Positions 1 through 64,000 of a stretch of DNA of 64,000 nucleotides are shown piece by piece. Source of the stretch: an uncultured Bacteroidia bacterium (GTDB lineage Bacteria > Bacteroidota > Bacteroidia > Bacteroidales > UBA932). The notes beneath the pieces are model-generated. The model ran no database searches. It had not been told where the DNA came from and was given only the letters and a program-made list of their open reading frames with translations. Positions within the stretch are counted from its first letter, which is position 1, and the number at the start of each line of letters is the position of its first letter. The DNA lies in assembly GCA_902780935.1 (NCBI GenBank), contig CACZHP010000005.1, forward strand, positions 48,822 to 112,821. The letters run 5' to 3'. The translations under genes were made by a program, and so were the position numbers.

Positions 1-645
1 ATGCGCGACTCCAAGGACAAGGTCATCAGCACCAAGACCTACACTCCCCTCTCCTTCTATAAGGAATGGGTCGGCACCGACCTCAACAACGGCTACGTGA
101 TGCTTATGAACGATCCTTCAAGGGAATATGGCAAAGTCTATGAGATCGCCTACGACCGCCACGTCTATGACGGCCAGAACTGGGTTTACCTCAACGTCCC
201 GATCGAAACCATCAAAGTTATCGCCATAGCCTCCATCAAGGACAACACCGCGATGTATTTCTCCTGCGACGTGGGCAAGTTCAGCGACCGCAAGAAAGGC
301 ACCCTCGACCTCGCCAATTTCGATTACGGCTCCCTTTTCGGAACCACTTTCCCGATGGACAAGAAGCAGAGGATCATGACCCACGCGAGCGGCTCGTCCC
401 ACGCGATGACCCTTATCGCAGTCGATATCAAGGACGGCAAACCGGTCAAGTGGATGGTCGAGAACAGCTGGGGAGCCGCCAGCGGCTACAAGGGCAACCT
501 CATCATGACCGACGAGTGGTTCAATGAATATATGTTCCGTCTTGTCGTCGAGAAAAAATATGTCCCCGAGAGCCTGAAGGCCCAACTCTCGCAGAAACCT
601 ATCCTCCTTCCCGCATGGGATCCCATGTTCATGCCTGAAGAATAG
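1..645 (+). CDS. pepC: Aminopeptidase C / bleomycin hydrolase (C1 peptidase), 3' part
   Basis: This is the C-terminal 214 residues of a C1B cysteine aminopeptidase; the N-terminus, with the catalytic Cys, lies left of the window. The catalytic His is visible in SSHAMTL (about residue 135) and the catalytic Asn in VENSWG (about residue 157). The region FYKEWVGTDLNNGYV and the long C-terminal arm are typical of the bleomycin hydrolase/PepC family, which trims N-terminal residues from peptides. Many Bacteroidales versions are secreted, but the signal region is not visible here. It is followed after 14 bases by polA on the same strand. Confidence 0.93.
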   Translation: MRDSKDKVISTKTYTPLSFYKEWVGTDLNNGYVMLMNDPSREYGKVYEIAYDRHVYDGQNWVYLNVPIETIKVIAIASIKDNTAMYFSCDVGKFSDRKKGTLDLANFDYGSLFGTTFPMDKKQRIMTHASGSSHAMTLIAVDIKDGKPVKWMVENSWGAASGYKGNLIMTDEWFNEYMFRLVVEKKYVPESLKAQLSQKPILLPAWDPMFMPEE

Positions 646-659
646 AACCTTAAACCCAG

Positions 660-3305
660 ATGCCCCGTAAAATATTCTTCATCGACGGACACGCCCTCGT
701 GTTCAAGATGTATTACGCCTTTCTCCGGAGGCCCATGGTCAATTCCAAGGGGGCGGACATGTCAATCCTGTACGGATTCACGAAATACATCCTGGAACTA
801 ATTGAGAGAGAGGAGCCTGACTATCTGGCAGTGGCCTTTGACCCTCCAGGCGGGACCTTCCGGAACAAGATGTACCCGGAGTACAAGGCCAACAGGGCTG
901 AGACTCCGCAGCTGGTGATCGATGCCCTGGAACCCCTGCAGGGGCTCTGCGAGGCTATGAATATCCCGACACTTATGATCATGGGATATGAGGCCGACGA
1001 CGTGATCGGCTCGATGGCGAAAAGATGCTCCAGGGAAGGCCTCGACGTGTATATGGTCACCCCGGACAAGGATTACGGCCAGCTCATCGAGGACCACATC
1101 TGGCAATATAAGCCCGGAAAATCAGGCGGGGACAATGAGGTAATCGGAGTAAAAGAGATCTGCGACAAGTACGGAATCCAGTTCCCCGCCCAGGTCATCG
1201 ACATGTTGACCATCTGTGGAGACACCGCCGACAATGTGCCGGGAGTAAAAGGCGTCGGCGAGGTCGGAGCCGGGAAACTTGTCGCCAAATATGGCTCGGT
1301 GCAAGGCATTTACGACCATCTGGACGAACTCTCCCCGAGGCAGAGAACCATGTTTGAGGAGGCCAGGGATCATATCTCCTTGAGCAGGGAGCTTGTGACC
1401 ATCAAGACGGATATCGACGTGGATGTTGCCACCGACGACATGTTGGTGGACAAGGCCTACGGACCGGCCCTGGCCGACCTTTTCGAGAAGTACGAGTTCA
1501 ATTCCCTCCAGAGGTTCCTTGGGCATGCGGCCGCACCAGCTGTCAAAGAGGAGAAGCAGTTGGAAATCAACAAAGTAAGCCCCAAGGAGTTTAAGGCCAG
1601 GTGTGACGGGAAAGTCATCTCAATCATCACCGAAGGGGCCGGCGGAGGGATATTCTCAAAACCCCAAAGGGTCATCACCGCCACTGCCATTCCGAGCGCA
1701 TATTTGGTCGCCGAAGGCGGACCGGAGGAATTCCGTTCCCTCCTGGAGGACGAGTCCGTCGCCAAAGTGGGAGACGACCTCAAGCGCCAGATGAACCTTC
1801 TCAGTGCCGCCGGCATCGATTTGAAGGGACAACTCCGCGACATAGGCCTGACGCACTATCTCATTGACCCGGAAAAGAGCCATAAGATCGAGGTCCTCGC
1901 CCAGAGTTATCTCGGCATGTCGATTGAATCCGGGGCCGCCGAGACGGAAGCCGCCACCGGTTCCCTTTTCGACGAGACTCCTGAGGAGACCCCCTTGGCC
2001 GATCGTTCCAAAGAGGCCGCAATCATTCTTCTCCTTGGTGAGAAACTTGGGAAAGAATTGGATTCCAAGGGGTTGACGGAGTTATATTCATCCATGGAGG
2101 AGCCCCTGCTGAGGGTACTCTCGAAAATGGAGAGAAACGGGGTGAGGGTTGATCTCAGTTCACTTAAGGACTTCACCAGTGGGCTTAGGGAAGAGATGAT
2201 CCTCCGAGAGGCGAAGGTCAGGGAACTGGCCGGCGAACCGAGCCTTAACGTCTCATCTCCCAAGCAGATAGGAGAGATTCTATTCGAGAAGCTCAATCTG
2301 TCTGGCAAGCCCAAGAAGAACGCCAACGGAACCTACTCGACAGACGAGACCACCTTGTTGGACATCGCTGACAAGCACCCTATCGTGGACGAGATTCTTG
2401 AGTTCAGGGCAGTGAAAAAACTCCTGTCCACCTACATCGAGCCCTTCCCCTCATATATCGACCCCTCCGACGGAAAGGTCCACACCACTTTCAACCAGGC
2501 GCTTACCGCCACTGGACGGCTCAGTTCCTCAAACCCGAACCTCCAGAATATTCCCATCCGTACTGACAGGGGACGTGAGATCCGCAAAGCTTTCGTTCCA
2601 AGCGTCCCGGGAGGGTTGATCCTGTCGGCTGACTATTCCCAGATCGAGCTGAGGATAATGGCTCATCTGAGCTGCGACCAGCATCTCATCGGAGCTTTCA
2701 AGCAAGGGATCGATGTCCATGCGGCGACTGCGGCTAAGATATTCGGGATCCCGCACGAAGAGGTCACAGCCGATCAGAGAAGGATCGCGAAGACCGCCAA
2801 CTTCGGAATCATGTACGGCATCTCAGCCTTCGGCCTTGCCCAAAGGCTTCGGATAGGCCGGAAGGAGGCACAGAAGATCATTGATGACTACTTCGCCGGC
2901 TTCCCTTCCATCCTCTCCTTCATCGAAGACACCAAGGCTGCGGCGAGGGAAACCGGTTATGTCGAGACCATCTTCGGCAGAAGGAGGTATATCCCCGAGA
3001 TCAATTCCAAGAATGCCACCATCAGGGCGCTGGCGGAGAGGAACGCTGTCAACGCGCCGATCCAGGGTACTTCCGCGGACATAATCAAACTGGCCATGAT
3101 AGCCGTTGACAGGGATATTTCCGCTAAAGGGCTGAGCTCCAAGATGGTTTTGCAGATCCACGATGAGCTCGTGTTCGACACCATTCCGGATGAAGTCGAG
3201 ACCCTGAAGGGCATCGTGGTGGAGAATATGGAGAATGTTGTTAAACTGAGCGTCCCGCTCACAGTCGAATGTAACTATGGCGCTAACTGGCTTGAAGCCC
3301 ATTGA
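660..3305 (+). CDS. polA: DNA polymerase I, proofreading site degenerate
   Basis: An 881-residue family A DNA polymerase that fills gaps and removes RNA primers. Domains in order: 5' nuclease (about 1-290, with YEADDVIGS and ICGDTADNVPGVKG), a 3'-5' exonuclease-like domain (about 305-490), and polymerase (about 500-881). Polymerase motif A is LSADYSQIELR, motif B is RRIAKTANFGIMYG and motif C is QIHDELVF, so synthesis should be intact. The exonuclease domain lacks the DxE of Exo I (the region reads ISIITEGAG) and the Asn/Asp pattern of Exo II (GDDLKRQMN), so proofreading is probably absent, as in several other bacterial PolI enzymes. The 3' end overlaps the sigma-factor gene by 29 bases. Confidence 0.97.
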   Translation: MPRKIFFIDGHALVFKMYYAFLRRPMVNSKGADMSILYGFTKYILELIEREEPDYLAVAFDPPGGTFRNKMYPEYKANRAETPQLVIDALEPLQGLCEAMNIPTLMIMGYEADDVIGSMAKRCSREGLDVYMVTPDKDYGQLIEDHIWQYKPGKSGGDNEVIGVKEICDKYGIQFPAQVIDMLTICGDTADNVPGVKGVGEVGAGKLVAKYGSVQGIYDHLDELSPRQRTMFEEARDHISLSRELVTIKTDIDVDVATDDMLVDKAYGPALADLFEKYEFNSLQRFLGHAAAPAVKEEKQLEINKVSPKEFKARCDGKVISIITEGAGGGIFSKPQRVITATAIPSAYLVAEGGPEEFRSLLEDESVAKVGDDLKRQMNLLSAAGIDLKGQLRDIGLTHYLIDPEKSHKIEVLAQSYLGMSIESGAAETEAATGSLFDETPEETPLADRSKEAAIILLLGEKLGKELDSKGLTELYSSMEEPLLRVLSKMERNGVRVDLSSLKDFTSGLREEMILREAKVRELAGEPSLNVSSPKQIGEILFEKLNLSGKPKKNANGTYSTDETTLLDIADKHPIVDEILEFRAVKKLLSTYIEPFPSYIDPSDGKVHTTFNQALTATGRLSSSNPNLQNIPIRTDRGREIRKAFVPSVPGGLILSADYSQIELRIMAHLSCDQHLIGAFKQGIDVHAATAAKIFGIPHEEVTADQRRIAKTANFGIMYGISAFGLAQRLRIGRKEAQKIIDDYFAGFPSILSFIEDTKAAARETGYVETIFGRRRYIPEINSKNATIRALAERNAVNAPIQGTSADIIKLAMIAVDRDISAKGLSSKMVLQIHDELVFDTIPDEVETLKGIVVENMENVVKLSVPLTVECNYGANWLEAH

Positions 3306-3882
3306 TGAGCTGGTGATTCTGGCCAAGAATGGCAATGGTCTGGCCTTCACTGCTTTATGGGACCGGCACATTGACCAGCTGCGGTCGTATATCAAGACCC
3401 GTTTCAAGAATATCGACGACTACGACGTCGATGACATCTGCTCCAGGAGCTTCGAGAAGGCTTTCCGGCAGATCCACAATTACGACGACACCAAGAGCCA
3501 GTTCCTCACATGGCTTTGCACCATAGCGAGGAACACTACCCTGGACACTCTTGACAAAGAGAAACGGATCCACCCCAAAAACCAGATAGTATATCTCGAC
3601 GACGAGGCCCAGTCCTCCGGTCTGGAAGGGATCCCCGATCAGAGTGAGGACGCTCTTCACTCGCTGATAAAGACAGAGTCAGAGGAAGAAAGGATCAAGT
3701 ATATCGACCGCCTTCCAGAGCTCTATAGGGAGGTCGCCCGCAAAAGGCTGATAGAAGGGATGAAGTACGATGAGATAGCGGAGAACATGGGACTGGAACT
3801 AAACACAGTTAAGACACGCATAAGGCGAGCCAAGCGGATAATTGACGCGCTCAGGGCGGACGAGGAGGAGGATGAGATATGA
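3277..3882 (+). CDS. ECF-type RNA polymerase sigma factor
   Basis: A 201-residue sigma-70 family protein with region 2 (about 10-85, including DDICSRSFEKAF and FLTWLCTIARN) and region 4 with a helix-turn-helix (about 145-195, including YDEIAENMGLELNTVKTRI). It has no region 1.1 or region 3, as expected for the extracytoplasmic-function group. The start at 3277 lies inside the polA end, which suggests translational coupling; no later ATG in frame would keep region 2 complete. It overlaps rsmG by 4 bases (ATGA). No anti-sigma factor gene is adjacent, so its signal cannot be guessed. Confidence 0.9.
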   Translation: MALTGLKPIDELVILAKNGNGLAFTALWDRHIDQLRSYIKTRFKNIDDYDVDDICSRSFEKAFRQIHNYDDTKSQFLTWLCTIARNTTLDTLDKEKRIHPKNQIVYLDDEAQSSGLEGIPDQSEDALHSLIKTESEEERIKYIDRLPELYREVARKRLIEGMKYDEIAENMGLELNTVKTRIRRAKRIIDALRADEEEDEI

Positions 3883-4550
3883 TAGAATTCAGCGTTTTCG
3901 AGGCCATACTCAGGGAAGCTTTCCCGGAAGTAACTGACGATCAGGTGGGAAAGTATCGCCAGCTGGAGGATCTGTACAAAGATTGGAACAGCAAGATCAA
4001 TGTCATCTCCCGCAAAGACATGGATGGCATCTATGACCATCACGTTCTTCATTCACTCGCTATAGCGTATTATCTTAAGACGCGTAAGCCAGAGGAATAT
4101 TCATCCCTTACAGCACCTGATGGCGGTGTAAGGATCCTGGATCTCGGAACCGGAGGAGGTTTCCCGGGGATTCCGCTCGCGATCTTATTCCCGGAAACCA
4201 GATTTCTCCTTTGCGACTCTATCCGGAAAAAGACGACTGTCGCCTCTGAGGTCGCGAAGAGTCTCGGACTCCAGAACGTCGAGGTGGCCAACGCGAGGGC
4301 CGAGTCCTTGCCCGGCAAGTTTGACTATGTGGTCTCCAGAGCCGTCGCCTCGCTGTCGGATTTCTACCCATGGGTGAAGGGGAAATACACGAAAGGGATC
4401 CTGTACCTCAAAGGAGGAGAGATCAACGAGGAGATCAGCGAGATGATGGCGCGCTTCAAGATGAGAAAAGGTTCGGTCTCAACATGGCCGGTCACTTCAT
4501 GGCTGCAAGACAATTATTTCGAGGGTAAATTCGTGATAAATATTTTGTAA
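3879..4550 (+). CDS. rsmG: 16S rRNA (guanine-527-N7)-methyltransferase RsmG
   Basis: A 223-residue class I SAM-dependent methyltransferase of the GidB/RsmG family, which methylates N7 of G527 in 16S rRNA. The SAM-binding motif is ILDLGTGGGFPGIPLA (about residues 86-102), followed by the acidic strand end LLCDS and the family motif FDYVVSRAVASL. Its length matches the family. It starts in a 4-base overlap with the sigma-factor gene, so polA, the sigma factor and rsmG form a tightly packed unit. Loss of RsmG is known in other bacteria to give low-level streptomycin resistance; this copy looks intact. Confidence 0.96.
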   Translation: MIEFSVFEAILREAFPEVTDDQVGKYRQLEDLYKDWNSKINVISRKDMDGIYDHHVLHSLAIAYYLKTRKPEEYSSLTAPDGGVRILDLGTGGGFPGIPLAILFPETRFLLCDSIRKKTTVASEVAKSLGLQNVEVANARAESLPGKFDYVVSRAVASLSDFYPWVKGKYTKGILYLKGGEINEEISEMMARFKMRKGSVSTWPVTSWLQDNYFEGKFVINIL

Positions 4551-4574
4551 ATTTCAGTAAAAGGCTTAAATTTG
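4545..4574 (+). promoter_or_regulatory. Bacteroidota-type promoter of rpmH
   Basis: TTG at 4545-4547 and TAAATTTG at 4567-4574 are separated by 19 bases. This matches the Bacteroidota primary-sigma pattern TTG...TAnnTTTG. It sits about 35 bases upstream of the rpmH start and overlaps the very end of rsmG. Confidence 0.75.
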
Positions 4575-4609
4575 CACTCCCTTTTTGGAATATATAAAAT
4601 AAAGTAGAT

Positions 4610-4762
4610 ATGAAAAGAACATTTCAACCCTCAAGGCGCAAGCGCGTGAACAAGCACGGATTCCGTGAGAGAATGTCCACCCCTAACGGTCGCCGCGTCC
4701 TCGCTTCCCGCCGCCGTCACGGTCGCAAGAAGCTTACGGTATCATCTGAGGACAGGTGGTAA
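4610..4762 (+). CDS. rpmH: 50S ribosomal protein L34
   Basis: A 50-residue, very basic protein beginning [18 protein letters not shown] and containing the L34 hallmark [19 protein letters not shown]34 is a small protein of the large ribosomal subunit. The length and the whole sequence fit the family. A clear promoter lies upstream and an intrinsic terminator just downstream, so it can be expressed as a single-gene unit. Confidence 0.97.
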
Positions 4763-4781
4763 TCGTCAGGTGACTCTTACG

Positions 4782-4808
4782 GCAGGTCCTTCAAGGCCTG
4801 CTTTTTTT
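4782..4808 (+). terminator. Intrinsic terminator after rpmH
   Basis: A GCAGG...CCTGC stem, extended inward by a G-T and a C-G pair, is closed by a short loop and followed by seven T residues (4802-4808). It lies 20 bases after the rpmH stop and before the tadA start. Confidence 0.8.
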
Positions 4809-4820
4809 GTATCAAGAAGA

Positions 4821-5255
4821 ATGGATATTGACGAGAAATACATGCGCGAGGCCCTCCGTGAGGCTTTGGCGGCACTGGACGAGGGAGAGATCCCTATCGG
4901 TGCCGTTGTGGTGCTCAAAGGGAGAATCATCGGCAAGGGGCATAACATGACAGAGAGGCTGCATGACCCTACCGCTCACGCCGAGATGATCGCCATCACG
5001 GCAGCCACAGAGGCCATGGGTGGGAAATACCTGAATGACTGCACATTATACGTCACTGTCGAGCCATGCCCGATGTGTGCCGGAGGGCTGAACTGGGCTC
5101 AGATTGGTCGGATTGTCTATGGGGCTCTCGATCCAAGGAGGGGCTACTCGATGTTCTCCCCTTCCCTGCTTCATCCAAAGACAGAGGTTAGCGCTGGGGT
5201 CCTGGCTGAGGAGTGCGGCGCGCTGATGACGGACTTTTTCAAGTCGAAAAGATAG
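4821..5255 (+). CDS. tadA: tRNA-specific adenosine deaminase TadA
   Basis: A 144-residue zinc-dependent deaminase that converts adenosine-34 to inosine in tRNA-Arg(ACG). The zinc/catalytic signature is complete: HAEMIAI (His and catalytic Glu) and EPCPMCAGGLNW (two Cys). I take the ATG at 4821 as the start. A longer reading frame runs upstream to 4665, but it would cross the rpmH gene and its terminator, and the family normally begins near here. The gene is not preceded by an obvious promoter. Confidence 0.94.
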   Translation: MDIDEKYMREALREALAALDEGEIPIGAVVVLKGRIIGKGHNMTERLHDPTAHAEMIAITAATEAMGGKYLNDCTLYVTVEPCPMCAGGLNWAQIGRIVYGALDPRRGYSMFSPSLLHPKTEVSAGVLAEECGALMTDFFKSKR

Positions 5256-5283
5256 TTTCGAACCATTTTAGGTAAGAAAAAAC

Positions 5284-5313
5284 TTGTATTATCGAAAAAG
5301 ATTCCTATCTTTG
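5284..5313 (+). promoter_or_regulatory. Promoter of tRNA-Val
   Basis: TTG at 5284-5286 and TATCTTTG at 5306-5313 with 19 bases between them, the same geometry as the rpmH promoter. It lies 11 bases before the first base of the tRNA. Confidence 0.75.
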
Positions 5314-5324
5314 CAATCCCAAAC

Positions 5325-5399
5325 GAGGGCTTAGCTCAGTTGGTTTAGAGCGCTTGCTTGACAGGCAAGAGGTCGGCAGTTCAAATCTGCCAGTCCTCA
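5325..5399 (+). tRNA. tRNA-Val(GAC)
   Basis: A 75-base cloverleaf. The acceptor strands 5325-5331 and 5392-5398 pair with one G-T, the D arm is GCTC...GAGC, the anticodon stem is CTTGC/GCAAG with loop TTGACAG (anticodon GAC), and the T arm is GGCAG TTCAAAT CTGCC. The discriminator is A at 5399; CCA is not encoded. It is flanked by its own promoter and an intrinsic terminator. Confidence 0.95.
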
Positions 5400-5403
5400 C
5401 TCG

Positions 5404-5433
5404 AAAAAAGCACCGGATTTCCGGTGTTTTTTT
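5404..5433 (+). terminator. Intrinsic terminator after tRNA-Val
   Basis: CACCGG (5411-5416), loop ATTT, CCGGTG (5421-5426), then seven T residues. A run of A precedes the stem, so it could also work on the opposite strand. Confidence 0.85.
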
Positions 5434-5449
5434 GTTTTCCGTACCGGCC

Positions 5450-5581
5450 GGGCAAGGTCTAACTAGTATAGGTGCAAAAATTAACTTGATGCCCTCGACC
5501 TTGCCCACCTATTCGGTCCCTGGAGGACCTCAGAGCCCACCTTCCCGGGCATGGTCCCCACCCTAAAATTAGACCTTGCCC
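5450..5581. repeat. 13-bp perfect inverted repeat around a gene remnant
   Basis: GGGCAAGGTCTAA at 5450-5462 is matched by its exact reverse complement at 5569-5581. A third partial copy (GACCTTGCCC) lies at about 5498-5507. The right copy contains the stop codon of the truncated HAD fragment. No transposase is present. It may mark the edge of an old insertion or deletion. Confidence 0.5.
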
Positions 5582-5790
5582 GAAAGCCCAAGGCAACTAT
5601 TGCCCTGTACAAGCGATGCTCGGTTGGTGTCGTCAGTGGTTACAATTGAGGCTCCGGTCGCTTCCACAATCTCGCGGAGATTCTCGACCGCCTCGTTGTC
5701 GAAACGGTGTCCATACCTTTCAGGATCCTTGTTTTCATCCCGCTCGGTGTTCAGCGGGCCGTCAATATCAAGGAAAATGTATTTGTTCAT
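5569..5790 (-). pseudogene. HAD-family fragment (N-terminal part only)
   Basis: A 73-residue reading frame starting MNKYIFLDIDGPLNTERD, the motif I region of a haloacid-dehalogenase-like domain of the sort found in Swiss-army-knife RNA-repair proteins. After about 50 residues the similarity stops, and the frame ends in LSGKV at a stop inside the 13-bp inverted repeat. Full-length relatives are about twice as long, so the rest of the fold (motifs II-IV) is missing. It lies 9 bases downstream of the lipoprotein gene and was probably the last gene of that operon. It could be a functional mini-protein, but truncation is more likely. Confidence 0.6.
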
Positions 5791-5799
5791 CAAAGAGTT

Positions 5800-7032
5800 C
5801 TATCTATTATCCAACGAATCCAGAAACTCCTTCCAGCGCTCATCAAATGAGGGGCCATCCAGTTCCTCGTCAGGAACTGTGTACGGAATTCTCAGTCTCC
5901 ACATGTCGTCGCTGGTGACGCCATACCCCTCATACCGGTTCTTGAGCATTATGTATTTCATCCGCCTCGCATTGTTCGTGCAGTTGTCATAAACGGCTTT
6001 CCGTGAGCCGCTTAATAACCCGGAGACTGAATCCCTGGCGTCCATCCACTTCTTCCATGCCTCCATTTCCTCTTCCAGAACGGTTCGCCTTTCCTCCAGT
6101 GTGTAGGAATACTCATCATCCTTGAAAGTGACCATGAAACGACGGTATTCCCGCATCACTTTTTGAGCACTGACGGTCACATGACGGACAATATCGCATT
6201 CGTCAAGTTCTCCTATCTGGTGGAAAAGGTAGTCCGATAGGGAGTGTTCGCGTATCAGGGCGTCATCCTCACGTATGCCCGAGATCGCCATGCTCCATGA
6301 TGACCCGTCCATACCGCTCGGATTTCCATCGATTATCCTGAACGCGGAATCAACGGCCGCATGGTAGTTCAGCCATTCGTCATTCTCCTTCTTCAATGCC
6401 ATGACGACCAGACTGTCCGAATGACTGATGACCTCCTTAAAGAACAGTCTTGAGATAAATTCCTGAAAGTCAGCGAGAAATCCGGTGTGAATATTCAAGT
6501 CAATCTGGAATTGCGGCTCAAAGTCGCAAAGGCTTTGTATCCTTGTCTTAAGGATGTCGAATCTCTCACGTTCTAAGGTTGGGGAATGAGAGGCGGTGTC
6601 GTACTGTTCAAGCCGCCACAATGTGAGTTCATCATTATACCGGTTTGTACTATCATAGTACCACAACGAGTATAAGTCCTGGACTGTCACATATTGGTTG
6701 ATGGATTTATAGCCAATCAGGCTCGCACGTTGTACTTGTTCACCATCTGGATTCTTACCAGCGCATAGTTCTTTCCATTCCTCTATACGGCCGTCAGCAG
6801 GTTTGCCGAAAAGATAGTCTCCAGGCTCAATCTCTCTCCAATAATGCTTAATCAAGATTTCCGCATTTAGGCTTAACAACAATGAGTCATTCAGTCCAGC
6901 ATAGTATTCATCCGTATAATTATCCTTGGAATCTATGCCCCCCTTCATCTTCCTGTTGTTACCGCATGAGGCCACAAGTGCGACAAGGGTGGCAAGGATC
7001 AATACACGCTTGATTTGTTTTTCCACTATCAT
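5800..7032 (-). CDS. Lipoprotein of unknown function
   Basis: A 410-residue protein with a short basic N-terminus, a hydrophobic stretch LILATLVALVASC and a lipobox ending in Cys at about residue 23, so it is predicted to be a lipid-anchored envelope protein. The mature part is charged and rich in Tyr and Trp, with a segment near 310-350 that looks helical. I do not recognise a family. The start overlaps the end of the phosphoesterase gene by 4 bases, which points to coexpression. Confidence 0.75.
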   Translation of the reverse strand: MIVEKQIKRVLILATLVALVASCGNNRKMKGGIDSKDNYTDEYYAGLNDSLLLSLNAEILIKHYWREIEPGDYLFGKPADGRIEEWKELCAGKNPDGEQVQRASLIGYKSINQYVTVQDLYSLWYYDSTNRYNDELTLWRLEQYDTASHSPTLERERFDILKTRIQSLCDFEPQFQIDLNIHTGFLADFQEFISRLFFKEVISHSDSLVVMALKKENDEWLNYHAAVDSAFRIIDGNPSGMDGSSWSMAISGIREDDALIREHSLSDYLFHQIGELDECDIVRHVTVSAQKVMREYRRFMVTFKDDEYSYTLEERRTVLEEEMEAWKKWMDARDSVSGLLSGSRKAVYDNCTNNARRMKYIMLKNRYEGYGVTSDDMWRLRIPYTVPDEELDGPSFDERWKEFLDSLDNR

Positions 7033-7781
7033 GAAATATCAGTATTTTTTCTCACACTCTCATTGTACCGGCAATCGTAAATTTTTCCGTCCTCCTGATC
7101 TAGGCAGAATGCCTGCCGGCAATCGAGGCAATAGAACTTATCTTGATAATACACTGGCACTTCCATCTGGGTATGGCCGAATACCTGGACAATGCCGGGG
7201 ATATTGTTGTCTTCATTGAGGTGGTCTCTCAAGTCAGCCCAGACCATGCTGCCGCAGGGCTTGTCACCACCACGGTCAAATGAGATGTCACCAAGGGCAG
7301 ACATGAACTCCGGATGCCCCACGAGGTCGTTCATGAGCTCGGCGGTGATGTCCTCGTCCTCAAGCCTGGGGAAATTGGCGGAGACCCATCCCCGGCATAT
7401 TCCCGCATGGGAGAAAAGGAAACGCTTGCCTCTAGACTTTACCTCATACGCCATCTTGAACAGATCCTGGTTATCCCAGAACTTATGGGCGTTCCTCACG
7501 GCGTTGTCGATGTCGAAGCGGCTTCCCATCATCTCTGGATACAGGTAATGGAGATCGTGGTTCCCCCAGAGAAGCGTCACCCTGTCCGGGTTCTCTCTCT
7601 TGAAGCTGATTATGTCCTCAAGCCCCTTGAACGCCTCCTCGTCCGTGTAGCCTTCATCAGGATAGGGATCGAGATAGTCCCCGAGGAATATGAACTCCTC
7701 CCCGGAATTCCTCTTGACGGCGTCCCGCCAGAAGCTTCTTCCGTGGACATCAGGAATGATTATCAGCTTGCCGCTATTCAT
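7029..7781 (-). CDS. Calcineurin-like metallophosphoesterase
   Basis: A 250-residue protein with the metallophosphoesterase motifs in order: PDVHGR (about 10-15), FLGDYLDPY (about 31-39), WGNHDLHY (about 72-79) and FSHAG (about 123-127), plus a later FGHTQMEV (about 201). The active site appears complete for two metal ions. The substrate is unknown; relatives include serine/threonine phosphatases and nucleotide hydrolases. It overlaps the A1S_2505-like gene upstream by 8 bases and the lipoprotein gene downstream by 4, so the three genes are translationally linked. Confidence 0.88.
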   Translation of the reverse strand: MNSGKLIIIPDVHGRSFWRDAVKRNSGEEFIFLGDYLDPYPDEGYTDEEAFKGLEDIISFKRENPDRVTLLWGNHDLHYLYPEMMGSRFDIDNAVRNAHKFWDNQDLFKMAYEVKSRGKRFLFSHAGICRGWVSANFPRLEDEDITAELMNDLVGHPEFMSALGDISFDRGGDKPCGSMVWADLRDHLNEDNNIPGIVQVFGHTQMEVPVYYQDKFYCLDCRQAFCLDQEDGKIYDCRYNESVRKNTDIS

Positions 7782-8175
7782 TGGACTGCGTTAAAACTTC
7801 CCAGAAACGCTGCGGTAAAGTAATATTCTCAACATCAACAGCTTTGGCGAATAGAGGCGCTATCTCTTCTGGAGCGAAGCCGGCAATTCCGCAACCGATC
7901 TCTGTGACAAGGAACCTCTTTTCAGGGTGGTTCTTGGCATATTCGATGAACTCATCCACGTAAGGCGCGATGGTCTCGACTCCGCCTTGCATCGTGGGGA
8001 TCGCATAGCTCTGGCCTTGCATGCCGACGCCCTGGCCCCAAATTGCGCCAAACTTATTGTAAGCCGTCCGAGCGGCGCCTCCGCCATGGAAGCCACCCAG
8101 GTTACTTCCGAAGACGAACACCTCATTAGGCCTGAGGGAAACAACTAAAGAATCAGTTATACGAGCTTTGTTCAT
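7774..8175 (-). CDS. A1S_2505-like protein, copy 1
   Basis: A 133-residue protein with the pattern NEVFVFGSNLGGFHGGGAAR...GQGVGMQGQSYAIPT...VTEIGCGIAGF. This is the conserved core of a family often named after Acinetobacter A1S_2505 and labelled a phage non-structural protein. The glycine-rich loops look like a nucleotide- or ADP-ribose-binding fold related in style to macro domains, but that is an inference. A second copy lies at 13941-14336 with a nearly identical middle section. The biochemical role is not known to me. Confidence 0.75.
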   Translation of the reverse strand: MNKARITDSLVVSLRPNEVFVFGSNLGGFHGGGAARTAYNKFGAIWGQGVGMQGQSYAIPTMQGGVETIAPYVDEFIEYAKNHPEKRFLVTEIGCGIAGFAPEEIAPLFAKAVDVENITLPQRFWEVLTQSNE

Positions 8176-8220
8176 AATTAGGGTTATTAGATCACATGTG
8201 AACTATATACTACTTGTTGG

Positions 8221-8784
8221 CTAAGAATGTTTCATGGGGCGGAGGTTATTTCTGAAAGATTCGAACATGACCCTATAATGATACCGCAGTTTTCTCGACG
8301 ACTCGTCAAGAAGGTTGATGAAGAAGCGTATGGTCTCGCAGTAGGTGTCGGGCTTCAGCGTGACCGACCCGACACTGTATTTGACGAGCTCTTTCTCCAA
8401 GTCCAGCGAGACACTGGCGCTAAGATCGTAGAGTGAGGTAATGAGATACAATATGTTCCTGTTGACGTCAGGGTCCAACTCCTCCCCAAGGATCAACTCA
8501 ATAGAACCGTCGCTCCGCAGACGCAACTCATAGTCCTTGAACATGTCCGTGAAAAGGATTAGGCCAGCCCCCTGATACGTTCTCGTATGGTAACCCATGT
8601 CCTTCAGGAACTCATCGATCATATCCAAGGACACCTTGTCATCTTCTCCAGTATCAGGGACCATCTGGAGGTCCTCCAGTAGCGCTGACACCTCAGGAGG
8701 CATCTCCGACACGGCCAACCTAGCCTCAAGATCCCTTATTCTCGCCTCCAACTTGGCGATCGCTTTCCTGGTCTCGTGATCCAT
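8221..8784 (-). CDS. Hypothetical protein with N-terminal coiled coil
   Basis: A 187-residue cytoplasmic-looking protein. Residues 1-30 form a strong coiled coil (KLEARIRDLEARL). The rest (about 50-180) alternates strands and helices (GYHTRTYQGAGLILFTDMF, YELRLRSDGSIELIL), similar in style to YbjN or secretion-chaperone folds; this is an impression, not a confirmed match. It is in the leftward gene block, 45 bases before the A1S_2505-like gene. No catalytic motif is visible. Confidence 0.6.
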   Translation of the reverse strand: MDHETRKAIAKLEARIRDLEARLAVSEMPPEVSALLEDLQMVPDTGEDDKVSLDMIDEFLKDMGYHTRTYQGAGLILFTDMFKDYELRLRSDGSIELILGEELDPDVNRNILYLITSLYDLSASVSLDLEKELVKYSVGSVTLKPDTYCETIRFFINLLDESSRKLRYHYRVMFESFRNNLRPMKHS

Positions 8785-8796
8785 TTTTCTTATTTC

Positions 8797-9018
8797 TTAA
8801 CAATAACTCCATAGTAATAAGGGAGTTGACTCAGACTTGATCAGCCTCTCAAGATAGTTCATGCCCTTCGATGAAACCGTGATGCAGACTTGGCAACTCG
8901 GGCCATGCAAGGGAATATATTTCTTGTGGCACCATTTGTCCACCCAAGTCGAGCGATGAATCATTAACCCTCTTTTGTATGCGCCTTCAACACCTTGAAT
9001 TTGCCCAATGAGGAGCAT
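8797..9018 (-). CDS. Small hypothetical protein, doubtful
   Basis: A 73-residue frame with KRGLMIHRSTWVDKW and ITVSSKGMNYLERLI, which has the look of a small winged-helix piece. It sits 12 bases before the coiled-coil gene and on the same strand, which favours it being real, but no clear ribosome-binding site or family could be identified. It may equally be a remnant of a longer gene. Confidence 0.35.
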   Translation of the reverse strand: MLLIGQIQGVEGAYKRGLMIHRSTWVDKWCHKKYIPLHGPSCQVCITVSSKGMNYLERLIKSESTPLLLWSYC

Positions 9019-9044
9019 TGGCTGCCCACTTATTCATTCATTCC

Positions 9045-9450
9045 CTAATTTTCTTTGACCTTGAACGCCGGGTAGGCCATATTGTTTGCGAAATCAAATG
9101 TCCAGTTGTTGGCTCTGAGGAAATCTACGCCGAGTATGCCGTGAACCAGACCTTTCATCCGATGCCTTCGCTATGCCATTTCCGGTGGAGATCACACTCA
9201 CCTTCCCTTCCCTGGGTGCAACAGAGAATGTCTCCTGGCTCAATTCCTCGACGACACTCCTGTTAATGTGGCTCCCGTCGCTTCCGGTGTCCAGGATAAA
9301 AAGCAGTTCTTTCCCCTTGCAGGTTAATTCAATAACAGGAAGGCAGATCTTTGATAAGTATTCCGTGAATGATACGGCGAACGGGGTTACCAGCTCCTGT
9401 TCTTTGCTTAAAGTATTTTCGTTTTTCATGGTATTCATATTATTGTTCAT
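9045..9450 (-). pseudogene. Retropepsin-like aspartyl protease, frameshifted and internally deleted
   Basis: The first frame (from 9450) encodes the N-terminal half with the aspartyl protease motif LLFILDTGSDGSHI and then STGNGIAKASDE. It then runs out of frame. A shifted frame carries the conserved family end MKGLVHGILGVDFLRANNW and continues to a stop at 9045-9047. The strand-and-loop segment that normally separates these two parts, roughly 40-50 residues, is missing, so a deletion plus frameshift near 9160 seems likely. A complete protein of the same family forms the C-terminus of the TPR gene at 18820-20910. Confidence 0.7.
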
Positions 9451-9549
9451 CAGTTAATGTCGGTTTGTCAAAAAGGTAAACACTGAAGGCTCACACAAAA
9501 ATAGCGTGAGGCCACGAAATGTATTTTCGCTTTGGGAAAGGATGAATGA

Positions 9550-10431
9550 CTACTGAAGGACTTGGGACAAATAGCCAAGTTCACCATAAGCAGTCTGTTG
9601 CCTGACCGCCGAGATAATCTGGATGAAGATCCTCGGGAAAGGCTTGATTGTTCTTTGGGCGATCTCGACAGGAACCTCCTTATAGAAGGCTTCTGCAATC
9701 CCTCCTGTAATACAGGCTAAAGTGTCGCTATCTCCTCCCAGAGAAACAGCTTTTTTGATCGCATCCTCAAAACCTGTAGAGTCAAGGAAAGCGATGATCG
9801 CCTGAGGCACGGTCCCCTGGCAACTTGATTCCCATTTGTAGATAGGGTGCCAATAGTCATAAGTTTTCTGCAGATCGTACCCGTACTGAGTCTCAACATA
9901 TTCCCGTATCTGCTCCTTCGTTTTTCCGTTCCTGGCCATCCAGATGGCGGCGGAGGTTGCCTGGGCGCCCTTGATTCCTTCAGGATGGTTGTGGGTGATG
10001 GCGGCGGAGATAGCGGCGACCCGCTCGGTCTCCTCCAAAGTGTCGAAGAACCAACCCACAGCGCTCACCCGCATCGCAGAACCGTTGCCCCAGGAGCTAT
10101 ACGGATGCCTTCCGGTACTGGACTCATACGGGGCGGCACCGTACTGGCCGTCATATGCTTTCAGGGTATTGGGGAAAAAAAGCCAACGATAAAACCCGCC
10201 ACCATAACCACCTCTCGGGCATGGGCACTTTTCGGCGAAAATGACCATGATGTCCTCAAGGCCCTGGTAAGTGTGCCCCTTGTCCTTAAGCAGCCAATAT
10301 GCTACGGCCATGGTCATGATGCTGTCGTCAGTGTATGCGCTGTCCTCCCTGAACAGCTTGAAATTGTAGTCTTTGGTGTTGTGGAACTCATAGACTGATC
10401 CTATGGTGTCCCCTGCGATCGCTCCTAACAT
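9550..10431 (-). CDS. ADP-ribosylglycohydrolase (DraG/ARH family)
   Basis: A 293-residue protein with the family signatures GAIAGDTIGSVYEF (N-terminus), YTDDSIMTMAVA (metal-binding TDDS, about 33-36), AITHNHPEG and the C-terminal metal-binding loop GGDSDTLACITGGIAEAFY (about 232-250). All Mg-binding Asp/Thr positions appear present. The family removes ADP-ribose from arginine, serine or nucleic acid acceptors. It lies 13 bases after the Nudix gene, which suggests joint expression with other ADP-ribose-related genes. The target is unknown. Confidence 0.93.
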   Translation of the reverse strand: MLGAIAGDTIGSVYEFHNTKDYNFKLFREDSAYTDDSIMTMAVAYWLLKDKGHTYQGLEDIMVIFAEKCPCPRGGYGGGFYRWLFFPNTLKAYDGQYGAAPYESSTGRHPYSSWGNGSAMRVSAVGWFFDTLEETERVAAISAAITHNHPEGIKGAQATSAAIWMARNGKTKEQIREYVETQYGYDLQKTYDYWHPIYKWESSCQGTVPQAIIAFLDSTGFEDAIKKAVSLGGDSDTLACITGGIAEAFYKEVPVEIAQRTIKPFPRIFIQIISAVRQQTAYGELGYLSQVLQ

Positions 10432-10444
10432 AGTTTTTCCTCCT

Positions 10445-11143
10445 TTAAAACTCCAGCCGGAAGCCCTTGGCTTTCAGCAGGTCATATTTCTCTTTGTTGA
10501 AACGGTAAGTGACAGGTACTCTCGAGGACGCTCCGGCGGGACGGTCCCCCGTGTCCTCCAGGATGTCGAGGTGCAGCATCTTCGCCGCGAAGTTGCGACG
10601 GTCGAAACGCACCCCGAGAATGCTCTCGTAGAGGTGCTGCAGCTGGGGCATCGTGAACACATCCGGCAACAGCTCGAATCCAACCGGCTCGAAGTGGATC
10701 CGCTCCCGGAGGGTCTTCATCGCCACACGAAGGATCATGTCGTGGTCGAAAGCCAGCTGGGGAATATCCTTGACGCTGAACCAGTCCGCCTTCGCCGCGT
10801 CGTCCCCGCCATGAACCTCGGAGATATTAAGAAGCGCCAGGTAGGCAATCGTTATCACCCGTCCCCTTGGATCCCTCCCGACCTCCGAGAATGTGTGGAA
10901 CTGCTCGATGTACGAGGGAACCAGGCCGGTTTCCTCAAGAAGCTCGCGTCTCGCGCCCTCCTCCGCCGTCTCGTCCATCTGGAGATAACCTCCCGGGAAC
11001 GCCCACATCCCCTTGAAGGGAGGAATTCCCCTCTGAACTAACAAAACCTTCAGGTCCTTGCCATCGTATCCGAATATCACGCAGTCTGTCGTCACCGACG
11101 GCCGAGGGTACGGATATGTGAACTCGCCTTTCTCTTTTTTCAT
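10445..11143 (-). CDS. Nudix hydrolase with winged-helix C-terminus (NrtR-like)
   Basis: A 232-residue protein. The N-terminal half carries a perfect Nudix box (G-x5-E-x7-REL-x-EE-x-GL, around residues 51-73). The C-terminal part (about 150-232, with FTMPQLQHLYESILG and DRRNFAAKMLHLDIL) matches the winged-helix half of NrtR-type regulators of NAD metabolism. Because the Nudix box is intact it may also hydrolyse ADP-ribose or a related nucleotide. It begins 3 bases after the stop of the NADAR-like gene. No NAD biosynthesis gene is adjacent; nadD lies about 38 kb away at 49230. Confidence 0.85.
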   Translation of the reverse strand: MKKEKGEFTYPYPRPSVTTDCVIFGYDGKDLKVLLVQRGIPPFKGMWAFPGGYLQMDETAEEGARRELLEETGLVPSYIEQFHTFSEVGRDPRGRVITIAYLALLNISEVHGGDDAAKADWFSVKDIPQLAFDHDMILRVAMKTLRERIHFEPVGFELLPDVFTMPQLQHLYESILGVRFDRRNFAAKMLHLDILEDTGDRPAGASSRVPVTYRFNKEKYDLLKAKGFRLEF

Positions 11144-11146
11144 ATG

Positions 11147-11926
11147 TTACTTTATAATTTCCAACTTGGCCAGCCTGACAGCCAGCGTCTTAATGCCCTC
11201 TTCGTCGAAATCGACGGTTACCCGGCCAACCGCGGGATCAACAGCGGTCACCGTCCCCTCTCCGAACTTCTGATGACGGACCCGCATGCCCTCTGACAGG
11301 ACCTCGATCCCTGCGGATAAGGACTCTGCCGCCTCCGTCGTGACCGTCCCCTCCGAATTCGAGGACTTTGTGTCCCCGCACTCAGGGTAGTTCCCCTCGA
11401 GGTAGGCCTTTATAAGGCTGGCGTGGGAGAGAGGTTTCCGGGGATCCGACACGTCGCCGTTGGTCTCATAGTCAAGAAGCACCAGCGTGCCGGACTTCGA
11501 GATCAGCCGCAGCTTCTCCAACTGGGGAGCGAGCTTATGGTCGAGAACCCACTTGTAGGATGGCAGGTAGATGAGCTTGCGGGCCTCGAGGTAGCCCAGA
11601 AGCTCCGTCCCGTCCACGCCCTTGCGGTGGCCCAGCGTCGGCCCGAAACGGCGGGTCGTGCGCTTCAGGTCCTTCATCGTGGCGTTCCGGAAGCACGATC
11701 GGTCAACACCGGCCGTACCGAACACCTTCAGGCCTTGCCAGATCCCCTCCACGGACATAGAGGTCATGTTACCGGAATATGGGACCGGAATCCCGCCATG
11801 GGGGTAGAACGGGCTGAAACGGACCATCTCGCCGGTGGCGTGGCTCGTCACATCGACTATCACCGCCCCGGGATAATCTCGCTCCAGGGTCGATAATTTC
11901 TTCCTCTTTGACTCTACGACTATCAT
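11147..11926 (-). CDS. NADAR-like protein with C-terminal Tudor-like domain (DUF6939-type)
   Basis: A 259-residue protein in two parts. Residues about 20-140 contain MVRFSPFYPHGGIPVP, MSVEGIWQGLKVFG and CFRNATMKDLKRTTRRFG, whose order and spacing recall the NADAR/YbiA fold (FSNFYP, SVEHxxQAxK, AxTxxEAKxxGR). The usual His of the VEH motif is Gly here. NADAR proteins act on ADP-ribose-linked compounds, including ADP-ribosyl-guanine in DNA. Residues about 205-259 (MRVRHQKFGEGTVTAVD) match the Tudor/KOW-like tail seen at the end of UvrD/PcrA helicases. The fusion suggests a nucleic-acid-linked substrate; this is inference. Confidence 0.6.
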   Translation of the reverse strand: MIVVESKRKKLSTLERDYPGAVIVDVTSHATGEMVRFSPFYPHGGIPVPYSGNMTSMSVEGIWQGLKVFGTAGVDRSCFRNATMKDLKRTTRRFGPTLGHRKGVDGTELLGYLEARKLIYLPSYKWVLDHKLAPQLEKLRLISKSGTLVLLDYETNGDVSDPRKPLSHASLIKAYLEGNYPECGDTKSSNSEGTVTTEAAESLSAGIEVLSEGMRVRHQKFGEGTVTAVDPAVGRVTVDFDEEGIKTLAVRLAKLEIIK

Positions 11927-11956
11927 ATATCGCGAATTTAATGAATATCTCTTTCA

Positions 11957-11982
11957 AAAGAGAGGGGGATTTCTCCCCCCTC
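11957..11982 (-). terminator. Possible terminator of the cytosine-poor gene
   Basis: Read on the minus strand, a G-rich arm (GAGGGGGG) and a C-rich arm (CCCCCTC) form a stem with a short loop, followed by TCTCTTTT. It lies just after the stop at 11993 of the leftward gene and before the start of the next. Confidence 0.55.
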
Positions 11983-11992
11983 AAACAACTCT

Positions 11993-12604
11993 TTACCCTC
12001 TCCTCAATCCAATCTTTCCCCACATCCCATCAAGACTCTCAACACTGTCGAAAACAACATAGTCTTTCTCTTCCATCCCCTCCAGGAAACCAAGGTCACT
12101 CTCAACCTCATATTCCCTCAAACCATTTGCCCACAACAACTTCTCCACGTTGTTCCTCTTCTCCCCACTCACAAACACCATCTTTCCTCCAGTCCTCTCA
12201 CAGATCCTCTCCAGCAACTTCAAATCCTCCCTTATCCCAATCACCCTCTTCCCAAAACTCTCCTCAGAATATCTCCTCCTCATCACATCCATCCTCTCAT
12301 TCTTATTCCCTTCCCACACTTCTAACTTCTTTCTCACACCCCTCATCCAATACAACCTCTCAATATTTCCTTCCTCCTTAAATCTCCTCTCCCACTCTTC
12401 CAACTTCTTCATCATCTCACCGAACCCCACAACCTTTCTCACAACCTTCCCATTTTTCTTCTCCTTCCCCACAAACTCACTCTCAAAAAACTCATCCCCA
12501 ACAAGTTCTCTCACAACCCTTTTAGCATTCAACTCATCATTCCTCCTCTCATCAAAACCACCGACCAAAACATTCTCAACCTTGAAAACAATAACTTTCC
12601 TCAT
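11993..12604 (-). CDS. HAD-like hypothetical protein with a cytosine-depleted coding strand
   Basis: A 203-residue protein starting MRKVIVFKVENVLVGG, which has the shape of HAD motif I but with Lys and Glu replacing the two catalytic Asp. Later MVFVSGEKRNN resembles motif II and DYVVFDS motif IV. It is probably a degenerate or binding-only HAD-like protein. Its base composition is extreme: the coding strand has very few C (about 20 in 600 bases by hand count; none between 12301 and 12420). The protein has no Pro, His or Gln and almost no Thr. All Arg codons that avoid C are used. The gene is unlike every neighbour and may be recently acquired. Confidence 0.6.
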   Translation of the reverse strand: MRKVIVFKVENVLVGGFDERRNDELNAKRVVRELVGDEFFESEFVGKEKKNGKVVRKVVGFGEMMKKLEEWERRFKEEGNIERLYWMRGVRKKLEVWEGNKNERMDVMRRRYSEESFGKRVIGIREDLKLLERICERTGGKMVFVSGEKRNNVEKLLWANGLREYEVESDLGFLEGMEEKDYVVFDSVESLDGMWGKIGLRRG

Positions 12605-12786
12605 ATTTTAAAGAACTTTAATTGTGTAAAAACAACGCAAAAATAATGCGTATTTTTTACACATACAAGTTTTTCGAGAGAAAAAACAACGAAATGCTGG
12701 TGTTAAAGCAAACTTTTACTAAATTTGTACCCGTATTCCCGAATTTCATAGTAAAATCGGACCCATATTCCATAATTTTATAAAAG

Positions 12787-13926
12787 ATGTACGAGAGAGT
12801 TTTCGACATTGAGAACCAACTGGACGAGGGCATGTTCCTCTTCGGGGCGCGTCAGGTGGGTAAATCAACACTCCTGAAGGAGCGTTTTCCGGATGCGATC
12901 TACTACGACTTGCTGATTGATTCGATCCGCAAGGCACTCAAACGCAACCCGGACTCCTTCAGGGAAGCGCTGATAGCCAAACCGGCCGGCACATTGGTGA
13001 TAGTGGACGAGATCCAGAAGGTGCCGGATCTCCTGGATGCTGTCCATTGGCTGATGGTTAACCGCGGTCTTCATTTCATCCTCAGCGGGTCAAGCGCTCG
13101 GAAGCTCAAGAAATCCGGTGCCAACACCCTTGGAGGACGGGCGAACCCGAGGACACTGTTCCCGCTGGTTTGGAAGGAGATCCCTGATTTCCAGATTGAC
13201 AAGGCCGTCCAGAATGGTATGATTCCCCGCCATTACATGGTCGATGACGCTACTGATCGCTTGGAGGGATATGTGGAGGTCTACCTCAGGGAAGAGATCC
13301 GGGACGAGGCCGCTGTCCAGGATGTCGAGGCATTTGAGCAATTCATGGAGGCCGCGGCTATTTCGGACGGGGAGATGATTAATTACTCAAACATCGCCAG
13401 CGACTGTGGTGTCTCCGCGAAGACCGTCAAGGCCTACTATCAGATCCTGAAAGACACACTGATGGGATATGAGATCCCGGCATACACGAAGGTTGTCAAG
13501 AGGAAAGTGGTCCAAGCGTCCAAATTCTACTATTTTGACGTGGGCCTTACCAACTATCTGATGGGAAGGCACCATCTCAGGCGTGGCTCCGATGATTATG
13601 GGCACGCCTTTGAGCACTTGATCATGCAGGAAATCATCGCCTACCGGGGATACAACCGCCGCAGGGAGAAAATTTCCTACTGGCATACTTATAATGACCA
13701 GGAAGTGGATGCGGTCATCGGAGATGCCAAGGTGGCGATAGAGATCAAGTCCAGCGAAGAGGTAAAGACTCGCCATAAAATCGGCCTGAAAGCCTTCAAG
13801 GAAGAGCACCCGGATTGCAGGTTGATTCTTGTCTCACTTGATCCTGTCACAAGGCCATCCGGGGACATTGAGCTTCTCTATGTCAACGACTTCCTTAAAA
13901 TGCTGTGGTCTGGCGAGATATTCTGA
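12787..13926 (+). CDS. AAA ATPase with DUF4143 (AAA_14 family)
   Basis: A 379-residue ATPase. Walker A is GARQVGKSTLL (about 20-30), Walker B is LVIVDEIQKV (about 77-86) and sensor 1 is FILSGSSARKL (about 99-109). A winged-helix segment follows (INYSNIASDCGVSAKTVKAYYQ), then the DUF4143 C-terminus with a PD-(D/E)xK-like pattern DQEVDAVIGDAKVAIEIKSS (about 301-320). This family is common and varied in Bacteroidota; its cellular role is not established. An upstream TAAATTTG at 12720-12727 could be its -7 box. It is the only rightward gene between 5.5 and 28 kb. Confidence 0.85.
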   Translation: MYERVFDIENQLDEGMFLFGARQVGKSTLLKERFPDAIYYDLLIDSIRKALKRNPDSFREALIAKPAGTLVIVDEIQKVPDLLDAVHWLMVNRGLHFILSGSSARKLKKSGANTLGGRANPRTLFPLVWKEIPDFQIDKAVQNGMIPRHYMVDDATDRLEGYVEVYLREEIRDEAAVQDVEAFEQFMEAAAISDGEMINYSNIASDCGVSAKTVKAYYQILKDTLMGYEIPAYTKVVKRKVVQASKFYYFDVGLTNYLMGRHHLRRGSDDYGHAFEHLIMQEIIAYRGYNRRREKISYWHTYNDQEVDAVIGDAKVAIEIKSSEEVKTRHKIGLKAFKEEHPDCRLILVSLDPVTRPSGDIELLYVNDFLKMLWSGEIF

Positions 13927-13940
13927 AAGCCTTCCTGAAC

Positions 13941-14336
13941 CTACCTCTCTAGAACTTCCCAGAACCTGGAAGGAAGTGTAATGTTGTTGATTGTTACGGC
14001 CGCTTTGAATAGAGGAGCTATCTCATCTGGAGTGAACCCCGCTATGCCGCAGCCAATCTCTGTCACGAGGAACCTCTTTTCAGGGTGGTTCTTGGCATAT
14101 TCGATGAACTCATCAACGTAAGGCGCGATGGTCTCGACCCCGCCCTGCATCGTGGGGATCGCGTAGCTCTGTCCTTGCATGCCCACTCCTTGGCCCCAGA
14201 CGGCACCGAAAAACATGTGCGCGGCAGCCGCGGCACCGCCCCCGTGGGCCCCGGCCAAGTTACTGCCGAAGACAAAAACCTCGTCAGATTTGAGGTTAGT
14301 AATGAAATCATCCGTTATTCTATTCTTGTCATCCAT
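13941..14336 (-). CDS. A1S_2505-like protein, copy 2
   Basis: A 131-residue paralogue of the gene at 7774-8175, with the same core NEVFVFGSNLAGAHGGGAA...GQGVGMQGQSYAIPT...VTEIGCGIAGF. About 120 bases in the middle (14080-14200) differ from copy 1 at only a handful of positions, whereas the ends of the gene are clearly more diverged. It converges with the DUF4143 ATPase gene. The function is unknown; the conserved Gly-rich loops suggest a nucleotide-binding role. Confidence 0.75.
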   Translation of the reverse strand: MDDKNRITDDFITNLKSDEVFVFGSNLAGAHGGGAAAAAHMFFGAVWGQGVGMQGQSYAIPTMQGGVETIAPYVDEFIEYAKNHPEKRFLVTEIGCGIAGFTPDEIAPLFKAAVTINNITLPSRFWEVLER

Positions 14337-14422
14337 ATACAGAAAAGATTAAAAGTTATTAAGGCTCTAAACCATTAGCTACCCGGTCGCCTTCATAAAG
14401 GTAGTAATTCTCATTGTTCATA

Positions 14423-15073
14423 TTACATTGAATGATCATTTGCCATAGGGTAGTACTCTATCTTACGGTTTAATTTCACCACTCCGTTAATGATTCGTAC
14501 TGTCCAATTTCCGGCATCGTCGTATTCATACGAATATTCAAAAACGCGTGACTCCGGGCTCCCGTCTTCCCGTTTGCTCATCCTTATCTCACGTATAAGA
14601 TGTTCCTCGGAGTCATACTCGAACCTCGTGAACACTCCTGAATCAGCCGAATAGGCCAACTTGCCGTCTTTACGGTAATAGTTGACGGCCCGGCTTTTTT
14701 CAGGCGGATAGCCGGCCCAGATCCTCGTCCTCTTAATCCTGGCCACACGGCCATCATGACTCCAGTCCCAGGACTCATCCATCATTTTAAATCCATGTGT
14801 ATCATAGAGCGAGAGTCCGACCGCGCCACCCTCATCGTCATACTCATATACGGTCCGACTTGTAAGGATCCCCCTCACATATTCCTTGCGTTCCAACTCC
14901 AGGCCATCCGGGAGATAAACATGCTCCACCTTACCGGAATCACATTCCTCAAGTGTCAGCCTCCCCTCCGCATCGAAGTGATCGACTTCCGAGAACAGTG
15001 GTTCCAACTCACGTTCCAAGTATACGGACGTGGTTATCTTTTGGGGTATCATCAATTTCATTATCATAATCAC
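14423..15073 (-). CDS. Hypothetical protein with YD-repeat-like motifs
   Basis: A 216-residue, mostly beta-strand protein with repeated patterns such as YEYDDEGGAVGLSLYD, FEYDSEEHLIREIRM and YEYDDAGNWTVRI, which resemble the YD units of RHS-type proteins. It has no signal peptide and no toxin domain. The start could be the GTG at 15073, which overlaps the TGA of an upstream frame (GTGA), or the ATG at 15067. It may be a free-standing RHS-like fragment or an immunity-type protein; the evidence does not decide. Confidence 0.55.
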   Translation of the reverse strand: MIMIMKLMIPQKITTSVYLERELEPLFSEVDHFDAEGRLTLEECDSGKVEHVYLPDGLELERKEYVRGILTSRTVYEYDDEGGAVGLSLYDTHGFKMMDESWDWSHDGRVARIKRTRIWAGYPPEKSRAVNYYRKDGKLAYSADSGVFTRFEYDSEEHLIREIRMSKREDGSPESRVFEYSYEYDDAGNWTVRIINGVVKLNRKIEYYPMANDHSM

Positions 15074-15525
15074 AATTGCTCCAGGCGTAACATCAAGTTA
15101 AGGAACTCTTCACAGACTACGACTGTGTCTTTCCACCGCTGTTTAATTTCTTCGGGATCGTCATCATCAGGTGGAATGCGTAACGCATCGGAAGGTTGTC
15201 CGGCTCTATGTCATAAGGTTTCAGCGCCATCGTTGAAACGACTCTTGTTATTATCGCTTTGTGAATGATTGTATAATGGGTTCCAGTTCGGCCAGGGATT
15301 CTATCAGGACCTGGCGTTTCTTCGCTCCGTTGGACGGTCCGAGGCGACCACAGTCCCGATGAGCGAGATGAGCGTCACACGCCAGACCGACCACCTGGAC
15401 CGACGCAGAAGCAATCTGACCAATAACACTAAAGGTATGAGCGACAAAATCCATGTCGCCCATCCGAAAAGTTTAACCATGACTGATTCCAGCATATTCA
15501 CAAATATATATCCCGTTACTGCCAT
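15070..15525 (-). pseudogene. Broken small membrane-protein gene
   Basis: The first frame (from 15525) encodes a hydrophobic N-terminus, MLESVMVKLFGWATWILSL followed by a second membrane-like stretch, then becomes meaningless. A second frame carries SLAELEPIIQSFTKR to a stop at 15251. A third carries PDDDDPEEIKQRWKDTVVV to a stop at 15070-15072, which overlaps the GTG of the next gene. The alternation of coding-like segments among frames suggests one gene with at least two frameshifts. I do not recognise the family. Confidence 0.45.
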
Positions 15526-15581
15526 TATTATTCAGTGACGTATTATTTGATTCACTATTCGTCAAGGGGGGGGACTGCGGG

Positions 15582-16151
15582 TCACGCGTTAAGCCAGTCC
15601 GTGTATCCCCGAAGCCTGTCCTGGTCTTTCCATGTCTTGTCCCCATCATAATGTTGGATGGTATATTCAGTTTTCTCGCTCACAAAACTCGCCCACTTCT
15701 TCCACTCCCCTGTGTGACACAGTCCTCCAGGCACGGTGTGGATGAGCTCGTGGATCAGGGTGTTGCGCAGGGATTTCTCGGAATTCCCAAGTGTGTGACC
15801 TGAAATCTCGATGTAATAGTCGTATTGGTCATACTTCTTGCGGCTGCCTTTAGCGCAACATCTTCCATAATGGCTTCTGGATCCGGTCAGAACCACTTCG
15901 GGGCATATATCTTTTGAGATAGGAACACCTAGCCCGTTCATCAGATCTATGCACTCCGCCAGCATCCGGTTGATTCTCGTGTCCGTTCCCGGTCCTTGCC
16001 AGCGGGATAGACGGTTCCCGTATTTCTCCTGAAGCCTCAGCAGTTCCGGATAATGGTCGGCTGAGCTTCCGGCGAACAGTTGTTTATCGAGCAGTATCGG
16101 CAAGACAAGCAGCAAGGCCAATACTGACAGCAATAGTATTTTGACAATCAT
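15582..16151 (-). CDS. SprT-like zinc metalloprotease, membrane-anchored
   Basis: A 189-residue protein with an N-terminal membrane segment (ILLLSVLALLLVLPILL, about 4-20) and a SprT-like domain. The zinc motif is TLIHELIHT (HExxH, about 131-135), with a third ligand probably in GLCHTGEWKKWA (about 143-154). SprT/Spartan relatives cleave DNA-bound or folded proteins; this one appears anchored with the catalytic domain outside the membrane or facing the periplasm. It is the last gene of the leftward cluster that starts with the E1/E2/JAMM genes. Confidence 0.8.
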   Translation of the reverse strand: MIVKILLLSVLALLLVLPILLDKQLFAGSSADHYPELLRLQEKYGNRLSRWQGPGTDTRINRMLAECIDLMNGLGVPISKDICPEVVLTGSRSHYGRCCAKGSRKKYDQYDYYIEISGHTLGNSEKSLRNTLIHELIHTVPGGLCHTGEWKKWASFVSEKTEYTIQHYDGDKTWKDQDRLRGYTDWLNA

Positions 16152-16179
16152 ATTATTTACTTCTTGTTAGTCTTCATTC

Positions 16180-17202
16180 TTACCGCATCAGGAACGGATA
16201 CCTGTCCGTGCCGTCGAGGGCGAGGCAGGTGCCGCGGGCGACGGCCTTGAGGGGGTCATCGGCCACATGGAAAGGTATATTCACCTTGTCAGAGAACCTC
16301 TTGGCGATTCCCCTCAGCAGGGAACCCCCGCCGGCCAGCCAGATGCCGCTCTGCGCTATGTTGGAATACAGCTCCGGTGGAACCCGCTGGAGAACCTTGA
16401 TGATCTCGCTCTCGATCTTCGAGATGGTCTTGTCAATGCAGGCGCAGATCTCCTTGTAACTGATGGAGGCTTGCGCCGGATGGGCCGTGACCATATTCCT
16501 GGCCACGACCACATAGTCCTCCGGTTCTTCATCCTCAGGAAGTTCCATCAGCACCGAGCCGACAGCGTACTTGATATCCTCACCGGTCGTGCGGCCGATA
16601 CTGACGCTGTGCTGCTGGGCCAGGTAGTCGATGATGTCGGTCGTGATCTCATTCCCGGCCACGTGAATACTGGAAGACTCTACGATACCACCGAGGGAGA
16701 TGACGGCGATCTCCGTTGTCCCGCCGCCTATGTCAACCACCATGCTGCCCTTCGGCACCATCACGTCCAGGCCGATCCCCATCGCCGACGCCATAGGCTC
16801 ATAGATCATGAACACGTCGTGGGCGCCGGCGTGGGAGGCAGAGTCACGGATGGATCTCATATCAACGGGCGTGCTGCCGCCAGGAATGCCGATAACGATC
16901 TTCAGGGCTGGTTTGAATATGCCCTTACGGCCTCCCGTCGCCTTCTTGATAAAGCCCGTAAGCATCTTCTCGGCCGCGTCATAGTCGGCTATCACCCCGT
17001 TCATCAGGGGACGGACAGTGTAGATCCTCGGAGGCGTCAGTTCCTCCATCTGCTGAGCCTCCGTTCCTATCGCCACAAGTTTGTCCGTCTTGGACTCAAG
17101 CGCTATTATGCTGGGCTCGTCAAGGACGACCTCGCCGTCCTTGAATATCACCGTGTTGGCCGTGCCCAGGTCTATCGCCAACTCCTGAGTGAAGAATGCC
17201 AT
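16180..17202 (-). CDS. mreB: MreB-like bacterial actin
   Basis: A 340-residue actin-fold ATPase. Phosphate 1 is IDLGTANTVIF (about 10-20), phosphate 2 is VVDIGGGTTEIAVISLGG (about 158-175) and the adenosine motif is WLAGGGSLLRGI (about 294-305). MreB forms filaments that guide cell-wall synthesis. This copy is not accompanied by mreC, mreD or other elongasome genes. It starts one base after the vWA gene ends, inside a cluster of ubiquitin-like and protease genes, so it may be a specialised paralogue. Confidence 0.88.
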   Translation of the reverse strand: MAFFTQELAIDLGTANTVIFKDGEVVLDEPSIIALESKTDKLVAIGTEAQQMEELTPPRIYTVRPLMNGVIADYDAAEKMLTGFIKKATGGRKGIFKPALKIVIGIPGGSTPVDMRSIRDSASHAGAHDVFMIYEPMASAMGIGLDVMVPKGSMVVDIGGGTTEIAVISLGGIVESSSIHVAGNEITTDIIDYLAQQHSVSIGRTTGEDIKYAVGSVLMELPEDEEPEDYVVVARNMVTAHPAQASISYKEICACIDKTISKIESEIIKVLQRVPPELYSNIAQSGIWLAGGGSLLRGIAKRFSDKVNIPFHVADDPLKAVARGTCLALDGTDRYPFLMR

Positions 17203-17203
17203 A

Positions 17204-17878
17204 TCACTTCGTTCTCTTTTCTTCCTCAGTGAAGAACTCCTCCACTGAATTGTCCATTTTTCTGGAGATCCTGCTGTAGAGCCTCTTGCTTGCGGACCTG
17301 TGTTTCATCCACATTGCTCTTGTTCCCTCCTCGTCGGCGTCGAAGTCCATAGAGTCATAGATGCCCAGGTCTTTGGACACCTCCACGGAGTCCTGGTTGG
17401 CGCCGATATAGACGAACGTCCAGCCTTTCTCACGCAAGCGGTCTACCATGGCTTTCACGGCCGCCCTGGAGTATTCCCTGGACGCGTTCTCGAAGCCGTC
17501 GGTGATGACCGTCACAAGGACAGGCTCACCTTCTTTCACCTTGCGTTCGAGAGCCGTGATGGAGATGCCCATCGCGTCATAAAGAGGCGTGCAGGAGTCC
17601 GGACGATAGTCCTCATTCGTCAGGTCGCGGACCTCCGCGATCGGGACATCGTCGAATACGGTCTTAACCCATTGGCCGGTAGTGTTGAACGTCACGAAGG
17701 TGAACCGGTGATCCTGGTCGGGATGCTCCCTCTCCGACGCCCTGATCGTCTGGATGGTCTCATTGGCACCGCCAAGGGCAGCATTGTAAATCGCCTGCAT
17801 CGATCCGCTCTCGTCAAGGATCATAAGGTTGTGGACTGTTGTCCTCTTAGTCACTTTCTCGTTGATATTCTGTTCCAT
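17204..17878 (-). CDS. von Willebrand factor A domain protein
   Basis: A 224-residue single-domain vWA protein. The metal-ion-dependent adhesion site is complete: DESGSM (about 23-28), the Thr in SCTPLYDA (about 95-102) and the Asp in TVITDGFENA (about 124-133). There is no signal peptide, so it is cytoplasmic and probably acts as a scaffold with an ATPase, as vWA-MoxR and TerY-type proteins do. The likely ATPase partner in this cluster is the ClpB-type protein. It is followed one base later by the MreB-like gene. Confidence 0.88.
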   Translation of the reverse strand: MEQNINEKVTKRTTVHNLMILDESGSMQAIYNAALGGANETIQTIRASEREHPDQDHRFTFVTFNTTGQWVKTVFDDVPIAEVRDLTNEDYRPDSCTPLYDAMGISITALERKVKEGEPVLVTVITDGFENASREYSRAAVKAMVDRLREKGWTFVYIGANQDSVEVSKDLGIYDSMDFDADEEGTRAMWMKHRSASKRLYSRISRKMDNSVEEFFTEEEKRTK

Positions 17879-17932
17879 GATGTGTTTTATTTTGTTGGTT
17901 AATGATGGTTTACATGTATAATAGGCGCGGCC

Positions 17933-17973
17933 GGGCCCGCCAACCGCCTTTCACGCCTCACGGCGGCGGGCCC
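17933..17973. repeat. 9-bp GC-rich inverted repeat between membrane-protein and vWA genes
   Basis: GGGCCCGCC at 17933-17941 pairs with GGCGGGCCC at 17965-17973. It lies just downstream of the stop at 17991 (minus strand) and 55 bases before the vWA start. There is no T run, so it is more likely an RNA-processing or attenuating stem than a standard terminator. Confidence 0.5.
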
Positions 17974-17990
17974 TCTATTCCGCGCGGTAA

Positions 17991-18662
17991 TTACGACACG
18001 ATCTTGCCCTCCCGGTTACTGACAGCCTCGATCGGGATGCCGTTGGCCTCAAGTTTGGAAATATCCTCCCTGTCGTTGAGCATCTGGTTGTAAGTCTCGC
18101 CGAACATGTTCTCAAGATCGTTGATTATGCTGACATACTCGTTGAAAACATCCCTGAAATGGCCGTACTTGGGTTCGATTGCGCTGACAAAGAAGCAAAG
18201 GACCCCGCCATCGTCCGAGACCGACACCTTGCCAATCAGTCTGGCGTCGGTCGTCTTGGCAGCGGCCTGACGCAATAGCACGATGTCATATTTCTCCTTA
18301 TCAATACTGAATCGCTTCATGACAAGGAGATAAGGGAGTCTGTCGGTTGGGACAACATATCTCTCGCCTTGAACCATAAAGAACACGGCATCTTCCTTCT
18401 TGTCAGGGACATAACCGTTGTACTTCACCACATCGGCGACCAGGTCGGGAGTCAGGTCCCAGAGATCCTGGTCGTCAACCCGGCCCTGGGTCACCGGGCT
18501 TGACGAGACAACGGGTGTGTATGCCGTTTCCTCAAGGCTGCGGATCCGCTCTTTCTGAGACTTTATCTCCTCACGGTACTCATGTGTGGAACCCCGCTCA
18601 TCAATGAAGAGGGCGATGAAGATGATCGCCACGGTCACTGTTATTATCAATGCTGTTATCAT
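17991..18662 (-). CDS. Membrane-anchored hypothetical protein
   Basis: A 223-residue protein with an N-terminal membrane helix (ITALIITVTVAIIFIALFI, residues 2-20), a short coiled coil (YREEIKSQKERIRSLEE, about 29-45) and a soluble domain of about 150 residues with mixed strands and helices. The soluble domain has no motif I recognise. It is encoded between the TPR/retropepsin-like gene and the vWA gene on the same strand, so it may tether components of the cluster to the inner membrane. Confidence 0.65.
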   Translation of the reverse strand: MITALIITVTVAIIFIALFIDERGSTHEYREEIKSQKERIRSLEETAYTPVVSSSPVTQGRVDDQDLWDLTPDLVADVVKYNGYVPDKKEDAVFFMVQGERYVVPTDRLPYLLVMKRFSIDKEKYDIVLLRQAAAKTTDARLIGKVSVSDDGGVLCFFVSAIEPKYGHFRDVFNEYVSIINDLENMFGETYNQMLNDREDISKLEANGIPIEAVSNREGKIVS

Positions 18663-18819
18663 GTTAGTAATGCGAGAAATGTGTTAATGTGATTGTGGTT
18701 GCCGCCCTCCGTTGAGAGTCGGCGAACGCTTATACGGGAAAACCTCAGTAAATGTTTCAACCAGCCTCTGAAACGTCTGTGGAACCATTGGCCCACCTTT
18801 TGAAAGCGGCCGCCACTCC

Positions 18820-20910
18820 CTAACGCTTTATGATTATCTTGTTGTTGGCGTTGTCGATGGTGATGGTCCCGAAACGCTCCATGGCGCTCTGGCCAAGAAG
18901 GAGCGGTGCCTTCTGGCTGCCGACCACAGAGGCGTCGACATTATGCAGCACGGCATCACCGATCTTGACCTCACGAAGAGTGATGACCGTACCCTCGCTG
19001 ATCTGGCCGTTGGCTGTCTGGTAATATTTCTTACCCTTGATGTCACGGTTGGAAAGGTAGCCGTTCTTCAGCATGAAGCTGGCCTCCACGGAGGAGATGG
19101 TCACGTCGGACGCCCCGGTGTCGAAGATCATCTGGAGCGGAAGCCCGTTGATGTCGCACGGGATCTCGAAAGTGCCGCCTGAATGTCGCTTTACCGCCAC
19201 CTCCGTCGTTATTGGCTCATGCTCTTTAACCGCCTCGGCTCCGTTGAACCCGTTATCCTCCAGGTATTTCTGATGAATCGTCTTATATTCAGCTACAAGT
19301 TCCTTGAACTCCGGGAGATCCCTGACCGGATCCATGTCGTCGTCCATGCCGATGTGGGCGAAACTCCGGTACCCCTTCCCGAAGGCGGTCCTGAGGGCGG
19401 CGACAGACTCCTCCAGCCGGCCCATCCGGGAGTACAGGCATGCGCGGTCGTAATAGTGCCCGGCGTCTGCGGGGTCAGTGGCGATGATCCTGTCCATCCA
19501 CTCCTCGGCCTCCTTGTCCTTCCCGAGGAAGTGAAGGGCGTAATGGCGGCAACTTCCGTCACGTACCACCGTGTCCAGTTTGACCACGGCCTCAAAGTCC
19601 TTCCTGGCCTCGGCCTCTTTGCCCTCAATGAGGAGCAACTCGCCACGCATCAAATGAAGGTAGGGATATTTGTCATTCAGCTCGATGCCGGTGTCATAGT
19701 CCTCAAGCGCCCCTCTCCGGTCGCCCGCCATCTCCTTGCACCAGCCCCTGCGGTAGTAGCAGAAGGCCTCTTTCGGAGACTCCTCGATCGCGTCGGTGAA
19801 GTCATTAATGGCCGACTCAAGGTCACCGGAGAGACGGTGGTAGTCTCCGAGCATGCACAGGGAATACATGTCACTCTCCCTCTCGATCGCCTTGGTGATG
19901 TCGGCTATCGCCTTGTCGTAGAGCCCGAGCTCCTTGTAGCAGTCGCTACGGTAATAGAATATCTCCCCGACCTGGCCGTATCCCGCCTCCATCTCGTCAT
20001 AGACCCGGACAGCGTCGGCGTATTTATGCGTATGGGATAGGAACTCGGCCAGGAGAGCCTTCCACGGGAAAGGGTCGTCCACGCTCTTCACCTTATCCTT
20101 GATAGCCGCCTCGGCGTAGGCCGGGCGCTTGGCGCAGACGGCCAGCACGGAGTCCGACTGGGCGTTAGTGTCCTTGTCGAGCCACTCCAGGCCGGCGTCG
20201 ATCGCCTTCGAGGTCTCGCCCAGCTTGTCGAAAGCGTACATCTTGAAGCGGTAAGGCTCGGCGTATTCCCTGTCAAGCTTCTGGCATTTGTCCAGGAGAT
20301 CCAGCGCCTCGCGGTACTCGCGGCGGTCCACCCTCGTCCTGGCCAGGCCTACCATGGCACCCACGTCGGCCTCGTTCTCGGACAGCATGTGCCTGTAAAC
20401 CGCTTCAGCGCCGTCAAGGTTCTTGTTCAGATAAAGCGCCTGGGCATAGTCGAAGGATATGCTTTGGAGGTTCTCCTTGTTGTCCTTCTGTGCCAGGGCG
20501 TATGCCGTCCCCAGTGACTCCGCCGCCTTCGGGCGGTCACCCATGTCACTGTAAAGGTGGCCTTTCCACCAGTGGAGCGTGGAGTTGGCGATCTCGGACT
20601 TCTTGGGCTTGTTGACCTTTAGGGCGTGGTTGACGTCCGCCATCGCGTCGCCGTAAGCCCCCTTGCGGCGGTAAAGGCGGACACGGAGCAGAAGGGCCTG
20701 GACATTGTCCGGGGTCTCCTGGAGCTGCTTGTCCACAAGGTCGAGCGCCTTGGCATCGTCCTTCTCCTGGTCAAGGGCCTCCCAGGCCCGCTGGAGGTTG
20801 TAGTCGTTACCGGCTTTGCCGGCGCCGGTCTTGGCGGTTCCCTGGGCGAACGCCTGGCCGCAGGTCAGGGTCAGCAGAAGCGCTGACAGGATGGTAAAAA
20901 TTCTTCTCAT
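18820..20910 (-). CDS. Secreted TPR protein with C-terminal retropepsin-like domain
   Basis: A 696-residue exported protein. Residues 1-22 form a signal peptide ending FAQG. About 35-540 is a long run of tetratricopeptide repeats, for example AICYYRRGWCKEMAGDRRGA-like helix pairs at 370-430. The last 120 residues are a retropepsin-like aspartyl protease: MIFDTGASDVTISS (catalytic DTG, about 598), YYQTANGQISEGT and LLLGQSAMERFG. The DTG suggests an active dimeric protease, presumably in the periplasm. TPR repeats usually bind proteins, so it may recruit or cut partners. It is encoded in the same leftward block as the Clp and vWA genes. Confidence 0.88.
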   Translation of the reverse strand: MRRIFTILSALLLTLTCGQAFAQGTAKTGAGKAGNDYNLQRAWEALDQEKDDAKALDLVDKQLQETPDNVQALLLRVRLYRRKGAYGDAMADVNHALKVNKPKKSEIANSTLHWWKGHLYSDMGDRPKAAESLGTAYALAQKDNKENLQSISFDYAQALYLNKNLDGAEAVYRHMLSENEADVGAMVGLARTRVDRREYREALDLLDKCQKLDREYAEPYRFKMYAFDKLGETSKAIDAGLEWLDKDTNAQSDSVLAVCAKRPAYAEAAIKDKVKSVDDPFPWKALLAEFLSHTHKYADAVRVYDEMEAGYGQVGEIFYYRSDCYKELGLYDKAIADITKAIERESDMYSLCMLGDYHRLSGDLESAINDFTDAIEESPKEAFCYYRRGWCKEMAGDRRGALEDYDTGIELNDKYPYLHLMRGELLLIEGKEAEARKDFEAVVKLDTVVRDGSCRHYALHFLGKDKEAEEWMDRIIATDPADAGHYYDRACLYSRMGRLEESVAALRTAFGKGYRSFAHIGMDDDMDPVRDLPEFKELVAEYKTIHQKYLEDNGFNGAEAVKEHEPITTEVAVKRHSGGTFEIPCDINGLPLQMIFDTGASDVTISSVEASFMLKNGYLSNRDIKGKKYYQTANGQISEGTVITLREVKIGDAVLHNVDASVVGSQKAPLLLGQSAMERFGTITIDNANNKIIIKR

Positions 20911-20975
20911 TGCGTGAAAGTGTTTGTGATGTTTTCTATAGTTAATGTCAGTTTTGGGGAAAGGTAACCACCTTC

Positions 20976-21146
20976 CTATTTGATAAGCTTACCCACGGTC
21001 TTCACGAGGGTGCGGCCGATCTTGCGCTCGAGCCCCTGCTTGGTCAAGGGGATCCCTGTCGCCCTTGCGATGCTTCTCTTGATGACGTCGACACCGAGGG
21101 CCCTTCTGGGCGAGAACGATGTCCCTGGAATTCCGAAAATCTTCAT
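20976..21146 (-). CDS. Small basic 56-residue protein
   Basis: A short gene beginning MKIFGIPGTSFSPRRALGVD and continuing through SIARATGIPLTKQGLERKIG to a TAG at 20976-20978. It is strongly basic, with no membrane segment. The phrase TGIPLTKQGxxRKIG reminds me of small phage or plasmid-borne proteins, but I cannot name a family. It lies 41 bases after the ClpB-type gene and 65 bases before the TPR gene on the same strand. It could be an adaptor or substrate for the unfoldase. Confidence 0.6.
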   Translation of the reverse strand: MKIFGIPGTSFSPRRALGVDVIKRSIARATGIPLTKQGLERKIGRTLVKTVGKLIK

Positions 21147-21187
21147 GGTTGTGTTGTGTTTGGTTGTTGACGCGAAAATAGTCCCGT

Positions 21188-23704
21188 TCAGCGAACTGTT
21201 TCTTCGTCAGAATTAATGAACGAAAAATCCCCATCCTCCGCCGAGACACGTATCGGCGCGTCCCTCCTCAAGGAGCCGTCAATGAATCCCGTGGCGAGCG
21301 GGTTGATGATGTGGTCGTTGATCGCCCTCTTTACCGGGCGGGCCCCGTAGCGGGGGTCATATCCCTTCCCGGCCAGAAGATCCAGGGCCGCCTCGTCAAA
21401 GGACACCGCGGTACCCTCGGCAGAGAGCTTGTGGGACAGGGACTCCAGCTGAAGGGCGCAGATTCTCCGCACAGCGTCCATGCCCAGGGGGGCGAAGGCC
21501 ACGATGTCATCGATCCTGTTGATGAACTCCGGGGCGAGGCGGGACCGCAGCTCCTCCTCACGGATATTGGATGTCATGATGACGATCGTGTTGCGGAAGT
21601 TGACGGTCCGTCCTTGCCCGTCAGTCATCCGGCCGTCGTCAAGGACCTGGAGAAGTGTCTCGAACACCTTGGGATGCGCCTTCTCGATCTCATCCAGAAG
21701 GACCACCGAGTAGGGCCTGCGACGTACGGCCTCGGTCAACTGTCCGCCCTGGTCGTAACCCACATAGCCGGGAGGGGCACCGAAGAGGCGTGACACCGAG
21801 TGTTCCTGCTGGTACTCGCTCATGTCGATCCGCACGAGCATGTCACGGCTGTTGAAGAGGTAGTCCGCCAACGTCTTGGCCAGCTCCGTCTTCCCGACAC
21901 CCGTCGGGCCCATGAAGAGGAACGACCCGACCGGCCGGCCGGCGTCCCCAAGCCCCACCTTGTTGCGCCTGATCACCTTCGACACGGCGGCGACAGCCTC
22001 CTCCTGGCCGATCACCGAGCGGGAAAGGGTATTCTCGAGGCCGGCGAGTTTCTCGGACTCGTCCTCCCTCAGGCGGCTCACAGGGATGCCGGTCCAGGCC
22101 GTCACCACCCCCCGGATATCGTCGTCGTCAAGGCTGTCCTTCAGGAGGGTCGGCTCGGCTCCCTCTGTCGCGGAGGCGATCTCATCCCGGAGAGCTGACA
22201 TCCTGTCCCTCAGCGAGACCGCCTCCTCGTAACGGCCAGCCTCCTCGGCCTCCCGGCTCCTAGATCTCAGTCCCTCAATCTCATCACGCAGACGCTGGAG
22301 CGACTCCATCCGCTCGCGCTCGTTACTCCAGCGGGCATTCAGGGCGTTCTCCCTCTCCCGCAGGTTGTCGATCTCCCTATCCAGTTCCGAGAGGTCATGG
22401 TCCATCTCATCCTGGCGCAGGGACTCCCGCTCCATCTCCCTGGAGCGGATCTGCCTCGACAGCTCGTCCAGCTCCACCGGCACCGAGGAACGCTCCATCC
22501 TCATCCTTGAGGCGGCCTCGTCAAGAAGGTCGATCGCCTTGTCGGGGAGATACCTTCCCGAGACATACCGGGAAGACAGCCGGACGGCGGAGACGATAGC
22601 CTCGTCCAGGATCCGTATGCGGTGGAACGACTCGAACCGGCCCTTGATCCCCCGCATGATCGTTATCGCCGTCTCCTCGTCAGGCTCGTCGACGACAACC
22701 TTCTGGAACCGCCTCTCGAACGCCTTGTCGCTCTCGATGTACTTGGTGTACTCCTCGTCGGTCGTCGCCCCGATCACACGGATCTCCGAACGGGAAAGCT
22801 CGGGCTTGAGAATATTCGCCGCGTCCATCGACCCCCCGCCGCGACCGGTGCCGATAAGAAGGTGCATCTCGTCGATGAAGAGGACGATGTCCGGATCCTC
22901 CCTCACATCCCTCATGACCTTCTTCAGCCTGTCCTCGAACTCTCCCTGCATCCCGGCTCCTGCCATCAGCGAGGGCACGTCCAGGGCGTAAAGCTTGGTT
23001 CCCCGGAGATCCTGCGGCACGTCCCCGCGGACCAGCCTCTGGGCCAGGCCCTCCACTATGGCCGTCTTGCCGGTTCCGGGAGGGCCGACGAGCACGGGGT
23101 TGTTCTTGGTCTTCCTCGAGAGGATCTGCAGCACCCGGCGGGTCTCGTCATCACGTCCTATAACAGGCTCAAGGTTTCCCTCGCTGGCCAGGAGCGTGAG
23201 ATTCCGGGCGTACTTCTTCAGGTGGCGGGGCACGCGGCCCTCACCATCAGCGGCTTCCTGCCTGGAGATGTTTCCCTCGCGGAACAGGCGCACTGCCTCC
23301 GCCACCCCATCCTCGGTCACCCCCACGCGGCGCATCAGCTCGCGGGCCTCTCCGGGAACCACGGCCATCGCCCAGAAGACATGCTCGAGAGCGACGTTGG
23401 AGCTGCCGCTGCCGACGGCAAGGGAGAGGGCCTTCCCGAAAACAGTCTCAAGGTCACGGGAGAGAGGCACGGACCTCGGTTCCTCGTATCCCGGAAGCGG
23501 CAGGGAGGAGTTGATGTAATCCCTGAATGCCCTTGGGTTGATCTCCATCCTCTGAAGGAGGAAGGACACCATGTCCGCACCCTCGTCGAGGATGGCGGCG
23601 AGCATCACGGTAGGGGTTATTTCCGGATAGCGGCTCTCCTTGGCTATGGAGAAAGCGCGGGTCACCGCCCGGCGGGTATTCTCTGTGAATTTTGAATAGT
23701 CCAT
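21188..23704 (-). CDS. ClpB-type AAA+ unfoldase/disaggregase
   Basis: An 838-residue Hsp100 protein with an N-terminal Clp repeat domain (about 1-140), AAA module 1 (Walker A GPPGTGKT about 207; Walker B VLFIDEMH), a long coiled-coil middle domain (about 400-525, as in ClpB) and AAA module 2 (Walker A GPTGVGKTELAK; Walker B VVLLDEIEKAHP). There is no obvious ClpP-binding loop, so it should unfold or disaggregate rather than feed ClpP. I chose the ATG at 23704 (MDYSKFT), the usual Clp start; a longer frame adds 11 residues. The position beside E1, E2 and JAMM genes suggests a role in handling modified proteins. Confidence 0.92.
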   Translation of the reverse strand: MDYSKFTENTRRAVTRAFSIAKESRYPEITPTVMLAAILDEGADMVSFLLQRMEINPRAFRDYINSSLPLPGYEEPRSVPLSRDLETVFGKALSLAVGSGSSNVALEHVFWAMAVVPGEARELMRRVGVTEDGVAEAVRLFREGNISRQEAADGEGRVPRHLKKYARNLTLLASEGNLEPVIGRDDETRRVLQILSRKTKNNPVLVGPPGTGKTAIVEGLAQRLVRGDVPQDLRGTKLYALDVPSLMAGAGMQGEFEDRLKKVMRDVREDPDIVLFIDEMHLLIGTGRGGGSMDAANILKPELSRSEIRVIGATTDEEYTKYIESDKAFERRFQKVVVDEPDEETAITIMRGIKGRFESFHRIRILDEAIVSAVRLSSRYVSGRYLPDKAIDLLDEAASRMRMERSSVPVELDELSRQIRSREMERESLRQDEMDHDLSELDREIDNLRERENALNARWSNERERMESLQRLRDEIEGLRSRSREAEEAGRYEEAVSLRDRMSALRDEIASATEGAEPTLLKDSLDDDDIRGVVTAWTGIPVSRLREDESEKLAGLENTLSRSVIGQEEAVAAVSKVIRRNKVGLGDAGRPVGSFLFMGPTGVGKTELAKTLADYLFNSRDMLVRIDMSEYQQEHSVSRLFGAPPGYVGYDQGGQLTEAVRRRPYSVVLLDEIEKAHPKVFETLLQVLDDGRMTDGQGRTVNFRNTIVIMTSNIREEELRSRLAPEFINRIDDIVAFAPLGMDAVRRICALQLESLSHKLSAEGTAVSFDEAALDLLAGKGYDPRYGARPVKRAINDHIINPLATGFIDGSLRRDAPIRVSAEDGDFSFINSDEETVR

Positions 23705-23714
23705 ATTATCATTA

Positions 23715-23975
23715 TTAACTGCCGCACAGCGCCGCAAGGACGCTCACGGCCGCGTAGACGGCGATGTAAGCGAGGACCTTGACCAGGCCTTGGAAGAAGC
23801 CTCCCGACTCTCCGGAATTAGCCCCCGACCTTGGCGGAGGTGGGGTGGTGCGGGTATAGTACGGCCTTGAGGAGGTCTGCCTCGGTTGGGGTGACGGTCT
23901 TGGTGACGGTCTCGGCCGGCTCATCTCGGGGACATCCTCGAACTCCCCGGTGCGCTCGTTATAGACGTAAGGCAT
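23715..23975 (-). CDS. Small proline-rich tail-anchored protein
   Basis: An 86-residue protein with three parts: an N-terminal MPYVYNERTGEFEDVPE, a Pro/Arg/Ser-rich linker (about 20-58) and a C-terminal membrane helix (LVKVLAYIAVYAAVSVLAAL, about 64-83). Its ATG overlaps the TAA of the E1-like gene (TAATG), a coupling signal. The N-terminal TGxFxxV phrase also occurs near the start of the E1-like protein (DPVTGDFRQV). It does not look like a ubiquitin-like beta-grasp domain. It may be a membrane anchor for the pathway. Confidence 0.65.
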   Translation of the reverse strand: MPYVYNERTGEFEDVPEMSRPRPSPRPSPQPRQTSSRPYYTRTTPPPPRSGANSGESGGFFQGLVKVLAYIAVYAAVSVLAALCGS

Positions 23976-25435
23976 TATCCGAGATCGATATTGATGTCCT
24001 CAAGACCGGTGACAGAAGGCTCACCTTCTCCCCCGATATTCACCTCTCCGCAGACAGGGCACTCCATGTCCCTCTCGATCCTCGCCCCGTACCAGCGGAG
24101 GATGGTGGGCATGCCCCCGGCCTCTGGCATGGGCTTCCAGTTGGAGAACCTCTTCTCGCGGCGGTTAGCCCAGATGTAATAGTCATAGACCAGCTCCTTC
24201 TCAAGGCAGGATATCCCCGACTCCCGGCCCCTTGAGAGCTCGAGGAGCGAGAGCTTGACCATCATGTCGCAGATGGGGGCAATGTCCGATGACAGTCCCA
24301 CCTGCACCATGGCGTCTGCGTCCTCGGGCGAGACGTAGGCGGCTATCCGACCGTCCCTGCGGGCAGAAGCCTCATCTGTGATCTCCTCCTGTTGGAGATT
24401 TCCACCACCGACAAGACAGCAGTAGCATGGGCCTCCAGGACGCTGGATGAGGACATCACCACCCTCAGCCCTGGTAAACGCCCTACCGTAGATACCAACC
24501 TTCCCGGCATAAGCTATGGCGGCGGAAAGATTGTAACGACTGGAGTTGTTGTCCGTGGCACAGATCACCAGGTCGGCCTTGGCCACCTCGTCACTGAGGA
24601 TATGGACATCCTCGTTGATATTCACTGGGAACTTGTCTACCCGTGCGTAAGGGTTCTTGCCGAGAATGGCCTCCTCGATGACATTCGTCTTAAGGCGTCC
24701 GAGGTCACGGACCGAGGCGATGTGGCGGGAAAGGTTGTGGATCTCGACACGGTCGAAATCCATCAGGGCGAAGCTCCCCACACCGGCCTGCGCCAGCTCG
24801 ACGGCTATCCTGGAGCCGAAACTGCCGAGTCCGACTATCATGACCCGCTTGTCCTTAAGGACCCCGACCTCAAGTATCCCCTTGGATCTGGAGAAGAGGT
24901 TCTCCTCCGAGGGGATAAGATAGAGGTCGGCCTCGCACCAGATGTTCCTCTTCTCCTCCTTCGAGAGCGCCGAGACGAAGGCTCTGGGCTTCTCTCCAGA
25001 ATGGAGTACGCAGACGCCCTTCCAATCATCCCCGAAGGGTATCTTTGGCAGCCTGTCTTCTAAGCTCATGTAGCAGCCGATCTCATCGTCGGTCACCAGA
25101 CGGCTGGCGGAGTCAGGGTTTACGTGGAAGACACCCTTCTCGATCTCGGCGGCCGGGAGGCGTATCCTCCTCTTCCGCTGAAGCTGCCCCACCGCACCGT
25201 TGAGATCGTCCTCCCTTATGACGACTATCGCCTTGGGGTTCTCCTCACCGGCGGCGAAGCCCTTGTCGGTCATCTCGGTCACCACGTCGCCGTCACCGTG
25301 GCTAGCGCCCCTCTCCACCTGCCGGAAATCTCCTGTAACCGGGTCGAAGACAAGATCCTTCATAGTGCTGCCCTGATTGAGTCCCTGCTCGCGGACATCA
25401 CGGGCCAATTCGTTAAGTTGCTGTTCGTTGCTCAT
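23975..25435 (-). CDS. ThiF-family E1-like adenylating enzyme
   Basis: A 486-residue protein with an extra N-terminal region of about 190 residues and a C-terminal ThiF/MoeB/E1 domain. The nucleotide loop is VGLGSFGS (201-208), followed by the ATP-binding signature DFDRVEIHNLSR (226-237) and ATDNNSSR (293-300). Two Cys pairs, CYCC (337-340) and CPVC (459-462), match the zinc site of the family. Such enzymes adenylate the C-terminal Gly of a ubiquitin-like protein. It lies 13 bases downstream of the E2-like gene. Its N-terminal region is not one I recognise. No CD-NTase gene is nearby, so this is not a CBASS locus. Confidence 0.9.
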   Translation of the reverse strand: MSNEQQLNELARDVREQGLNQGSTMKDLVFDPVTGDFRQVERGASHGDGDVVTEMTDKGFAAGEENPKAIVVIREDDLNGAVGQLQRKRRIRLPAAEIEKGVFHVNPDSASRLVTDDEIGCYMSLEDRLPKIPFGDDWKGVCVLHSGEKPRAFVSALSKEEKRNIWCEADLYLIPSEENLFSRSKGILEVGVLKDKRVMIVGLGSFGSRIAVELAQAGVGSFALMDFDRVEIHNLSRHIASVRDLGRLKTNVIEEAILGKNPYARVDKFPVNINEDVHILSDEVAKADLVICATDNNSSRYNLSAAIAYAGKVGIYGRAFTRAEGGDVLIQRPGGPCYCCLVGGGNLQQEEITDEASARRDGRIAAYVSPEDADAMVQVGLSSDIAPICDMMVKLSLLELSRGRESGISCLEKELVYDYYIWANRREKRFSNWKPMPEAGGMPTILRWYGARIERDMECPVCGEVNIGGEGEPSVTGLEDINIDLG

Positions 25436-25448
25436 TGTACTATATGTG

Positions 25449-25883
25449 TTAGATTTGATGTGTCAGGTAATAGTCTATCGGGTTGCCGGTACGCAGGTGA
25501 GCCTCGTACATCTCAAGCCAGAGCCTGCACTTCACGTACACCTTGTAAAGGGAAACGGCCGGAGTCCACGACTGTGGGCCGTAGTGGCAGATCCGTGTCC
25601 ATCCGCGCTCCGATCCCAGGGTATGCATCGAGCAACTCGCCGAGGCGAGGCTGTTCCCATCCCGGTCTTTCAGCATCCGGGTGACGAAGACAGCCGGGGG
25701 CATGAAAGGAAAGCCGGTGAGGCTTATATGAAGAGTATAGACATTCCCGCTGTTGGTCTTTGCCCCTATGCGCAGGTAACGCTCGCCCGTGGCCCCGTCC
25801 TCCATGTTGAAGAACCTGAAGGCGTTTGTCGGGAACTTGCCGCTGAGCAGTTTGAGCTCAGCCTGGTATCTCGCTTTTTCCAT
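25449..25883 (-). CDS. E2-like ubiquitin-conjugating (UBC-fold) protein
   Basis: A 144-residue protein matching the UBC fold in motif order: a strand pair (YTLHISLTGFPFMPPAVFV, with the classic FPFxPP turn at 58-63), a His-containing segment (SMHTLG, 85-90), then TRICHYGPQSWTPAVSL (97-112), where Cys99 corresponds to the E2 catalytic Cys and WTP to the conserved WxP. I chose the ATG at 25883, 7 bases after the JAMM stop; a longer frame would run into the JAMM gene. E2 enzymes accept a ubiquitin-like protein from E1. The HPN tripeptide of eukaryotic E2s is replaced. Confidence 0.8.
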   Translation of the reverse strand: MEKARYQAELKLLSGKFPTNAFRFFNMEDGATGERYLRIGAKTNSGNVYTLHISLTGFPFMPPAVFVTRMLKDRDGNSLASASCSMHTLGSERGWTRICHYGPQSWTPAVSLYKVYVKCRLWLEMYEAHLRTGNPIDYYLTHQI

Positions 25884-25890
25884 AATAATG

Positions 25891-26886
25891 TTACAGGTTT
25901 TTGTAAAATGTCTTGAATGATGAAAGTATATCTTCGGAGCCATTATCCCAGATCGCATCAGCATAATCCGGGGTTGTGGTCAAGTCCTTGTATATACTGA
26001 TGAAGGATGGACACTTCTCCGGGAAACCCACCGGGAAGGTTATCACCTCACGCTTGTCCTTCGAGTGTATGATGTCAATCCTGACCTCGCCTCGCTCGTT
26101 CAGCGACGGCCGCACCACATTGTCTGGGTTCCGCTCTTTGAGGAACGCCAGTATCCCGTTAAGTATCTGGCCGCTTCCCTCACGCAGCATCCAGTAGCCC
26201 GGAGCGTAGGCCGGCCTCAAGCTCCCGTCCCGGTCTCCGCCAAGTGACGCCGCGGAGGTCTCCGGATGGATCAGTATACCCGCCAGATCCCTGTCTATGA
26301 CCGGACGCACCGGGCTGTCCGTACGGATCACCTCCCAGGGTGTCTGGTCACACCCGATCCCGTCGCAGAGGAACGCCTTTACCTTGGCGGATGAGGCGTC
26401 ACAGTTGCCTATGCACAGGATGAACTCCCCGAGATCCTTCTCCCTGATGGTGGAGTTCATGGTGCGCGCGTCATGGACGCTCGGCCAGGCGAGGCCCAAC
26501 TGGTGATGGGAGTGCCACTCGCCGATGTGGTGCAGCCCGTAGCGCCTTTTGAGCTCACGGCCGACGGTTACCAGGTAATCGACATCCTGGTTGAAGAACG
26601 TCTTCTGGTGGTTCGCCTTGGGTCCGGGGCCGATGGCGTAAAGGACGACAGGGATGCCGCTATCCGTCCAATGTCCGAATAGCTGCCCGCCGGTCTCTAT
26701 GTCGGGACGGTCCAGGATACAACGGGAGAGGTAGTCAAGTTCGGAACGGTAGATGACCACCTGGGTTGTGCCAGTCCTCAACTCCAACGGCTTCGCTGAA
26801 AGGCTCTTCCTTGTCTCTTGAATATGTGCGAGCCTCGACTTGCGGGCCGCAGCCAGACGTCTCTGTCTCTTGATGCATTTTTTCAT
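25891..26886 (-). CDS. JAMM/JAB metallopeptidase with C-terminal UBC/RWD-like region
   Basis: A 331-residue protein. After a basic N-terminus, residues about 42-190 form a JAB domain: the catalytic Glu is in ETGGQLFG (64-71) and the zinc motif is EWHSHHQLGLAWPSVHD (123-139; H125, H127, D139). JAMM enzymes cleave ubiquitin-like proteins from targets or mature their precursors. Residues about 240-331 contain RIDIIHSKDKREVITFPVGF and PSFISI, which resemble the central strands and FP turn of a UBC/RWD fold without the catalytic Cys; this is inference. It is encoded just before the E2-like gene, as in Bil and other prokaryotic ubiquitin-like operons. Confidence 0.87.
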   Translation of the reverse strand: MKKCIKRQRRLAAARKSRLAHIQETRKSLSAKPLELRTGTTQVVIYRSELDYLSRCILDRPDIETGGQLFGHWTDSGIPVVLYAIGPGPKANHQKTFFNQDVDYLVTVGRELKRRYGLHHIGEWHSHHQLGLAWPSVHDARTMNSTIREKDLGEFILCIGNCDASSAKVKAFLCDGIGCDQTPWEVIRTDSPVRPVIDRDLAGILIHPETSAASLGGDRDGSLRPAYAPGYWMLREGSGQILNGILAFLKERNPDNVVRPSLNERGEVRIDIIHSKDKREVITFPVGFPEKCPSFISIYKDLTTTPDYADAIWDNGSEDILSSFKTFYKNL

Positions 26887-26935
26887 CTTCGCGTTTCTTT
26901 ACTTATTTTATGTCGTAAAACGGGAATTGTAACCA

Positions 26936-27601
26936 CTATTTCTTGTTAACTATCCGTCCGGTCCTGGTGGGCGGCATGTCCTCAAGACGCGAAACTACTG
27001 CGCTGTCGCGAACTGAAGGTTCGCTTTCGCGGATCGCCCACTTGATCACAGTCCGGGGAAGCCCGGTATCATCCAGGGGTATCCCGTCAATTCGCCTTGG
27101 CGGTTTCATGAACCAGTAATCAGGCCGGTGCCTTATCCTGACACATTCCCCAGGGCCTATCACAATCTTCTCATCAGGCTTCCTGTAATATTTAGGGTGA
27201 GTGTGGTCATTGGCGTACTCTATTGGATAGATGAGGAAAGTCTTGTCCGTGTTGTTGGCAAGATACCTGCGGAATGGCCTGATGTCCTTCCCGTACAGCG
27301 GGAAGACATCCTTGAGGGGTGTCACGAGATCAGGTGTCCCGTAGACCTTATACTCCGAGAGCCGGTGAATAGCCAGACCATCCGGATCATACAGCTCAAC
27401 GACCGTGACTCTGGATGCCGACACGGCGACGACCAGGAATGCGAGACCGTCGGCAAGAAGGCCGGCGAGAAGACACAAGGGACGGGTTTGGAAGGCGGAT
27501 ACCGCCTCTCCCCGGCCTCTATGGTATCTGCCTATAATAAGGCTCGCCTCGAACGCGGCGAAAAGAAGGATGATAAGGTATAGTGAACGAGAGATGATCA
27601 T
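26936..27601 (-). CDS. Two-helix membrane protein of unknown function
   Basis: A 221-residue protein with two membrane segments (about 5-24, and about 42-62 with LLAGLLADGLAFLVVAVS) and a soluble C-terminal domain of about 150 residues (VELYDPDGLAIHRLSEY to the end). It is probably an inner-membrane protein with a folded domain on one side. No family was recognised. It is the first gene of the leftward E1/E2/JAMM cluster, 49 bases upstream of the JAMM gene, so it may be the membrane component of that system. Confidence 0.65.
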   Translation of the reverse strand: MIISRSLYLIILLFAAFEASLIIGRYHRGRGEAVSAFQTRPLCLLAGLLADGLAFLVVAVSASRVTVVELYDPDGLAIHRLSEYKVYGTPDLVTPLKDVFPLYGKDIRPFRRYLANNTDKTFLIYPIEYANDHTHPKYYRKPDEKIVIGPGECVRIRHRPDYWFMKPPRRIDGIPLDDTGLPRTVIKWAIRESEPSVRDSAVVSRLEDMPPTRTGRIVNKK

Positions 27602-27642
27602 AGTGGCGTGTGATTAAAAGCGCCACGAAAATACACCGCTAC

Positions 27643-27661
27643 GGCGAACTGGTTGTTCGCC
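27643..27661. promoter_or_regulatory. Possible operator upstream of the E1/E2/JAMM cluster
   Basis: GGCGAAC (27643-27649) and GTTCGCC (27655-27661) form a perfect 7-bp inverted repeat with a 5-base centre. It sits just upstream of a TATTTTCG (27633-27626, minus strand), which resembles the -7 box and is 25 bases before the first gene. A second short inverted repeat, GTGGCG...CGCCAC, spans 27603-27625. Confidence 0.4.
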
Positions 27662-27779
27662 TAACGCCATGTTATCCTCATACGGGGATTCATAGCTTGT
27701 TTCCTCAGGTTAAGAGATGCCTTTAATTCTTTTCGTATTTCGTTGAAGCTTCGTATCTTTGTATTGGTAGTTTTTCTTT

Positions 27780-27895
27780 GACATTTTGTTTATCTTTGCA
27801 TAGAGTATAGGTACATTATTTCCATGAGATTGATGCTTTTTTCGTCATTTTTTACTTTTAATAGCCTAAGAATCAATCAAATGAATAAAGTTGCC
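27780..27895 (+). promoter_or_regulatory. CRISPR array 1 leader
   Basis: AT-rich sequence directly before the first repeat. It shares TTGTTTATCTTT, AGAG.ATAGGT and a later TTTTT-rich stretch with the sequence before array 2 (39300-39422). It contains TATCTTTG at 27791-27798, a good -7 box for transcription into the array. Confidence 0.7.
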
Positions 27896-28582
27896 CTCAA
27901 AGACCATCTTCCTCTAAAACAAGGATTAAGACCGCAAGCTCTTTTCCTATCATAATACACTTCGAATTCTCAAAGACCATCTTCCTCTAAAACAAGGATT
28001 AAGACAGCTTCTCGATGTCTTCCGCCGTGGCTTCGTCGCGGGCTCAAAGACCATCTTCCTCTAAAACAAGGATTAAGACGAAATCTTATCTATAAGTTTG
28101 CAACTTTCACCGAACTCAAAGACCATCTTCCTCTAAAACAAGGATTAAGACCCGCCAAAGGGTGTCCTCATAAAGAGAGACGCTGAAAACTCAAAGACCA
28201 TCTTCCTCTAAAACAAGGATTAAGACATATCAGTGTGCCTCAAATAAAATCGTGTCACCACTCAAAGACCATCTTCCTCTAAAACAAGGATTAAGACTGT
28301 TAACCGTGAACCACATAACTAAATGAACAACTCTCAAAGACCATCTTCCTCTAAAACAAGGATTAAGACCAATTATCTGCTAAATCTGCAATATAACAAT
28401 CATCTCAAAGACCATCTTCCTCTAAAACAAGGATTAAGACGACGATCCTTATATAGATCGAGAGATTACTCGGCTCAAAGACCATCTTCCTCTAAAACAA
28501 GGATTAAGACGCCGTTCTCGTTGACGGTAGGCCAATAGCCGATGCCTCAAAGACCATCTTCCTCTAAAACAAGGATCAAATC
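27896..28582 (+). CRISPR. CRISPR array 1: 10 repeats, 9 spacers
   Basis: Repeats are 37 bases, starting CTCAAAGACC and ending GGATTAAGAC, at 27896, 27969, 28043, 28115, 28190, 28261, 28333, 28404, 28474 and 28546. Spacers are 33-38 bases. The last repeat has a changed 3' end (after AAGGAT), which marks the leader-distal side, so the leader is on the left and the array reads rightward. The predicted 5' handle of crRNAs is ATTAAGAC. It lies next to the type III-A genes. Confidence 0.97.
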
Positions 28583-28623
28583 TTTATATATTTCGCCGCG
28601 AAACGAATGTTCGCAATCCGATG

Positions 28624-28654
28624 TTGCTAAAACAGTTAATATTGTTTATATTTG
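28624..28654 (+). promoter_or_regulatory. Promoter of the WYL regulator
   Basis: TTG at 28624-28626 and TATATTTG at 28647-28654 with 20 bases between. It overlaps the ATG at 28621, so that ATG would not be in the transcript; this supports the start at 28678. Confidence 0.7.
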
Positions 28655-28677
28655 ATGAGAGCAACTCAAATAACCAC

Positions 28678-29793
28678 ATGCCACAGAATAAAAACGCACT
28701 GGTACGTTACAAGATTCTTGATGAACTACTTTCAAATCCATCAAGAAGGTACACACGCAAGGACCTTTACAACATTGTACTCCAACGATTGAAAAGCATT
28801 GACGATGAAGCGACCCTGACAAAACGCACAATAGAGAAGGATCTTTACGATCTTCAAGACCGCCCTTTCGAAATGGAAATAATCGAGGAAGGAGGATATG
28901 GTGAAAAGTTCGTGCGCTACGCAGACCAATCCCAGTCTCTCTTCTCAAAACCACTTTCTGACGACGAGAAAGTCCTTCTGCGTGAAGTCCTAAACACCTT
29001 AGGGCAATTCGATGGATTGGACTCATTCGACTGGCTTCAAGCCCTTCAAGAGAGACTTAACGATCCCGACTCTCTTCTTGGATTTCCCCAAGGCTATCCA
29101 TCCGAACATGGGAAAATCATTTCCTTCAGCAAGAATCCTTACCTCAATAATTTGTCCGAAGAAGGGCCGAGGCCCATCGCCAACGCCCTATCAAGCCTTT
29201 TTTCCGCAATATCCAGTCAGACAACCGTCACTGTTGATTACAAGAAATTCAACGAGGATGAGATAAAGACATTCGTTGTATTCCCCTATCTTCTTAAGCA
29301 ATACAATGACAGATGGTATTTGATCTGCGCCCTTTTCAATGCCGATCCCAATTTCATAATGAACCTTCCTCTGGACAGGATGCTAAGAGTCGAGATGGTC
29401 CCTCAGATTCCTTTCCAGCCATGTGCCGTTGACCTCGAGGACAGGTTCTCACGAATCGTTGGGGTCACCTATCGCTATGACCGCGAGGAGATTCCTATAG
29501 TATTCGCCGTCTCAAATGATAAAGCCCCGTACATCAAGACAAAACCAATCCACGAGACACAACGAGAGTTCATCGAAACCGAGCAAAAAGAATGGAAACA
29601 ACGGTACCCGATGCTAGACAATTACCGGTTCTTCGAGATCGAATGCATTCCCAACAACGAGTTAATGAGCCTCTTCTTCTCCTTTGACAAAGATATCATA
29701 GTGATCAGCCCGAAGGAAATTCGGGATGAAATCACAGAGGAGCTTGACAAGCAGTTCAGCACTTATAAAAGAGTTTTTTTAAACGATGTATAA
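28678..29793 (+). CDS. WYL-domain transcriptional regulator of the CRISPR locus
   Basis: A 371-residue protein with an N-terminal winged helix (ALVRYKILDELLSNPSRRYT onward, about 8-80) and a WYL domain (about 180-270, with TVTVDYKKF and DRWYLICALFNAD). The WYL fold binds nucleic acids or nucleotides and often regulates defence systems. The start was set by the promoter: the ATG at 28621 falls within it. It lies between array 1 and cas6, so it probably controls cas expression, though its ligand is unknown. Confidence 0.85.
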   Translation: MPQNKNALVRYKILDELLSNPSRRYTRKDLYNIVLQRLKSIDDEATLTKRTIEKDLYDLQDRPFEMEIIEEGGYGEKFVRYADQSQSLFSKPLSDDEKVLLREVLNTLGQFDGLDSFDWLQALQERLNDPDSLLGFPQGYPSEHGKIISFSKNPYLNNLSEEGPRPIANALSSLFSAISSQTTVTVDYKKFNEDEIKTFVVFPYLLKQYNDRWYLICALFNADPNFIMNLPLDRMLRVEMVPQIPFQPCAVDLEDRFSRIVGVTYRYDREEIPIVFAVSNDKAPYIKTKPIHETQREFIETEQKEWKQRYPMLDNYRFFEIECIPNNELMSLFFSFDKDIIVISPKEIRDEITEELDKQFSTYKRVFLNDV

Positions 29794-29797
29794 GAAC

Positions 29798-29829
29798 TTG
29801 AACACTTCTTTTTTAATTATTCATATTTG
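29798..29829 (+). promoter_or_regulatory. Possible promoter of the cas6-csm operon
   Basis: TTG at 29798-29800 and CATATTTG at 29822-29829 (one mismatch to TAnnTTTG), 21 bases apart, 22 bases before the cas6 start. Confidence 0.4.
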
Positions 29830-29850
29830 TCGTATCACTTATAATAAGAA

Positions 29851-30549
29851 ATGGTGACTACCGAACGCCAGAAAATACTCACGATTATCTTCGAAAACGA
29901 GATTTCATATAATGAGGTTCCCTTATTCCGGGGGGCTGTTATACAAGCTACCGGATCAGAGACCTCGCATGTTCTTTTTCACAATCATCTTGGAGATGGA
30001 TTCAGATTCTCTTATCCGCTAATTCAGTACAAACGAATTCACGGCAAAGCCGCTATCGTATGCATAGGTGAAGGCACGGATATCATCGGAGACTTTTTTT
30101 CATCGGTCAGTCCCACGGTACAGTTGGGGGACAGGACCATTTCGTTGAGAATAGAAAAGAGTCTCGCTCAATCTGTTATCATCAAGGTATGGGACACATC
30201 TTTCAGATACTCCATCCGCAGATGGATGCCCCTGAATTCCCAGAACTATGCAAAGTATATGGAGTTTGAAGACCTGGTCGAAAAGATCGTATTTCTGGAA
30301 GGTATCCTCACCGGAAACATCCTGTCGATTGCCAAGGGACTCGGAGTGAATCTCATGGAACAGATTTCGGTACGGCTGACGCATCTGGATGACCCATACA
30401 TCATAACAGTCAAATCCGTCAAAATGATGACTTTCAACGCAGACTTCGTAACAAATGTATCGCTTCCGCAGTTCATCGGGCTGGGTAAGGATGCCAGCAT
30501 CGGCTTCGGGACCCTGTTCCGGGCGGACCGGAAAGACAATGAAAGATAA
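29851..30549 (+). CDS. cas6: CRISPR endoribonuclease Cas6
   Basis: A 232-residue RAMP protein of the Bacteroidota Cas6 type, which cuts the repeat RNA to make crRNAs. It has a ferredoxin-like N-terminal half (VPLFRGAVIQA onward), the middle segment SFRYSIRRWMPLNSQNY, and the C-terminal Gly-rich loop of the family (LPQFIGLGKDASIGFGTLF, about 205-223). Candidate general bases include His28 and His45 in the N-terminal part, but I cannot assign them. It is the first cas gene of the operon, 24 bases before cas10. Confidence 0.88.
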   Translation: MVTTERQKILTIIFENEISYNEVPLFRGAVIQATGSETSHVLFHNHLGDGFRFSYPLIQYKRIHGKAAIVCIGEGTDIIGDFFSSVSPTVQLGDRTISLRIEKSLAQSVIIKVWDTSFRYSIRRWMPLNSQNYAKYMEFEDLVEKIVFLEGILTGNILSIAKGLGVNLMEQISVRLTHLDDPYIITVKSVKMMTFNADFVTNVSLPQFIGLGKDASIGFGTLFRADRKDNER

Positions 30550-30572
30550 AACTAGTAAACGGACCAATTGAT

Positions 30573-32843
30573 ATGAATACTGAAAAACAGGATCAGATTT
30601 ATCTTGAAACCCTGATGGCAGATGTGGAGGTCTTCCGCAAGCTAGCAGGATCGGATCGGCGCATCGTTCTTCCCTTTGCCAGTGCGCTCTCCGCGGAGGA
30701 CGGAGCGCTCATCGGCAGGGCCGTCCGCCTGGCCTCCGGGAAGGCTTCCGTTCCCGACGCAGGCCTGCTCGGGGAAGCCCGCCTCCATTCCATCCTCTCG
30801 CTCGCCGGGGGATTCCAGCCTGGGGAGCAAGAGAATATCATCCCGTTCCGGCCCTTGAGGGCGGACAAGTCGGTTTTCCCCGGGCAGTCCGATCTGTCAG
30901 GTGAAGGGCCGTCAGCCTTGTGGGAGGTCTTTGCAGATGATGCCGACCAGATCAGGTCTTCCACCATACGCTCCTATTCGGAGACTCTCCTGGCAACGAT
31001 GCAGCGGTATATGTCCTGCCTTCCTGCCGAGGACGGTCCGGAATGTGATGTGTCTTTGTATGACCATGCGAGAATGGCGGCGGCCGCAGCAGTATGTTTT
31101 TACCGCCAGGATAGCCCTGGGCGACCCGAAGAAGATTACTTCACCTTGATTGGCGGCGATGTCAGCGGTATCCAGTCGTACCTGTATGAGATATCTTCCA
31201 AGTATGCCGGGAAGAACCTGAAAGGCCGTTCCTTTTACCTACACATACTGACGGACAGCATTGTCAGATTCATTCTGAAGAAGCTTAATCTGTATAACGC
31301 CAATGTAATTTACAACTCCGGTGGAAGTTTCTATCTTCTGGCACCAGGGGGGGAGGATGTCCAAGAGATTCTGCGCAGGGCTGTCTCCGAGATCGAGGTC
31401 CGCATGTACCGTCACCATGGGACGTCTCTTTATGTGGCAGTCGATTCGGTCCCTCTCCCCCATGCGACCTTGACGGGAGAAGGTGAACCTCTCGGGACCA
31501 TATGGGACCGTCTCTTCGCACGTCGGGAAGCCCGGAAACAGTCTCGCTATGCCGACCTTATCCCAGAGCACTTTAATGAATTCTTCAGCCCCTCCCGGGT
31601 CCTTTCCGGGATGGAGACCCGCGACAGTATCACCGGGGAGGCTTTCTCCGCCGGTGAGCATCCAGTACGGATAGGAGAACTTACTCTGCGTCCCGACAGT
31701 GCAGCGCAGATTAAGATGGGGCGCGCACTGAGGAAAACCAGACACATCGTCATCTCTGATGGCGGACGGTATGACTGGGAGGACAAGGCACTGGCCGTCA
31801 TCGAGCCCGCCGATATGGGATTCCGCTACTCGCTGATGGATGAAATCTCTGATATCTTCCATGACGGTGCGCTTGAAGGGCATATTGACGTAGTCTCCTT
31901 CAATGACGCGGTTCCTCTTCGCTCGTTCGGCGGTGATATCTCGTCCACCCTTGAATTCTACGGGGGGAATGAGGTGGATGATAGGCTGCTCAGAACCTTC
32001 GAGGAGATGTGCGATGACAACGGCTTCCAACGGATGGGAGTTCTTCGGATGGATGTGGACAATCTCGGGAAGTTGTTCCAAACCGGCATACCGGGCGAAA
32101 GGGCTTCCCTTGCCCGGTATGCTTCGTTGAGCCGTTCCCTTGATTTCTTCTTCTCAGGCTATATAAACTCGCTATGGAGAGAGGTATCTCCAGAGCAGAC
32201 CTTTATCATTTACAGCGGCGGGGATGACCTGTTCATCGTGGGTGATTGGAAGGCCGCCATCCGTCTGGCAGAACGCATTAGGGAAGATTTCAAGGCCTTC
32301 GTATGCGGGAACGGCAATCTGTCCATCTCCGGTGGCATCGCCATCCTATCACCAAAGTATCCAGTCATGAAGGGAGCCGAAGAAAGTGCTATCGAAGAGG
32401 ATGCCGCAAAAGGTCACTTATGCCAATCCCGGGAGAAAGACTCCTTATCCATTATGGATTTCCCGATGAACTGGGAAACGGAATATCCCCGCATAAGGGA
32501 TATGAAGGACAGGATTGTTACACTCATTAAAGAAGGTGCCTTGCCCAAATCCTTCATATCCAAGTTGATGCGGCACTACCAGATGGCAGACATAAAGGAT
32601 GGATCCATTCGAAACAACCGGACCTATTGGCTTCTCACGTATGACCTGACAAGGATGAAGGCTCGCCTGGGAGGAAGGGACTTGAATACACTGATAGACA
32701 CATGTATTGCCGACGTATGCACGCCAGGCATCAGGCTTTTGGGTGGGCTTCCGATCGAGACGGACTACCATCCCCTCGAACTATGGGCGACTGCTGCCAG
32801 GTGGGCTGAATTAGAAACAAGGAAAGAATCTGACAATCAATAA
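30573..32843 (+). CDS. cas10: Type III-A Cas10/Csm1
   Basis: A 756-residue large subunit of the Csm complex. It has two Palm domains: Palm 1 starts near FTLIGGDVSGIQSYLY (about 190) and Palm 2 near RMDVDNLGKLF (about 492). The cyclase motif SGGDD is present (about residues 547-551), so production of cyclic oligoadenylate upon target-RNA binding is expected. The N-terminus keeps the family's SLYDHARMAAAAA stretch but has no HD dipeptide where the DNase site usually is, so single-stranded DNA cleavage is probably lost. csm2 follows after 11 bases. Confidence 0.95.
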   Translation: MNTEKQDQIYLETLMADVEVFRKLAGSDRRIVLPFASALSAEDGALIGRAVRLASGKASVPDAGLLGEARLHSILSLAGGFQPGEQENIIPFRPLRADKSVFPGQSDLSGEGPSALWEVFADDADQIRSSTIRSYSETLLATMQRYMSCLPAEDGPECDVSLYDHARMAAAAAVCFYRQDSPGRPEEDYFTLIGGDVSGIQSYLYEISSKYAGKNLKGRSFYLHILTDSIVRFILKKLNLYNANVIYNSGGSFYLLAPGGEDVQEILRRAVSEIEVRMYRHHGTSLYVAVDSVPLPHATLTGEGEPLGTIWDRLFARREARKQSRYADLIPEHFNEFFSPSRVLSGMETRDSITGEAFSAGEHPVRIGELTLRPDSAAQIKMGRALRKTRHIVISDGGRYDWEDKALAVIEPADMGFRYSLMDEISDIFHDGALEGHIDVVSFNDAVPLRSFGGDISSTLEFYGGNEVDDRLLRTFEEMCDDNGFQRMGVLRMDVDNLGKLFQTGIPGERASLARYASLSRSLDFFFSGYINSLWREVSPEQTFIIYSGGDDLFIVGDWKAAIRLAERIREDFKAFVCGNGNLSISGGIAILSPKYPVMKGAEESAIEEDAAKGHLCQSREKDSLSIMDFPMNWETEYPRIRDMKDRIVTLIKEGALPKSFISKLMRHYQMADIKDGSIRNNRTYWLLTYDLTRMKARLGGRDLNTLIDTCIADVCTPGIRLLGGLPIETDYHPLELWATAARWAELETRKESDNQ

Positions 32844-32854
32844 ATTCACATTGT

Positions 32855-33325
32855 ATGAGTTACGATAGAAACCAACAAGAGAAATTCCAGAGGAGACCAG
32901 CGGAAGACAAGCTTGCCGTCGCCAAGGTTTTCCTGGCAGAGCATCCGTTCAAGAAGGAATGGATCTCTATAGGTTCTGATGCAGAAATGATTGCATTTTC
33001 GGAACAGGTCGGCGGATTTCTTGCCAAAGGAGGTCCGGAACAACAGTTGTCCACCTCGCAGATCAGAAACATCTTCGGGGAGATCAAACGGATCCAACTC
33101 AAGGGACTAAGCGATCCCGCCGCCCTGGCTTCGTTCATGTTGCTGAAGCCCAAGGTGGCTTACGCTGAAGGAAGGAAGCAGAATCAAGGCATCTTTGTGT
33201 TCAGAAGGTATTTCGACAGTGCATGGGCTACTGTCCTTGAAAACGACAGGGGGAGGCGTTTCGAGAATTTCTGCTATCTCCTTGAGGCAATTCTGGCTTA
33301 TCACAAGGCAAACGGAGGCAAATAA
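32855..33325 (+). CDS. csm2: Csm2 small subunit
   Basis: A 156-residue, mainly helical Csm2 (Cas11) protein. The family patterns are LSTSQIRNIFGEIKRIQ (about 66-82), LLKPKVAYAEG (about 97-107) and the end FCYLLEAILAYHKANGG. Csm2 lines the belly of the Csm complex and helps bind target RNA. It is encoded between cas10 and csm3 with short gaps. Confidence 0.93.
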   Translation: MSYDRNQQEKFQRRPAEDKLAVAKVFLAEHPFKKEWISIGSDAEMIAFSEQVGGFLAKGGPEQQLSTSQIRNIFGEIKRIQLKGLSDPAALASFMLLKPKVAYAEGRKQNQGIFVFRRYFDSAWATVLENDRGRRFENFCYLLEAILAYHKANGGK

Positions 33326-33339
33326 TTAAACGGAAAAAT

Positions 33340-33963
33340 ATGGCACAGTTGAAGAAAAAAATCATGTACGATGGGGAAATCCTCCTCAAGAGCGGCCTCC
33401 ACATCGGCGGTACCAATGCCGCAATGAATATCGGTGGCCCCGACAAGTTCGTCATCAGGAACCCCCTCAACCAGAAACCCTACATTCCTGGCAGTTCGCT
33501 CAAGGGGAAGCTGCGTTCTTTGCTGGAGGTTTCCAGGGGGGAAGCAGGAGAAGGAGGGAACCCCACCGGAAATCCGGAACACCTGTCTGCTAAGATATTC
33601 GGGGTGTCAGCGGACACAAAGAATGGCCATCCGTCAAGATTAATCGTGAGGGATGCCGAGCTTATCACCGAAGGGACTGACTTCAGTCAAACTGACCTGC
33701 TGTATACAGAGACAAAAACAGAAGTCAGTATCAACCGGGTTACGGCAAAAGCAAACCCCAGAACCTTTGAAAGGGTGCCTGCCGGTGCCCGGTTCCGCTC
33801 ATCGCTTGTGCTGAACATTTTCGATACTGATGATGAGAACGAGCTCCGGAATGGTCTGGATAAGGCGATCGCCCTATTGCAGGATGACTATCTCGGGGGC
33901 AACGGATCCAGGGGATACGGTCAGGTTGAACTGCTCTACTCGGTTTCCGAAAAGGCCTATTGA
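33340..33963 (+). CDS. csm3: Csm3 backbone subunit with target-RNA cleavage site
   Basis: A 207-residue Cas7-type RAMP. The motif SGLHIGG at 18-24 is followed by NIGGPDKFVIRNP, in which Asp35 matches the catalytic Asp that cuts target RNA at 6-nt intervals in known Csm3 proteins. Next come PYIPGSSLKGKLRSLL and the Gly-rich GGNGSRGYGQVELLY near the C-terminus. The cleavage function therefore looks intact. The stop TGA lies one base before the csm4 ATG. Confidence 0.96.
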   Translation: MAQLKKKIMYDGEILLKSGLHIGGTNAAMNIGGPDKFVIRNPLNQKPYIPGSSLKGKLRSLLEVSRGEAGEGGNPTGNPEHLSAKIFGVSADTKNGHPSRLIVRDAELITEGTDFSQTDLLYTETKTEVSINRVTAKANPRTFERVPAGARFRSSLVLNIFDTDDENELRNGLDKAIALLQDDYLGGNGSRGYGQVELLYSVSEKAY

Positions 33964-33964
33964 G

Positions 33965-34936
33965 ATGGGTGCTTTCACGGTTTTTAAATTGAAGGAATTG
34001 TCTCCGATTCATCTGGGAAAGGGTACGGATGATTATTCCTCCTCCGTCCCCACCCTCAGCAGTGATTCGCTCTCGTCCGCCCTTGCAGCGGTGCGGGCAA
34101 GGCAGGGAAGGGCTGAAGGGATCGAATCCTTCCTGGATTCTTTCCTAATATCGGATGCATTCCCTTTCGCTGAGGGTCGCCTATTCCTCCCAAAGCCCGT
34201 TGGCCGAATCAACGCCGATCTCATCGGGATGGACGAAGCCCTGGTTCGGAAGCGGCTGAAGAGAATCGAGTACGTCGAACTGCCTGTATGGGCTGACCTT
34301 CTGATGGGCAGACGGATTGCAATCAGCTCGGAGCAGATCAGTGGACGATTCCTTACTTGTCCATCTGCCGCAGATTTCGACAACCCGGTCATCCGTAAAG
34401 TCAGCCAGCGAGTTGCAGTGCCAAGAAACGGCGCAGATGCGAATCCGTTTTTCTTTGAATGGAGTTATTTCAAAAAGGACTGCGGACTATTCTGCCTCGT
34501 TAAGGCAGATAAGGATACCGTCAAAGAACTGGAATCTCTGTTCAATCTTCTCGGAGAGACCGGTATCGGCTCGGACCGCAGTATCGGCGGGGGACATTTC
34601 TCTGTAGAAATCTCGTCCGTCGAATTGATTGAGGTAGAGGATCCGTCATCCACGATGATCCTGTCCTCGTACCTCCCCACCTGCGAGGAAGTCAGCAATC
34701 TTGACCTGCCTGCATCCAGGTATCAGCTTGTCTCCAGAAGGGGCTTCATGGCCGGCAGTTCTGACTTGAACGCCTGTCACTATAGGCGCAAGGACATTCT
34801 CCTATTCCGTTCGGGATCGTTGTTTCGGCCTTCCATCCCTCTTGGTGGTCAGATTGTGGACCTCAAACCAGACATTTTCACAACCCATCCAGTCTATCGG
34901 AGCGGGAAACCGCTCTGTATAAGAACTAAACTCTGA
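33965..34936 (+). CDS. csm4: Csm4 (Cas5-type subunit)
   Basis: A 323-residue RAMP that caps the crRNA 5' handle and contacts Cas10. The start is the ATG at 33965, one base after the csm3 stop; an upstream in-frame extension would lie wholly inside csm3. It begins with MGAFTVFKLKELSPIHLG and carries the Csm4 Gly-rich segment LLGETGIGSDRSIGGGHF at about 196-213. csm5 follows 7 bases later. Confidence 0.93.
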   Translation: MGAFTVFKLKELSPIHLGKGTDDYSSSVPTLSSDSLSSALAAVRARQGRAEGIESFLDSFLISDAFPFAEGRLFLPKPVGRINADLIGMDEALVRKRLKRIEYVELPVWADLLMGRRIAISSEQISGRFLTCPSAADFDNPVIRKVSQRVAVPRNGADANPFFFEWSYFKKDCGLFCLVKADKDTVKELESLFNLLGETGIGSDRSIGGGHFSVEISSVELIEVEDPSSTMILSSYLPTCEEVSNLDLPASRYQLVSRRGFMAGSSDLNACHYRRKDILLFRSGSLFRPSIPLGGQIVDLKPDIFTTHPVYRSGKPLCIRTKL

Positions 34937-34943
34937 ATCTACC

Positions 34944-36044
34944 ATGCAGAAGGTTAAAATTGAAACCATCACCCCCGTCCACGTGGGATCCGGTAACGTA
35001 CTCCGTTTCGGATCCGACTTCGTACAGAACAGACTCGGGATAGCAGGAGGGGGACGACCGGTCGTAGGGATCATTGATCCGGCAAAGATTTTCTCCATCA
35101 TCGGGGAGAAAAATGTCGACAAATGGGTGTCCGCTATTGAGAGGGGCGAGTCGACAAAAGTCTTCCTTTCACATTTTGGCAAGGCTTGCATGGTTGATTC
35201 CTATTCTCGTCGGCTTCTGGAAATCCGATCCGGGAGCGTATTGCCCACAGACACGCTTCGAGAACAACTCCATGACGCCTTTGGGAGACCTTATCTTCCT
35301 GGCAGTTCCATCAAGGGTGCCATCCGGACCGCAGTACTGTCCGAAACTTTCGAGATGAGAAACGGTTACATGGATCCGAATTCGTACAACGATATGGAAA
35401 AGGCATTGTTCGGACGAAATCCCTACGAAGATGTTTTCCGTTTCATGAGAGTGGGAGATGCTTATTTTGACAATTTTGGGGAAAATACAGTTCTCCTAAG
35501 AATGCAGAGCATCAACATCACGAAAAGGAAACTATGGGATACGACAAAGACACAACTAGTCGAGGCCATCGCAGAGGATTCTGCCAGTGAGTTTTCATTT
35601 GATCTAGTGTCCGACAGAATCAATAAATCAGGTAACATTCTTCCCTGCCTAGACTCAGTGCAAAGCCTTTTCAAAGCCATCAACATGCACACTTCTACTC
35701 TCCTTAAGAGTGAACAGGATGTGTGGCAAGATTTTGCATCCGAAAGGATGCAGGGCGCTGAAATGGTCAATGACTATCTTGATTATGTCCAAGTGTTGCT
35801 AGACAAGGTTGCTTCATGCAAGGATGGACATAGCTGCATATTGCGTATCGGATACGCATCTGGATGGAGGTTCATCACAGGAGCCTGGACGGAACTATAC
35901 GATGATGACGCTTTTGAAAAAATCATTATGAAAAGCAGGCCTCATAACAAAGACCGTTATTCCGAATACATTTTTCCTAAGACAAGGCGGGTGAAGGATG
36001 ACGGTAATTTGCTGGGGTTCGTCAAGCTAACCATAGCCCAATAA
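34944..36044 (+). CDS. csm5: Csm5 subunit
   Basis: A 366-residue RAMP at the 3' end of the crRNA in the Csm complex. The N-terminus KIETITPVHVGSGNVLRFG and the motif FGRPYLPGSSIKGAIRTAV (about 112-130) are characteristic of Csm5. The middle part is less conserved. It is the last gene of the core csm operon; after it, base composition becomes clearly more AT-rich. Confidence 0.92.
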   Translation: MQKVKIETITPVHVGSGNVLRFGSDFVQNRLGIAGGGRPVVGIIDPAKIFSIIGEKNVDKWVSAIERGESTKVFLSHFGKACMVDSYSRRLLEIRSGSVLPTDTLREQLHDAFGRPYLPGSSIKGAIRTAVLSETFEMRNGYMDPNSYNDMEKALFGRNPYEDVFRFMRVGDAYFDNFGENTVLLRMQSINITKRKLWDTTKTQLVEAIAEDSASEFSFDLVSDRINKSGNILPCLDSVQSLFKAINMHTSTLLKSEQDVWQDFASERMQGAEMVNDYLDYVQVLLDKVASCKDGHSCILRIGYASGWRFITGAWTELYDDDAFEKIIMKSRPHNKDRYSEYIFPKTRRVKDDGNLLGFVKLTIAQ

Positions 36045-36115
36045 CCGAAGAACTCAAGACATGTAATAATGAGGTATATAATATTGCAATAAAATAAAAC
36101 TGGGCATTAAAAAAT

Positions 36116-37249
36116 ATGAGTAAAGTTCATATAGCTCTTGTCGGTAGCCAACCGGCACCTGTTTATTATGGTGTCTTTCAAATCGATCCAGATCGGGTTG
36201 TTTTAATCGCATGACAAGATACATCAATAGAAGCCGAACGGATAGAGGTTCTATTACAAAGAAATAATTTTAGCGTTGAGGTTATTCAATTAGATCCAAC
36301 TAATTTAAAGGAAATTTATGCTTGTTGTGAGAAGTTGATAGACACTTTTAAAGAAGACATTATATCGCTACACCTGATCGGTGGGACTAAGCATTGGGCA
36401 CTTGCTTTTTTTGATTCATTTTCAAAAACTAGCAACTGTTCAATCTACCTCTTAGACCAGAATAATAGGATGTGGGATTTAAGATCTAAAGATTTCGAAG
36501 ATTTCTATTCTGAAGTAGATATCGATGAATACCTTGAATTGTATGGTAACCCTTCATATACTTATACTCCCTTTTCAAAGTATGATGAAAGTGATTTTGA
36601 TGCAATAAAAGATATCGAGGCTATCTGGATTAAAAACAAATATGCTTTCACACAGATCGCATCCCTTTTGGATGAAAAGAATAGTGAATGCTGGAAGGAA
36701 GCGCTAGAAAATAATAAACACGGTCTTTTCGAATTGTCAAACAATCAGATTTATTGGAAGAAACCCAACTATGTCAAAATCGTGCTTTACGACAGGTCTG
36801 GGAAAAAACACGAGAGTGAGATTACATCTCCAAATGCTGTTAAACTCACATTCAATACCCACTGGTTTGAACTAAAAGTAGCCAGAATCTTGTCGAAGTG
36901 GCCCAAGGCAAAAGACATTCGATTGAATTGCGTTTTCCCTTTAAAGAAGAATTCAGACAAAGAGGCCAAAAATGAAGTAGACATCATCATAAACGCTGGA
37001 TCCAAACTAGTTTTTGTTGAATGCAAAACTTCCATATACAATGGAACCGATATTGACAAATTCAGAACTGTTGTAAAGAATTATGGAGGAAATGGGACGA
37101 AGAATATTGTTGTAACACAGAGTCCTTTAGGCGAATTACCGCTAAAAAAATGCGACGAATCTAACATCTTGCACTTTTCCCTCAATGGTAATAATCCGGA
37201 TTTACTACTAAATCTTCTTGACAAGCATCTTCCAACAATTAACAAATAA
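36116..37249 (+). pseudogene. Card1/Can2-like CARF nuclease interrupted by an in-frame TGA
   Basis: Read from the ATG at 36116, one frame encodes a 377-codon protein: a CARF domain (MSKVHIALVGSQPAPVYYGV onward, with HLIGGTKHWALAF about 83-95) and a PD-(D/E)xK nuclease domain (EVDIIINAGSKLVFVECKT, about 287-305). The order, motifs and length fit Card1/Can2 effectors, which cut nucleic acids when cyclic oligoadenylate binds. Codon 33 is TGA (36212-36214), after VVLIA. A restart at the ATG at 36335 would make a 304-residue protein lacking the front of the CARF fold. The surrounding frame is intact, so the mutation looks recent, or it is a sequencing error. Confidence 0.8.
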
Positions 37250-37279
37250 TATAGTCCAAAGTGCTTAACATTTGATAAA

Positions 37280-38962
37280 ATGCCCCGCAAAGTTTTTATT
37301 TCCTTCCTTGGGACCAGTAAGTATAACGAATGCGAGTATGTGAAAGATGATTTCGCATACCGATCCTGTTTCATACAAGAAGCGACATACCGCTACCTGA
37401 CTTCACAAGAAGATTGGTCAGATAATGATCGCATTCTGATTCTTTTAACTCAACAAGCTGAGGAAAAGAACTGGAAAGACAATGGTCACAAAGACAGGAA
37501 GACAGGAGATATCATCCAATCTAAAGGTTTAAATAGCATTCTTCAAGACATAGCAGGCCAAACAGTTATTGAGACAATCAAGGGTATCCCCGAGGGTAAA
37601 GATGAAGCCGAGATCTATAGCATCTTCGAGAAAGTCTATGATTATCTTGAAGATGGTGATCTCCTCTATTTCGACTTAACTCATGGCTTCCGTTATCTCC
37701 CGATGCTTATCCTTGTTCTTGGAAACTATGCCAAGTTTTTAAAGAACGTATCCGTAAAAAGCATTACATACGGGAACTGGGAGATGAGTGCCAATGGTAC
37801 TCGGCCTGCACCGATTATCGATTTGATCTCACTATCAGAACTACAGGACTGGACATTTGCGGCAGGACAATTCATTCAAAGTGGTAATGTTGATCAATTG
37901 TTATTATTATCAAGAGCTGAGTATCTACCTTTACTTAGGGACTCAGAGGGTATGTCAGAAAAAGCTAAACAGTTCAGAAGATTTGTTGATAATCTAAGAG
38001 ATGTTGTAAATGAACGACAAAGTTGCAGAGGGATCGAGATATTCAAAGGTGATAGTATCAAAAAAATCAAAGATTCTTACAAGACATTGTCTATCAATTC
38101 TTCAAGGCCTTACGCACCAATATTCAGAAAGATATCTGACACATGGTCGGGGTTCAATGATTGCTTCGACACCTTAAATGGTGTCAAGGCGGCCCAATGG
38201 TGCTTTGACAAGAAACTATATTTACAAGCCGCAACATGCCTTGAGGAAACTGTTTTGTACCACTGCGGTAGAAAAGTCAACCTTGATCCGATCAACAAGG
38301 ATGAACGAGTTTCATTATCAGGCGCTTTTGACTACGCATCTAACTCTTTCTCTCATCGAAAAAAAGAATCCGATTATTCTGACGATATTCGCAGAATAGG
38401 GAAAGACCTGTTATCCTCATTCCATGACATAATCACTCCATTCCAAGGGCTACGCGAAAATGTTCGCAATGATTTTAACCATGCTGGGGTCAGGCCTGAT
38501 CCATTAAGTGCTACAGCGATTATCAAAAAACTCGAGAAATACCTGAGACAAATCTCAAATGCCTTGTTAGGTGACTCAATGGATGCTATGATTTCTAATG
38601 AGAAACGCTTTTTTATCAATCTCTCCAATCATCCATACGCTAATTGGGGTAAAGAACAAATAGAAGCCGCTGAACAATGCGGAATGATAATAGACATGCC
38701 ATTCCCGGTTGTCCCACCTTCTTCTTTAAAGAACGATATTGAGGATTTGTGTGACACAAAGGTTTCCGAAATAATTAAAGACTATCCAACAAGTTCTTTT
38801 ATTCACATTATGGGAGAGATGAATTTAACTTATGCGTTGGTTCAAAGACTTAAAGCCCTCGGCTACACATGCCTGGCCTCGACTACGGAACGAAAAGTGG
38901 AGATAAATGAGAATGGGGACAAAGTTGTCCATTTTGAGTTCGTCCAATTCAGGGAATACTAG
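37280..38962 (+). CDS. Csx1-like CARF-HEPN ribonuclease with extra C-terminal domain
   Basis: A 560-residue type III accessory effector. The N-terminal CARF domain starts MPRKVFISFLGTSKY and includes YFDLTHGFRYLPM (about 130-142), as in the TIGR02221/Csx1 group. The HEPN domain carries RNDFNH (R396 to H401, the Rx4H RNase site). Cyclic oligoadenylate binding should switch on RNA cutting. After about residue 440 a further 120-residue domain begins (FFINLSNHPYANWG, HIMGEMNLTYALVQRL, CLASTTERKVE). It looks Rossmann-like and resembles small CRISPR-associated ring-nuclease-like proteins; the assignment is tentative. The gene is AT-rich compared with the csm genes. Confidence 0.88.
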   Translation: MPRKVFISFLGTSKYNECEYVKDDFAYRSCFIQEATYRYLTSQEDWSDNDRILILLTQQAEEKNWKDNGHKDRKTGDIIQSKGLNSILQDIAGQTVIETIKGIPEGKDEAEIYSIFEKVYDYLEDGDLLYFDLTHGFRYLPMLILVLGNYAKFLKNVSVKSITYGNWEMSANGTRPAPIIDLISLSELQDWTFAAGQFIQSGNVDQLLLLSRAEYLPLLRDSEGMSEKAKQFRRFVDNLRDVVNERQSCRGIEIFKGDSIKKIKDSYKTLSINSSRPYAPIFRKISDTWSGFNDCFDTLNGVKAAQWCFDKKLYLQAATCLEETVLYHCGRKVNLDPINKDERVSLSGAFDYASNSFSHRKKESDYSDDIRRIGKDLLSSFHDIITPFQGLRENVRNDFNHAGVRPDPLSATAIIKKLEKYLRQISNALLGDSMDAMISNEKRFFINLSNHPYANWGKEQIEAAEQCGMIIDMPFPVVPPSSLKNDIEDLCDTKVSEIIKDYPTSSFIHIMGEMNLTYALVQRLKALGYTCLASTTERKVEINENGDKVVHFEFVQFREY

Positions 38963-38964
38963 AT

Positions 38965-39270
38965 ATGGAACTAGTAATCAACACATTCGGCACCTCCCTA
39001 AGCAAAGATAGCTCAGGATTTGTCATACTACATAAGGATGGGAAACAAAGAATTCCCGCCGAAGGAATCACCAGCATCCAGCTCAGCAAAGGAGCCCAGA
39101 TTACAAGTGACGCTGTCATGCTGGCGATAGAACATGAGATAGAGATCCTTTTCCTTGACAACAGCGGAAAACCCATCGGCCGGATTTGGAGTCCGCAATA
39201 TGGATCTGTGTCCACCATCCGAAAAGATGTCGATGTAATCACAAAAAAGAAAAACGTACTGTTTTTCTGA
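38965..39270 (+). pseudogene. cas1: Truncated Cas1 (N-terminal domain only)
   Basis: A 101-residue frame beginning MELVINTFGTSLSKDSSGFV and including GAQITSDAVMLAIEHEIEIL, the beta-rich N-terminal domain of Cas1. It ends after TKKKNVLFF. The helical catalytic domain with the Glu, His and Asp metal ligands is missing, and no cas2 or reverse transcriptase gene is nearby. The leader of array 2 starts about 30 bases later, so a deletion between cas1 and the array probably removed the rest of the adaptation module. Confidence 0.9.
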
Positions 39271-39299
39271 TTTCATCGCATCCATTTTGAGTTCTTTGA

Positions 39300-39422
39300 A
39301 ATATTGTTTATCTTTACTAAGAGCATAGGTGTAATAGGTACATTTTTTTGAAAAGAATGCTAGTTTTTGCCCATTTTTTCAACTACAGATCTTTGAATAT
39401 CAGGCAATTGAATAGTTTTGCT
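39300..39422 (+). promoter_or_regulatory. CRISPR array 2 leader
   Basis: An AT-rich stretch before the first repeat of array 2. It shares TTGTTTATCTTT, AGAGCATAGGT and the following TTTTTT-rich block with the array 1 leader. It contains TATCTTTA at 39309-39316 as a possible -7 box. Confidence 0.65.
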
Positions 39423-40196
39423 CTCAGAGACCATCTTCCTCTATAACAAGGATTAAGACAGCCATAATAATAAATTTTTTAATTGTTAATAAATACTCAG
39501 AGACCATCTTCCTCTATAACAAGGATTAAGACTCATCCTCCTCGCTCCACTCTGCGGGCTTTTGTTCCACTCAGAGACCATCTTCCACTATAACAAGGAT
39601 TAAGACTGCAATGACTTAACTTTTATGACATGATCTCAGCTTCTCAGAGACCATCTTCCTCTATAACAAGGATTAAGACATCTCCATGTTAAACCCGTTG
39701 CGCGCCATCCGCACAACTCAGAGACCATCTTCCTCTATAACAAGGATTAAGACAAATGCTCAGGATAAAAATTAGTAGCATAAGGAAGCTCAGAGACCAT
39801 CTTCCACTATAACAAGGATTAAGACGAGTATGCCATACGAATTGAAAATTAAAGGGTTAAACTCTCAGAGACCATCTTCCACTATAACAAGGATTAAGAC
39901 TGATGCTTAAATTTGCGATAAATTCCACGTGTTTTCATCTCAGAGACCATCTTCCTCTATAACAAGGATTAAGACAACGGGACATCTATCATACTTATTG
40001 GCTTCTTATCTCAGAGACCATCTTCCTCTATAACAAGGATTAAGACTAAAAAAGTCTCCGGAAGTCAAAACACCTCCGGAGACTCTCAGAGACCATCTTC
40101 CTCTATAACAAGGATTAAGACCAATACGAACATTTCCGTACTTGTTACCGATAGTGGCACTCAGAGACCATCTTCCACTATAACAAGGTTTTGGTC
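39423..40196 (+). CRISPR. CRISPR array 2: 11 repeats, 10 spacers
   Basis: Repeats of 37 bases start CTCAGAGACC and end GGATTAAGAC, at 39423, 39496, 39570, 39643, 39717, 39789, 39864, 39939, 40010, 40085 and 40160. They differ from array 1 at two fixed positions. Repeats 3, 6, 7 and 11 also carry TTCCACT in place of TTCCTCT. The last repeat is degenerate after AACAAGG, so the leader is on the left. Spacers are 34-38 bases. Confidence 0.97.
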
Positions 40197-40315
40197 TCCA
40201 GCCGGAAACAAATATCACTCATAATCGGGCTCTCGCAGACAATTTAACGGCATAAAATGCCTTATATTTTTCTACGAAACAGATTTTTTGTATATTCGCA
40301 GAAAATTATAAGGCA

Positions 40316-41764
40316 ATGAGCAACTTAATCGGGCGAAAAAAAGAAATAGCCACACTTCAGGAACTTTACGATAGTAACCAAGCTCAGTTCATCGCCATTT
40401 ATGGCCGACGCAGAGTTGGAAAGACATTCCTGGTAGATGAAGCTTTGAAAGAGAAGATAACCTTCCGCCATGCCGGTCTCTCACCGGTTGACGAGAAAGG
40501 AAAGCAGAACTTACTGAAAGAACAATTGAAGCAGTTCTATCTTTCCCTTCAGCTTCATGGCATGAGTCCGAGCAGATGTCCCACATCATGGCTCGAAGCC
40601 TTCTTCATGCTAGAAAAATGGCTGATAGAGCAGGACAATGGCGAGAAACAAGTGGTATTTCTGGATGAGATTCCATGGATGGACACTCCGAAATCTGGAT
40701 TCATGACCGCCTTTGAAGGATTCTGGAATAATTGGGCCTGCCATCGTCCCAACATGATGCTCATTGTCTGCGGGAGCGCCAACTCCTGGATCCTCGACAA
40801 CCTCGTCAATAACCACGGCGGCCTATATGGGAGGGTCACCTACGAAATGAAGCTTTCTCCATTCACTCTTGAAGAGACAGAGGAATTCTTCCGTAGCAGA
40901 GGAATTTCCTTCTCGAGATATGACATTGTCCAGTGCCAGATGATACTCGGTGGCATCCCCTACTACCTGAATTACTTCCGTAAAGAATTGAGTCTCCCAC
41001 AAAACATTGATCGGCTCTTCTTCGCGGAGAATCCCAAACTTAGGGACGAATATGACCGGCTTTTCGCATCCGTTTTCTCAAACCCCGATGACATGAAAAA
41101 GATAGTCGAATGCATCGGATCCAAACGCTCCGGCGCCACAAGGAAAGAAATCGCCCAAACTACGAGAATAGCTGAAAGCGGGAACCAGACAAAAATGATG
41201 AAAGCTTTGATAGCGAGCGACTTCGCCACAAAATACCTGCCTTTTGGGGCAAACAAGCGAGAAGAGCATTACAAATTGACTGATTCTTTCTGCATCTTCT
41301 ACCTGAAGTTTCTCCGCAAACATGAATCAAGAGATCCGGAATTCTGGACCCATAATGAGAACATGCAACAACTTGTGAGTTGGAGAGGGTTCGCTTTTGA
41401 AGAGGTCTGCTTGAGGCATATCTCCCAGATCAAGGACGCCCTCGGAATCCGTGGCGTCGTGTCCTCGCAATCATCATGGTCATTGAAAGGAAATGAGAAT
41501 GAGGATGGCAGCCAGATTGATCTCCTGATCGACAGGGATGACAACATCGTCAACATGTGCGAAATGAAATTCTACAGCGACACATTTGCTGTTGACAAAG
41601 ATTACGAGAGGACAATCGTCCGCCGCATCAACCTTCTCTCTGGAATGATTCCAAAGAAAAAAGCGGTGCGATCGACCCTCATCACTACCTACGGACTGGC
41701 CAGGAATGAATATTCCCGGGCGTTTCAGCAGGTTGTGACAATGGATGATCTATTCATTTATTAG
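40316..41764 (+). CDS. ATPase of the DUF234 / archaeal-ATPase type
   Basis: A 482-residue STAND-like ATPase. Walker A is YGRRRVGKTFLV (about 29-40), Walker B is VVFLDEIPWMD (about 113-123) and sensor 1 is LIVCGSANSWI (about 145-155). A winged-helix part follows, and the C-terminus has a PD-(D/E)xK-like pattern (SQIDLLIDRDDNIVNMCEMK, about 402-421). The family is widespread in Bacteroidota with unknown targets. It starts 120 bases after array 2. It may be a defence gene or a bystander. Confidence 0.85.
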   Translation: MSNLIGRKKEIATLQELYDSNQAQFIAIYGRRRVGKTFLVDEALKEKITFRHAGLSPVDEKGKQNLLKEQLKQFYLSLQLHGMSPSRCPTSWLEAFFMLEKWLIEQDNGEKQVVFLDEIPWMDTPKSGFMTAFEGFWNNWACHRPNMMLIVCGSANSWILDNLVNNHGGLYGRVTYEMKLSPFTLEETEEFFRSRGISFSRYDIVQCQMILGGIPYYLNYFRKELSLPQNIDRLFFAENPKLRDEYDRLFASVFSNPDDMKKIVECIGSKRSGATRKEIAQTTRIAESGNQTKMMKALIASDFATKYLPFGANKREEHYKLTDSFCIFYLKFLRKHESRDPEFWTHNENMQQLVSWRGFAFEEVCLRHISQIKDALGIRGVVSSQSSWSLKGNENEDGSQIDLLIDRDDNIVNMCEMKFYSDTFAVDKDYERTIVRRINLLSGMIPKKKAVRSTLITTYGLARNEYSRAFQQVVTMDDLFIY

Positions 41765-41785
41765 AACTTATTATATAAGAATAAT

Positions 41786-43279
41786 ATGCCTGCCACATTC
41801 ATCCCAACCCCTGACCAGCAAGCAGCACTCGACCGAATCACCTCATTCCTCGACACAAAATCAAAAGGAACGTTCATCTTGAAAGGTTATGCCGGAACAG
41901 GGAAAACAACGCTCGTGAAAGCGATTCTCTCAATACTCAGGGAAAAAGAAAGGAAATATACTTTGCTCGCTTCTACTGGTCGGGCCGCAAAGGTCATGAC
42001 AGATGCGGTTGAAAAGGATTATTCAGAGCGGGGAGAAACCAACGCCCCTTCGGCGAGTACCATACACTCGCTGATTTACTGCTTTGACAAATTGTCCCAG
42101 GACATGGATCTATTCTCGCAGAACAGAGTGGTCCAAACAGGTCATTCAAATGAAATAAAACTTAAATTCTCCGTCCTAAAGTTAACTGATTATCCCGGTG
42201 ATCCTATGGTATATATTGTGGATGAATCATCTATGATTTCCGATGCACCGGACAAGTCTTTATCTTTCGCTGAATATGGCAATGAGGGGCGACTACTTAA
42301 TGATCTGCTAAGCTATGACCAGAAAGGGCAGTTTATATTCATTGGTGACAACTGCCAATTGCCACCAGTAACACAACCTATATCTCCTGCCCTTAGTTCT
42401 AAGTATATCACTACCACTTTCGGAATCAGTTCTAAAGAAAGTGAATTAACTCAGATCGTTCGACAAGCTCAAGGGAATGACATTGTAACCGCATCAGCTT
42501 TAATCCGGGAAAAGGGCCTGAATCCCGAAACGGAACGATTCCCATTAAGTTTTCCTCTTATAGGATACAATAATGTTCACATCGTCGATAACGAGGATTC
42601 TCTGATCAATAGCTACATTAATGACATCCGTGGACAGCAATACTCTAAAGCGACACTCATCCTCCTATCCAATAAGAAAATAAGCGGGCTATCTGATATA
42701 ATCAGACCAGCACTAGGCTTCAGCACAAGGGCTTTATCTGTTGGCGATCTTCTTCTTGTCACACAGAATAATTTGATTTCAGGGCTCATGAATGGAGACC
42801 TGGTAAAAGTCATTTCCATCGGCCGGCGGGAATTACGAGCCCAATTGACATTCACTCATGTTCAGGTTCAGTCACTTGCTACCGAATTCGTGTATAGCCA
42901 GTTCCTTATAGAAGAGATTCTCTATTCCGGATCAACAAATATAACACAGGAGCAACAGACCGCACTCATGATTGATTTTCATAAACGGGCAACAAAAAAG
43001 GGATTAAAGCAAGGACAAGACGCCTATAACGAGATGATGAGAAAGGATAGCTATCTCAACGCTTTAAGGTGTATCTTCGGATATGCTCTCACCTGTCACA
43101 AGGCTCAAGGTGGAGAATGGGATAAAGTCTATCTCGAGATCCCGCGCAACTTCTACTACACTTCCCGAAAGTACGCCTATCAATGGGTTTACACCGCTAT
43201 GACCCGTGCCAAGAAAGATCTCTACATCCTCAGTGATAAGCTACTGACGTGGTCTGTGAGCGGGTCTAGATTGTGGTGA
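41786..43279 (+). CDS. RecD-like superfamily 1 DNA helicase
   Basis: A 497-residue helicase. Motif I is LKGYAGTGKTTLVK (about 32-45), motif Ia LLASTGRAAKVM, motif II IVDESSMIS (about 140-148), motif III FIGDNCQLPPV (about 184-194) and the C-terminal UvrD_C_2 part contains ALTCHKAQGGEWDKVYL and WVYTAMTRAKKDLY. It is shorter than full RecD2 and lacks the long N-terminal region. It starts 21 bases after the ATPase gene, so the two may be cotranscribed. An intrinsic terminator follows at 43312-43336. Confidence 0.9.
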   Translation: MPATFIPTPDQQAALDRITSFLDTKSKGTFILKGYAGTGKTTLVKAILSILREKERKYTLLASTGRAAKVMTDAVEKDYSERGETNAPSASTIHSLIYCFDKLSQDMDLFSQNRVVQTGHSNEIKLKFSVLKLTDYPGDPMVYIVDESSMISDAPDKSLSFAEYGNEGRLLNDLLSYDQKGQFIFIGDNCQLPPVTQPISPALSSKYITTTFGISSKESELTQIVRQAQGNDIVTASALIREKGLNPETERFPLSFPLIGYNNVHIVDNEDSLINSYINDIRGQQYSKATLILLSNKKISGLSDIIRPALGFSTRALSVGDLLLVTQNNLISGLMNGDLVKVISIGRRELRAQLTFTHVQVQSLATEFVYSQFLIEEILYSGSTNITQEQQTALMIDFHKRATKKGLKQGQDAYNEMMRKDSYLNALRCIFGYALTCHKAQGGEWDKVYLEIPRNFYYTSRKYAYQWVYTAMTRAKKDLYILSDKLLTWSVSGSRLW

Positions 43280-43311
43280 TTTGTAAAATTTGTATGACGC
43301 TCAGCGGTGGC

Positions 43312-43336
43312 TGCACTCAAAATAGTGCATTTTTTT
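43312..43336 (+). terminator. Intrinsic terminator after the RecD-like gene
   Basis: TGCACT (43312-43317), loop CAAAAT, AGTGCA (43324-43329), then seven T residues to 43336. Confidence 0.8.
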
Positions 43337-43368
43337 AAAAATTCTGCACAATTTTCAGTGCAAATTAC

Positions 43369-43376
43369 TATATTTG
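43369..43376 (+). promoter_or_regulatory. -7 box upstream of AAA_14 ATPase
   Basis: TATATTTG at 43369-43376 matches TAnnTTTG. There is no clear TTG at the usual distance. It lies 9-18 bases before the possible starts at 43386 and 43395. Confidence 0.45.
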
Positions 43377-43385
43377 TCCCAAAAT

Positions 43386-44573
43386 ATGACCCGCATGGAA
43401 CAGCTATACAATACCTTCCGTCTTAAGCTCTCCCTGACTCCGATGGAATACGTCAGGGAATTCCACGACAAAATAAACTGGTCCAACCGCCTCATTTGCA
43501 TAATGGGAGAGAAGGGCGTTGGCAAATCCACCTTGATCCTCCAACACATCAAGCAGTTCGACAACCTGGAGGAAACCCTCTATGTAACGGCCGATAACAT
43601 TTACTTCTCCGGCCACACACTCTACGATCTGGCGCAGTCTTTTTTCAGAACGGGAGGAAAGCGGCTCTATATCGATGAAATCCACAAATACAAGCCCTGG
43701 TCAACGGAAATAAAGAACATATACGACGACATCCCACTCCTGCAGGTAGTCTATTCCGGCAGCTCACTCCTAGCTCTTCAGAAAGGGAACAAGGCCGACC
43801 TAAGCCGCCGGGCAATCCCGTACACGATGCCTGGTCTGTCCTTCCGCGAGTACCTCAACATCCGTAACGGCTGGTTCTTAAAACCCTCCTCGCTGGACGA
43901 CATCCTACATGGACGCATCGACTTCCCTTACGGGGAGCAGCGGCCACTTGTTTACTACAAAGACTACTGCAAGACCGGTTTTTATCCTTATTTTCAGGAG
44001 AGTGACGCCCCCATCCGTTTGGAAAATGCCGTCCTCAGCACTGTCGAGAATGACATCCCCGCTTATGCGGAAATGACAGTCGCCTCTGCTGTTAAGCTGA
44101 AGAAACTGATGTATATCCTTTCCAAAAGCGTCCCTTACAAGCCCAGCAACGACAAGCTAGGCCGCGATCTAGGCATCAGCCGCAATAATGTACCCGACTA
44201 TATTGAGTACCTTACCAAATCAGGGCTTTTCAACTCGCTCCACGAGCCAGGGCATAGCGATAACCTACTCTCCAAGGTAGAGAAACTCTATCTCGGCAAC
44301 AGTAACATTGCTCTCGCTCTTTCCGAAGACGGCTTCATCGACTCCGGCAATATGCGTGAAACCAACTTTCTGGCTTGGACTTCACAGACCCATATAGTCA
44401 CATCTTCCAAGATTTCCGATTTCGAGATTGACGGCATCACCTTCGAAGTCGGAGGAAAGAACAAAAAAGGAAAACAAATAAAGGAAGCGGAAGTCGGATA
44501 CCTTGTGAAAGACGATCTTGAATTCGCCGCCGGTCACTCCATTCCCATCTGGATGTTCGGCTTCATTTATTGA
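43386..44573 (+). CDS. AAA ATPase with DUF4143 (AAA_14 family)
   Basis: A 395-residue ATPase of the same broad family as the one at 12787. Walker A is MGEKGVGKSTLIL (about 41-53), Walker B is LYIDEIHKYKP (about 96-106) and sensor 1 is VVYSGSSLLAL (about 121-131). The C-terminus has the DUF4143 pattern with FEIDGITFEVGGKNKKGKQ near 353-371. The start is ATG at 43386 or 43395; an upstream TTG in the -7 box is not credible as a start. Its job is unknown. Two such genes within 32 kb suggests repeated acquisition. Confidence 0.85.
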   Translation: MTRMEQLYNTFRLKLSLTPMEYVREFHDKINWSNRLICIMGEKGVGKSTLILQHIKQFDNLEETLYVTADNIYFSGHTLYDLAQSFFRTGGKRLYIDEIHKYKPWSTEIKNIYDDIPLLQVVYSGSSLLALQKGNKADLSRRAIPYTMPGLSFREYLNIRNGWFLKPSSLDDILHGRIDFPYGEQRPLVYYKDYCKTGFYPYFQESDAPIRLENAVLSTVENDIPAYAEMTVASAVKLKKLMYILSKSVPYKPSNDKLGRDLGISRNNVPDYIEYLTKSGLFNSLHEPGHSDNLLSKVEKLYLGNSNIALALSEDGFIDSGNMRETNFLAWTSQTHIVTSSKISDFEIDGITFEVGGKNKKGKQIKEAEVGYLVKDDLEFAAGHSIPIWMFGFIY

Positions 44574-44596
44574 CGATATTGCCGTAGAAAACTATA

Positions 44597-45709
44597 TCAC
44601 ACTTTCAGGAAAACCTTCTTCTTGTAGAGGAACCAGAGGAAGAGCCAGGAGACGGCGAAGTAACCTATGGCGAGGATGAGTTTTCCGACGGGCTCGGGGC
44701 AGAGGCCGGCGAGGCCACCGAGGAAAAAGTCGCTGACGTTCCGGAAAGGAATGATCCGCTGGGCCATGTAGATAGTGATCGAGTTGAGCCCCACGACCTC
44801 GAAGAACTTCGTCCAACCCTTCCATCCCTTCACATCGATCAAATAATAAAACAAGGCGAAAAGGCCAAGCGAATATGCCCCGACCACAAGCACGAAGGTG
44901 CTGGACCACAGCATCTTATTAATCGGGAAATCAAGGCTCCAGATAAGTCCGACAACCAGCATGGCAACGGCGGCAAGGGCCATATACAGGGACTTTCTCC
45001 CACCGGAAATCTTGCTATTGTCAATCCGGACGAACTCCCCAGTGAACATTCCGAGCATAGCGGTCACTATGGCCGGAAGAAGGCTCAACAGTCCCTCGGG
45101 GTCGAATTTGCCTTGAATATAGATATGTTTGGGGATAAGGATCCTATCTATGTAACCGACGAGATTGCCTTCCATCGAGAACGGTCCGGCGCCAGCCGGA
45201 GCATCAGGTGCCGGGACAAACTTAAGAAGGAGCCAGTAACCAACGAGCAGACAGGCGGCGATGACAGCCCTGGCTTTGGGCTTGAAATTGATGAACAACA
45301 ATGCGGCGAACATCCATGCGAAACCGATCCTGGAAAGGACACTGTAAAACCTCAGATTGGCAAAATCAAGCCGGAAGAAGCCATTGTAAACCAATCCGAT
45401 AAGGAAGAGAACGATGCCCCTCCGGAATATCTTCGCATAGACGCTTCCCCGGGAAGCCCCTTTGGAAAGCTGCTTGGCGTAAGAGAAGGGATACGATATT
45501 CCCGCTATGAAAAGGAACAAAGGGAAAATCGTGTCGTGGTGACGAAGCCCGTCCCATGACGCATGATGCATCTGGGATTCGAGCCAACAGGAATCTCCTC
45601 CCGGGAAAAGGCAACAAATAAGGCTGATTATGGAGGCGAAACCCATGATGAAAATCATGTCGAACCCTCTCAGGGTATCCAGGGACAAAAGTCGTTTGCC
45701 AGGTTCCAT
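44597..45709 (-). CDS. Acyltransferase-like multi-pass membrane protein (DUF5009 / NagX type)
   Basis: A 370-residue integral membrane protein with about ten hydrophobic segments. It starts with KRLLSLDTLRGFDMIFIMG, the signature of the heparan-alpha-glucosaminide N-acetyltransferase/NagX group, and continues with HDTIFPLFLFIAGISYPFS (a conserved His-Asp pair). These proteins move acetyl groups across the membrane onto sugars. In Bacteroidota they are often linked to glycan use, but no glycan genes are adjacent here. It lies just before tRNA-Gln on the same strand. Confidence 0.85.
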   Translation of the reverse strand: MEPGKRLLSLDTLRGFDMIFIMGFASIISLICCLFPGGDSCWLESQMHHASWDGLRHHDTIFPLFLFIAGISYPFSYAKQLSKGASRGSVYAKIFRRGIVLFLIGLVYNGFFRLDFANLRFYSVLSRIGFAWMFAALLFINFKPKARAVIAACLLVGYWLLLKFVPAPDAPAGAGPFSMEGNLVGYIDRILIPKHIYIQGKFDPEGLLSLLPAIVTAMLGMFTGEFVRIDNSKISGGRKSLYMALAAVAMLVVGLIWSLDFPINKMLWSSTFVLVVGAYSLGLFALFYYLIDVKGWKGWTKFFEVVGLNSITIYMAQRIIPFRNVSDFFLGGLAGLCPEPVGKLILAIGYFAVSWLFLWFLYKKKVFLKV

Positions 45710-45732
45710 GGCTGAATAATTATGTGGGAAAG

Positions 45733-45803
45733 TTGAGGTAAGAGGGTTCGAACCTCTACTGAGGGAACCAAAATCCCTAGTGCTACCATTACACCATACC
45801 TCA
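45733..45803 (-). tRNA. tRNA-Gln(TTG)
   Basis: A 71-base cloverleaf on the minus strand. The acceptor arms 45797-45803 and 45734-45740 pair fully (TGAGGTA/TACCTCA). The anticodon stem is AGGGA/TCCCT with loop TTTTGGT, anticodon TTG. The T arm is AGAGG TTCGAAC CCTCT. The discriminator is A at 45733; CCA is not encoded. Confidence 0.95.
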
Positions 45804-45865
45804 ATTCGTGTCGCGAATTTATCGTATTTTTAGTAAATTAGCAAATCAAAAGAAAAGTCAGGAAT

Positions 45866-46438
45866 ATGAAAGGAGTACATGTGTTTCTCGCTGAGGGCTT
45901 CGAGGAGATAGAAGCCCTTGCCACAGTGGATGTTCTCAGGAGAGCCGGGATAGATGTCAAGACAGTATCTATCACCCACGACAGGACCGTGAAAGGCGCC
46001 CACGGGATTCCGGTGGTCGCTGACTGGAACCGCGACGAGTTCGACGGATGCCAGATCCTCGGGTCCGGCCCGGAGGATGTCATGATTTTCCCTGGAGGAA
46101 TGCCCGGAACAAAGAATCTCGCCAAGGACACCGAGCTTATGGGACAGATGATCCGCCATTATGAGGACGGAGGCGTTGTCGCCGCGATATGCGCCGCTCC
46201 GGGACTGGTGGTCTCCCAACTCCCGACTCTCGAGGGGAAATGTTTCACCTGCTACAATGGTTTCGAGGAGGCTCCGATGGCCAAAGGTGGAGAGTACACC
46301 GGTGAACCAGCGGTGACAGACGGGAACCTTATCACTGGAAGAGGCCCCGGATGCGCCGTGCGCTTCGCGCTTGAGATAGTCAAAAAGCTTAAGGGAGAGG
46401 AAATCGCCGACCAAGTAGAAGACGGTCTGCTTGTCTAA
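45866..46438 (+). CDS. DJ-1/PfpI family protein
   Basis: A 190-residue protein of the DJ-1/ThiJ/YajL type. The catalytic triad region is clear: the N-terminal acidic residue in EGFEEIEA (about 10-17) and the nucleophilic Cys in AICAAPGLV (about 108). Members act as glyoxalases, deglycases or stress-protective chaperones; this branch (YajL/DJ-1-like) is often tied to oxidative stress. It ends in a 4-base overlap with the convergent alr gene. Confidence 0.92.
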   Translation: MKGVHVFLAEGFEEIEALATVDVLRRAGIDVKTVSITHDRTVKGAHGIPVVADWNRDEFDGCQILGSGPEDVMIFPGGMPGTKNLAKDTELMGQMIRHYEDGGVVAAICAAPGLVVSQLPTLEGKCFTCYNGFEEAPMAKGGEYTGEPAVTDGNLITGRGPGCAVRFALEIVKKLKGEEIADQVEDGLLV

Positions 46439-47550
46439 CGGCGGACAATGACCCTCTCGATCCTACGAGGTACGGAAGTCATTATCTCATAAGGGATTGT
46501 ATCAAGAATATCAGCAAGTTCGGTGACAGTGGGATCCTCACCGAATATGGTTACGGTGTCCCCTACCGCGCAATCGACCCCGGTGACATCGATCATGCAC
46601 ATGTCCATGCATATATTCCCGATGGTCGGCACCCTGTGGCCATTCAGGTTGAAACTGGCGCGCCCGCATCCAAGATGGCGGTCAATACCGTCGGCGTACC
46701 CGACCGGAATTGTGGCAATCCTCGTCCCTGTCGGAGCAATAGACCCGTGCTGACCATAACCGATAGCTCCGTCGCCAGGCTTTAATTCCTTGATCTGGAG
46801 TATCTTGACTTTCAAAGAGGCCACAGGCTTAAGAGTGACGCCTGGCAGGGCACTGATCCCGTATATTCCCACACCAAGGCGAACCATGTCGTGCTGGAAC
46901 TGCGGGAACCTCTCAATTCCGGCTGAGTTCAGAAGATGATACATCGGATGGTAACCGATCGTGTCCTCTATCAGGGAGGCGTTCCGCTCGAAAAGCCTCG
47001 CCTGCCCGAGGGTGAACTCGTCCATTGAAGGATCCTCGGCGACACAGAGGTGGGAATATATCGACTTGACCTCAACCTCCTTGCAAACCTCAAGATAATC
47101 CATCAATTCTCCAAGCTCGCTGGTCATGAAACCGAGGCGGTGCATCCCCGTATCCAGTTTCAGATGAATCGGATACCCTTCAATCCCCCTGGACTGAAGC
47201 ACATTAACCAAAGCCTTAAGGGTAAAAAGGTTAGGGATACCGGGTTCGAGGCGGTTGTCGATGATCTCGTCAAAGAAATCCGTCCCCGCGGTCAGCACAA
47301 GGATAGGAAGGCTGATACCGGACTGGCGAAGCTCTATTCCCTCGACAGGGAGGGCCACAGCCAGATAATCCGCTCCGGCATTCTGCATCATAAGGGCGAA
47401 TTCGACCGCTCCATGACCGTAAGCGTTGGCCTTGACAAGCACAAGCATCTTGGTCGAACGCAGAAGCTTCGACCTGAAGTATCTATAGTTATCAAGGCAA
47501 TTCGGGAGGTTCAGCTCCAGCCTCGAGAAATCTGTCTCCTTGTTTGACAT
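46435..47550 (-). CDS. alr: Alanine racemase
   Basis: A 371-residue PLP enzyme that makes D-alanine for peptidoglycan. The PLP-binding Lys lies in LVLVKANAYGHGA (about 40). The second catalytic residue, a Tyr, is probably in AIGYGQHGS (about 265). The C-terminal domain has the family motif IGNICMDMCMIDVT. The length is normal. It is divergent from the yugP-like gene, and its end overlaps the DJ-1 gene by 4 bases. Confidence 0.96.
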   Translation of the reverse strand: MSNKETDFSRLELNLPNCLDNYRYFRSKLLRSTKMLVLVKANAYGHGAVEFALMMQNAGADYLAVALPVEGIELRQSGISLPILVLTAGTDFFDEIIDNRLEPGIPNLFTLKALVNVLQSRGIEGYPIHLKLDTGMHRLGFMTSELGELMDYLEVCKEVEVKSIYSHLCVAEDPSMDEFTLGQARLFERNASLIEDTIGYHPMYHLLNSAGIERFPQFQHDMVRLGVGIYGISALPGVTLKPVASLKVKILQIKELKPGDGAIGYGQHGSIAPTGTRIATIPVGYADGIDRHLGCGRASFNLNGHRVPTIGNICMDMCMIDVTGVDCAVGDTVTIFGEDPTVTELADILDTIPYEIMTSVPRRIERVIVRR

Positions 47551-47613
47551 CCTCCATTCAGGAATATTAGGGCAAATTTACTGCTTTTCATCCAAAAATG
47601 GTACGAAAATGGT

Positions 47614-47621
47614 TATATTTG
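47614..47621 (+). promoter_or_regulatory. -7 box upstream of the zinc peptidase gene
   Basis: TATATTTG at 47614-47621 fits TAnnTTTG, 22 bases before the start. The -33 element is not clear. Confidence 0.5.
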
Positions 47622-47643
47622 AAGAGGAACAAAAGACAAGAAT

Positions 47644-48324
47644 ATGAGTTACGGAATGATTTGGCTTATCACAGGCCTCGTTATGGTTTTGAGCTATATC
47701 GTGCAGGCAAGGCTCAACAGCAGGTTTGATGAATACTCACAAGTTCCCACTTCAAACGGGATGACAGGAGCGGATGTGGCGAGGAAGATGCTCGCGGACA
47801 ATGGGATAACTGATGTGCAAGTCACTTGTGTTCCTGGAAGGTTGACCGACCATTACAACCCCCAGACAAAGACTGTGAACCTCAGCGAGTCCGTCTATGG
47901 GCAAAGAAGCGTCGCCGCCGCGGCTGTGGCTGCCCATGAATGCGGTCATGTGCTCCAGCATGCTAAAGGTTACGCTCCCCTGAAACTGCGCTCGGCGCTC
48001 GTGCCGGTGGTCAGTTTCGCCAGCAAATGGGTGCAGTGGGTGTTGCTGGCCGGAGTGCTTCTCGTAGAGATCACCCCTTCATTGCTTTGGCTTGGGATAG
48101 CCCTTTTCGCCATGACGACTCTTTTCAGTTTCGTCACGCTTCCTGTCGAGTTCAACGCCAGCAGCAGGGCTGTAGGTTGGCTGGAGAGCGCTGGAATCAC
48201 AAATTATGAGACAAAACCTATGGCAGTCGATGCCTTGAAATGGGCGGCGCTCACCTACGTGGTAGCGGCGATAGGATCACTCGCTACCCTGCTCTATTAC
48301 CTGTCAATGGCTAACCGTCGTTAA
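47644..48324 (+). CDS. Membrane zinc metallopeptidase (YugP family)
   Basis: A 226-residue membrane protein. It has an N-terminal helix (MIWLITGLVMVLSYIV), a zinc motif AAHECGHVLQHA (HExxH in the form HECGH, about 99-103) and hydrophobic segments near 126-175 and 200-220. It matches the YugP-like family of integral membrane peptidases. Substrates are not known. It converges with the small RHH-like gene, with a 4-base overlap at the ends. Confidence 0.88.
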   Translation: MSYGMIWLITGLVMVLSYIVQARLNSRFDEYSQVPTSNGMTGADVARKMLADNGITDVQVTCVPGRLTDHYNPQTKTVNLSESVYGQRSVAAAAVAAHECGHVLQHAKGYAPLKLRSALVPVVSFASKWVQWVLLAGVLLVEITPSLLWLGIALFAMTTLFSFVTLPVEFNASSRAVGWLESAGITNYETKPMAVDALKWAALTYVVAAIGSLATLLYYLSMANRR

Positions 48325-48578
48325 AACAGGGTCGGGTGGCTGTCCGAGAGCTGGGAGAGGATCCTCTCCATTGTCGCCTCCCTGAATATCGCCGAGCGGG
48401 CATTGATATTGAAACGGTCGCAGTATTCCTTAACAGCGGCCATTTCGCTATCATTCAAATAGATAACCTGACGGTGACGCCTGCGGAGCGCCTCCCTGCT
48501 CTTCTGGAAAATGTCCGGATTTACTGCCGGAGCATGTTTTTTCTTTCGTGCCAAGACTTGAAGTGTTAGGACAATCAT
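48321..48578 (-). CDS. Small conserved ribbon-helix-helix-like protein
   Basis: An 85-residue basic protein. The section RRHRQVIYLNDSEMAAVKEY followed by FNINARSAIFREATM has the strand-helix-helix shape of a ribbon-helix-helix DNA-binding protein, and the end HPTLF is typical of a small family I associate with Bacteroidales genomes. I chose the ATG at 48578; a longer frame upstream overlaps the gmk gene on the other strand. Its role is unknown. Confidence 0.7.
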   Translation of the reverse strand: MIVLTLQVLARKKKHAPAVNPDIFQKSREALRRRHRQVIYLNDSEMAAVKEYCDRFNINARSAIFREATMERILSQLSDSHPTLF

Positions 48579-48609
48579 TGACTGATTATCACAAAAATAG
48601 TTATTTTTG
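48578..48609 (+). promoter_or_regulatory. Promoter of gmk
   Basis: TTG at 48578-48580 and TATTTTTG at 48602-48609, 21 bases apart; the gmk start follows 25 bases later. It overlaps the start of the divergent small gene. Confidence 0.55.
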
Positions 48610-48633
48610 TGGAATAATAAAGCTTTTAACCAC

Positions 48634-49230
48634 ATGGACAATAAGGTATTGATATTCTCGGCACCGTCCGGATCCGGAAAGAGCACGATAGTGAACCACA
48701 TTCTCAGCCTCTATCCGGACTCCATGGAGTTCTCCGTATCGGCCACATCCAGACCGCCCAGAGGAGAAGAGAAGCATGGACGGGAATACTATTTCCTCAC
48801 GCCTGACGAGTTCCGGAAAGCTGTCAAGGAAGACAAGTTCGTTGAGTTCGAGGAAGTCTATGAGGGAAGATTCTACGGCACACTCAAGTCAGAATGCGAG
48901 AGAATCTGGGCAGCTGGCCACGTCATCATCTTCGATGTCGATGTCAAAGGCGGCGTAAACCTTAAGAAGTATTTTGGCGACAAGGCTTTGTCGATATTCA
49001 TAAAAGCGCCTTCCGTCGAAGTCCTGCGGGAAAGGCTTATAAAACGTGGCACTGACTCCCCCGAAGCTATTGAGGAAAGGGTCGCGAAAGCCGAGGAGGA
49101 GATGACCTACGCCCCGAAGTTCGACTACGTGCTCGTCAACGACGACCTTAACACCGCCTACGCCGAGTCCGAGAAAGTCGTGGAGGACTTCCTCGACGAC
49201 GGCAGGCTTAACTATTCAACCTTCATCTGA
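48634..49230 (+). CDS. gmk: Guanylate kinase
   Basis: A 198-residue enzyme that phosphorylates GMP to GDP. The P-loop is SAPSGSGKSTIV (about 9-20), and the GMP-binding region SVSATSRPPRGEEKHGREYY (about 35-54) is complete. I chose the ATG at 48634, right before the first strand; a frame 9 codons longer exists. Its TGA overlaps the nadD ATG by one base. Confidence 0.97.
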   Translation: MDNKVLIFSAPSGSGKSTIVNHILSLYPDSMEFSVSATSRPPRGEEKHGREYYFLTPDEFRKAVKEDKFVEFEEVYEGRFYGTLKSECERIWAAGHVIIFDVDVKGGVNLKKYFGDKALSIFIKAPSVEVLRERLIKRGTDSPEAIEERVAKAEEEMTYAPKFDYVLVNDDLNTAYAESEKVVEDFLDDGRLNYSTFI

Positions 49231-49868
49231 TGAGGATCGCGGTGTACCCGGGTTCGTTCAACCCCTTGCACATAGGCCATCAGGCCATCATGGAATACCT
49301 TACCAAGGAAGAGGAGTACGATTGGGTTTACCTTATCGTCTCCCCAAAGAATCCGATCAAGACGACCATCAAGGCCGAGACTGCCTCAGACCGCTACGAG
49401 GCCGCTGTCGCGGCCGTGAAGCGCCATCCGGACCTTCATGTCTGGGTGGACGACATCGAGCTCAAGATGGATCCCCCTCAATATACCATCAAGACCCTGG
49501 ACACCTTGAGGCAGCGGGAGCCGGAGAACGACTTCACCCTCGTGGTCGGGGCCGACAACCTCGAGAACATCCACCGGTGGAGGGATTTCCAGAGGATATT
49601 GGCGGATTACGGGGTTGCGGTCTATCCCCGAAAAGGGTACGACCTTGCGGAGATCAAGAGCAAGCTTATTGAGGAGTGCCGGCACCTTCCGGCCCCCTAT
49701 GTTCTTGACTCTAACGAATATGCCGAGGAAGGCCGCAGAAACCTCGAGGAGACCCTGAGGGACACTTACAACATAGAGATTTTGGCAGCTCCGATAGTCG
49801 ATATCTCATCGACACAGATCCGGGAAGGGATAGCTGAAGGACGGGACATGTCGGAGTGGATGATGTGA
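49230..49868 (+). CDS. nadD: Nicotinate-nucleotide adenylyltransferase
   Basis: A 212-residue nucleotidyltransferase that makes deamido-NAD from nicotinate mononucleotide and ATP. The N-terminal motif is YPGSFNPLHIGHQAI (with the HxGH signature at about 16-19), and the C-terminal ISSTQIR (about 193-199) binds ATP. It overlaps gmk by one base and precedes the CopA-like gene by 13 bases. Confidence 0.96.
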   Translation: MRIAVYPGSFNPLHIGHQAIMEYLTKEEEYDWVYLIVSPKNPIKTTIKAETASDRYEAAVAAVKRHPDLHVWVDDIELKMDPPQYTIKTLDTLRQREPENDFTLVVGADNLENIHRWRDFQRILADYGVAVYPRKGYDLAEIKSKLIEECRHLPAPYVLDSNEYAEEGRRNLEETLRDTYNIEILAAPIVDISSTQIREGIAEGRDMSEWMM

Positions 49869-49881
49869 TATTCAATTAGTT

Positions 49882-51756
49882 ATGGCAAAAACAGTAAGGA
49901 AGAATTTCCCGGTCACGGGAATGGGGTGTGCGGCATGCGTGGCCAGAGTACAAGGCACGATAAAGAACCTTAACGGAGTCAGCGAATGCAACGTCTCCCT
50001 GGCTTCCAATTCAGCGCAGGTCGATTATGATCCCGGCACGATCACAGCGGCTGACATAAAGAAGGCCGTGCAGGATGCCGGCTACGACCTCATCGTGGTC
50101 GATGAGGAAGATTCCGAAGACTCCGACGAAGAGGCCGAATCGGAAGCCCGGCGATATCAAGAGGATTATCTGAGATCCTTGAAAAGGGACATGTGGCTAG
50201 CCCTGATCCTGTCCCTCGTCGTGATGTTGCTGGGCATGGGATTCAACGATTTCCCCGGGAAAGGGTTTGTCCTGTGGGCATTGGCCACACCTGTCGTATT
50301 CTGGTGCGGCAGGAGATTCATCTCCACCGCCTGGAAGCAATTAAGGCATGGAACGACCAGCATGGACACCCTCGTGGCCCTTTCCATCCTCATCTCGTAC
50401 ATATTCAGCATCGTGAACCTTTTGTTCCCGGAGATATGGACGAGCAGGGGGCTTGAGCCGCACCTCTATTTCGAGTCATCGACGATGATCGTGGCTTTCA
50501 TCCTGATCGGGCGTTACCTTGAAGAGAAGGCTAAACTCAGCACCGGCTCGGCGATACGAGGACTCTCCGGACTTCAGCCCAAGACGGTTAAGCTCTCTCC
50601 CGGAGAGACTTATACGGTCAACCCTGGCGAGAGGATCCCTGCCGACGGAGAAGTAATTGAAGGTGAGTCGTTTGTGGACGAGAGCATGCTCACTGGAGAG
50701 CCTGTTCCCAACCGCAAGAGCACCGGTTCCAAAGTTTTCACCGGGACAATGAACCAGCGCGGATCCTTTGTCATGAGAGCCGAAAAAGTCGGCAAAGACA
50801 CGATGCTCTCCTCCATAATAAAAATGGTCAGGGACGCGCAGGGCAGCAAAGCAAGGATCCAGCAGGTCGTTGACAAGGTGGCTTCCGTATTCGTGCCTGT
50901 AATTATAGGAATATCCTTCCTCACGCTTCTGTGCTGGATGTTCCTGGATCCGTCCGACAACGGGGTGACGATGGGACTGATCTCCATGGTGACAGTACTG
51001 GTCATAGCATGCCCCTGTTCTCTTGGACTCGCGACCCCGACAGCGCTGACCGCCGGCATCGGCAACTGCGCCCGTAAGGGTATATTGATAAAGGATGCTG
51101 ATTCGCTCCAGATTGCCAAAGACATAGACACCGTCGTTTTTGACAAGACCGGCACCATCACCAAGGAGCTTTCTCCGGATGTTGTACCTTCCGCCGACAT
51201 GGAGTTCGTGGACGAGGTCAAAGAGACTTCAGCCGAGGCTGTCAGGGAACTGAAAAAGATGGGACTGGATGTTTACATGCTTTCAGGAGACAATCCTGAG
51301 AGAGCTGGAAAAGTCGCCGCGAAAGTCGGGATCGACAACGTGATCTCCGGAGTTCTTCCGGACAGCAAGCATGAGCATATCAAAGAGTTACGGGCTCAAG
51401 GGCGGAAAGTTGCCATGGTCGGTGACGGGATCAATGACAGCCCCGCTCTCGCGTTGGCTGACCTGAGCGTCGCCATGGGGAACGGTACAGACATCGCCAT
51501 GAACGCGTCGATGGCCACAATAGTGAATTCCGACCTGCGTTCGGTTCCGGAGCTTATAAAAATGTCCAGAAAGACTTCGAAGATAATCAAGGAAAACCTG
51601 TTCTGGGCCTTCTTCTACAATGTTCTCGCCGTACCGATCGCGGCCGGCATCCTATACCCCATCAACGGCTTCCTCCTTAACCCGATGATTGCCGCCGCCT
51701 GCATGGCCCTCAGTTCCATCTGCGTCGTCACCAATTCCCTCCGCCTGAAGCGATAA
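49882..51756 (+). CDS. copA: CopA-like copper P-type ATPase lacking its nucleotide-binding domain
   Basis: A 624-residue P1B-type ATPase. It has an N-terminal heavy-metal domain (GMGCAACVARVQ, Cys16 and Cys19), eight predicted membrane helices, the actuator motif MLTGEPVP, the metal-transport motif VIACPCSLGL, the phosphorylation motif DKTGTIT (about 421-427) and the hinge GDGINDSPAL. However, DKTGT and the next motif MLSGDN are only about 50 residues apart. In normal CopA proteins a nucleotide-binding domain of more than 100 residues, with the conserved HP dipeptide, lies between them. The reading frame stays open across the gap. It is either an in-frame deletion or an unusual natural form. 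Confidence 0.9.
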   Translation: MAKTVRKNFPVTGMGCAACVARVQGTIKNLNGVSECNVSLASNSAQVDYDPGTITAADIKKAVQDAGYDLIVVDEEDSEDSDEEAESEARRYQEDYLRSLKRDMWLALILSLVVMLLGMGFNDFPGKGFVLWALATPVVFWCGRRFISTAWKQLRHGTTSMDTLVALSILISYIFSIVNLLFPEIWTSRGLEPHLYFESSTMIVAFILIGRYLEEKAKLSTGSAIRGLSGLQPKTVKLSPGETYTVNPGERIPADGEVIEGESFVDESMLTGEPVPNRKSTGSKVFTGTMNQRGSFVMRAEKVGKDTMLSSIIKMVRDAQGSKARIQQVVDKVASVFVPVIIGISFLTLLCWMFLDPSDNGVTMGLISMVTVLVIACPCSLGLATPTALTAGIGNCARKGILIKDADSLQIAKDIDTVVFDKTGTITKELSPDVVPSADMEFVDEVKETSAEAVRELKKMGLDVYMLSGDNPERAGKVAAKVGIDNVISGVLPDSKHEHIKELRAQGRKVAMVGDGINDSPALALADLSVAMGNGTDIAMNASMATIVNSDLRSVPELIKMSRKTSKIIKENLFWAFFYNVLAVPIAAGILYPINGFLLNPMIAAACMALSSICVVTNSLRLKR

Positions 51757-51764
51757 CGAAGAAT

Positions 51765-53081
51765 CTACCCTTTTCGGACAATGCGCGCCCCTAGGGCGTT
51801 GAGACGGTTCTCGATGTCCTGGTACCCCCTGTCGATCTGCTCGATATTCCCGATCTCACTCGTACCCTTGGCACTCATGGCCGCAAGCAGCAAAGCGATA
51901 CCGGCCCTGATGTCCGGAGAGAGCATCCGGCCGCTCCTGAGCTGGAACTTGTGGTCATGGCCGATCACGACCGCCCTGTGAGGGTCGCAAAGGATGATCT
52001 GGGCTCCCATGTCGATCAGGCGGTCAACGAAGAACAGCCTGCTCTCGAACATCTTCTGATGGATAAGCACGCTTCCCCGGCACTGGGTGGCGACAACCAG
52101 GATAACACTAAGGAGGTCTGGTGTGAGGCCAGGCCACGGGGCGTCGGCGATGGTCATGATCGACCCGTCCATGAAGGACTCGATAATATAGCTCTCTTGC
52201 TCGGGAACAAAGATGTCGTCCCCCCTCTGCTCAAGCTTGACGCCCAGCCGGCGGAAACTCTCAGGGATGATTCCGAGATTCGTGTATGACGTGTCGTTTA
52301 TCGTAAGACTGCTTTGGCAAAGCGCCGCCATTCCGATAAAACTGCCGACCTCAATCATGTCCGGGAGGATCTTGTGGGAGGCACTGTGAAGGCTCGATAC
52401 TCCAGTGATAGTCAAGAGGTTGGAACCTATTCCATCAATCTTCGCCCCCATCGCTGAGAGCATCTTGGAAAGTTGCTGGATATAAGGCTCGCAAGCGGCG
52501 TTGTAGATCACGGTCTTTCCTTCAGCCAGACATGCGGCCATCAGAATATTCGCCGTACCGGTGACAGAGGCCTCGTCCAGAAGCATGTACTTACCAGTCA
52601 AGTGTTTCCCTTCGGGAAGGCTCAATTTATATGCCCTTTTGTCCGTGTCGTACGTAAGCTCAGCTCCGAGCCCCATGAGTCCGGAGATGTGAGTGTCCAC
52701 CCTTCTACGGCCGATCTTGTCTCCTCCCGGCTTCGGGAACCAGACATGGCCAAGACGGGCCAGGAGCGGGCCGGCCACCATCACGGAGCCCCTGAGCGTC
52801 GAACACATCCGCACAAACTCAGCGCTCTCAATGAAATCGACATTGAGCTTAGCCGCCTTGAAAGTGTACTCCCCGTCCGACTTACGGGAAACCTCGACTC
52901 CCATCATCTGTAGAAGCGAGATAAGGTTCTTAACGTCAAGGATTTCCGGGACATTAGACATCTGGATTTCCTCGGTGGTAAGAAGGACGGCGCTAATGAC
53001 CTCGAGAGCCTCGTTCTTAGCTCCCTGAGGAGCTATGGCACCGCTTAGCTTATGGCCACCTTCGATAATGAATGAACTCAT
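51765..53081 (-). CDS. murA: UDP-N-acetylglucosamine 1-carboxyvinyltransferase (MurA), Asp variant
   Basis: A 438-residue enzyme that transfers enolpyruvate to UDP-GlcNAc, the first committed step of peptidoglycan synthesis. The N-terminus GGHKLSGAIAPQGAKNEAL has the catalytic Lys, and the closing loop reads FPKPGGDKIGRRRVDTH. In Escherichia coli MurA this loop contains Cys115; here the aligned residue is Asp121 (codon 52719-52721). That substitution is known to block fosfomycin binding. It lies 12 bases after murB on the same strand, so the pair forms a cell-wall operon. Confidence 0.97.
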   Translation of the reverse strand: MSSFIIEGGHKLSGAIAPQGAKNEALEVISAVLLTTEEIQMSNVPEILDVKNLISLLQMMGVEVSRKSDGEYTFKAAKLNVDFIESAEFVRMCSTLRGSVMVAGPLLARLGHVWFPKPGGDKIGRRRVDTHISGLMGLGAELTYDTDKRAYKLSLPEGKHLTGKYMLLDEASVTGTANILMAACLAEGKTVIYNAACEPYIQQLSKMLSAMGAKIDGIGSNLLTITGVSSLHSASHKILPDMIEVGSFIGMAALCQSSLTINDTSYTNLGIIPESFRRLGVKLEQRGDDIFVPEQESYIIESFMDGSIMTIADAPWPGLTPDLLSVILVVATQCRGSVLIHQKMFESRLFFVDRLIDMGAQIILCDPHRAVVIGHDHKFQLRSGRMLSPDIRAGIALLLAAMSAKGTSEIGNIEQIDRGYQDIENRLNALGARIVRKG

Positions 53082-53093
53082 GGTTATCAGTTT

Positions 53094-54125
53094 TTAGACA
53101 TATTCAACTTCACGGTTCAGGTCTATTCCGAATCTCTCGTTCACAGAATCCTGGATCGCTTTCGCAAGGGCCACGACATCATCGGGTGACGCTTTCCCGG
53201 TCTGGTTCACGATCACAAGAGGTTGCTTCTGGAAGACCGCCGCTCCCCCATGGGACTTCCCTTTCCAGCCACACTTGTCAATAAGCCATGCGGCAGGAAT
53301 CTTGACAGTGCCATCCTCCAGATCGAAATGAGGAACCGCTCCAAGCGACTCATTTTGGGCGGTCTCGCTGACCTTGGTGTAAAAGTATTTGGAGACGCAA
53401 GGATTCCTGAAGAAACTCCCGGCGCTGCCAAATTCCTCAACTTCGGGAAGCTTTGTCTTGCGGATGGAAGTGACTGTCTCCCTTATCATTGCGGGAGTTA
53501 ACTCCGCCGGGTCATCAGTCCCGAATCTCTCCTTGACAGCCTCCCTGACATGACCGTAATCCAAAACCGGCGAAGGGGTCTGAGAGACTCTGAATATAAC
53601 ACCAGTCACAATGTACCTCCACTTCCAGTCATGCTTGAAACGGGAGTCACGGTAGGCATATTCACACTCAGACTTTGGGATAGTTATCACGGAGGCATCC
53701 CTTGTGTCCACGCACTCGACCGATTCGATCAGCTCGCAGGCTTCCATGCCGTACGCACCTATGTTCTGGACGGCCGAGGCCCCGACTTCTCCAGGAATAT
53801 AGGAAAGGTTCTCCGGTCCCCAGAGATTGTTGTCCGCGCACCAGGCGCAAAGATCATCGAACACGACACCAGCGTCCGCATGAACTCTGTCAGGGCTTAA
53901 CCTCTGGATCTTTTTCATCCCGCAACGCAGGATTGTTCCGGGGAAATCCTTGGTAAAAAGCAGGTTGCTTCCGCCCCCTATCGGGAACAGCGGACGGGGC
54001 AGAGACGGATCGGCCACAACTTCCCGCAGTTCGTCAACACTATCATATTCAACAAGACAGCGGCACTTCACCTTCATCCTGAAAGTGTTCATGCCGCTAA
54101 GATCGACGTTGAAACTTGTTCTCAT
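53094..54125 (-). CDS. murB: UDP-N-acetylmuramate dehydrogenase (MurB)
   Basis: A 343-residue FAD enzyme that completes UDP-MurNAc formation. The N-terminus SGMNTFRMKVK, the FAD-binding motif FPIGGGSNLLF (about 50-60), NIGAYGMEACELI and the catalytic Ser/Glu region SAGSFFRNP are all present; this is the long (type I) MurB. I chose the ATG at 54125 (MRTSFNVDLSG). A frame six codons longer exists. murA follows 12 bases later. Confidence 0.96.
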   Translation of the reverse strand: MRTSFNVDLSGMNTFRMKVKCRCLVEYDSVDELREVVADPSLPRPLFPIGGGSNLLFTKDFPGTILRCGMKKIQRLSPDRVHADAGVVFDDLCAWCADNNLWGPENLSYIPGEVGASAVQNIGAYGMEACELIESVECVDTRDASVITIPKSECEYAYRDSRFKHDWKWRYIVTGVIFRVSQTPSPVLDYGHVREAVKERFGTDDPAELTPAMIRETVTSIRKTKLPEVEEFGSAGSFFRNPCVSKYFYTKVSETAQNESLGAVPHFDLEDGTVKIPAAWLIDKCGWKGKSHGGAAVFQKQPLVIVNQTGKASPDDVVALAKAIQDSVNERFGIDLNREVEYV

Positions 54126-54181
54126 ATTTACAAATATATGCAAAAAAGTCGTTCAGCGCAATATGCTATCATTTATAAATT

Positions 54182-54211
54182 TTGATATCACGATGTTTAT
54201 TCATAATTTTG
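54182..54211 (+). promoter_or_regulatory. Promoter of the toxin-antitoxin pair
   Basis: TTG at 54182-54184 and TAATTTTG at 54204-54211 with 19 bases between, 21 bases before the antitoxin start. Confidence 0.7.
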
Positions 54212-54232
54212 GGGAGTTTTATTTAAACACCG

Positions 54233-54517
54233 ATGGAAACCGCAACCACCAGAAAAAAGACACAGGCGATATTTCGGTTTGAAGATAGTTTTATCGCCAA
54301 ACTTAAATACTATGCCAAAATGGAAGAGAAAAGCTTGAACGCTTATGTCGAGGCTATCCTTCAAACGGAGATCAACCGGAGGGAGAGTCTGCCGAAGCTT
54401 TCCATCTCCGGAGTTTATTCTCCAAAAGTCAACGGACTGTCAGGCATCCTCGCAGGAAAGATAACCAGCCACGACCTGGATAAAGACGAGAGGCTAGCAT
54501 ACATCCTGAACAAATGA
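54233..54517 (+). CDS. Antitoxin, ribbon-helix-helix-like
   Basis: A 94-residue protein encoded directly before a PIN toxin. Residues about 10-45 (TQAIFRFEDSFIAKLKYYAK, then KSLNAYVEAILQTEI) fit a ribbon-helix-helix DNA-binding fold; the remainder probably wraps the toxin. Antitoxins of this type usually bind their own promoter, which is present just upstream. Its last codons overlap the toxin start by 4 bases (ATGA). Confidence 0.8.
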   Translation: METATTRKKTQAIFRFEDSFIAKLKYYAKMEEKSLNAYVEAILQTEINRRESLPKLSISGVYSPKVNGLSGILAGKITSHDLDKDERLAYILNK

Positions 54518-54942
54518 AGAAAGTATTCCTTGACACCAATGTGATTATTGACCTCATTCTCGGAAGAGAAGGGGCGGGATATGCAAAACAGATTCTCCAG
54601 TTCGGGATGGAATCTCAGATTAGGAACTGCACATCTGTCTTGAGCTTCGCTAATATCGCTTATGTTCTAAGGAAATACCTTACGCACAAAGAGACCCTCG
54701 ACACACTGAAGACTCTGTTCGATAGCATCTCCATCCTATCGATGGGAGACCAACAGGTTTATCGCGCCATCAAATTGGATGGGCAGGACTTTGAGGACTC
54801 TTTGCAGGTCGCTTGCGCGAGTGCCGCCGGTTGCGACCTTATTATCACAAACGACAGGAAGCATTTCAAAGGTATTCCACTGCCTGTCTTCACCTCGGAA
54901 GAGTTCGTCAAAGCGACGACTTCTTATGGTTCCTCAATATGA
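54514..54942 (+). CDS. PIN-domain ribonuclease toxin (VapC-like)
   Basis: A 142-residue PIN domain. Acidic metal-binding residues are in VFLDTNVIID (Asp7), DGQDFEDSLQVA (about 91-102) and IITNDRKHF (about 114-122). Such toxins cut tRNA or rRNA and are held inactive by the cognate antitoxin. The gene converges with the LRR lipoprotein gene. Confidence 0.9.
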   Translation: MKKVFLDTNVIIDLILGREGAGYAKQILQFGMESQIRNCTSVLSFANIAYVLRKYLTHKETLDTLKTLFDSISILSMGDQQVYRAIKLDGQDFEDSLQVACASAAGCDLIITNDRKHFKGIPLPVFTSEEFVKATTSYGSSI

Positions 54943-55045
54943 GGTCATACCCTCCTCAGATTGCTTCCGCAGCCCACCCGCATTATTGAACTCCATAGCC
55001 TGGGATATCTTCCTATTCCAAAATACAAAAATATCCTGAATAAAA

Positions 55046-58000
55046 CTATTGTATTATTATTTCAGTCGCCGCAGGAATAATCTCATCATCTCGTTCAGGA
55101 TAAATACCCTGAATTACCTGCCCTTGAGCCAGATATAGTTTGGTCAAAGGATTGGAAACGCAAATCAATGCTTCCAAATTGGGATTATTTGACAAATCAA
55201 GGGTTGTCAATTCGTTCTCTTGGCAGTACAAATAGATTAAATTGACATTATTTGATACATCGAGGTCTGTCAAAAGGTTAGATGAACAGTTGAACCATTG
55301 CAAACTCACCTTATCTGACACATCAAGGGTAGTTAACCGGTTTGAGTCACACCCCAGAGTTCGCAAATTTGGATTATTTGACAGATCAAGAGTAGCAATT
55401 TGGTTTGACCCACACTCCAAAGATCGCAAATTCGGATTCTTTGACAAATCAATATCAGTCAATTGATTTGTATCACAGTATAAAAATCGCAAATTAGGGT
55501 TATTCGACACATCAAGAGCAGTTAACTGAGTTGAGCTACAGCGCAAGTCTTGCAAATTAACATTATTTGAAACATTTATACTTGTTAACTGGTTTGAATT
55601 ACAGTTCAACCCCCTTAAGACCTCGTTAACTGACACATCGAGGGTTGTCAATTGATTTGATTCGCACGCCAACTCCTCCAATCGCGGATTATTTGAAACA
55701 TCTATACTTGTTAACTGGTTTGAACTACAGTTCAACGATCGCAAATCTAGGTTGTTCGACACATCAAGGGTTGTCAACCTGTTTAAACCGCAAGATAGGT
55801 CCTTCAGATTCTTGTTCTTTGAAACATCAAGGGTCGCCAATTGGTTTGAAAGGCAGTTTAAATACAGCAATTCAGGATTATTTGAAACATCAAGAGTAGT
55901 CAACTGGTTTGAAGAATATCCCAATTCAATCAAGTTGACACTATTTGATACATTAAGATTGGTCAACTGGTTATTATTTGATACATCAAGATTGGTCAAC
56001 TGGTTATTGGAGCATTGCAAATTCTGCAAATTCAGGTTATTCGACACATCAAGAGTAGTCAACTGGTTTTCAGAACATCCCAATTCAATCAAGTTGACAT
56101 TATTTGATACATCAAGATTGGTCAACTGGTTATTGGGGCATTGCAAATTCTGCAACTTCAGGTTATACGACACATCAAGAGTGGTCAATTGGTTAGAACC
56201 GCAAAACATACTTATCAAATTCGGCATACGCTCGATTCCTTTCAAAGAGGAAATATCAAATCCATAAACCTCAATACTTTCGATTCGTTCTGCCTCTGTT
56301 ACACTTATTTCGCCATCACTATTAAGATCATAATTCTCAACCAAATATGCCTTAAAATTCGAATCTTCAATGTCAACAATTTCTTCGGGATCAACACCAT
56401 CTATTAGAATTCTAGACTCAGCAGGTATGAGGCTATCATACCGATCAGGATAAATGCCGGGGATTTCCTGACCTTGAGCCAAGAATAATTTAACTAATGG
56501 GTTGGAGGAGCAATCTACTTCCTGTAAGTTTAAGTTATTTGACAAATCAAGCTCTGTCAACTGGTTTGAAGAACAGTACAAAAATTGCAGACTATGACTA
56601 TTTGACAAATCAAGTTCAGTCAACTGGTTTGAAGAACAGTACAAAAATTGCAGACTATGACTATTTGGCAAATCGAGTTCAGTCAATTGGTTATTATCAC
56701 AATTAAGTGTTTTAAGACTTGGACAATTAGTGACATCTATTGACTCTATATGATTATTACGGCAATAGAGAGTATCAAGTTGATTGTTCGATAATACCAA
56801 GTTGGTTATGCCGGTACCCTCAACACGAAGGTAAAACAGATTATCCAAATACTCAATTCCGTTCAATGAATTGATTTCAGACGAACTTAAACACAAGTAT
56901 CGGATATTATCTGCCTCACGGATAGATATTTCACCATCGCCGTTAGTATCATATCCATTTAACAAAGCAATCTTGAAGTTAGGGTCTTCAATAGGGACAC
57001 ATGCCACATCCGCGACATTGCCGTTCAGTGAATAGATGTAGGCGTTGTTCATTTCACTTTCAGGGGTTGTACCTCTGTAATTCATCAACATTCCACAAAT
57101 AACAACCTCGTCTCCAACTTTTAACATCTCATCACCTTCAGACCATCGCCTGTCACCCAAATACCATGTCCTGTATATCTGGAACTGCTGTGTATTAGTA
57201 GTTCCATCTTTTGAAATATAGAAGGAGCTATTGCCATATTCAGCAGAGAACGGTTCTTTGATCGAAACAACCTTACCCTTAACATAATATGGTCCCACGG
57301 TTTCATAATTCGATGTCGAATACCAAGACAACCCCTTCGTCACCTCAATCGCAGCCGCCGCATTGAAAGGATCCTCTTTGGTTCCGGTACCTTTCGGACC
57401 GTCCGTTGAAAGCATAGTAGCTTCAGGTATGATATTATTGTTCCCTTCTTCCCGATTGTTCGTAATACCATCAATTACCTGATCATCATTAACATAGATA
57501 ATATCCAGAAGGTTGTCACCATTTTCATCTTCCATAGGGAAACAATCTAATTGTGACAGGTTGGGATTATTAGAAACATTCAGAGATGATAACTGGTTCG
57601 ACGAACAATGTAGCGTCTCAAGTAAATTATTATTACTTATGTCAAGATCCGCTAGACAGTTATCATTGCAGATCAAGGTTTCCAAAGACTGGTTATTGGA
57701 CAAGTCAAGATCAGAGATCGAGTTGTTCTGACAGGAAAGATAGGATAATTTAGCATTGCTTGAAACATCTAGATCGGTCAAAAGACCCGCACCTTCACCA
57801 CTTCTTGTTGAGAGTGAACTTATCACATCGTGTGCTATTATCGCATTAGGGCCATCGCATATAAGAATTTCCAGATTTGGCATATATTCTATACCTTGCA
57901 TCGAGCCGATATTCCCGGTAACAACGTTTATTTCTTTAATGTCCCGTGCCTCTTTATAACTGATTTCCTTGTCTTTGTCTTTATCAAACTTCTCAACAAG

Positions 58001-58909
58001 GTAGTCTTTAAAGGCTTGGTCAGAGAATTCGATATTCCCCTCAGGAAACATCTCCACCTCAAGAGCGCTCATCCTGAAAGTCTTGTTACGAACGATCTCC
58101 GCATTGATATTGGCGGACTTTTCGAAGGTGTTACCATAAGGATCAGATACCGTAATAGAAAAGCCCTCACTGAAGGTTGTAGGAGGAACCACCAGCCAGA
58201 ACACAGTCGCATCTTCCGCAGTTGATCCAAGTTCGACTGGTGTCTGACAGACAAGCGTAATCTCATCCGTGGCCCCGACAGTCCCAAAGGACAAGGTGGG
58301 TACTGAGCCTACCGATGCGGAGACAATGACTGAGCCGGCCAGAGGCTCGTTTAGATTGCCCTTGAGGGTTATTGAATTAACAGACACGCCATCACCATAA
58401 AGTTTCAGGATAAGATAGCCGCATAGGTTTTTGAAAAGGAGATCTGTGCTTTCCGTAACAGAAACCATCACATTCGCCCCCGAACCGAAAGAGTTCGCAC
58501 TATAAGTCTGTTCGGATGGCAGGGTCAGAGAGACGACACCGGCCTCGCTAACCGAAGTCTCGGACAGGTACGGGTACACCGCATAAACATTGTCAAGTTC
58601 GCTTCCTTCACCCACACCCCCGGAAGTCACTTCCCTGAATGGACCGGAATCAGCATTGGCGGTACCGGCGAAACGATACTCTTTATTGAATGTGTACTTG
58701 TTGAATAGGGATATCCTATCATCTTCGTCCCATAGGACTTTCAGATTCTCATCGGCATGGACCCGGGTCAGGCCGTCCGAATCGATACGGGCATATACTT
58801 CGGAGGGATAGATCACATCATCCGAGATAGGGGTATTCTCTTCCTCCGCAAAGCATGATACCATGAGCATAGAAAAAGAAACCGCAAGCAAATTCCTAAA
58901 TGTCTTCAT
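55046..58909 (-). CDS. Large surface lipoprotein: fimbrillin-like, OB-like and leucine-rich repeat domains
   Basis: A 1287-residue lipoprotein. The signal ends in LMVSC (Cys at about 19). About 30-300 is a fimbrillin-like domain. Three EF-hand-like segments (DKDKDKEISYKEA, DTNGDGEISIREA, DLNSDGEISVTEA) each introduce a block of leucine-rich repeats (units of 21-23 residues, of the type LTTLDVSNNxNLxxLxCSxNQ). Between blocks 1 and 2 lies a DUF6359/OB-like domain (about 510-620, YYVKGKVVSIKEP, VGDEVVICGMLMNY). The last LRR block has about 18 units. I chose the ATG at 58909. It is probably exposed on the cell surface for binding. Confidence 0.88.
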   Translation of the reverse strand: MKTFRNLLAVSFSMLMVSCFAEEENTPISDDVIYPSEVYARIDSDGLTRVHADENLKVLWDEDDRISLFNKYTFNKEYRFAGTANADSGPFREVTSGGVGEGSELDNVYAVYPYLSETSVSEAGVVSLTLPSEQTYSANSFGSGANVMVSVTESTDLLFKNLCGYLILKLYGDGVSVNSITLKGNLNEPLAGSVIVSASVGSVPTLSFGTVGATDEITLVCQTPVELGSTAEDATVFWLVVPPTTFSEGFSITVSDPYGNTFEKSANINAEIVRNKTFRMSALEVEMFPEGNIEFSDQAFKDYLVEKFDKDKDKEISYKEARDIKEINVVTGNIGSMQGIEYMPNLEILICDGPNAIIAHDVISSLSTRSGEGAGLLTDLDVSSNAKLSYLSCQNNSISDLDLSNNQSLETLICNDNCLADLDISNNNLLETLHCSSNQLSSLNVSNNPNLSQLDCFPMEDENGDNLLDIIYVNDDQVIDGITNNREEGNNNIIPEATMLSTDGPKGTGTKEDPFNAAAAIEVTKGLSWYSTSNYETVGPYYVKGKVVSIKEPFSAEYGNSSFYISKDGTTNTQQFQIYRTWYLGDRRWSEGDEMLKVGDEVVICGMLMNYRGTTPESEMNNAYIYSLNGNVADVACVPIEDPNFKIALLNGYDTNGDGEISIREADNIRYLCLSSSEINSLNGIEYLDNLFYLRVEGTGITNLVLSNNQLDTLYCRNNHIESIDVTNCPSLKTLNCDNNQLTELDLPNSHSLQFLYCSSNQLTELDLSNSHSLQFLYCSSNQLTELDLSNNLNLQEVDCSSNPLVKLFLAQGQEIPGIYPDRYDSLIPAESRILIDGVDPEEIVDIEDSNFKAYLVENYDLNSDGEISVTEAERIESIEVYGFDISSLKGIERMPNLISMFCGSNQLTTLDVSYNLKLQNLQCPNNQLTNLDVSNNVNLIELGCSENQLTTLDVSNNLNLQNLQCSNNQLTNLDVSNNNQLTNLNVSNSVNLIELGYSSNQLTTLDVSNNPELLYLNCLSNQLATLDVSKNKNLKDLSCGLNRLTTLDVSNNLDLRSLNCSSNQLTSIDVSNNPRLEELACESNQLTTLDVSVNEVLRGLNCNSNQLTSINVSNNVNLQDLRCSSTQLTALDVSNNPNLRFLYCDTNQLTDIDLSKNPNLRSLECGSNQIATLDLSNNPNLRTLGCDSNRLTTLDVSDKVSLQWFNCSSNLLTDLDVSNNVNLIYLYCQENELTTLDLSNNPNLEALICVSNPLTKLYLAQGQVIQGIYPERDDEIIPAATEIIIQ
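55160..56690. repeat. Tandem DNA repeats of the LRR region
   Basis: Repeat units of about 63-69 bases encode the LRR units. The clearest case is a 63-base unit at 56558-56620, repeated at 56621-56683 with only two differences. Longer near-identical blocks occur around 55970-56050 and 56110-56170. Such repeats can expand or contract by slippage. Confidence 0.85.
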
Positions 58910-58920
58910 GCCTTCTCGTT

Positions 58921-59073
58921 TTAGTTGTTTCCTCCCCACCCATGTTCGGTGGTATCATCCTCAATGCTCTCAAGGGAGCTAGTCTGACTCACCGCGATAT
59001 TTCCTTCTATGACAAGAGAATAGACCTCAATTACCGGAGGCTCATACACCTCCAAAACGTTTGAGCGATTCAT
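58921..59073 (-). CDS. Small 50-residue protein upstream of the LRR lipoprotein
   Basis: A short protein starting MNRSNVLEVYEPPVIEVYSL and ending DTTEHGWGGNN. It lies 11 bases before the lipoprotein start on the same strand. Small peptides with this N-terminus followed by an acidic Gly-rich tail are familiar next to Bacteroidales surface lipoproteins, but their function is unknown to me. I chose the ATG at 59073; a longer frame reaches 59118. Confidence 0.6.
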   Translation of the reverse strand: MNRSNVLEVYEPPVIEVYSLVIEGNIAVSQTSSLESIEDDTTEHGWGGNN

Positions 59074-59221
59074 ATTACTATCTATTATTTGGTTATATAC
59101 TATAGGATAAACGGCCATATACTACAAATAGATGCTTTTCCTCACAGAAACGCATACCGCATTCAAATTTAAGCCAAAGATCACGATTAGAACTGGTCCT
59201 TTTTGGTCCTTTTGGGATAAG

Positions 59222-59290
59222 GTGACAGATCCTTCGCTGACGCTCAGGATGACGGGGATGCCCGATCAAGCCGGGCATGACGACTATTTA
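59222..59290. repeat. Likely dispersed intergenic repeat with hairpin
   Basis: The segment GATCCTTCGCTGACGCTCAG followed by ATGCCCG (59258-59264) and CGGGCAT (59272-59278) forms a short stem. The phrase resembles dispersed intergenic repeats seen in other Bacteroidota assemblies. It lies in the 230-base gap between the kinase gene and the small peptide gene; nothing else was seen there. Confidence 0.4.
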
Positions 59291-59306
59291 GGGCAGGCAT
59301 GAGAGG

Positions 59307-61601
59307 CTAGTCCGCATCCTTGACCAGACGGACGGAGAGACCGTCGCCACGGTGGCCTTTGGCTTCCAAGGTAAAAAAGTCATGCGTAAATGACAGATGA
59401 TAAGCGTCCGATGTGGCGGCATTGGAGGTGTAATATCCCCCAATGAAGGGAAAAACACCATCGATCGTCCTCACTCCCGCTTCCGGCAAGAAAACAGCCC
59501 CGGCAGACTCCAGTACGATTTCCCAGTCATTCCGGGAAATTGTGTTCGAACCATAACTGGCTTTAATATCATTGACTGAATTAAGTGGCCAGACCGTAAT
59601 CCGCCAATCATCAGGCAACAGAATTACACCGTTCGTCCCCGCAACCTGCGCCTTGGCGAAACGCACTCCGGAAGAGGTGTTTCTATTATGCAGAATAAAA
59701 AGCCATTCAGCGACTGAAGGCGTGCGCCATAGATTCTCCTGTCCGCCGCCGTTTGAAATGCGGTTATAGCCCCAGTCCGCCTTTCCGCTCCGGTCGGACA
59801 AGTCACAATCCGGATCCCCATAGGCATAATGCAGGGCGCTGCTTTGGGTGTTCTCGTTGCCGCTCCATGGCTGGTAGTTCACTGCTCCATGGTCATAACC
59901 GCTGGTAGCCCAGCCGAAAAGGTCTATCCATCCGTTCCAGACAGGAGATATATTCTCATTCTCTTTGCCGACAAAATCGAACTGATGATCAGCGAAACGC
60001 CACTCACTTCTTGAAGCATTAAACCTCAAGTTCCCTTTCGAGAAAAACACCTGGGCACCTTCCCGCACTGAGAACAGGCCCTTAACGGCTCCTGTCGGCG
60101 ACACCAACGTACTGTCAGATGTCGTAAACGAAAGCTCATTACCGTATGTGGTCCCCCCTCCGGTAGTGATATAGGCCCTCACAAAGTAGGTCGTACCCGG
60201 TGCGAGTCCTCCGATCCGGACACGTCCATTCTTTTCCGACGGATTGATCGGTACATGGAGACCTTCTATGGAAGGATTGTGACAAGATCCCCAGCAGATT
60301 CCGGATTCAGACCCGCAGGAAAAGCCATCATCCATAAGCGTTCTCCCGGATAATGCCGACGATGCGGTTATATCAGAGGCTTCCTGTGTCTGCACAAAGG
60401 GAGACACTACAAACTTCAAACTGTCGTATTCCCTGCGACTGATCCTTCCCTTGCTGTACTCCTCCTCAAAAGAGACACACTCCCGATCGACTAGTTTGAA
60501 AACAGCGATAAAACCACTCTCTTTTTCATCATTGAAATGCGACAGGAAATAAAGGTGCTCAGGACTGCCTTGAGGAAAGAGTTTTGACATCTCGGCGCAC
60601 TTTGCGTTCAAACGGATTTCCTCTTTGGAAATCCGGGATGATATAATCTCTTTATAGGGCTTATCCTGCTTTATCTCATTGAACAGCTTATTTTTTGTCA
60701 GTGAAAGAAGCCATCTGGCTCCGTCCAGATAAGCCTCCAGATCCTGGTTACCCCATGCCTTACCAGAATCCGTGGAGTCTGAAGACTGGTGCCACCTTGA
60801 AAGCGACAGGATGGATAAGAGGCATAAGGCAAACCCGAAGAAAGGAGAGGCCCTTCTTCTCCAGCGGCAGGAGTCCAACGCCTTACGTACAGCCTCCATA
60901 CCCTCGAAACGCCTGTCAGGCAACGGTCGAACGCATTTGGCGGCGATATGACTAAAACGGTGAGGAAAAATCTCCCGCAGAATCAGTCCGAATGAATATA
61001 TATCCGTCCTACAATCGACAACAGTCCCTGAAGATTGTTCCGGAGACATATATTTCACTGTCCCTGCCGACTGCTTCAAGACAGCGTAGTCATCCGCGTC
61101 AGAAAGTCCGAAGTCAATGATCTTGACATTACCTCCGTTCCTGGTTATGAGGATGTTGGAAGGCTTCAGGTCGCGGTGGAGGATTTGTTTGCTATGAATG
61201 TACATCAGAGCGTCGACGAGTTGGTCCAACACCTTGAGACGGGCTTCTTTCGAAGGCTTGCCGGCAAGGAATACATCCAGAGTCACTCCGTCGATGTATT
61301 CCATCACGATGCAGGGTCCAATCGCCTCGTTCATCTCCTTGGCATTGGCTTTGGCAATATTCGGGTGGTCGAGCTGGGCCATCAGCTCAAACTCCTTCTT
61401 TAGCAACTCCAGATAAACCATCTGTCCGATGAACTCGGTCTTAAGCCCTTTGAGCATAAACCAACGGCCCTGCCGCCTCACCTTCACAAGGCGGTTGAAA
61501 CCACGACTCGGGATCTCCTCGTAAATAGACCTGGAGTCGTTCTCCGAGAGGAAACTGCCGGAGAGTGGGCCGGAAGTGCTGTCGTCGTTCATTGATGTCA
61601 T
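59307..61601 (-). CDS. Transmembrane Ser/Thr protein kinase with extracellular FN3-like and C-terminal domains
   Basis: A 764-residue protein in three parts. Residues about 20-260 are a eukaryotic-type kinase: Lys in RWFMLKGLK, catalytic loop HRDLKPSNI, DFG in IIDFGLSD, and MSPEQ in place of APE. A membrane helix follows (FFGFALCLLSILSLS, about 280-294). The outer part contains an FN3-like segment (GLAPGTTYFVRAYITTGGGT) and a C-terminal domain of about 250 residues (FFSKGNLRFN, LFGWATSGYDHG, LWRTPSVAEWLFIL), familiar in Bacteroidales surface proteins. I chose the ATG at 61601. It may sense an extracellular ligand and phosphorylate cytoplasmic targets. Confidence 0.88.
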   Translation of the reverse strand: MTSMNDDSTSGPLSGSFLSENDSRSIYEEIPSRGFNRLVKVRRQGRWFMLKGLKTEFIGQMVYLELLKKEFELMAQLDHPNIAKANAKEMNEAIGPCIVMEYIDGVTLDVFLAGKPSKEARLKVLDQLVDALMYIHSKQILHRDLKPSNILITRNGGNVKIIDFGLSDADDYAVLKQSAGTVKYMSPEQSSGTVVDCRTDIYSFGLILREIFPHRFSHIAAKCVRPLPDRRFEGMEAVRKALDSCRWRRRASPFFGFALCLLSILSLSRWHQSSDSTDSGKAWGNQDLEAYLDGARWLLSLTKNKLFNEIKQDKPYKEIISSRISKEEIRLNAKCAEMSKLFPQGSPEHLYFLSHFNDEKESGFIAVFKLVDRECVSFEEEYSKGRISRREYDSLKFVVSPFVQTQEASDITASSALSGRTLMDDGFSCGSESGICWGSCHNPSIEGLHVPINPSEKNGRVRIGGLAPGTTYFVRAYITTGGGTTYGNELSFTTSDSTLVSPTGAVKGLFSVREGAQVFFSKGNLRFNASRSEWRFADHQFDFVGKENENISPVWNGWIDLFGWATSGYDHGAVNYQPWSGNENTQSSALHYAYGDPDCDLSDRSGKADWGYNRISNGGGQENLWRTPSVAEWLFILHNRNTSSGVRFAKAQVAGTNGVILLPDDWRITVWPLNSVNDIKASYGSNTISRNDWEIVLESAGAVFLPEAGVRTIDGVFPFIGGYYTSNAATSDAYHLSFTHDFFTLEAKGHRGDGLSVRLVKDAD

Positions 61602-61715
61602 GGAAAAACATATAAAGATACGCCTTTTTTGATTCAAAAACCCTAAAAGGACCACAATGGACCAGCGTTTTAATGAAAAAAGACGCATATTCGCGACAAA
61701 CAAACCCATTCCGCG

Positions 61716-62279
61716 ATGAACAAGACCAGTCCAGAGATCCACGAGCTCAAAAGACGGTTCGAAGACCAATTGAGGCGAAAGATCAAAACCCCGAAGGATT
61801 TCATATTCCTGAGCGGCGTCGTCTGGGACCGTACCCATGAGACGATAAGCCCGACAACTCTCAAGAGGCTATGGGGATATATCGACGGAGCCGACCAGGC
61901 CCGGAGCAGCACACTGGACATCCTTTCCAAGGCGTTGGGATTCAAGGATTGGGATGACTTCCTCGCGGATGTGGATAACAAAGGCGGGTCGGATCTGGTG
62001 GTGTCCCCGCATGTCAGCGTCGATGACCTGAAAGAAGGTAGCCGGGTCGCCGTCTCCTGGAACCCGAACCGCCACTGTGTGTTCCGTTACCTTGGTAACA
62101 CGAATTTCATTGTGGAGGAAGCCCTGAATTCAAAACTGAAAAAGGGTGACACTTTCAGCGCCACCCTTTTCATCCTGAATGAACCCCTGTTCCTGAACAA
62201 TCTCATCCAGGGTCATAACCCGCCGGTGCCTTTCGTCATCGGCAACAGGGACGGTCTCCGGGAGATAGAGGTCCTTTAA
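61716..62279 (+). CDS. Hypothetical protein with helical DNA-binding-like N-terminus
   Basis: A 187-residue protein divergent from the kinase gene. Residues about 5-85 are helical (KTSPEIHELKRRFEDQL, SPTTLKRLWGYIDGAD, RSSTLDILSKALGFKDW) and resemble a helix-turn-helix found in a group of Bacteroidales proteins. The rest is beta-rich (SRVAVSWNPNRHCVFRYLG). It may regulate the kinase gene across the shared 114-base promoter region. It converges with dnaK. Confidence 0.7.
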   Translation: MNKTSPEIHELKRRFEDQLRRKIKTPKDFIFLSGVVWDRTHETISPTTLKRLWGYIDGADQARSSTLDILSKALGFKDWDDFLADVDNKGGSDLVVSPHVSVDDLKEGSRVAVSWNPNRHCVFRYLGNTNFIVEEALNSKLKKGDTFSATLFILNEPLFLNNLIQGHNPPVPFVIGNRDGLREIEVL

Positions 62280-62282
62280 TTC

Positions 62283-64000
62283 CTACTGCTCGTCAGGTCC
62301 CTGATCCTGAGGGCCGGGCTGAGGACCCTGAGGGCCGCCCTGCGGGCCGTAAGGATTCTGACCAGCCGCACCCTGCTGAGCCTGGTACATCTTCTCGAAA
62401 GCCTTATTGAGGGCCTCGGAATACCTGTCGATGTCAGCGAGATTCTGGCTCTTGACAGCCTCCTTAAGGGAGGCGACATTTGTCTCGACCTCGGACTTAA
62501 CGTCAGCGGGAACCTTGTCACCATTGTCCTTGAGGAACTTCTCAGCCTGGAAGCAAAGGGCGTCAGCGTTGTTGATCTTGTCAACCCTCTCCTTGGCGGC
62601 CTGGTCAGCGGCCTCATTGGCCTTGGCCTCATCCCTCATCCTCTGGATCTCAGCGTCGGAAAGACCTGAGGAAGCCTCGATCCTGATGTTCTGCTCCTTG
62701 CCGGTAGCCTTGTCCTTAGCGGACACATTGAGGATACCGTTGGCATCGATGTCGAAGGTCACCTCAATCTGAGGGATACCCCTCGGAGCGGGAGCGATGC
62801 CATCCAGATGGAAGAGACCGAGCTCCTTGTTGTCTTTTGCCATAGGACGCTCACCCTGAAGCACATGGATCTCGACTGAAGGCTGGTTGTCAGCGGCCGT
62901 GGAGAACACCTGGCTCTTGTGGGTAGGGATAGTCGTGTTGGCGTCGATAAGCTTTGTCATGACACCACCGAGGGTCTCGATACCGAGCGAAAGCGGAGTG
63001 ACATCCAGAAGAAGGACATCCTTCACATCACCGGCGAGGACACCGCCCTGGATGGAAGCGCCGATAGCCACGACCTCGTCAGGATTGACGCTCTTGTTAG
63101 GCTCCTTGCCGAAGAACTCCTTGACAAGCTGCTGGACCTTCGGGATACGGGTGGAACCACCCACGAGAAGGACCTCGTCAATGTCGGAAGCCTGCAGACC
63201 GGCGTCACGAAGAGCGATGCGGCAAGGCTCGATGGACCTCTGGAAGAGGTTGTCGCAAATCTGCTCGAACTTGGCCCTGGTGAGGGTCTTCACAAGGTGC
63301 TTAGGAATACCGTCCACAGGCATGATGTAAGGAAGGTTAATCTCGGTCGAGGTCTGGTTGGAGAGCTCGATCTTAGCCTTCTCAGCGGCCTCTTTAAGCC
63401 TCTGAAGAGCCATAGGATCCTTCTTGAGGTCGATCCCGCCATTTTCGGCGGCGAACTCAGCGGCCAGCCAGTTGATGATCTCCTGGTCGAAATCATCACC
63501 ACCGAGGTGAGTGTCACCATTTGTGGACTTGACCTCGAACACACCACCACCCAACTCAAGGATGGAGATATCGAAGGTACCACCGCCAAGGTCATAGACA
63601 GCGACCTTCATGTCCTTGTTCTTCTTGTCAAGGCCGTATGCCAAAGCGGCGGCCGTAGGCTCGTTGATAATCCTCTTGACATCCAGACCCGCGATCTTAC
63701 CAGCCTCCTTGGTGGCCTGACGCTGGGAGTCAGAGAAGTAAGCCGGGACAGTGATGACAGCCTCGGTGACATCCTGACGAAGATAGTCCTCAGCGGTCTT
63801 CTTCATTTTCTGAAGAATCATAGCGGAGATCTCCTGCGGCGAATAAAGCTTGCCGTTGATGTCCACGCGGGGAGTGTTGTTGTCACCCTTGACTACTTTA
63901 TAAGGAACCCTGCTAACCTCTTTGGTCACCTGGTCATAAGTCTCTCCCATGAATCTCTTGATGGAGAAGACAGTATTCTGAGGGTTGGTGATAGCCTGAC
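62283..64000 (-). CDS. dnaK: Chaperone DnaK (Hsp70), 3' part
   Basis: The C-terminal 572 or so residues of DnaK; the N-terminus lies beyond the right edge (the frame is open to 64000). Visible motifs: the nucleotide domain signature [31 protein letters not shown], the linker region [19 protein letters not shown], the substrate-binding domain and the helical lid. The C-terminus is rich in Gly, Pro and Gln, ending GPDEQ. DnaK folds proteins with DnaJ and GrpE. Confidence 0.97.

Follow-up and report, generated by a model that had tools for sequence, protein, structure and literature searches.

A bacterial E1–E2–JAMM operon in a defense-type gene neighborhood, with a short conserved peptide as candidate modifier

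Results and Discussion

The window, i.e., the whole analyzed stretch of 64,000 nucleotides, contains adjoining genes for a JAMM metalloprotease, an E2-like enzyme, and an E1-like adenylating enzyme (Table 1), all three akin to enzymes of the human ubiquitin machinery. We tentatively regard them, at a confidence somewhat short of even, as part of a defense-associated protein-conjugation operon whose modifier would be X, a short peptide unit at the N-terminus of E1. We take the window system to be a novel form of conjugation of the CBASS/Bil type; no description of its gene set was found in the titles and abstract beginnings of open-licence papers, and a prior description is possible.

Table 1. 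Location of the conjugation genes and their neighbors in the window.
Feature	Position	Strand	Remarks
JAMM metalloprotease, 331 aa	25891..26886	(-)	PADLOC JAB E 1.2e-15
E2-like enzyme	25449..25883	(-)	Start is internal Met28 of the 171-aa ORF 25449-25964
E1-like adenylating enzyme, 486 aa, X fused at N-terminus	23975..25435	(-)	ThiF 106.9 bits, residues 193-345
X, E1 residues 1-61, candidate modifier or docking unit	25253..25435	(-)	Separate ORF in 8/15 loci
86-aa tail-anchored peptide, hairpin motif YNERTGEF	23715..23975	(-)	Maximum Kyte-Doolittle 2.22 over 19 residues from residue 67
Dedicated ClpB-like unfoldase	21188..23704	(-)	ATG inside the 849-aa ORF starting at 23737
56-aa basic protein accompanying the dedicated Clp	20976..21146	(-)	In 3/11 genomes searched, always adjoining this Clp
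TPR + retropepsin-like protein, looser partner	18820..20910	(-)	62-63% identity in L009 and L013
223-aa membrane-like protein, looser partner	17991..18662	(-)	After the TPR gene in L009; near the TPR gene in L013 and L032

The Conjugation Genes

The JAMM, E2, and E1 trio recognized in the initial annotation was confirmed by profile matches and invariant residues; all three genes are real and, judging by sequence, look active. The annotation had made its proposal depend on conservation of the cysteine in E2 and of the residues in JAMM, and both are kept: C126 and H114 of E2 are unchanged in all 13 aligned E2s, as are E64, H125, H127, S136, and D139 of JAMM in all 14 aligned sequences. The predicted E2 structure is a UBC fold with the active-site Cys, at middling model confidence. 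When compared with PDB sequences, the E2 profile retrieved a single weak match, FANCL (E 0.5), and the JAMM profile only one, at chance level (E 0.22). The E1 profile had its best matches among solved structures in MoeB, ThiF, and MccB. E1 carries zinc-type Cys pairs; across the aligned E1s only two paired-Cys sites are kept, and no conserved catalytic Cys was found among them. E1 and E2 are separate ORFs in the window and in the other loci read.

X and the Shared Hairpin Motif

In eight of the 15 trio loci found, X (~60 residues) has a small gene of its own, placed between those for E2 and E1; in the other seven it is fused to E1, and in L023 it runs almost directly into the conserved part of E1. 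At the level of codon sequences X is under purifying selection, with dN/dS values of 0.01–0.11 in six of seven pairs and saturation in the seventh. A Gly-Phe motif lies close to the end of X in 11 loci, followed by differing tails, and is missing in L014, L015, L036, and L038. The free X of L010–L012 ends in Gly-Phe-Ala, with Ala as the last residue. In L043 a single ORF, adjoining two tandem E2 copies, contains two tandem X units that are identical at 47 of 51 residues, a recent duplication seen in one genome only. The hairpin motif common to X and the peptide encoded after E1 in the window occurs in the post-E1 gene of nine of the 13 readable loci; L011 also has it in an additional ORF.

The initial annotation reported no visible CD-NTase or Bil-type ubiquitin-like protein (Ubl), which holds among the scanned cluster proteins, and proposed a search for a beta-grasp modifier ending in Gly. 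No match to a Ubl family in Pfam, NCBIfam, or PADLOC was obtained among the scanned proteins, and the E1, membrane peptide, Clp, 56-aa, and TPR proteins compared have no kept C-terminal Gly or Ala. A candidate is present at E1's own N-terminus: X is the best candidate for a modifier. The structure model of E1, which covers X, was too poor for use (pLDDT 52), and no beta-grasp is visible for X in it.

Trio Loci and Their Neighbors

The 15 trio loci are rare and scattered. In this count the two plasmid records of one Bradyrhizobium strain, of which L044 is the second, stand as a single locus, as do L013 and L022, which are the same contig. L008, with JAMM and E1 genes and no match to E2 within the 3.8 kb retrieved, is left out. 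Searches of viral contigs with the E1 and JAMM profiles and the Bradyrhizobium E2 did not turn up a relative; a search with a DNA pattern for JAMM returned only the already known L038. Searches of phage records gave no match, and those of plasmid records nothing beyond the two Bradyrhizobium records. One weak match (G1089, E 4e-4) contained three internal stops and was dropped as a chance hit.

On the Bradyrhizobium plasmid the trio occurs with a CD-NTase ORF, a Cap4-SAVED nuclease, and a TIR gene; the CD-NTase ORF of this CBASS-like locus ends in Gly-Ala, and its X has no Gly-Phe. Elsewhere the trio is found with a Septu-like pair, on a phage-like contig, or next to a dedicated ClpB-like unfoldase (in the window and three relatives), and type III CRISPR genes adjoin the window operon. 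Neighbors that vary freely around the trio would have spoken against a joint system according to the initial annotation; they do vary, yet mostly among defense-type genes. Related enzyme sets adjoining different antiviral genes suggest an exchangeable tagging module.

The proposed connection of Clp with the trio stood in part. A ClpB-like unfoldase adjoins the trio in four of the 15 loci (the window, L009, L013, and L024; the records of L016, L023, and L038 stop too early to judge), and the calculated tree places these four Clps in a clade of their own, distinct from housekeeping ClpB and ClpC (support 0.946; 1.00 for the grouping of the window, L009, and L013 Clps without that of L024). A general partnership is rejected on this count, and L010–L012 lack Clp although they are nearer to the window than L024. 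The window Clp scored 985.3 bits against the housekeeping ClpB model TIGR03346, below the equivalog cut-off of 1232.1; the other ClpB of the same genome is likewise under the cut-off (1114 bits), and the tree parts it from the window Clp. No IGF-type loop was found in the compared segment of the window Clp. The TPR-retropepsin gene and the gene of the 223-aa protein follow the trio as a pair in L009 and L013, and a second copy of the pair in the window's own genome (L032) occurs without a trio.

Proposed Mechanism

If X is the modifier, its C-terminus would be adenylated by E1 and then transferred to Cys126 of E2, probably directly, since no conserved catalytic Cys is visible in E1, and E2 would pass X on to target proteins. 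JAMM may release X from its precursor, be it an E1 fusion, a tandem repeat, or a short tail, and may also strip X from targets. In the window lineage, the post-E1 peptide would tether the machine to the membrane via the hairpin motif that it has in common with X, and the dedicated ClpB-like unfoldase would act on the modified proteins; the whole may serve an anti-phage role. The most specific version of this proposal has the E1–E2–JAMM set conjugate a 60-residue peptide without ubiquitin fold, made as E1 fusion, tandem polyprotein, or free peptide, and hand the targets at the membrane to the dedicated Clp, with the module being swapped among CBASS, Septu-like, and Clp settings and a CD-NTase replacing the peptide in CBASS; in this full form it is rather unlikely. 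Should X be the modifier, bacterial ubiquitin-like chemistry would not depend on the ubiquitin fold, and the conjugation of the CBASS cyclase would look like a single instance of an exchangeable tagging module of general use. Bacterial E1–E2–JAMM chemistry would then also be connected with a Clp machine, perhaps in parallel to the pairing of ubiquitin with Cdc48.

Alternative Explanations

The reading as a conjugation operon with X as modifier draws on the invariant residues, the separate and tandem X units, purifying selection, the Gly-Phe motif, the CBASS precedent together with the terminal Ala of free X in L010–L012, the Gly-Ala end of the Bradyrhizobium CD-NTase ORF, the defense-type and CRISPR neighbors, and the Clp clade; against it count the four loci without Gly-Phe, the seven fusions, the poor structure model, the occurrence of Clp in only four of 15 loci, and the recent origin of the L043 duplication. 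Its main rival is that X docks at E1 as a subunit or adaptor whose hairpin would bind E2, JAMM, or the membrane peptide, so that the true modifier or substrate would be another protein, perhaps encoded elsewhere. The X–E1 fusions and the variable ends of X fit this explanation, and so does the presence of the hairpin motif in post-E1 genes and the additional L011 ORF, as expected of a docking motif. However, the separate X genes, the Gly-Phe-Ala ends, and the tandem X look like modifier precursors, and a kept C-terminal Gly or Ala is absent from the other cluster proteins compared; docking is a serious possibility, albeit a doubtful one. That the trio is a stray ancillary module of type II CBASS origin, which lost its CD-NTase here and is now regulatory or kept by chance, appears improbable. 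The Bradyrhizobium locus with its CD-NTase ORF, Cap4-SAVED, and TIR would agree with such an origin, as would the match of eight of 13 E2s to a PADLOC CBASS E2 model (E 0.1 or better), but the residues are conserved even in loci without an adjacent CD-NTase, the window's own genome has no match to SMODS (PF18144) or the Bradyrhizobium cyclase model, and SMODS was found in three of 13 trio genomes, always on non-trio contigs.

It is very unlikely that the genes serve RiPP-like (MccB type) peptide modification or sulfur transfer with the short peptides as products or carriers, despite the short peptides within the operon and the similarity of the E1 profile to MoeB, ThiF, and MccB. The neighbors are of defense type, and the known MccB and ThiF pathways have no use for an E2 of UBC type, in which Cys and His are invariant here. 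Least tenable is the joint system of the initial annotation, in which conjugation, Clp, vWA, actin, and SprT proteins would work together at a membrane or filament. These genes share one strand, and going down from 18820 to 16151 successive ORFs are 157, 112, 1, and 28 bases apart, but none of the vWA, MreB-like, and SprT-like genes is linked to the trio in syntenic relatives: no match was found in L009, where the contig stops 0.8 kb past the last shared gene, nor in L013 and the 18 kb beyond. A vWA match occurred in one of five trio genomes searched, on a different contig from the trio, where the protein is fused to a domain resembling that at window positions 13941–14336 and its gene has NrtR-type NUDIX and ADP-ribosylglycohydrolase genes as neighbors; outside the window, vWA goes with ADP-ribose genes. 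Promoter-like sites (15 vs. 5.8 expected) and terminator-like sites (10 vs. 8.5) were of no help for the operon limits.

Comparison with Known Systems

The comparison included CBASS type II, Bil, the types 6a–6e of Iyer 2006 with 6A-MBL among them, PRTRC, and Pup. Pup, a small modifier, lacks the ubiquitin fold and leads to an unfoldase, in which it resembles the proposed X; its ligase is glutamine-synthetase-like, and E1, E2, and JAMM are not used, unlike in the window. The models of 6A-MBL (fused cap2_3, NF058523; 54.8 and 33.8 bits vs. a cut-off of 320) and PRTRC ThiF (19 bits vs. 144.75) were rejected by score. CBASS type II (Cap2 E1–E2 and Cap3 JAB) has the E1, E2, and JAMM chemistry in common with the window trio, the JAB/JAMM catalytic residues are present in the trio loci too (14/14), and the Bradyrhizobium relative has CD-NTase and Cap4, whereas Cap2 is an E1–E2 fusion and the window has separate E1 and E2 genes and X in addition. 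A CD-NTase was found neither among the scanned cluster proteins nor in the window's own genome by PF18144 or PDLC00822, two models that do not cover all CD-NTases. A modifier without ubiquitin fold has a precedent, because CBASS conjugates such a protein via a C-terminal Gly or Ala (PMC10097602).

Like the window, Bil (BilABCD) has separate E1, E2, and JAMM genes. BilA has two ubiquitin-like domains and BilD an inactive adenylation domain and a Cys domain (PMC11354881), and neither is seen in the window; the Bil E1 has a catalytic Cys, whereas the trio E1s keep paired-Cys sites only. In the Iyer 2006 types (PMC1779556), as with the trio, E1, E2-like, and JAB genes form mobile operons of scattered occurrence. 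Unlike the window, these types have E1–JAB or E1–E2 fusions, or else a beta-grasp Ubl together with a JAB that carries an N-terminal domain of its own, and none of them is listed there with Clp or an X-like peptide. The host bacterium is related to rumen Bacteroidales and has its conjugation genes beside its CRISPR genes.

Distribution and Conserved Residues of the E1-E2-JAMM Trio

Searches with the E1, E2, and JAMM proteins of the window and with E2 profiles recovered the complete trio in 15 loci, the window counted. The other loci are five MAG contigs (L009–L013), two of which name ruminant forestomach as source, and L014, L015, L016, L023, L024, L036 (a plasmid of Bradyrhizobium barranii), L037, L038 (a viral contig whose record ends inside the E1 gene), and L043. 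The trio is a rare gene set. In overlapping genome draws that each included the own genome, it was matched in 5/393 genomes at the order level (among them G103, which had no E2 match in the stretch examined), 4/398 at the family level, 3/395 at the class level (one of the three being a chance match), and 3/385 at the phylum level.

The initial annotation had named an E2-like cysteine, JAMM residues, and two Cys pairs in a ThiF-type E1, and all of these turned out to be conserved. Cys126 and His114 of E2 are unchanged in all 13 aligned sequences, as are E64, H125, H127, S136, and D139 of JAMM in all 14. The only cysteines kept across the aligned E1s form two pairs that look like zinc-binding sites, C337/C340 (14/14) and C459/C462 (13/14, the remaining sequence being cut by a contig end). 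Since no catalytic Cys is visible among these E1s, the hand-over is inferred to be direct, that is, E1 would pass the modifier straight to E2. It is very likely that the predicted trio enzymes conjugate something. By gene content, the window operon belongs neither to CBASS nor to 6A-MBL nor to types 6a–6e of Iyer, as covered by the available part of PMC1779556, and it differs from Bil as described in the available part of PMC11354881, although it is predicted to work like these systems.

Positions of the features discussed
Sequence	Position	Strand	Feature
Window	12787–13926		DUF4143 ATPase
Window	13941–14336		131-aa protein
Window	23975–25435	–	E1-like gene
Window	25253–25435	–	X (E1 residues 1–61)
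Window	25449–25883	–	E2-like gene
Window	25891–26886	–	JAMM gene
Window	27895–28603		CRISPR array
Window	27895–32843		Array with WYL, Cas6b, and Cas10/Csm1 genes
L009	3531–8681		DEAD helicase
L011	10450–10791		Additional ORF between E2 and X
L032 (own genome, contig 54)	2383–5119		Second TPR-retropepsin/223-aa pair
L038	5448–6722		HTH-JAMM fusion

Genomic Neighborhood of the Trio

Judging from the genes around it, the trio may be read as an exchangeable module that is often found in defense settings. On the Bradyrhizobium plasmid, the trio is succeeded by a CD-NTase ORF with its N-terminal part missing and a C-terminal Gly-Ala (PADLOC Cyclase, E = 1.5e-72), and also by Cap4-SAVED (E = 1.2e-243) and a TIR protein. 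In L037, PtuA (E = 2.2e-66) lies downstream together with a gene whose matches to HNH and PtuB are weaker (E = 3.8e-8 and 4.5e-6). The trio of the viral contig comes after a serine recombinase and genes that resemble terminases by eye, an IetA-like ATPase follows the Clp of L024, and the window operon adjoins a CRISPR array of 10 repeats. The neighbors in L010–L012 are Sel1-type repeat proteins (one scanned), which are not defense-specific, and the surroundings of L014 and L015 are, by eye, ordinary chromosomal genes.

Several further genes were observed near these loci. The array of the window is followed on the plus strand by genes for a WYL regulator, Cas6b, and Cas10/Csm1. The phage-like contig L038 encodes an HTH domain fused to JAMM, perhaps a protease-controlled regulator, and L009 encodes, upstream of the trio, a 1716-aa DEAD helicase whose match to REase_MTES_1575 is below threshold.

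The initial annotation had joined a ClpB-type unfoldase to the trio, which holds for part of the loci. A ClpB-like gene lies downstream of the trio in the window, L009, L013, and L024, and these four formed one clade (support 0.946; 1.00 without L024) in a tree that also included further ClpB and ClpC sequences from six genomes. No Clp was found next to the trio in L010–L012. Because these loci are closer to the window group than L024 in the trio tree (0.989, 0.801), Clp was either lost in them or gained twice. In the segment compared, an IGF-type loop is present in the L024 Clp and absent from those of the window, L009, and L013, which suggests that the latter three are likelier disaggregases than ClpP partners. 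The available part of PMC7159879 describes the coupling of other AAA+ proteins to Ubl systems whose Ubl has a beta-grasp. The gene for the 56-aa basic protein was detected in 3/11 genomes, only next to a trio-linked Clp, and the TPR-retropepsin and 223-aa genes also lie downstream in L009 and L013. A second pair of TPR-retropepsin and 223-aa membrane-like genes is located on an 8-kb contig of the own genome that carries no trio.

The proposal that vWA, actin, and SprT-like proteins share one system with the trio was not borne out: vWA, MreB-like, and SprT-like genes went unmatched in L009, whose contig ends soon after, and in L013, as well as across the 18 kb past the 223-aa gene of L013, and vWA was detected in one of five trio genomes, on another contig than the trio. 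Likewise, none of the searched relatives gave a match to the 221-aa first gene. In the window, a 131-aa protein without Pfam match shares 68% identity with the C-terminal portion of a vWA fusion protein in L025, where the fusion sits between NrtR-type NUDIX and ADP-ribosylglycohydrolase genes; this protein and the window vWA perhaps form an ADP-ribose module. The DUF4143 ATPase of the window matches the PADLOC candidate PDC-S01.

The N-Terminal Unit of E1 as Candidate Modifier

Residues 1 to ~61 of the window E1 (X) represent a unit of its own. In 8/15 loci (L010, L011, L012, L014, L015, L016, L037, and L043), X has an ORF to itself, located between E2 and E1; in L010–L012 this small ORF terminates in Gly-Phe-Ala, and its stop codon overlaps the E1 start. 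In L043, X is a single ORF of two tandem units, each ending in KDGFA with three residues following the last, and adjoins two tandem E2 copies; since the units are identical at 47/51 residues, the duplication appears recent. The dN/dS of X was 0.01–0.11 in six of seven pairwise comparisons, the seventh being saturated, and Gly-Phe lies close to its end, followed by different tails, in 11/15 loci. Being small, constrained, sometimes free, and once tandem, with an end that would fit E1 and a precedent in CBASS, where a modifier without ubiquitin fold has a Gly or Ala end (available part of PMC10097602), X is the best modifier candidate.

The nearest rival explanation regards X as a docking unit of E1. 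It gains from the frequent fusion of X to E1 (7/15 loci: the window, L009, L013, L023, L024, L036, and L038) and from the absence of Gly-Phe in L014, L015, L036, and L038, both of which count against X as modifier, for which the free and tandem forms speak. A predicted structure including X, a poor model (pLDDT 52), contained a helix and a hairpin and no beta-grasp.

X and the gene directly after E1 have a short motif in common (approximately F/Y-N/D-x-x-T-G-E/D-F). The pattern was derived from the scanned sequences themselves and the loci are related, so the following counts describe and do not test: the narrow form had seven matches in 284 chosen ORFs (12 loci), all in X or the post-E1 gene, and the loose form had 24 in 2305 six-frame ORFs of at least 40 aa (252,882 residues, 18 loci), 22 of them in X, the post-E1 gene, or one extra L011 ORF between E2 and X, and two elsewhere. 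The post-E1 gene carries the motif in 9/13 readable loci and lacks it in L016, L024, L036, and L037; in L043 this gene encodes a 308-aa protein without Pfam match. All five motif-bearing post-E1 products computed contain a hydrophobic stretch (Kyte-Doolittle 1.9–3.0), and the hairpin motif could be a docking element able to tie the machine to the membrane. The extra L011 ORF encodes 113 aa and contains the motif once, plus a looser second copy recognized by eye.
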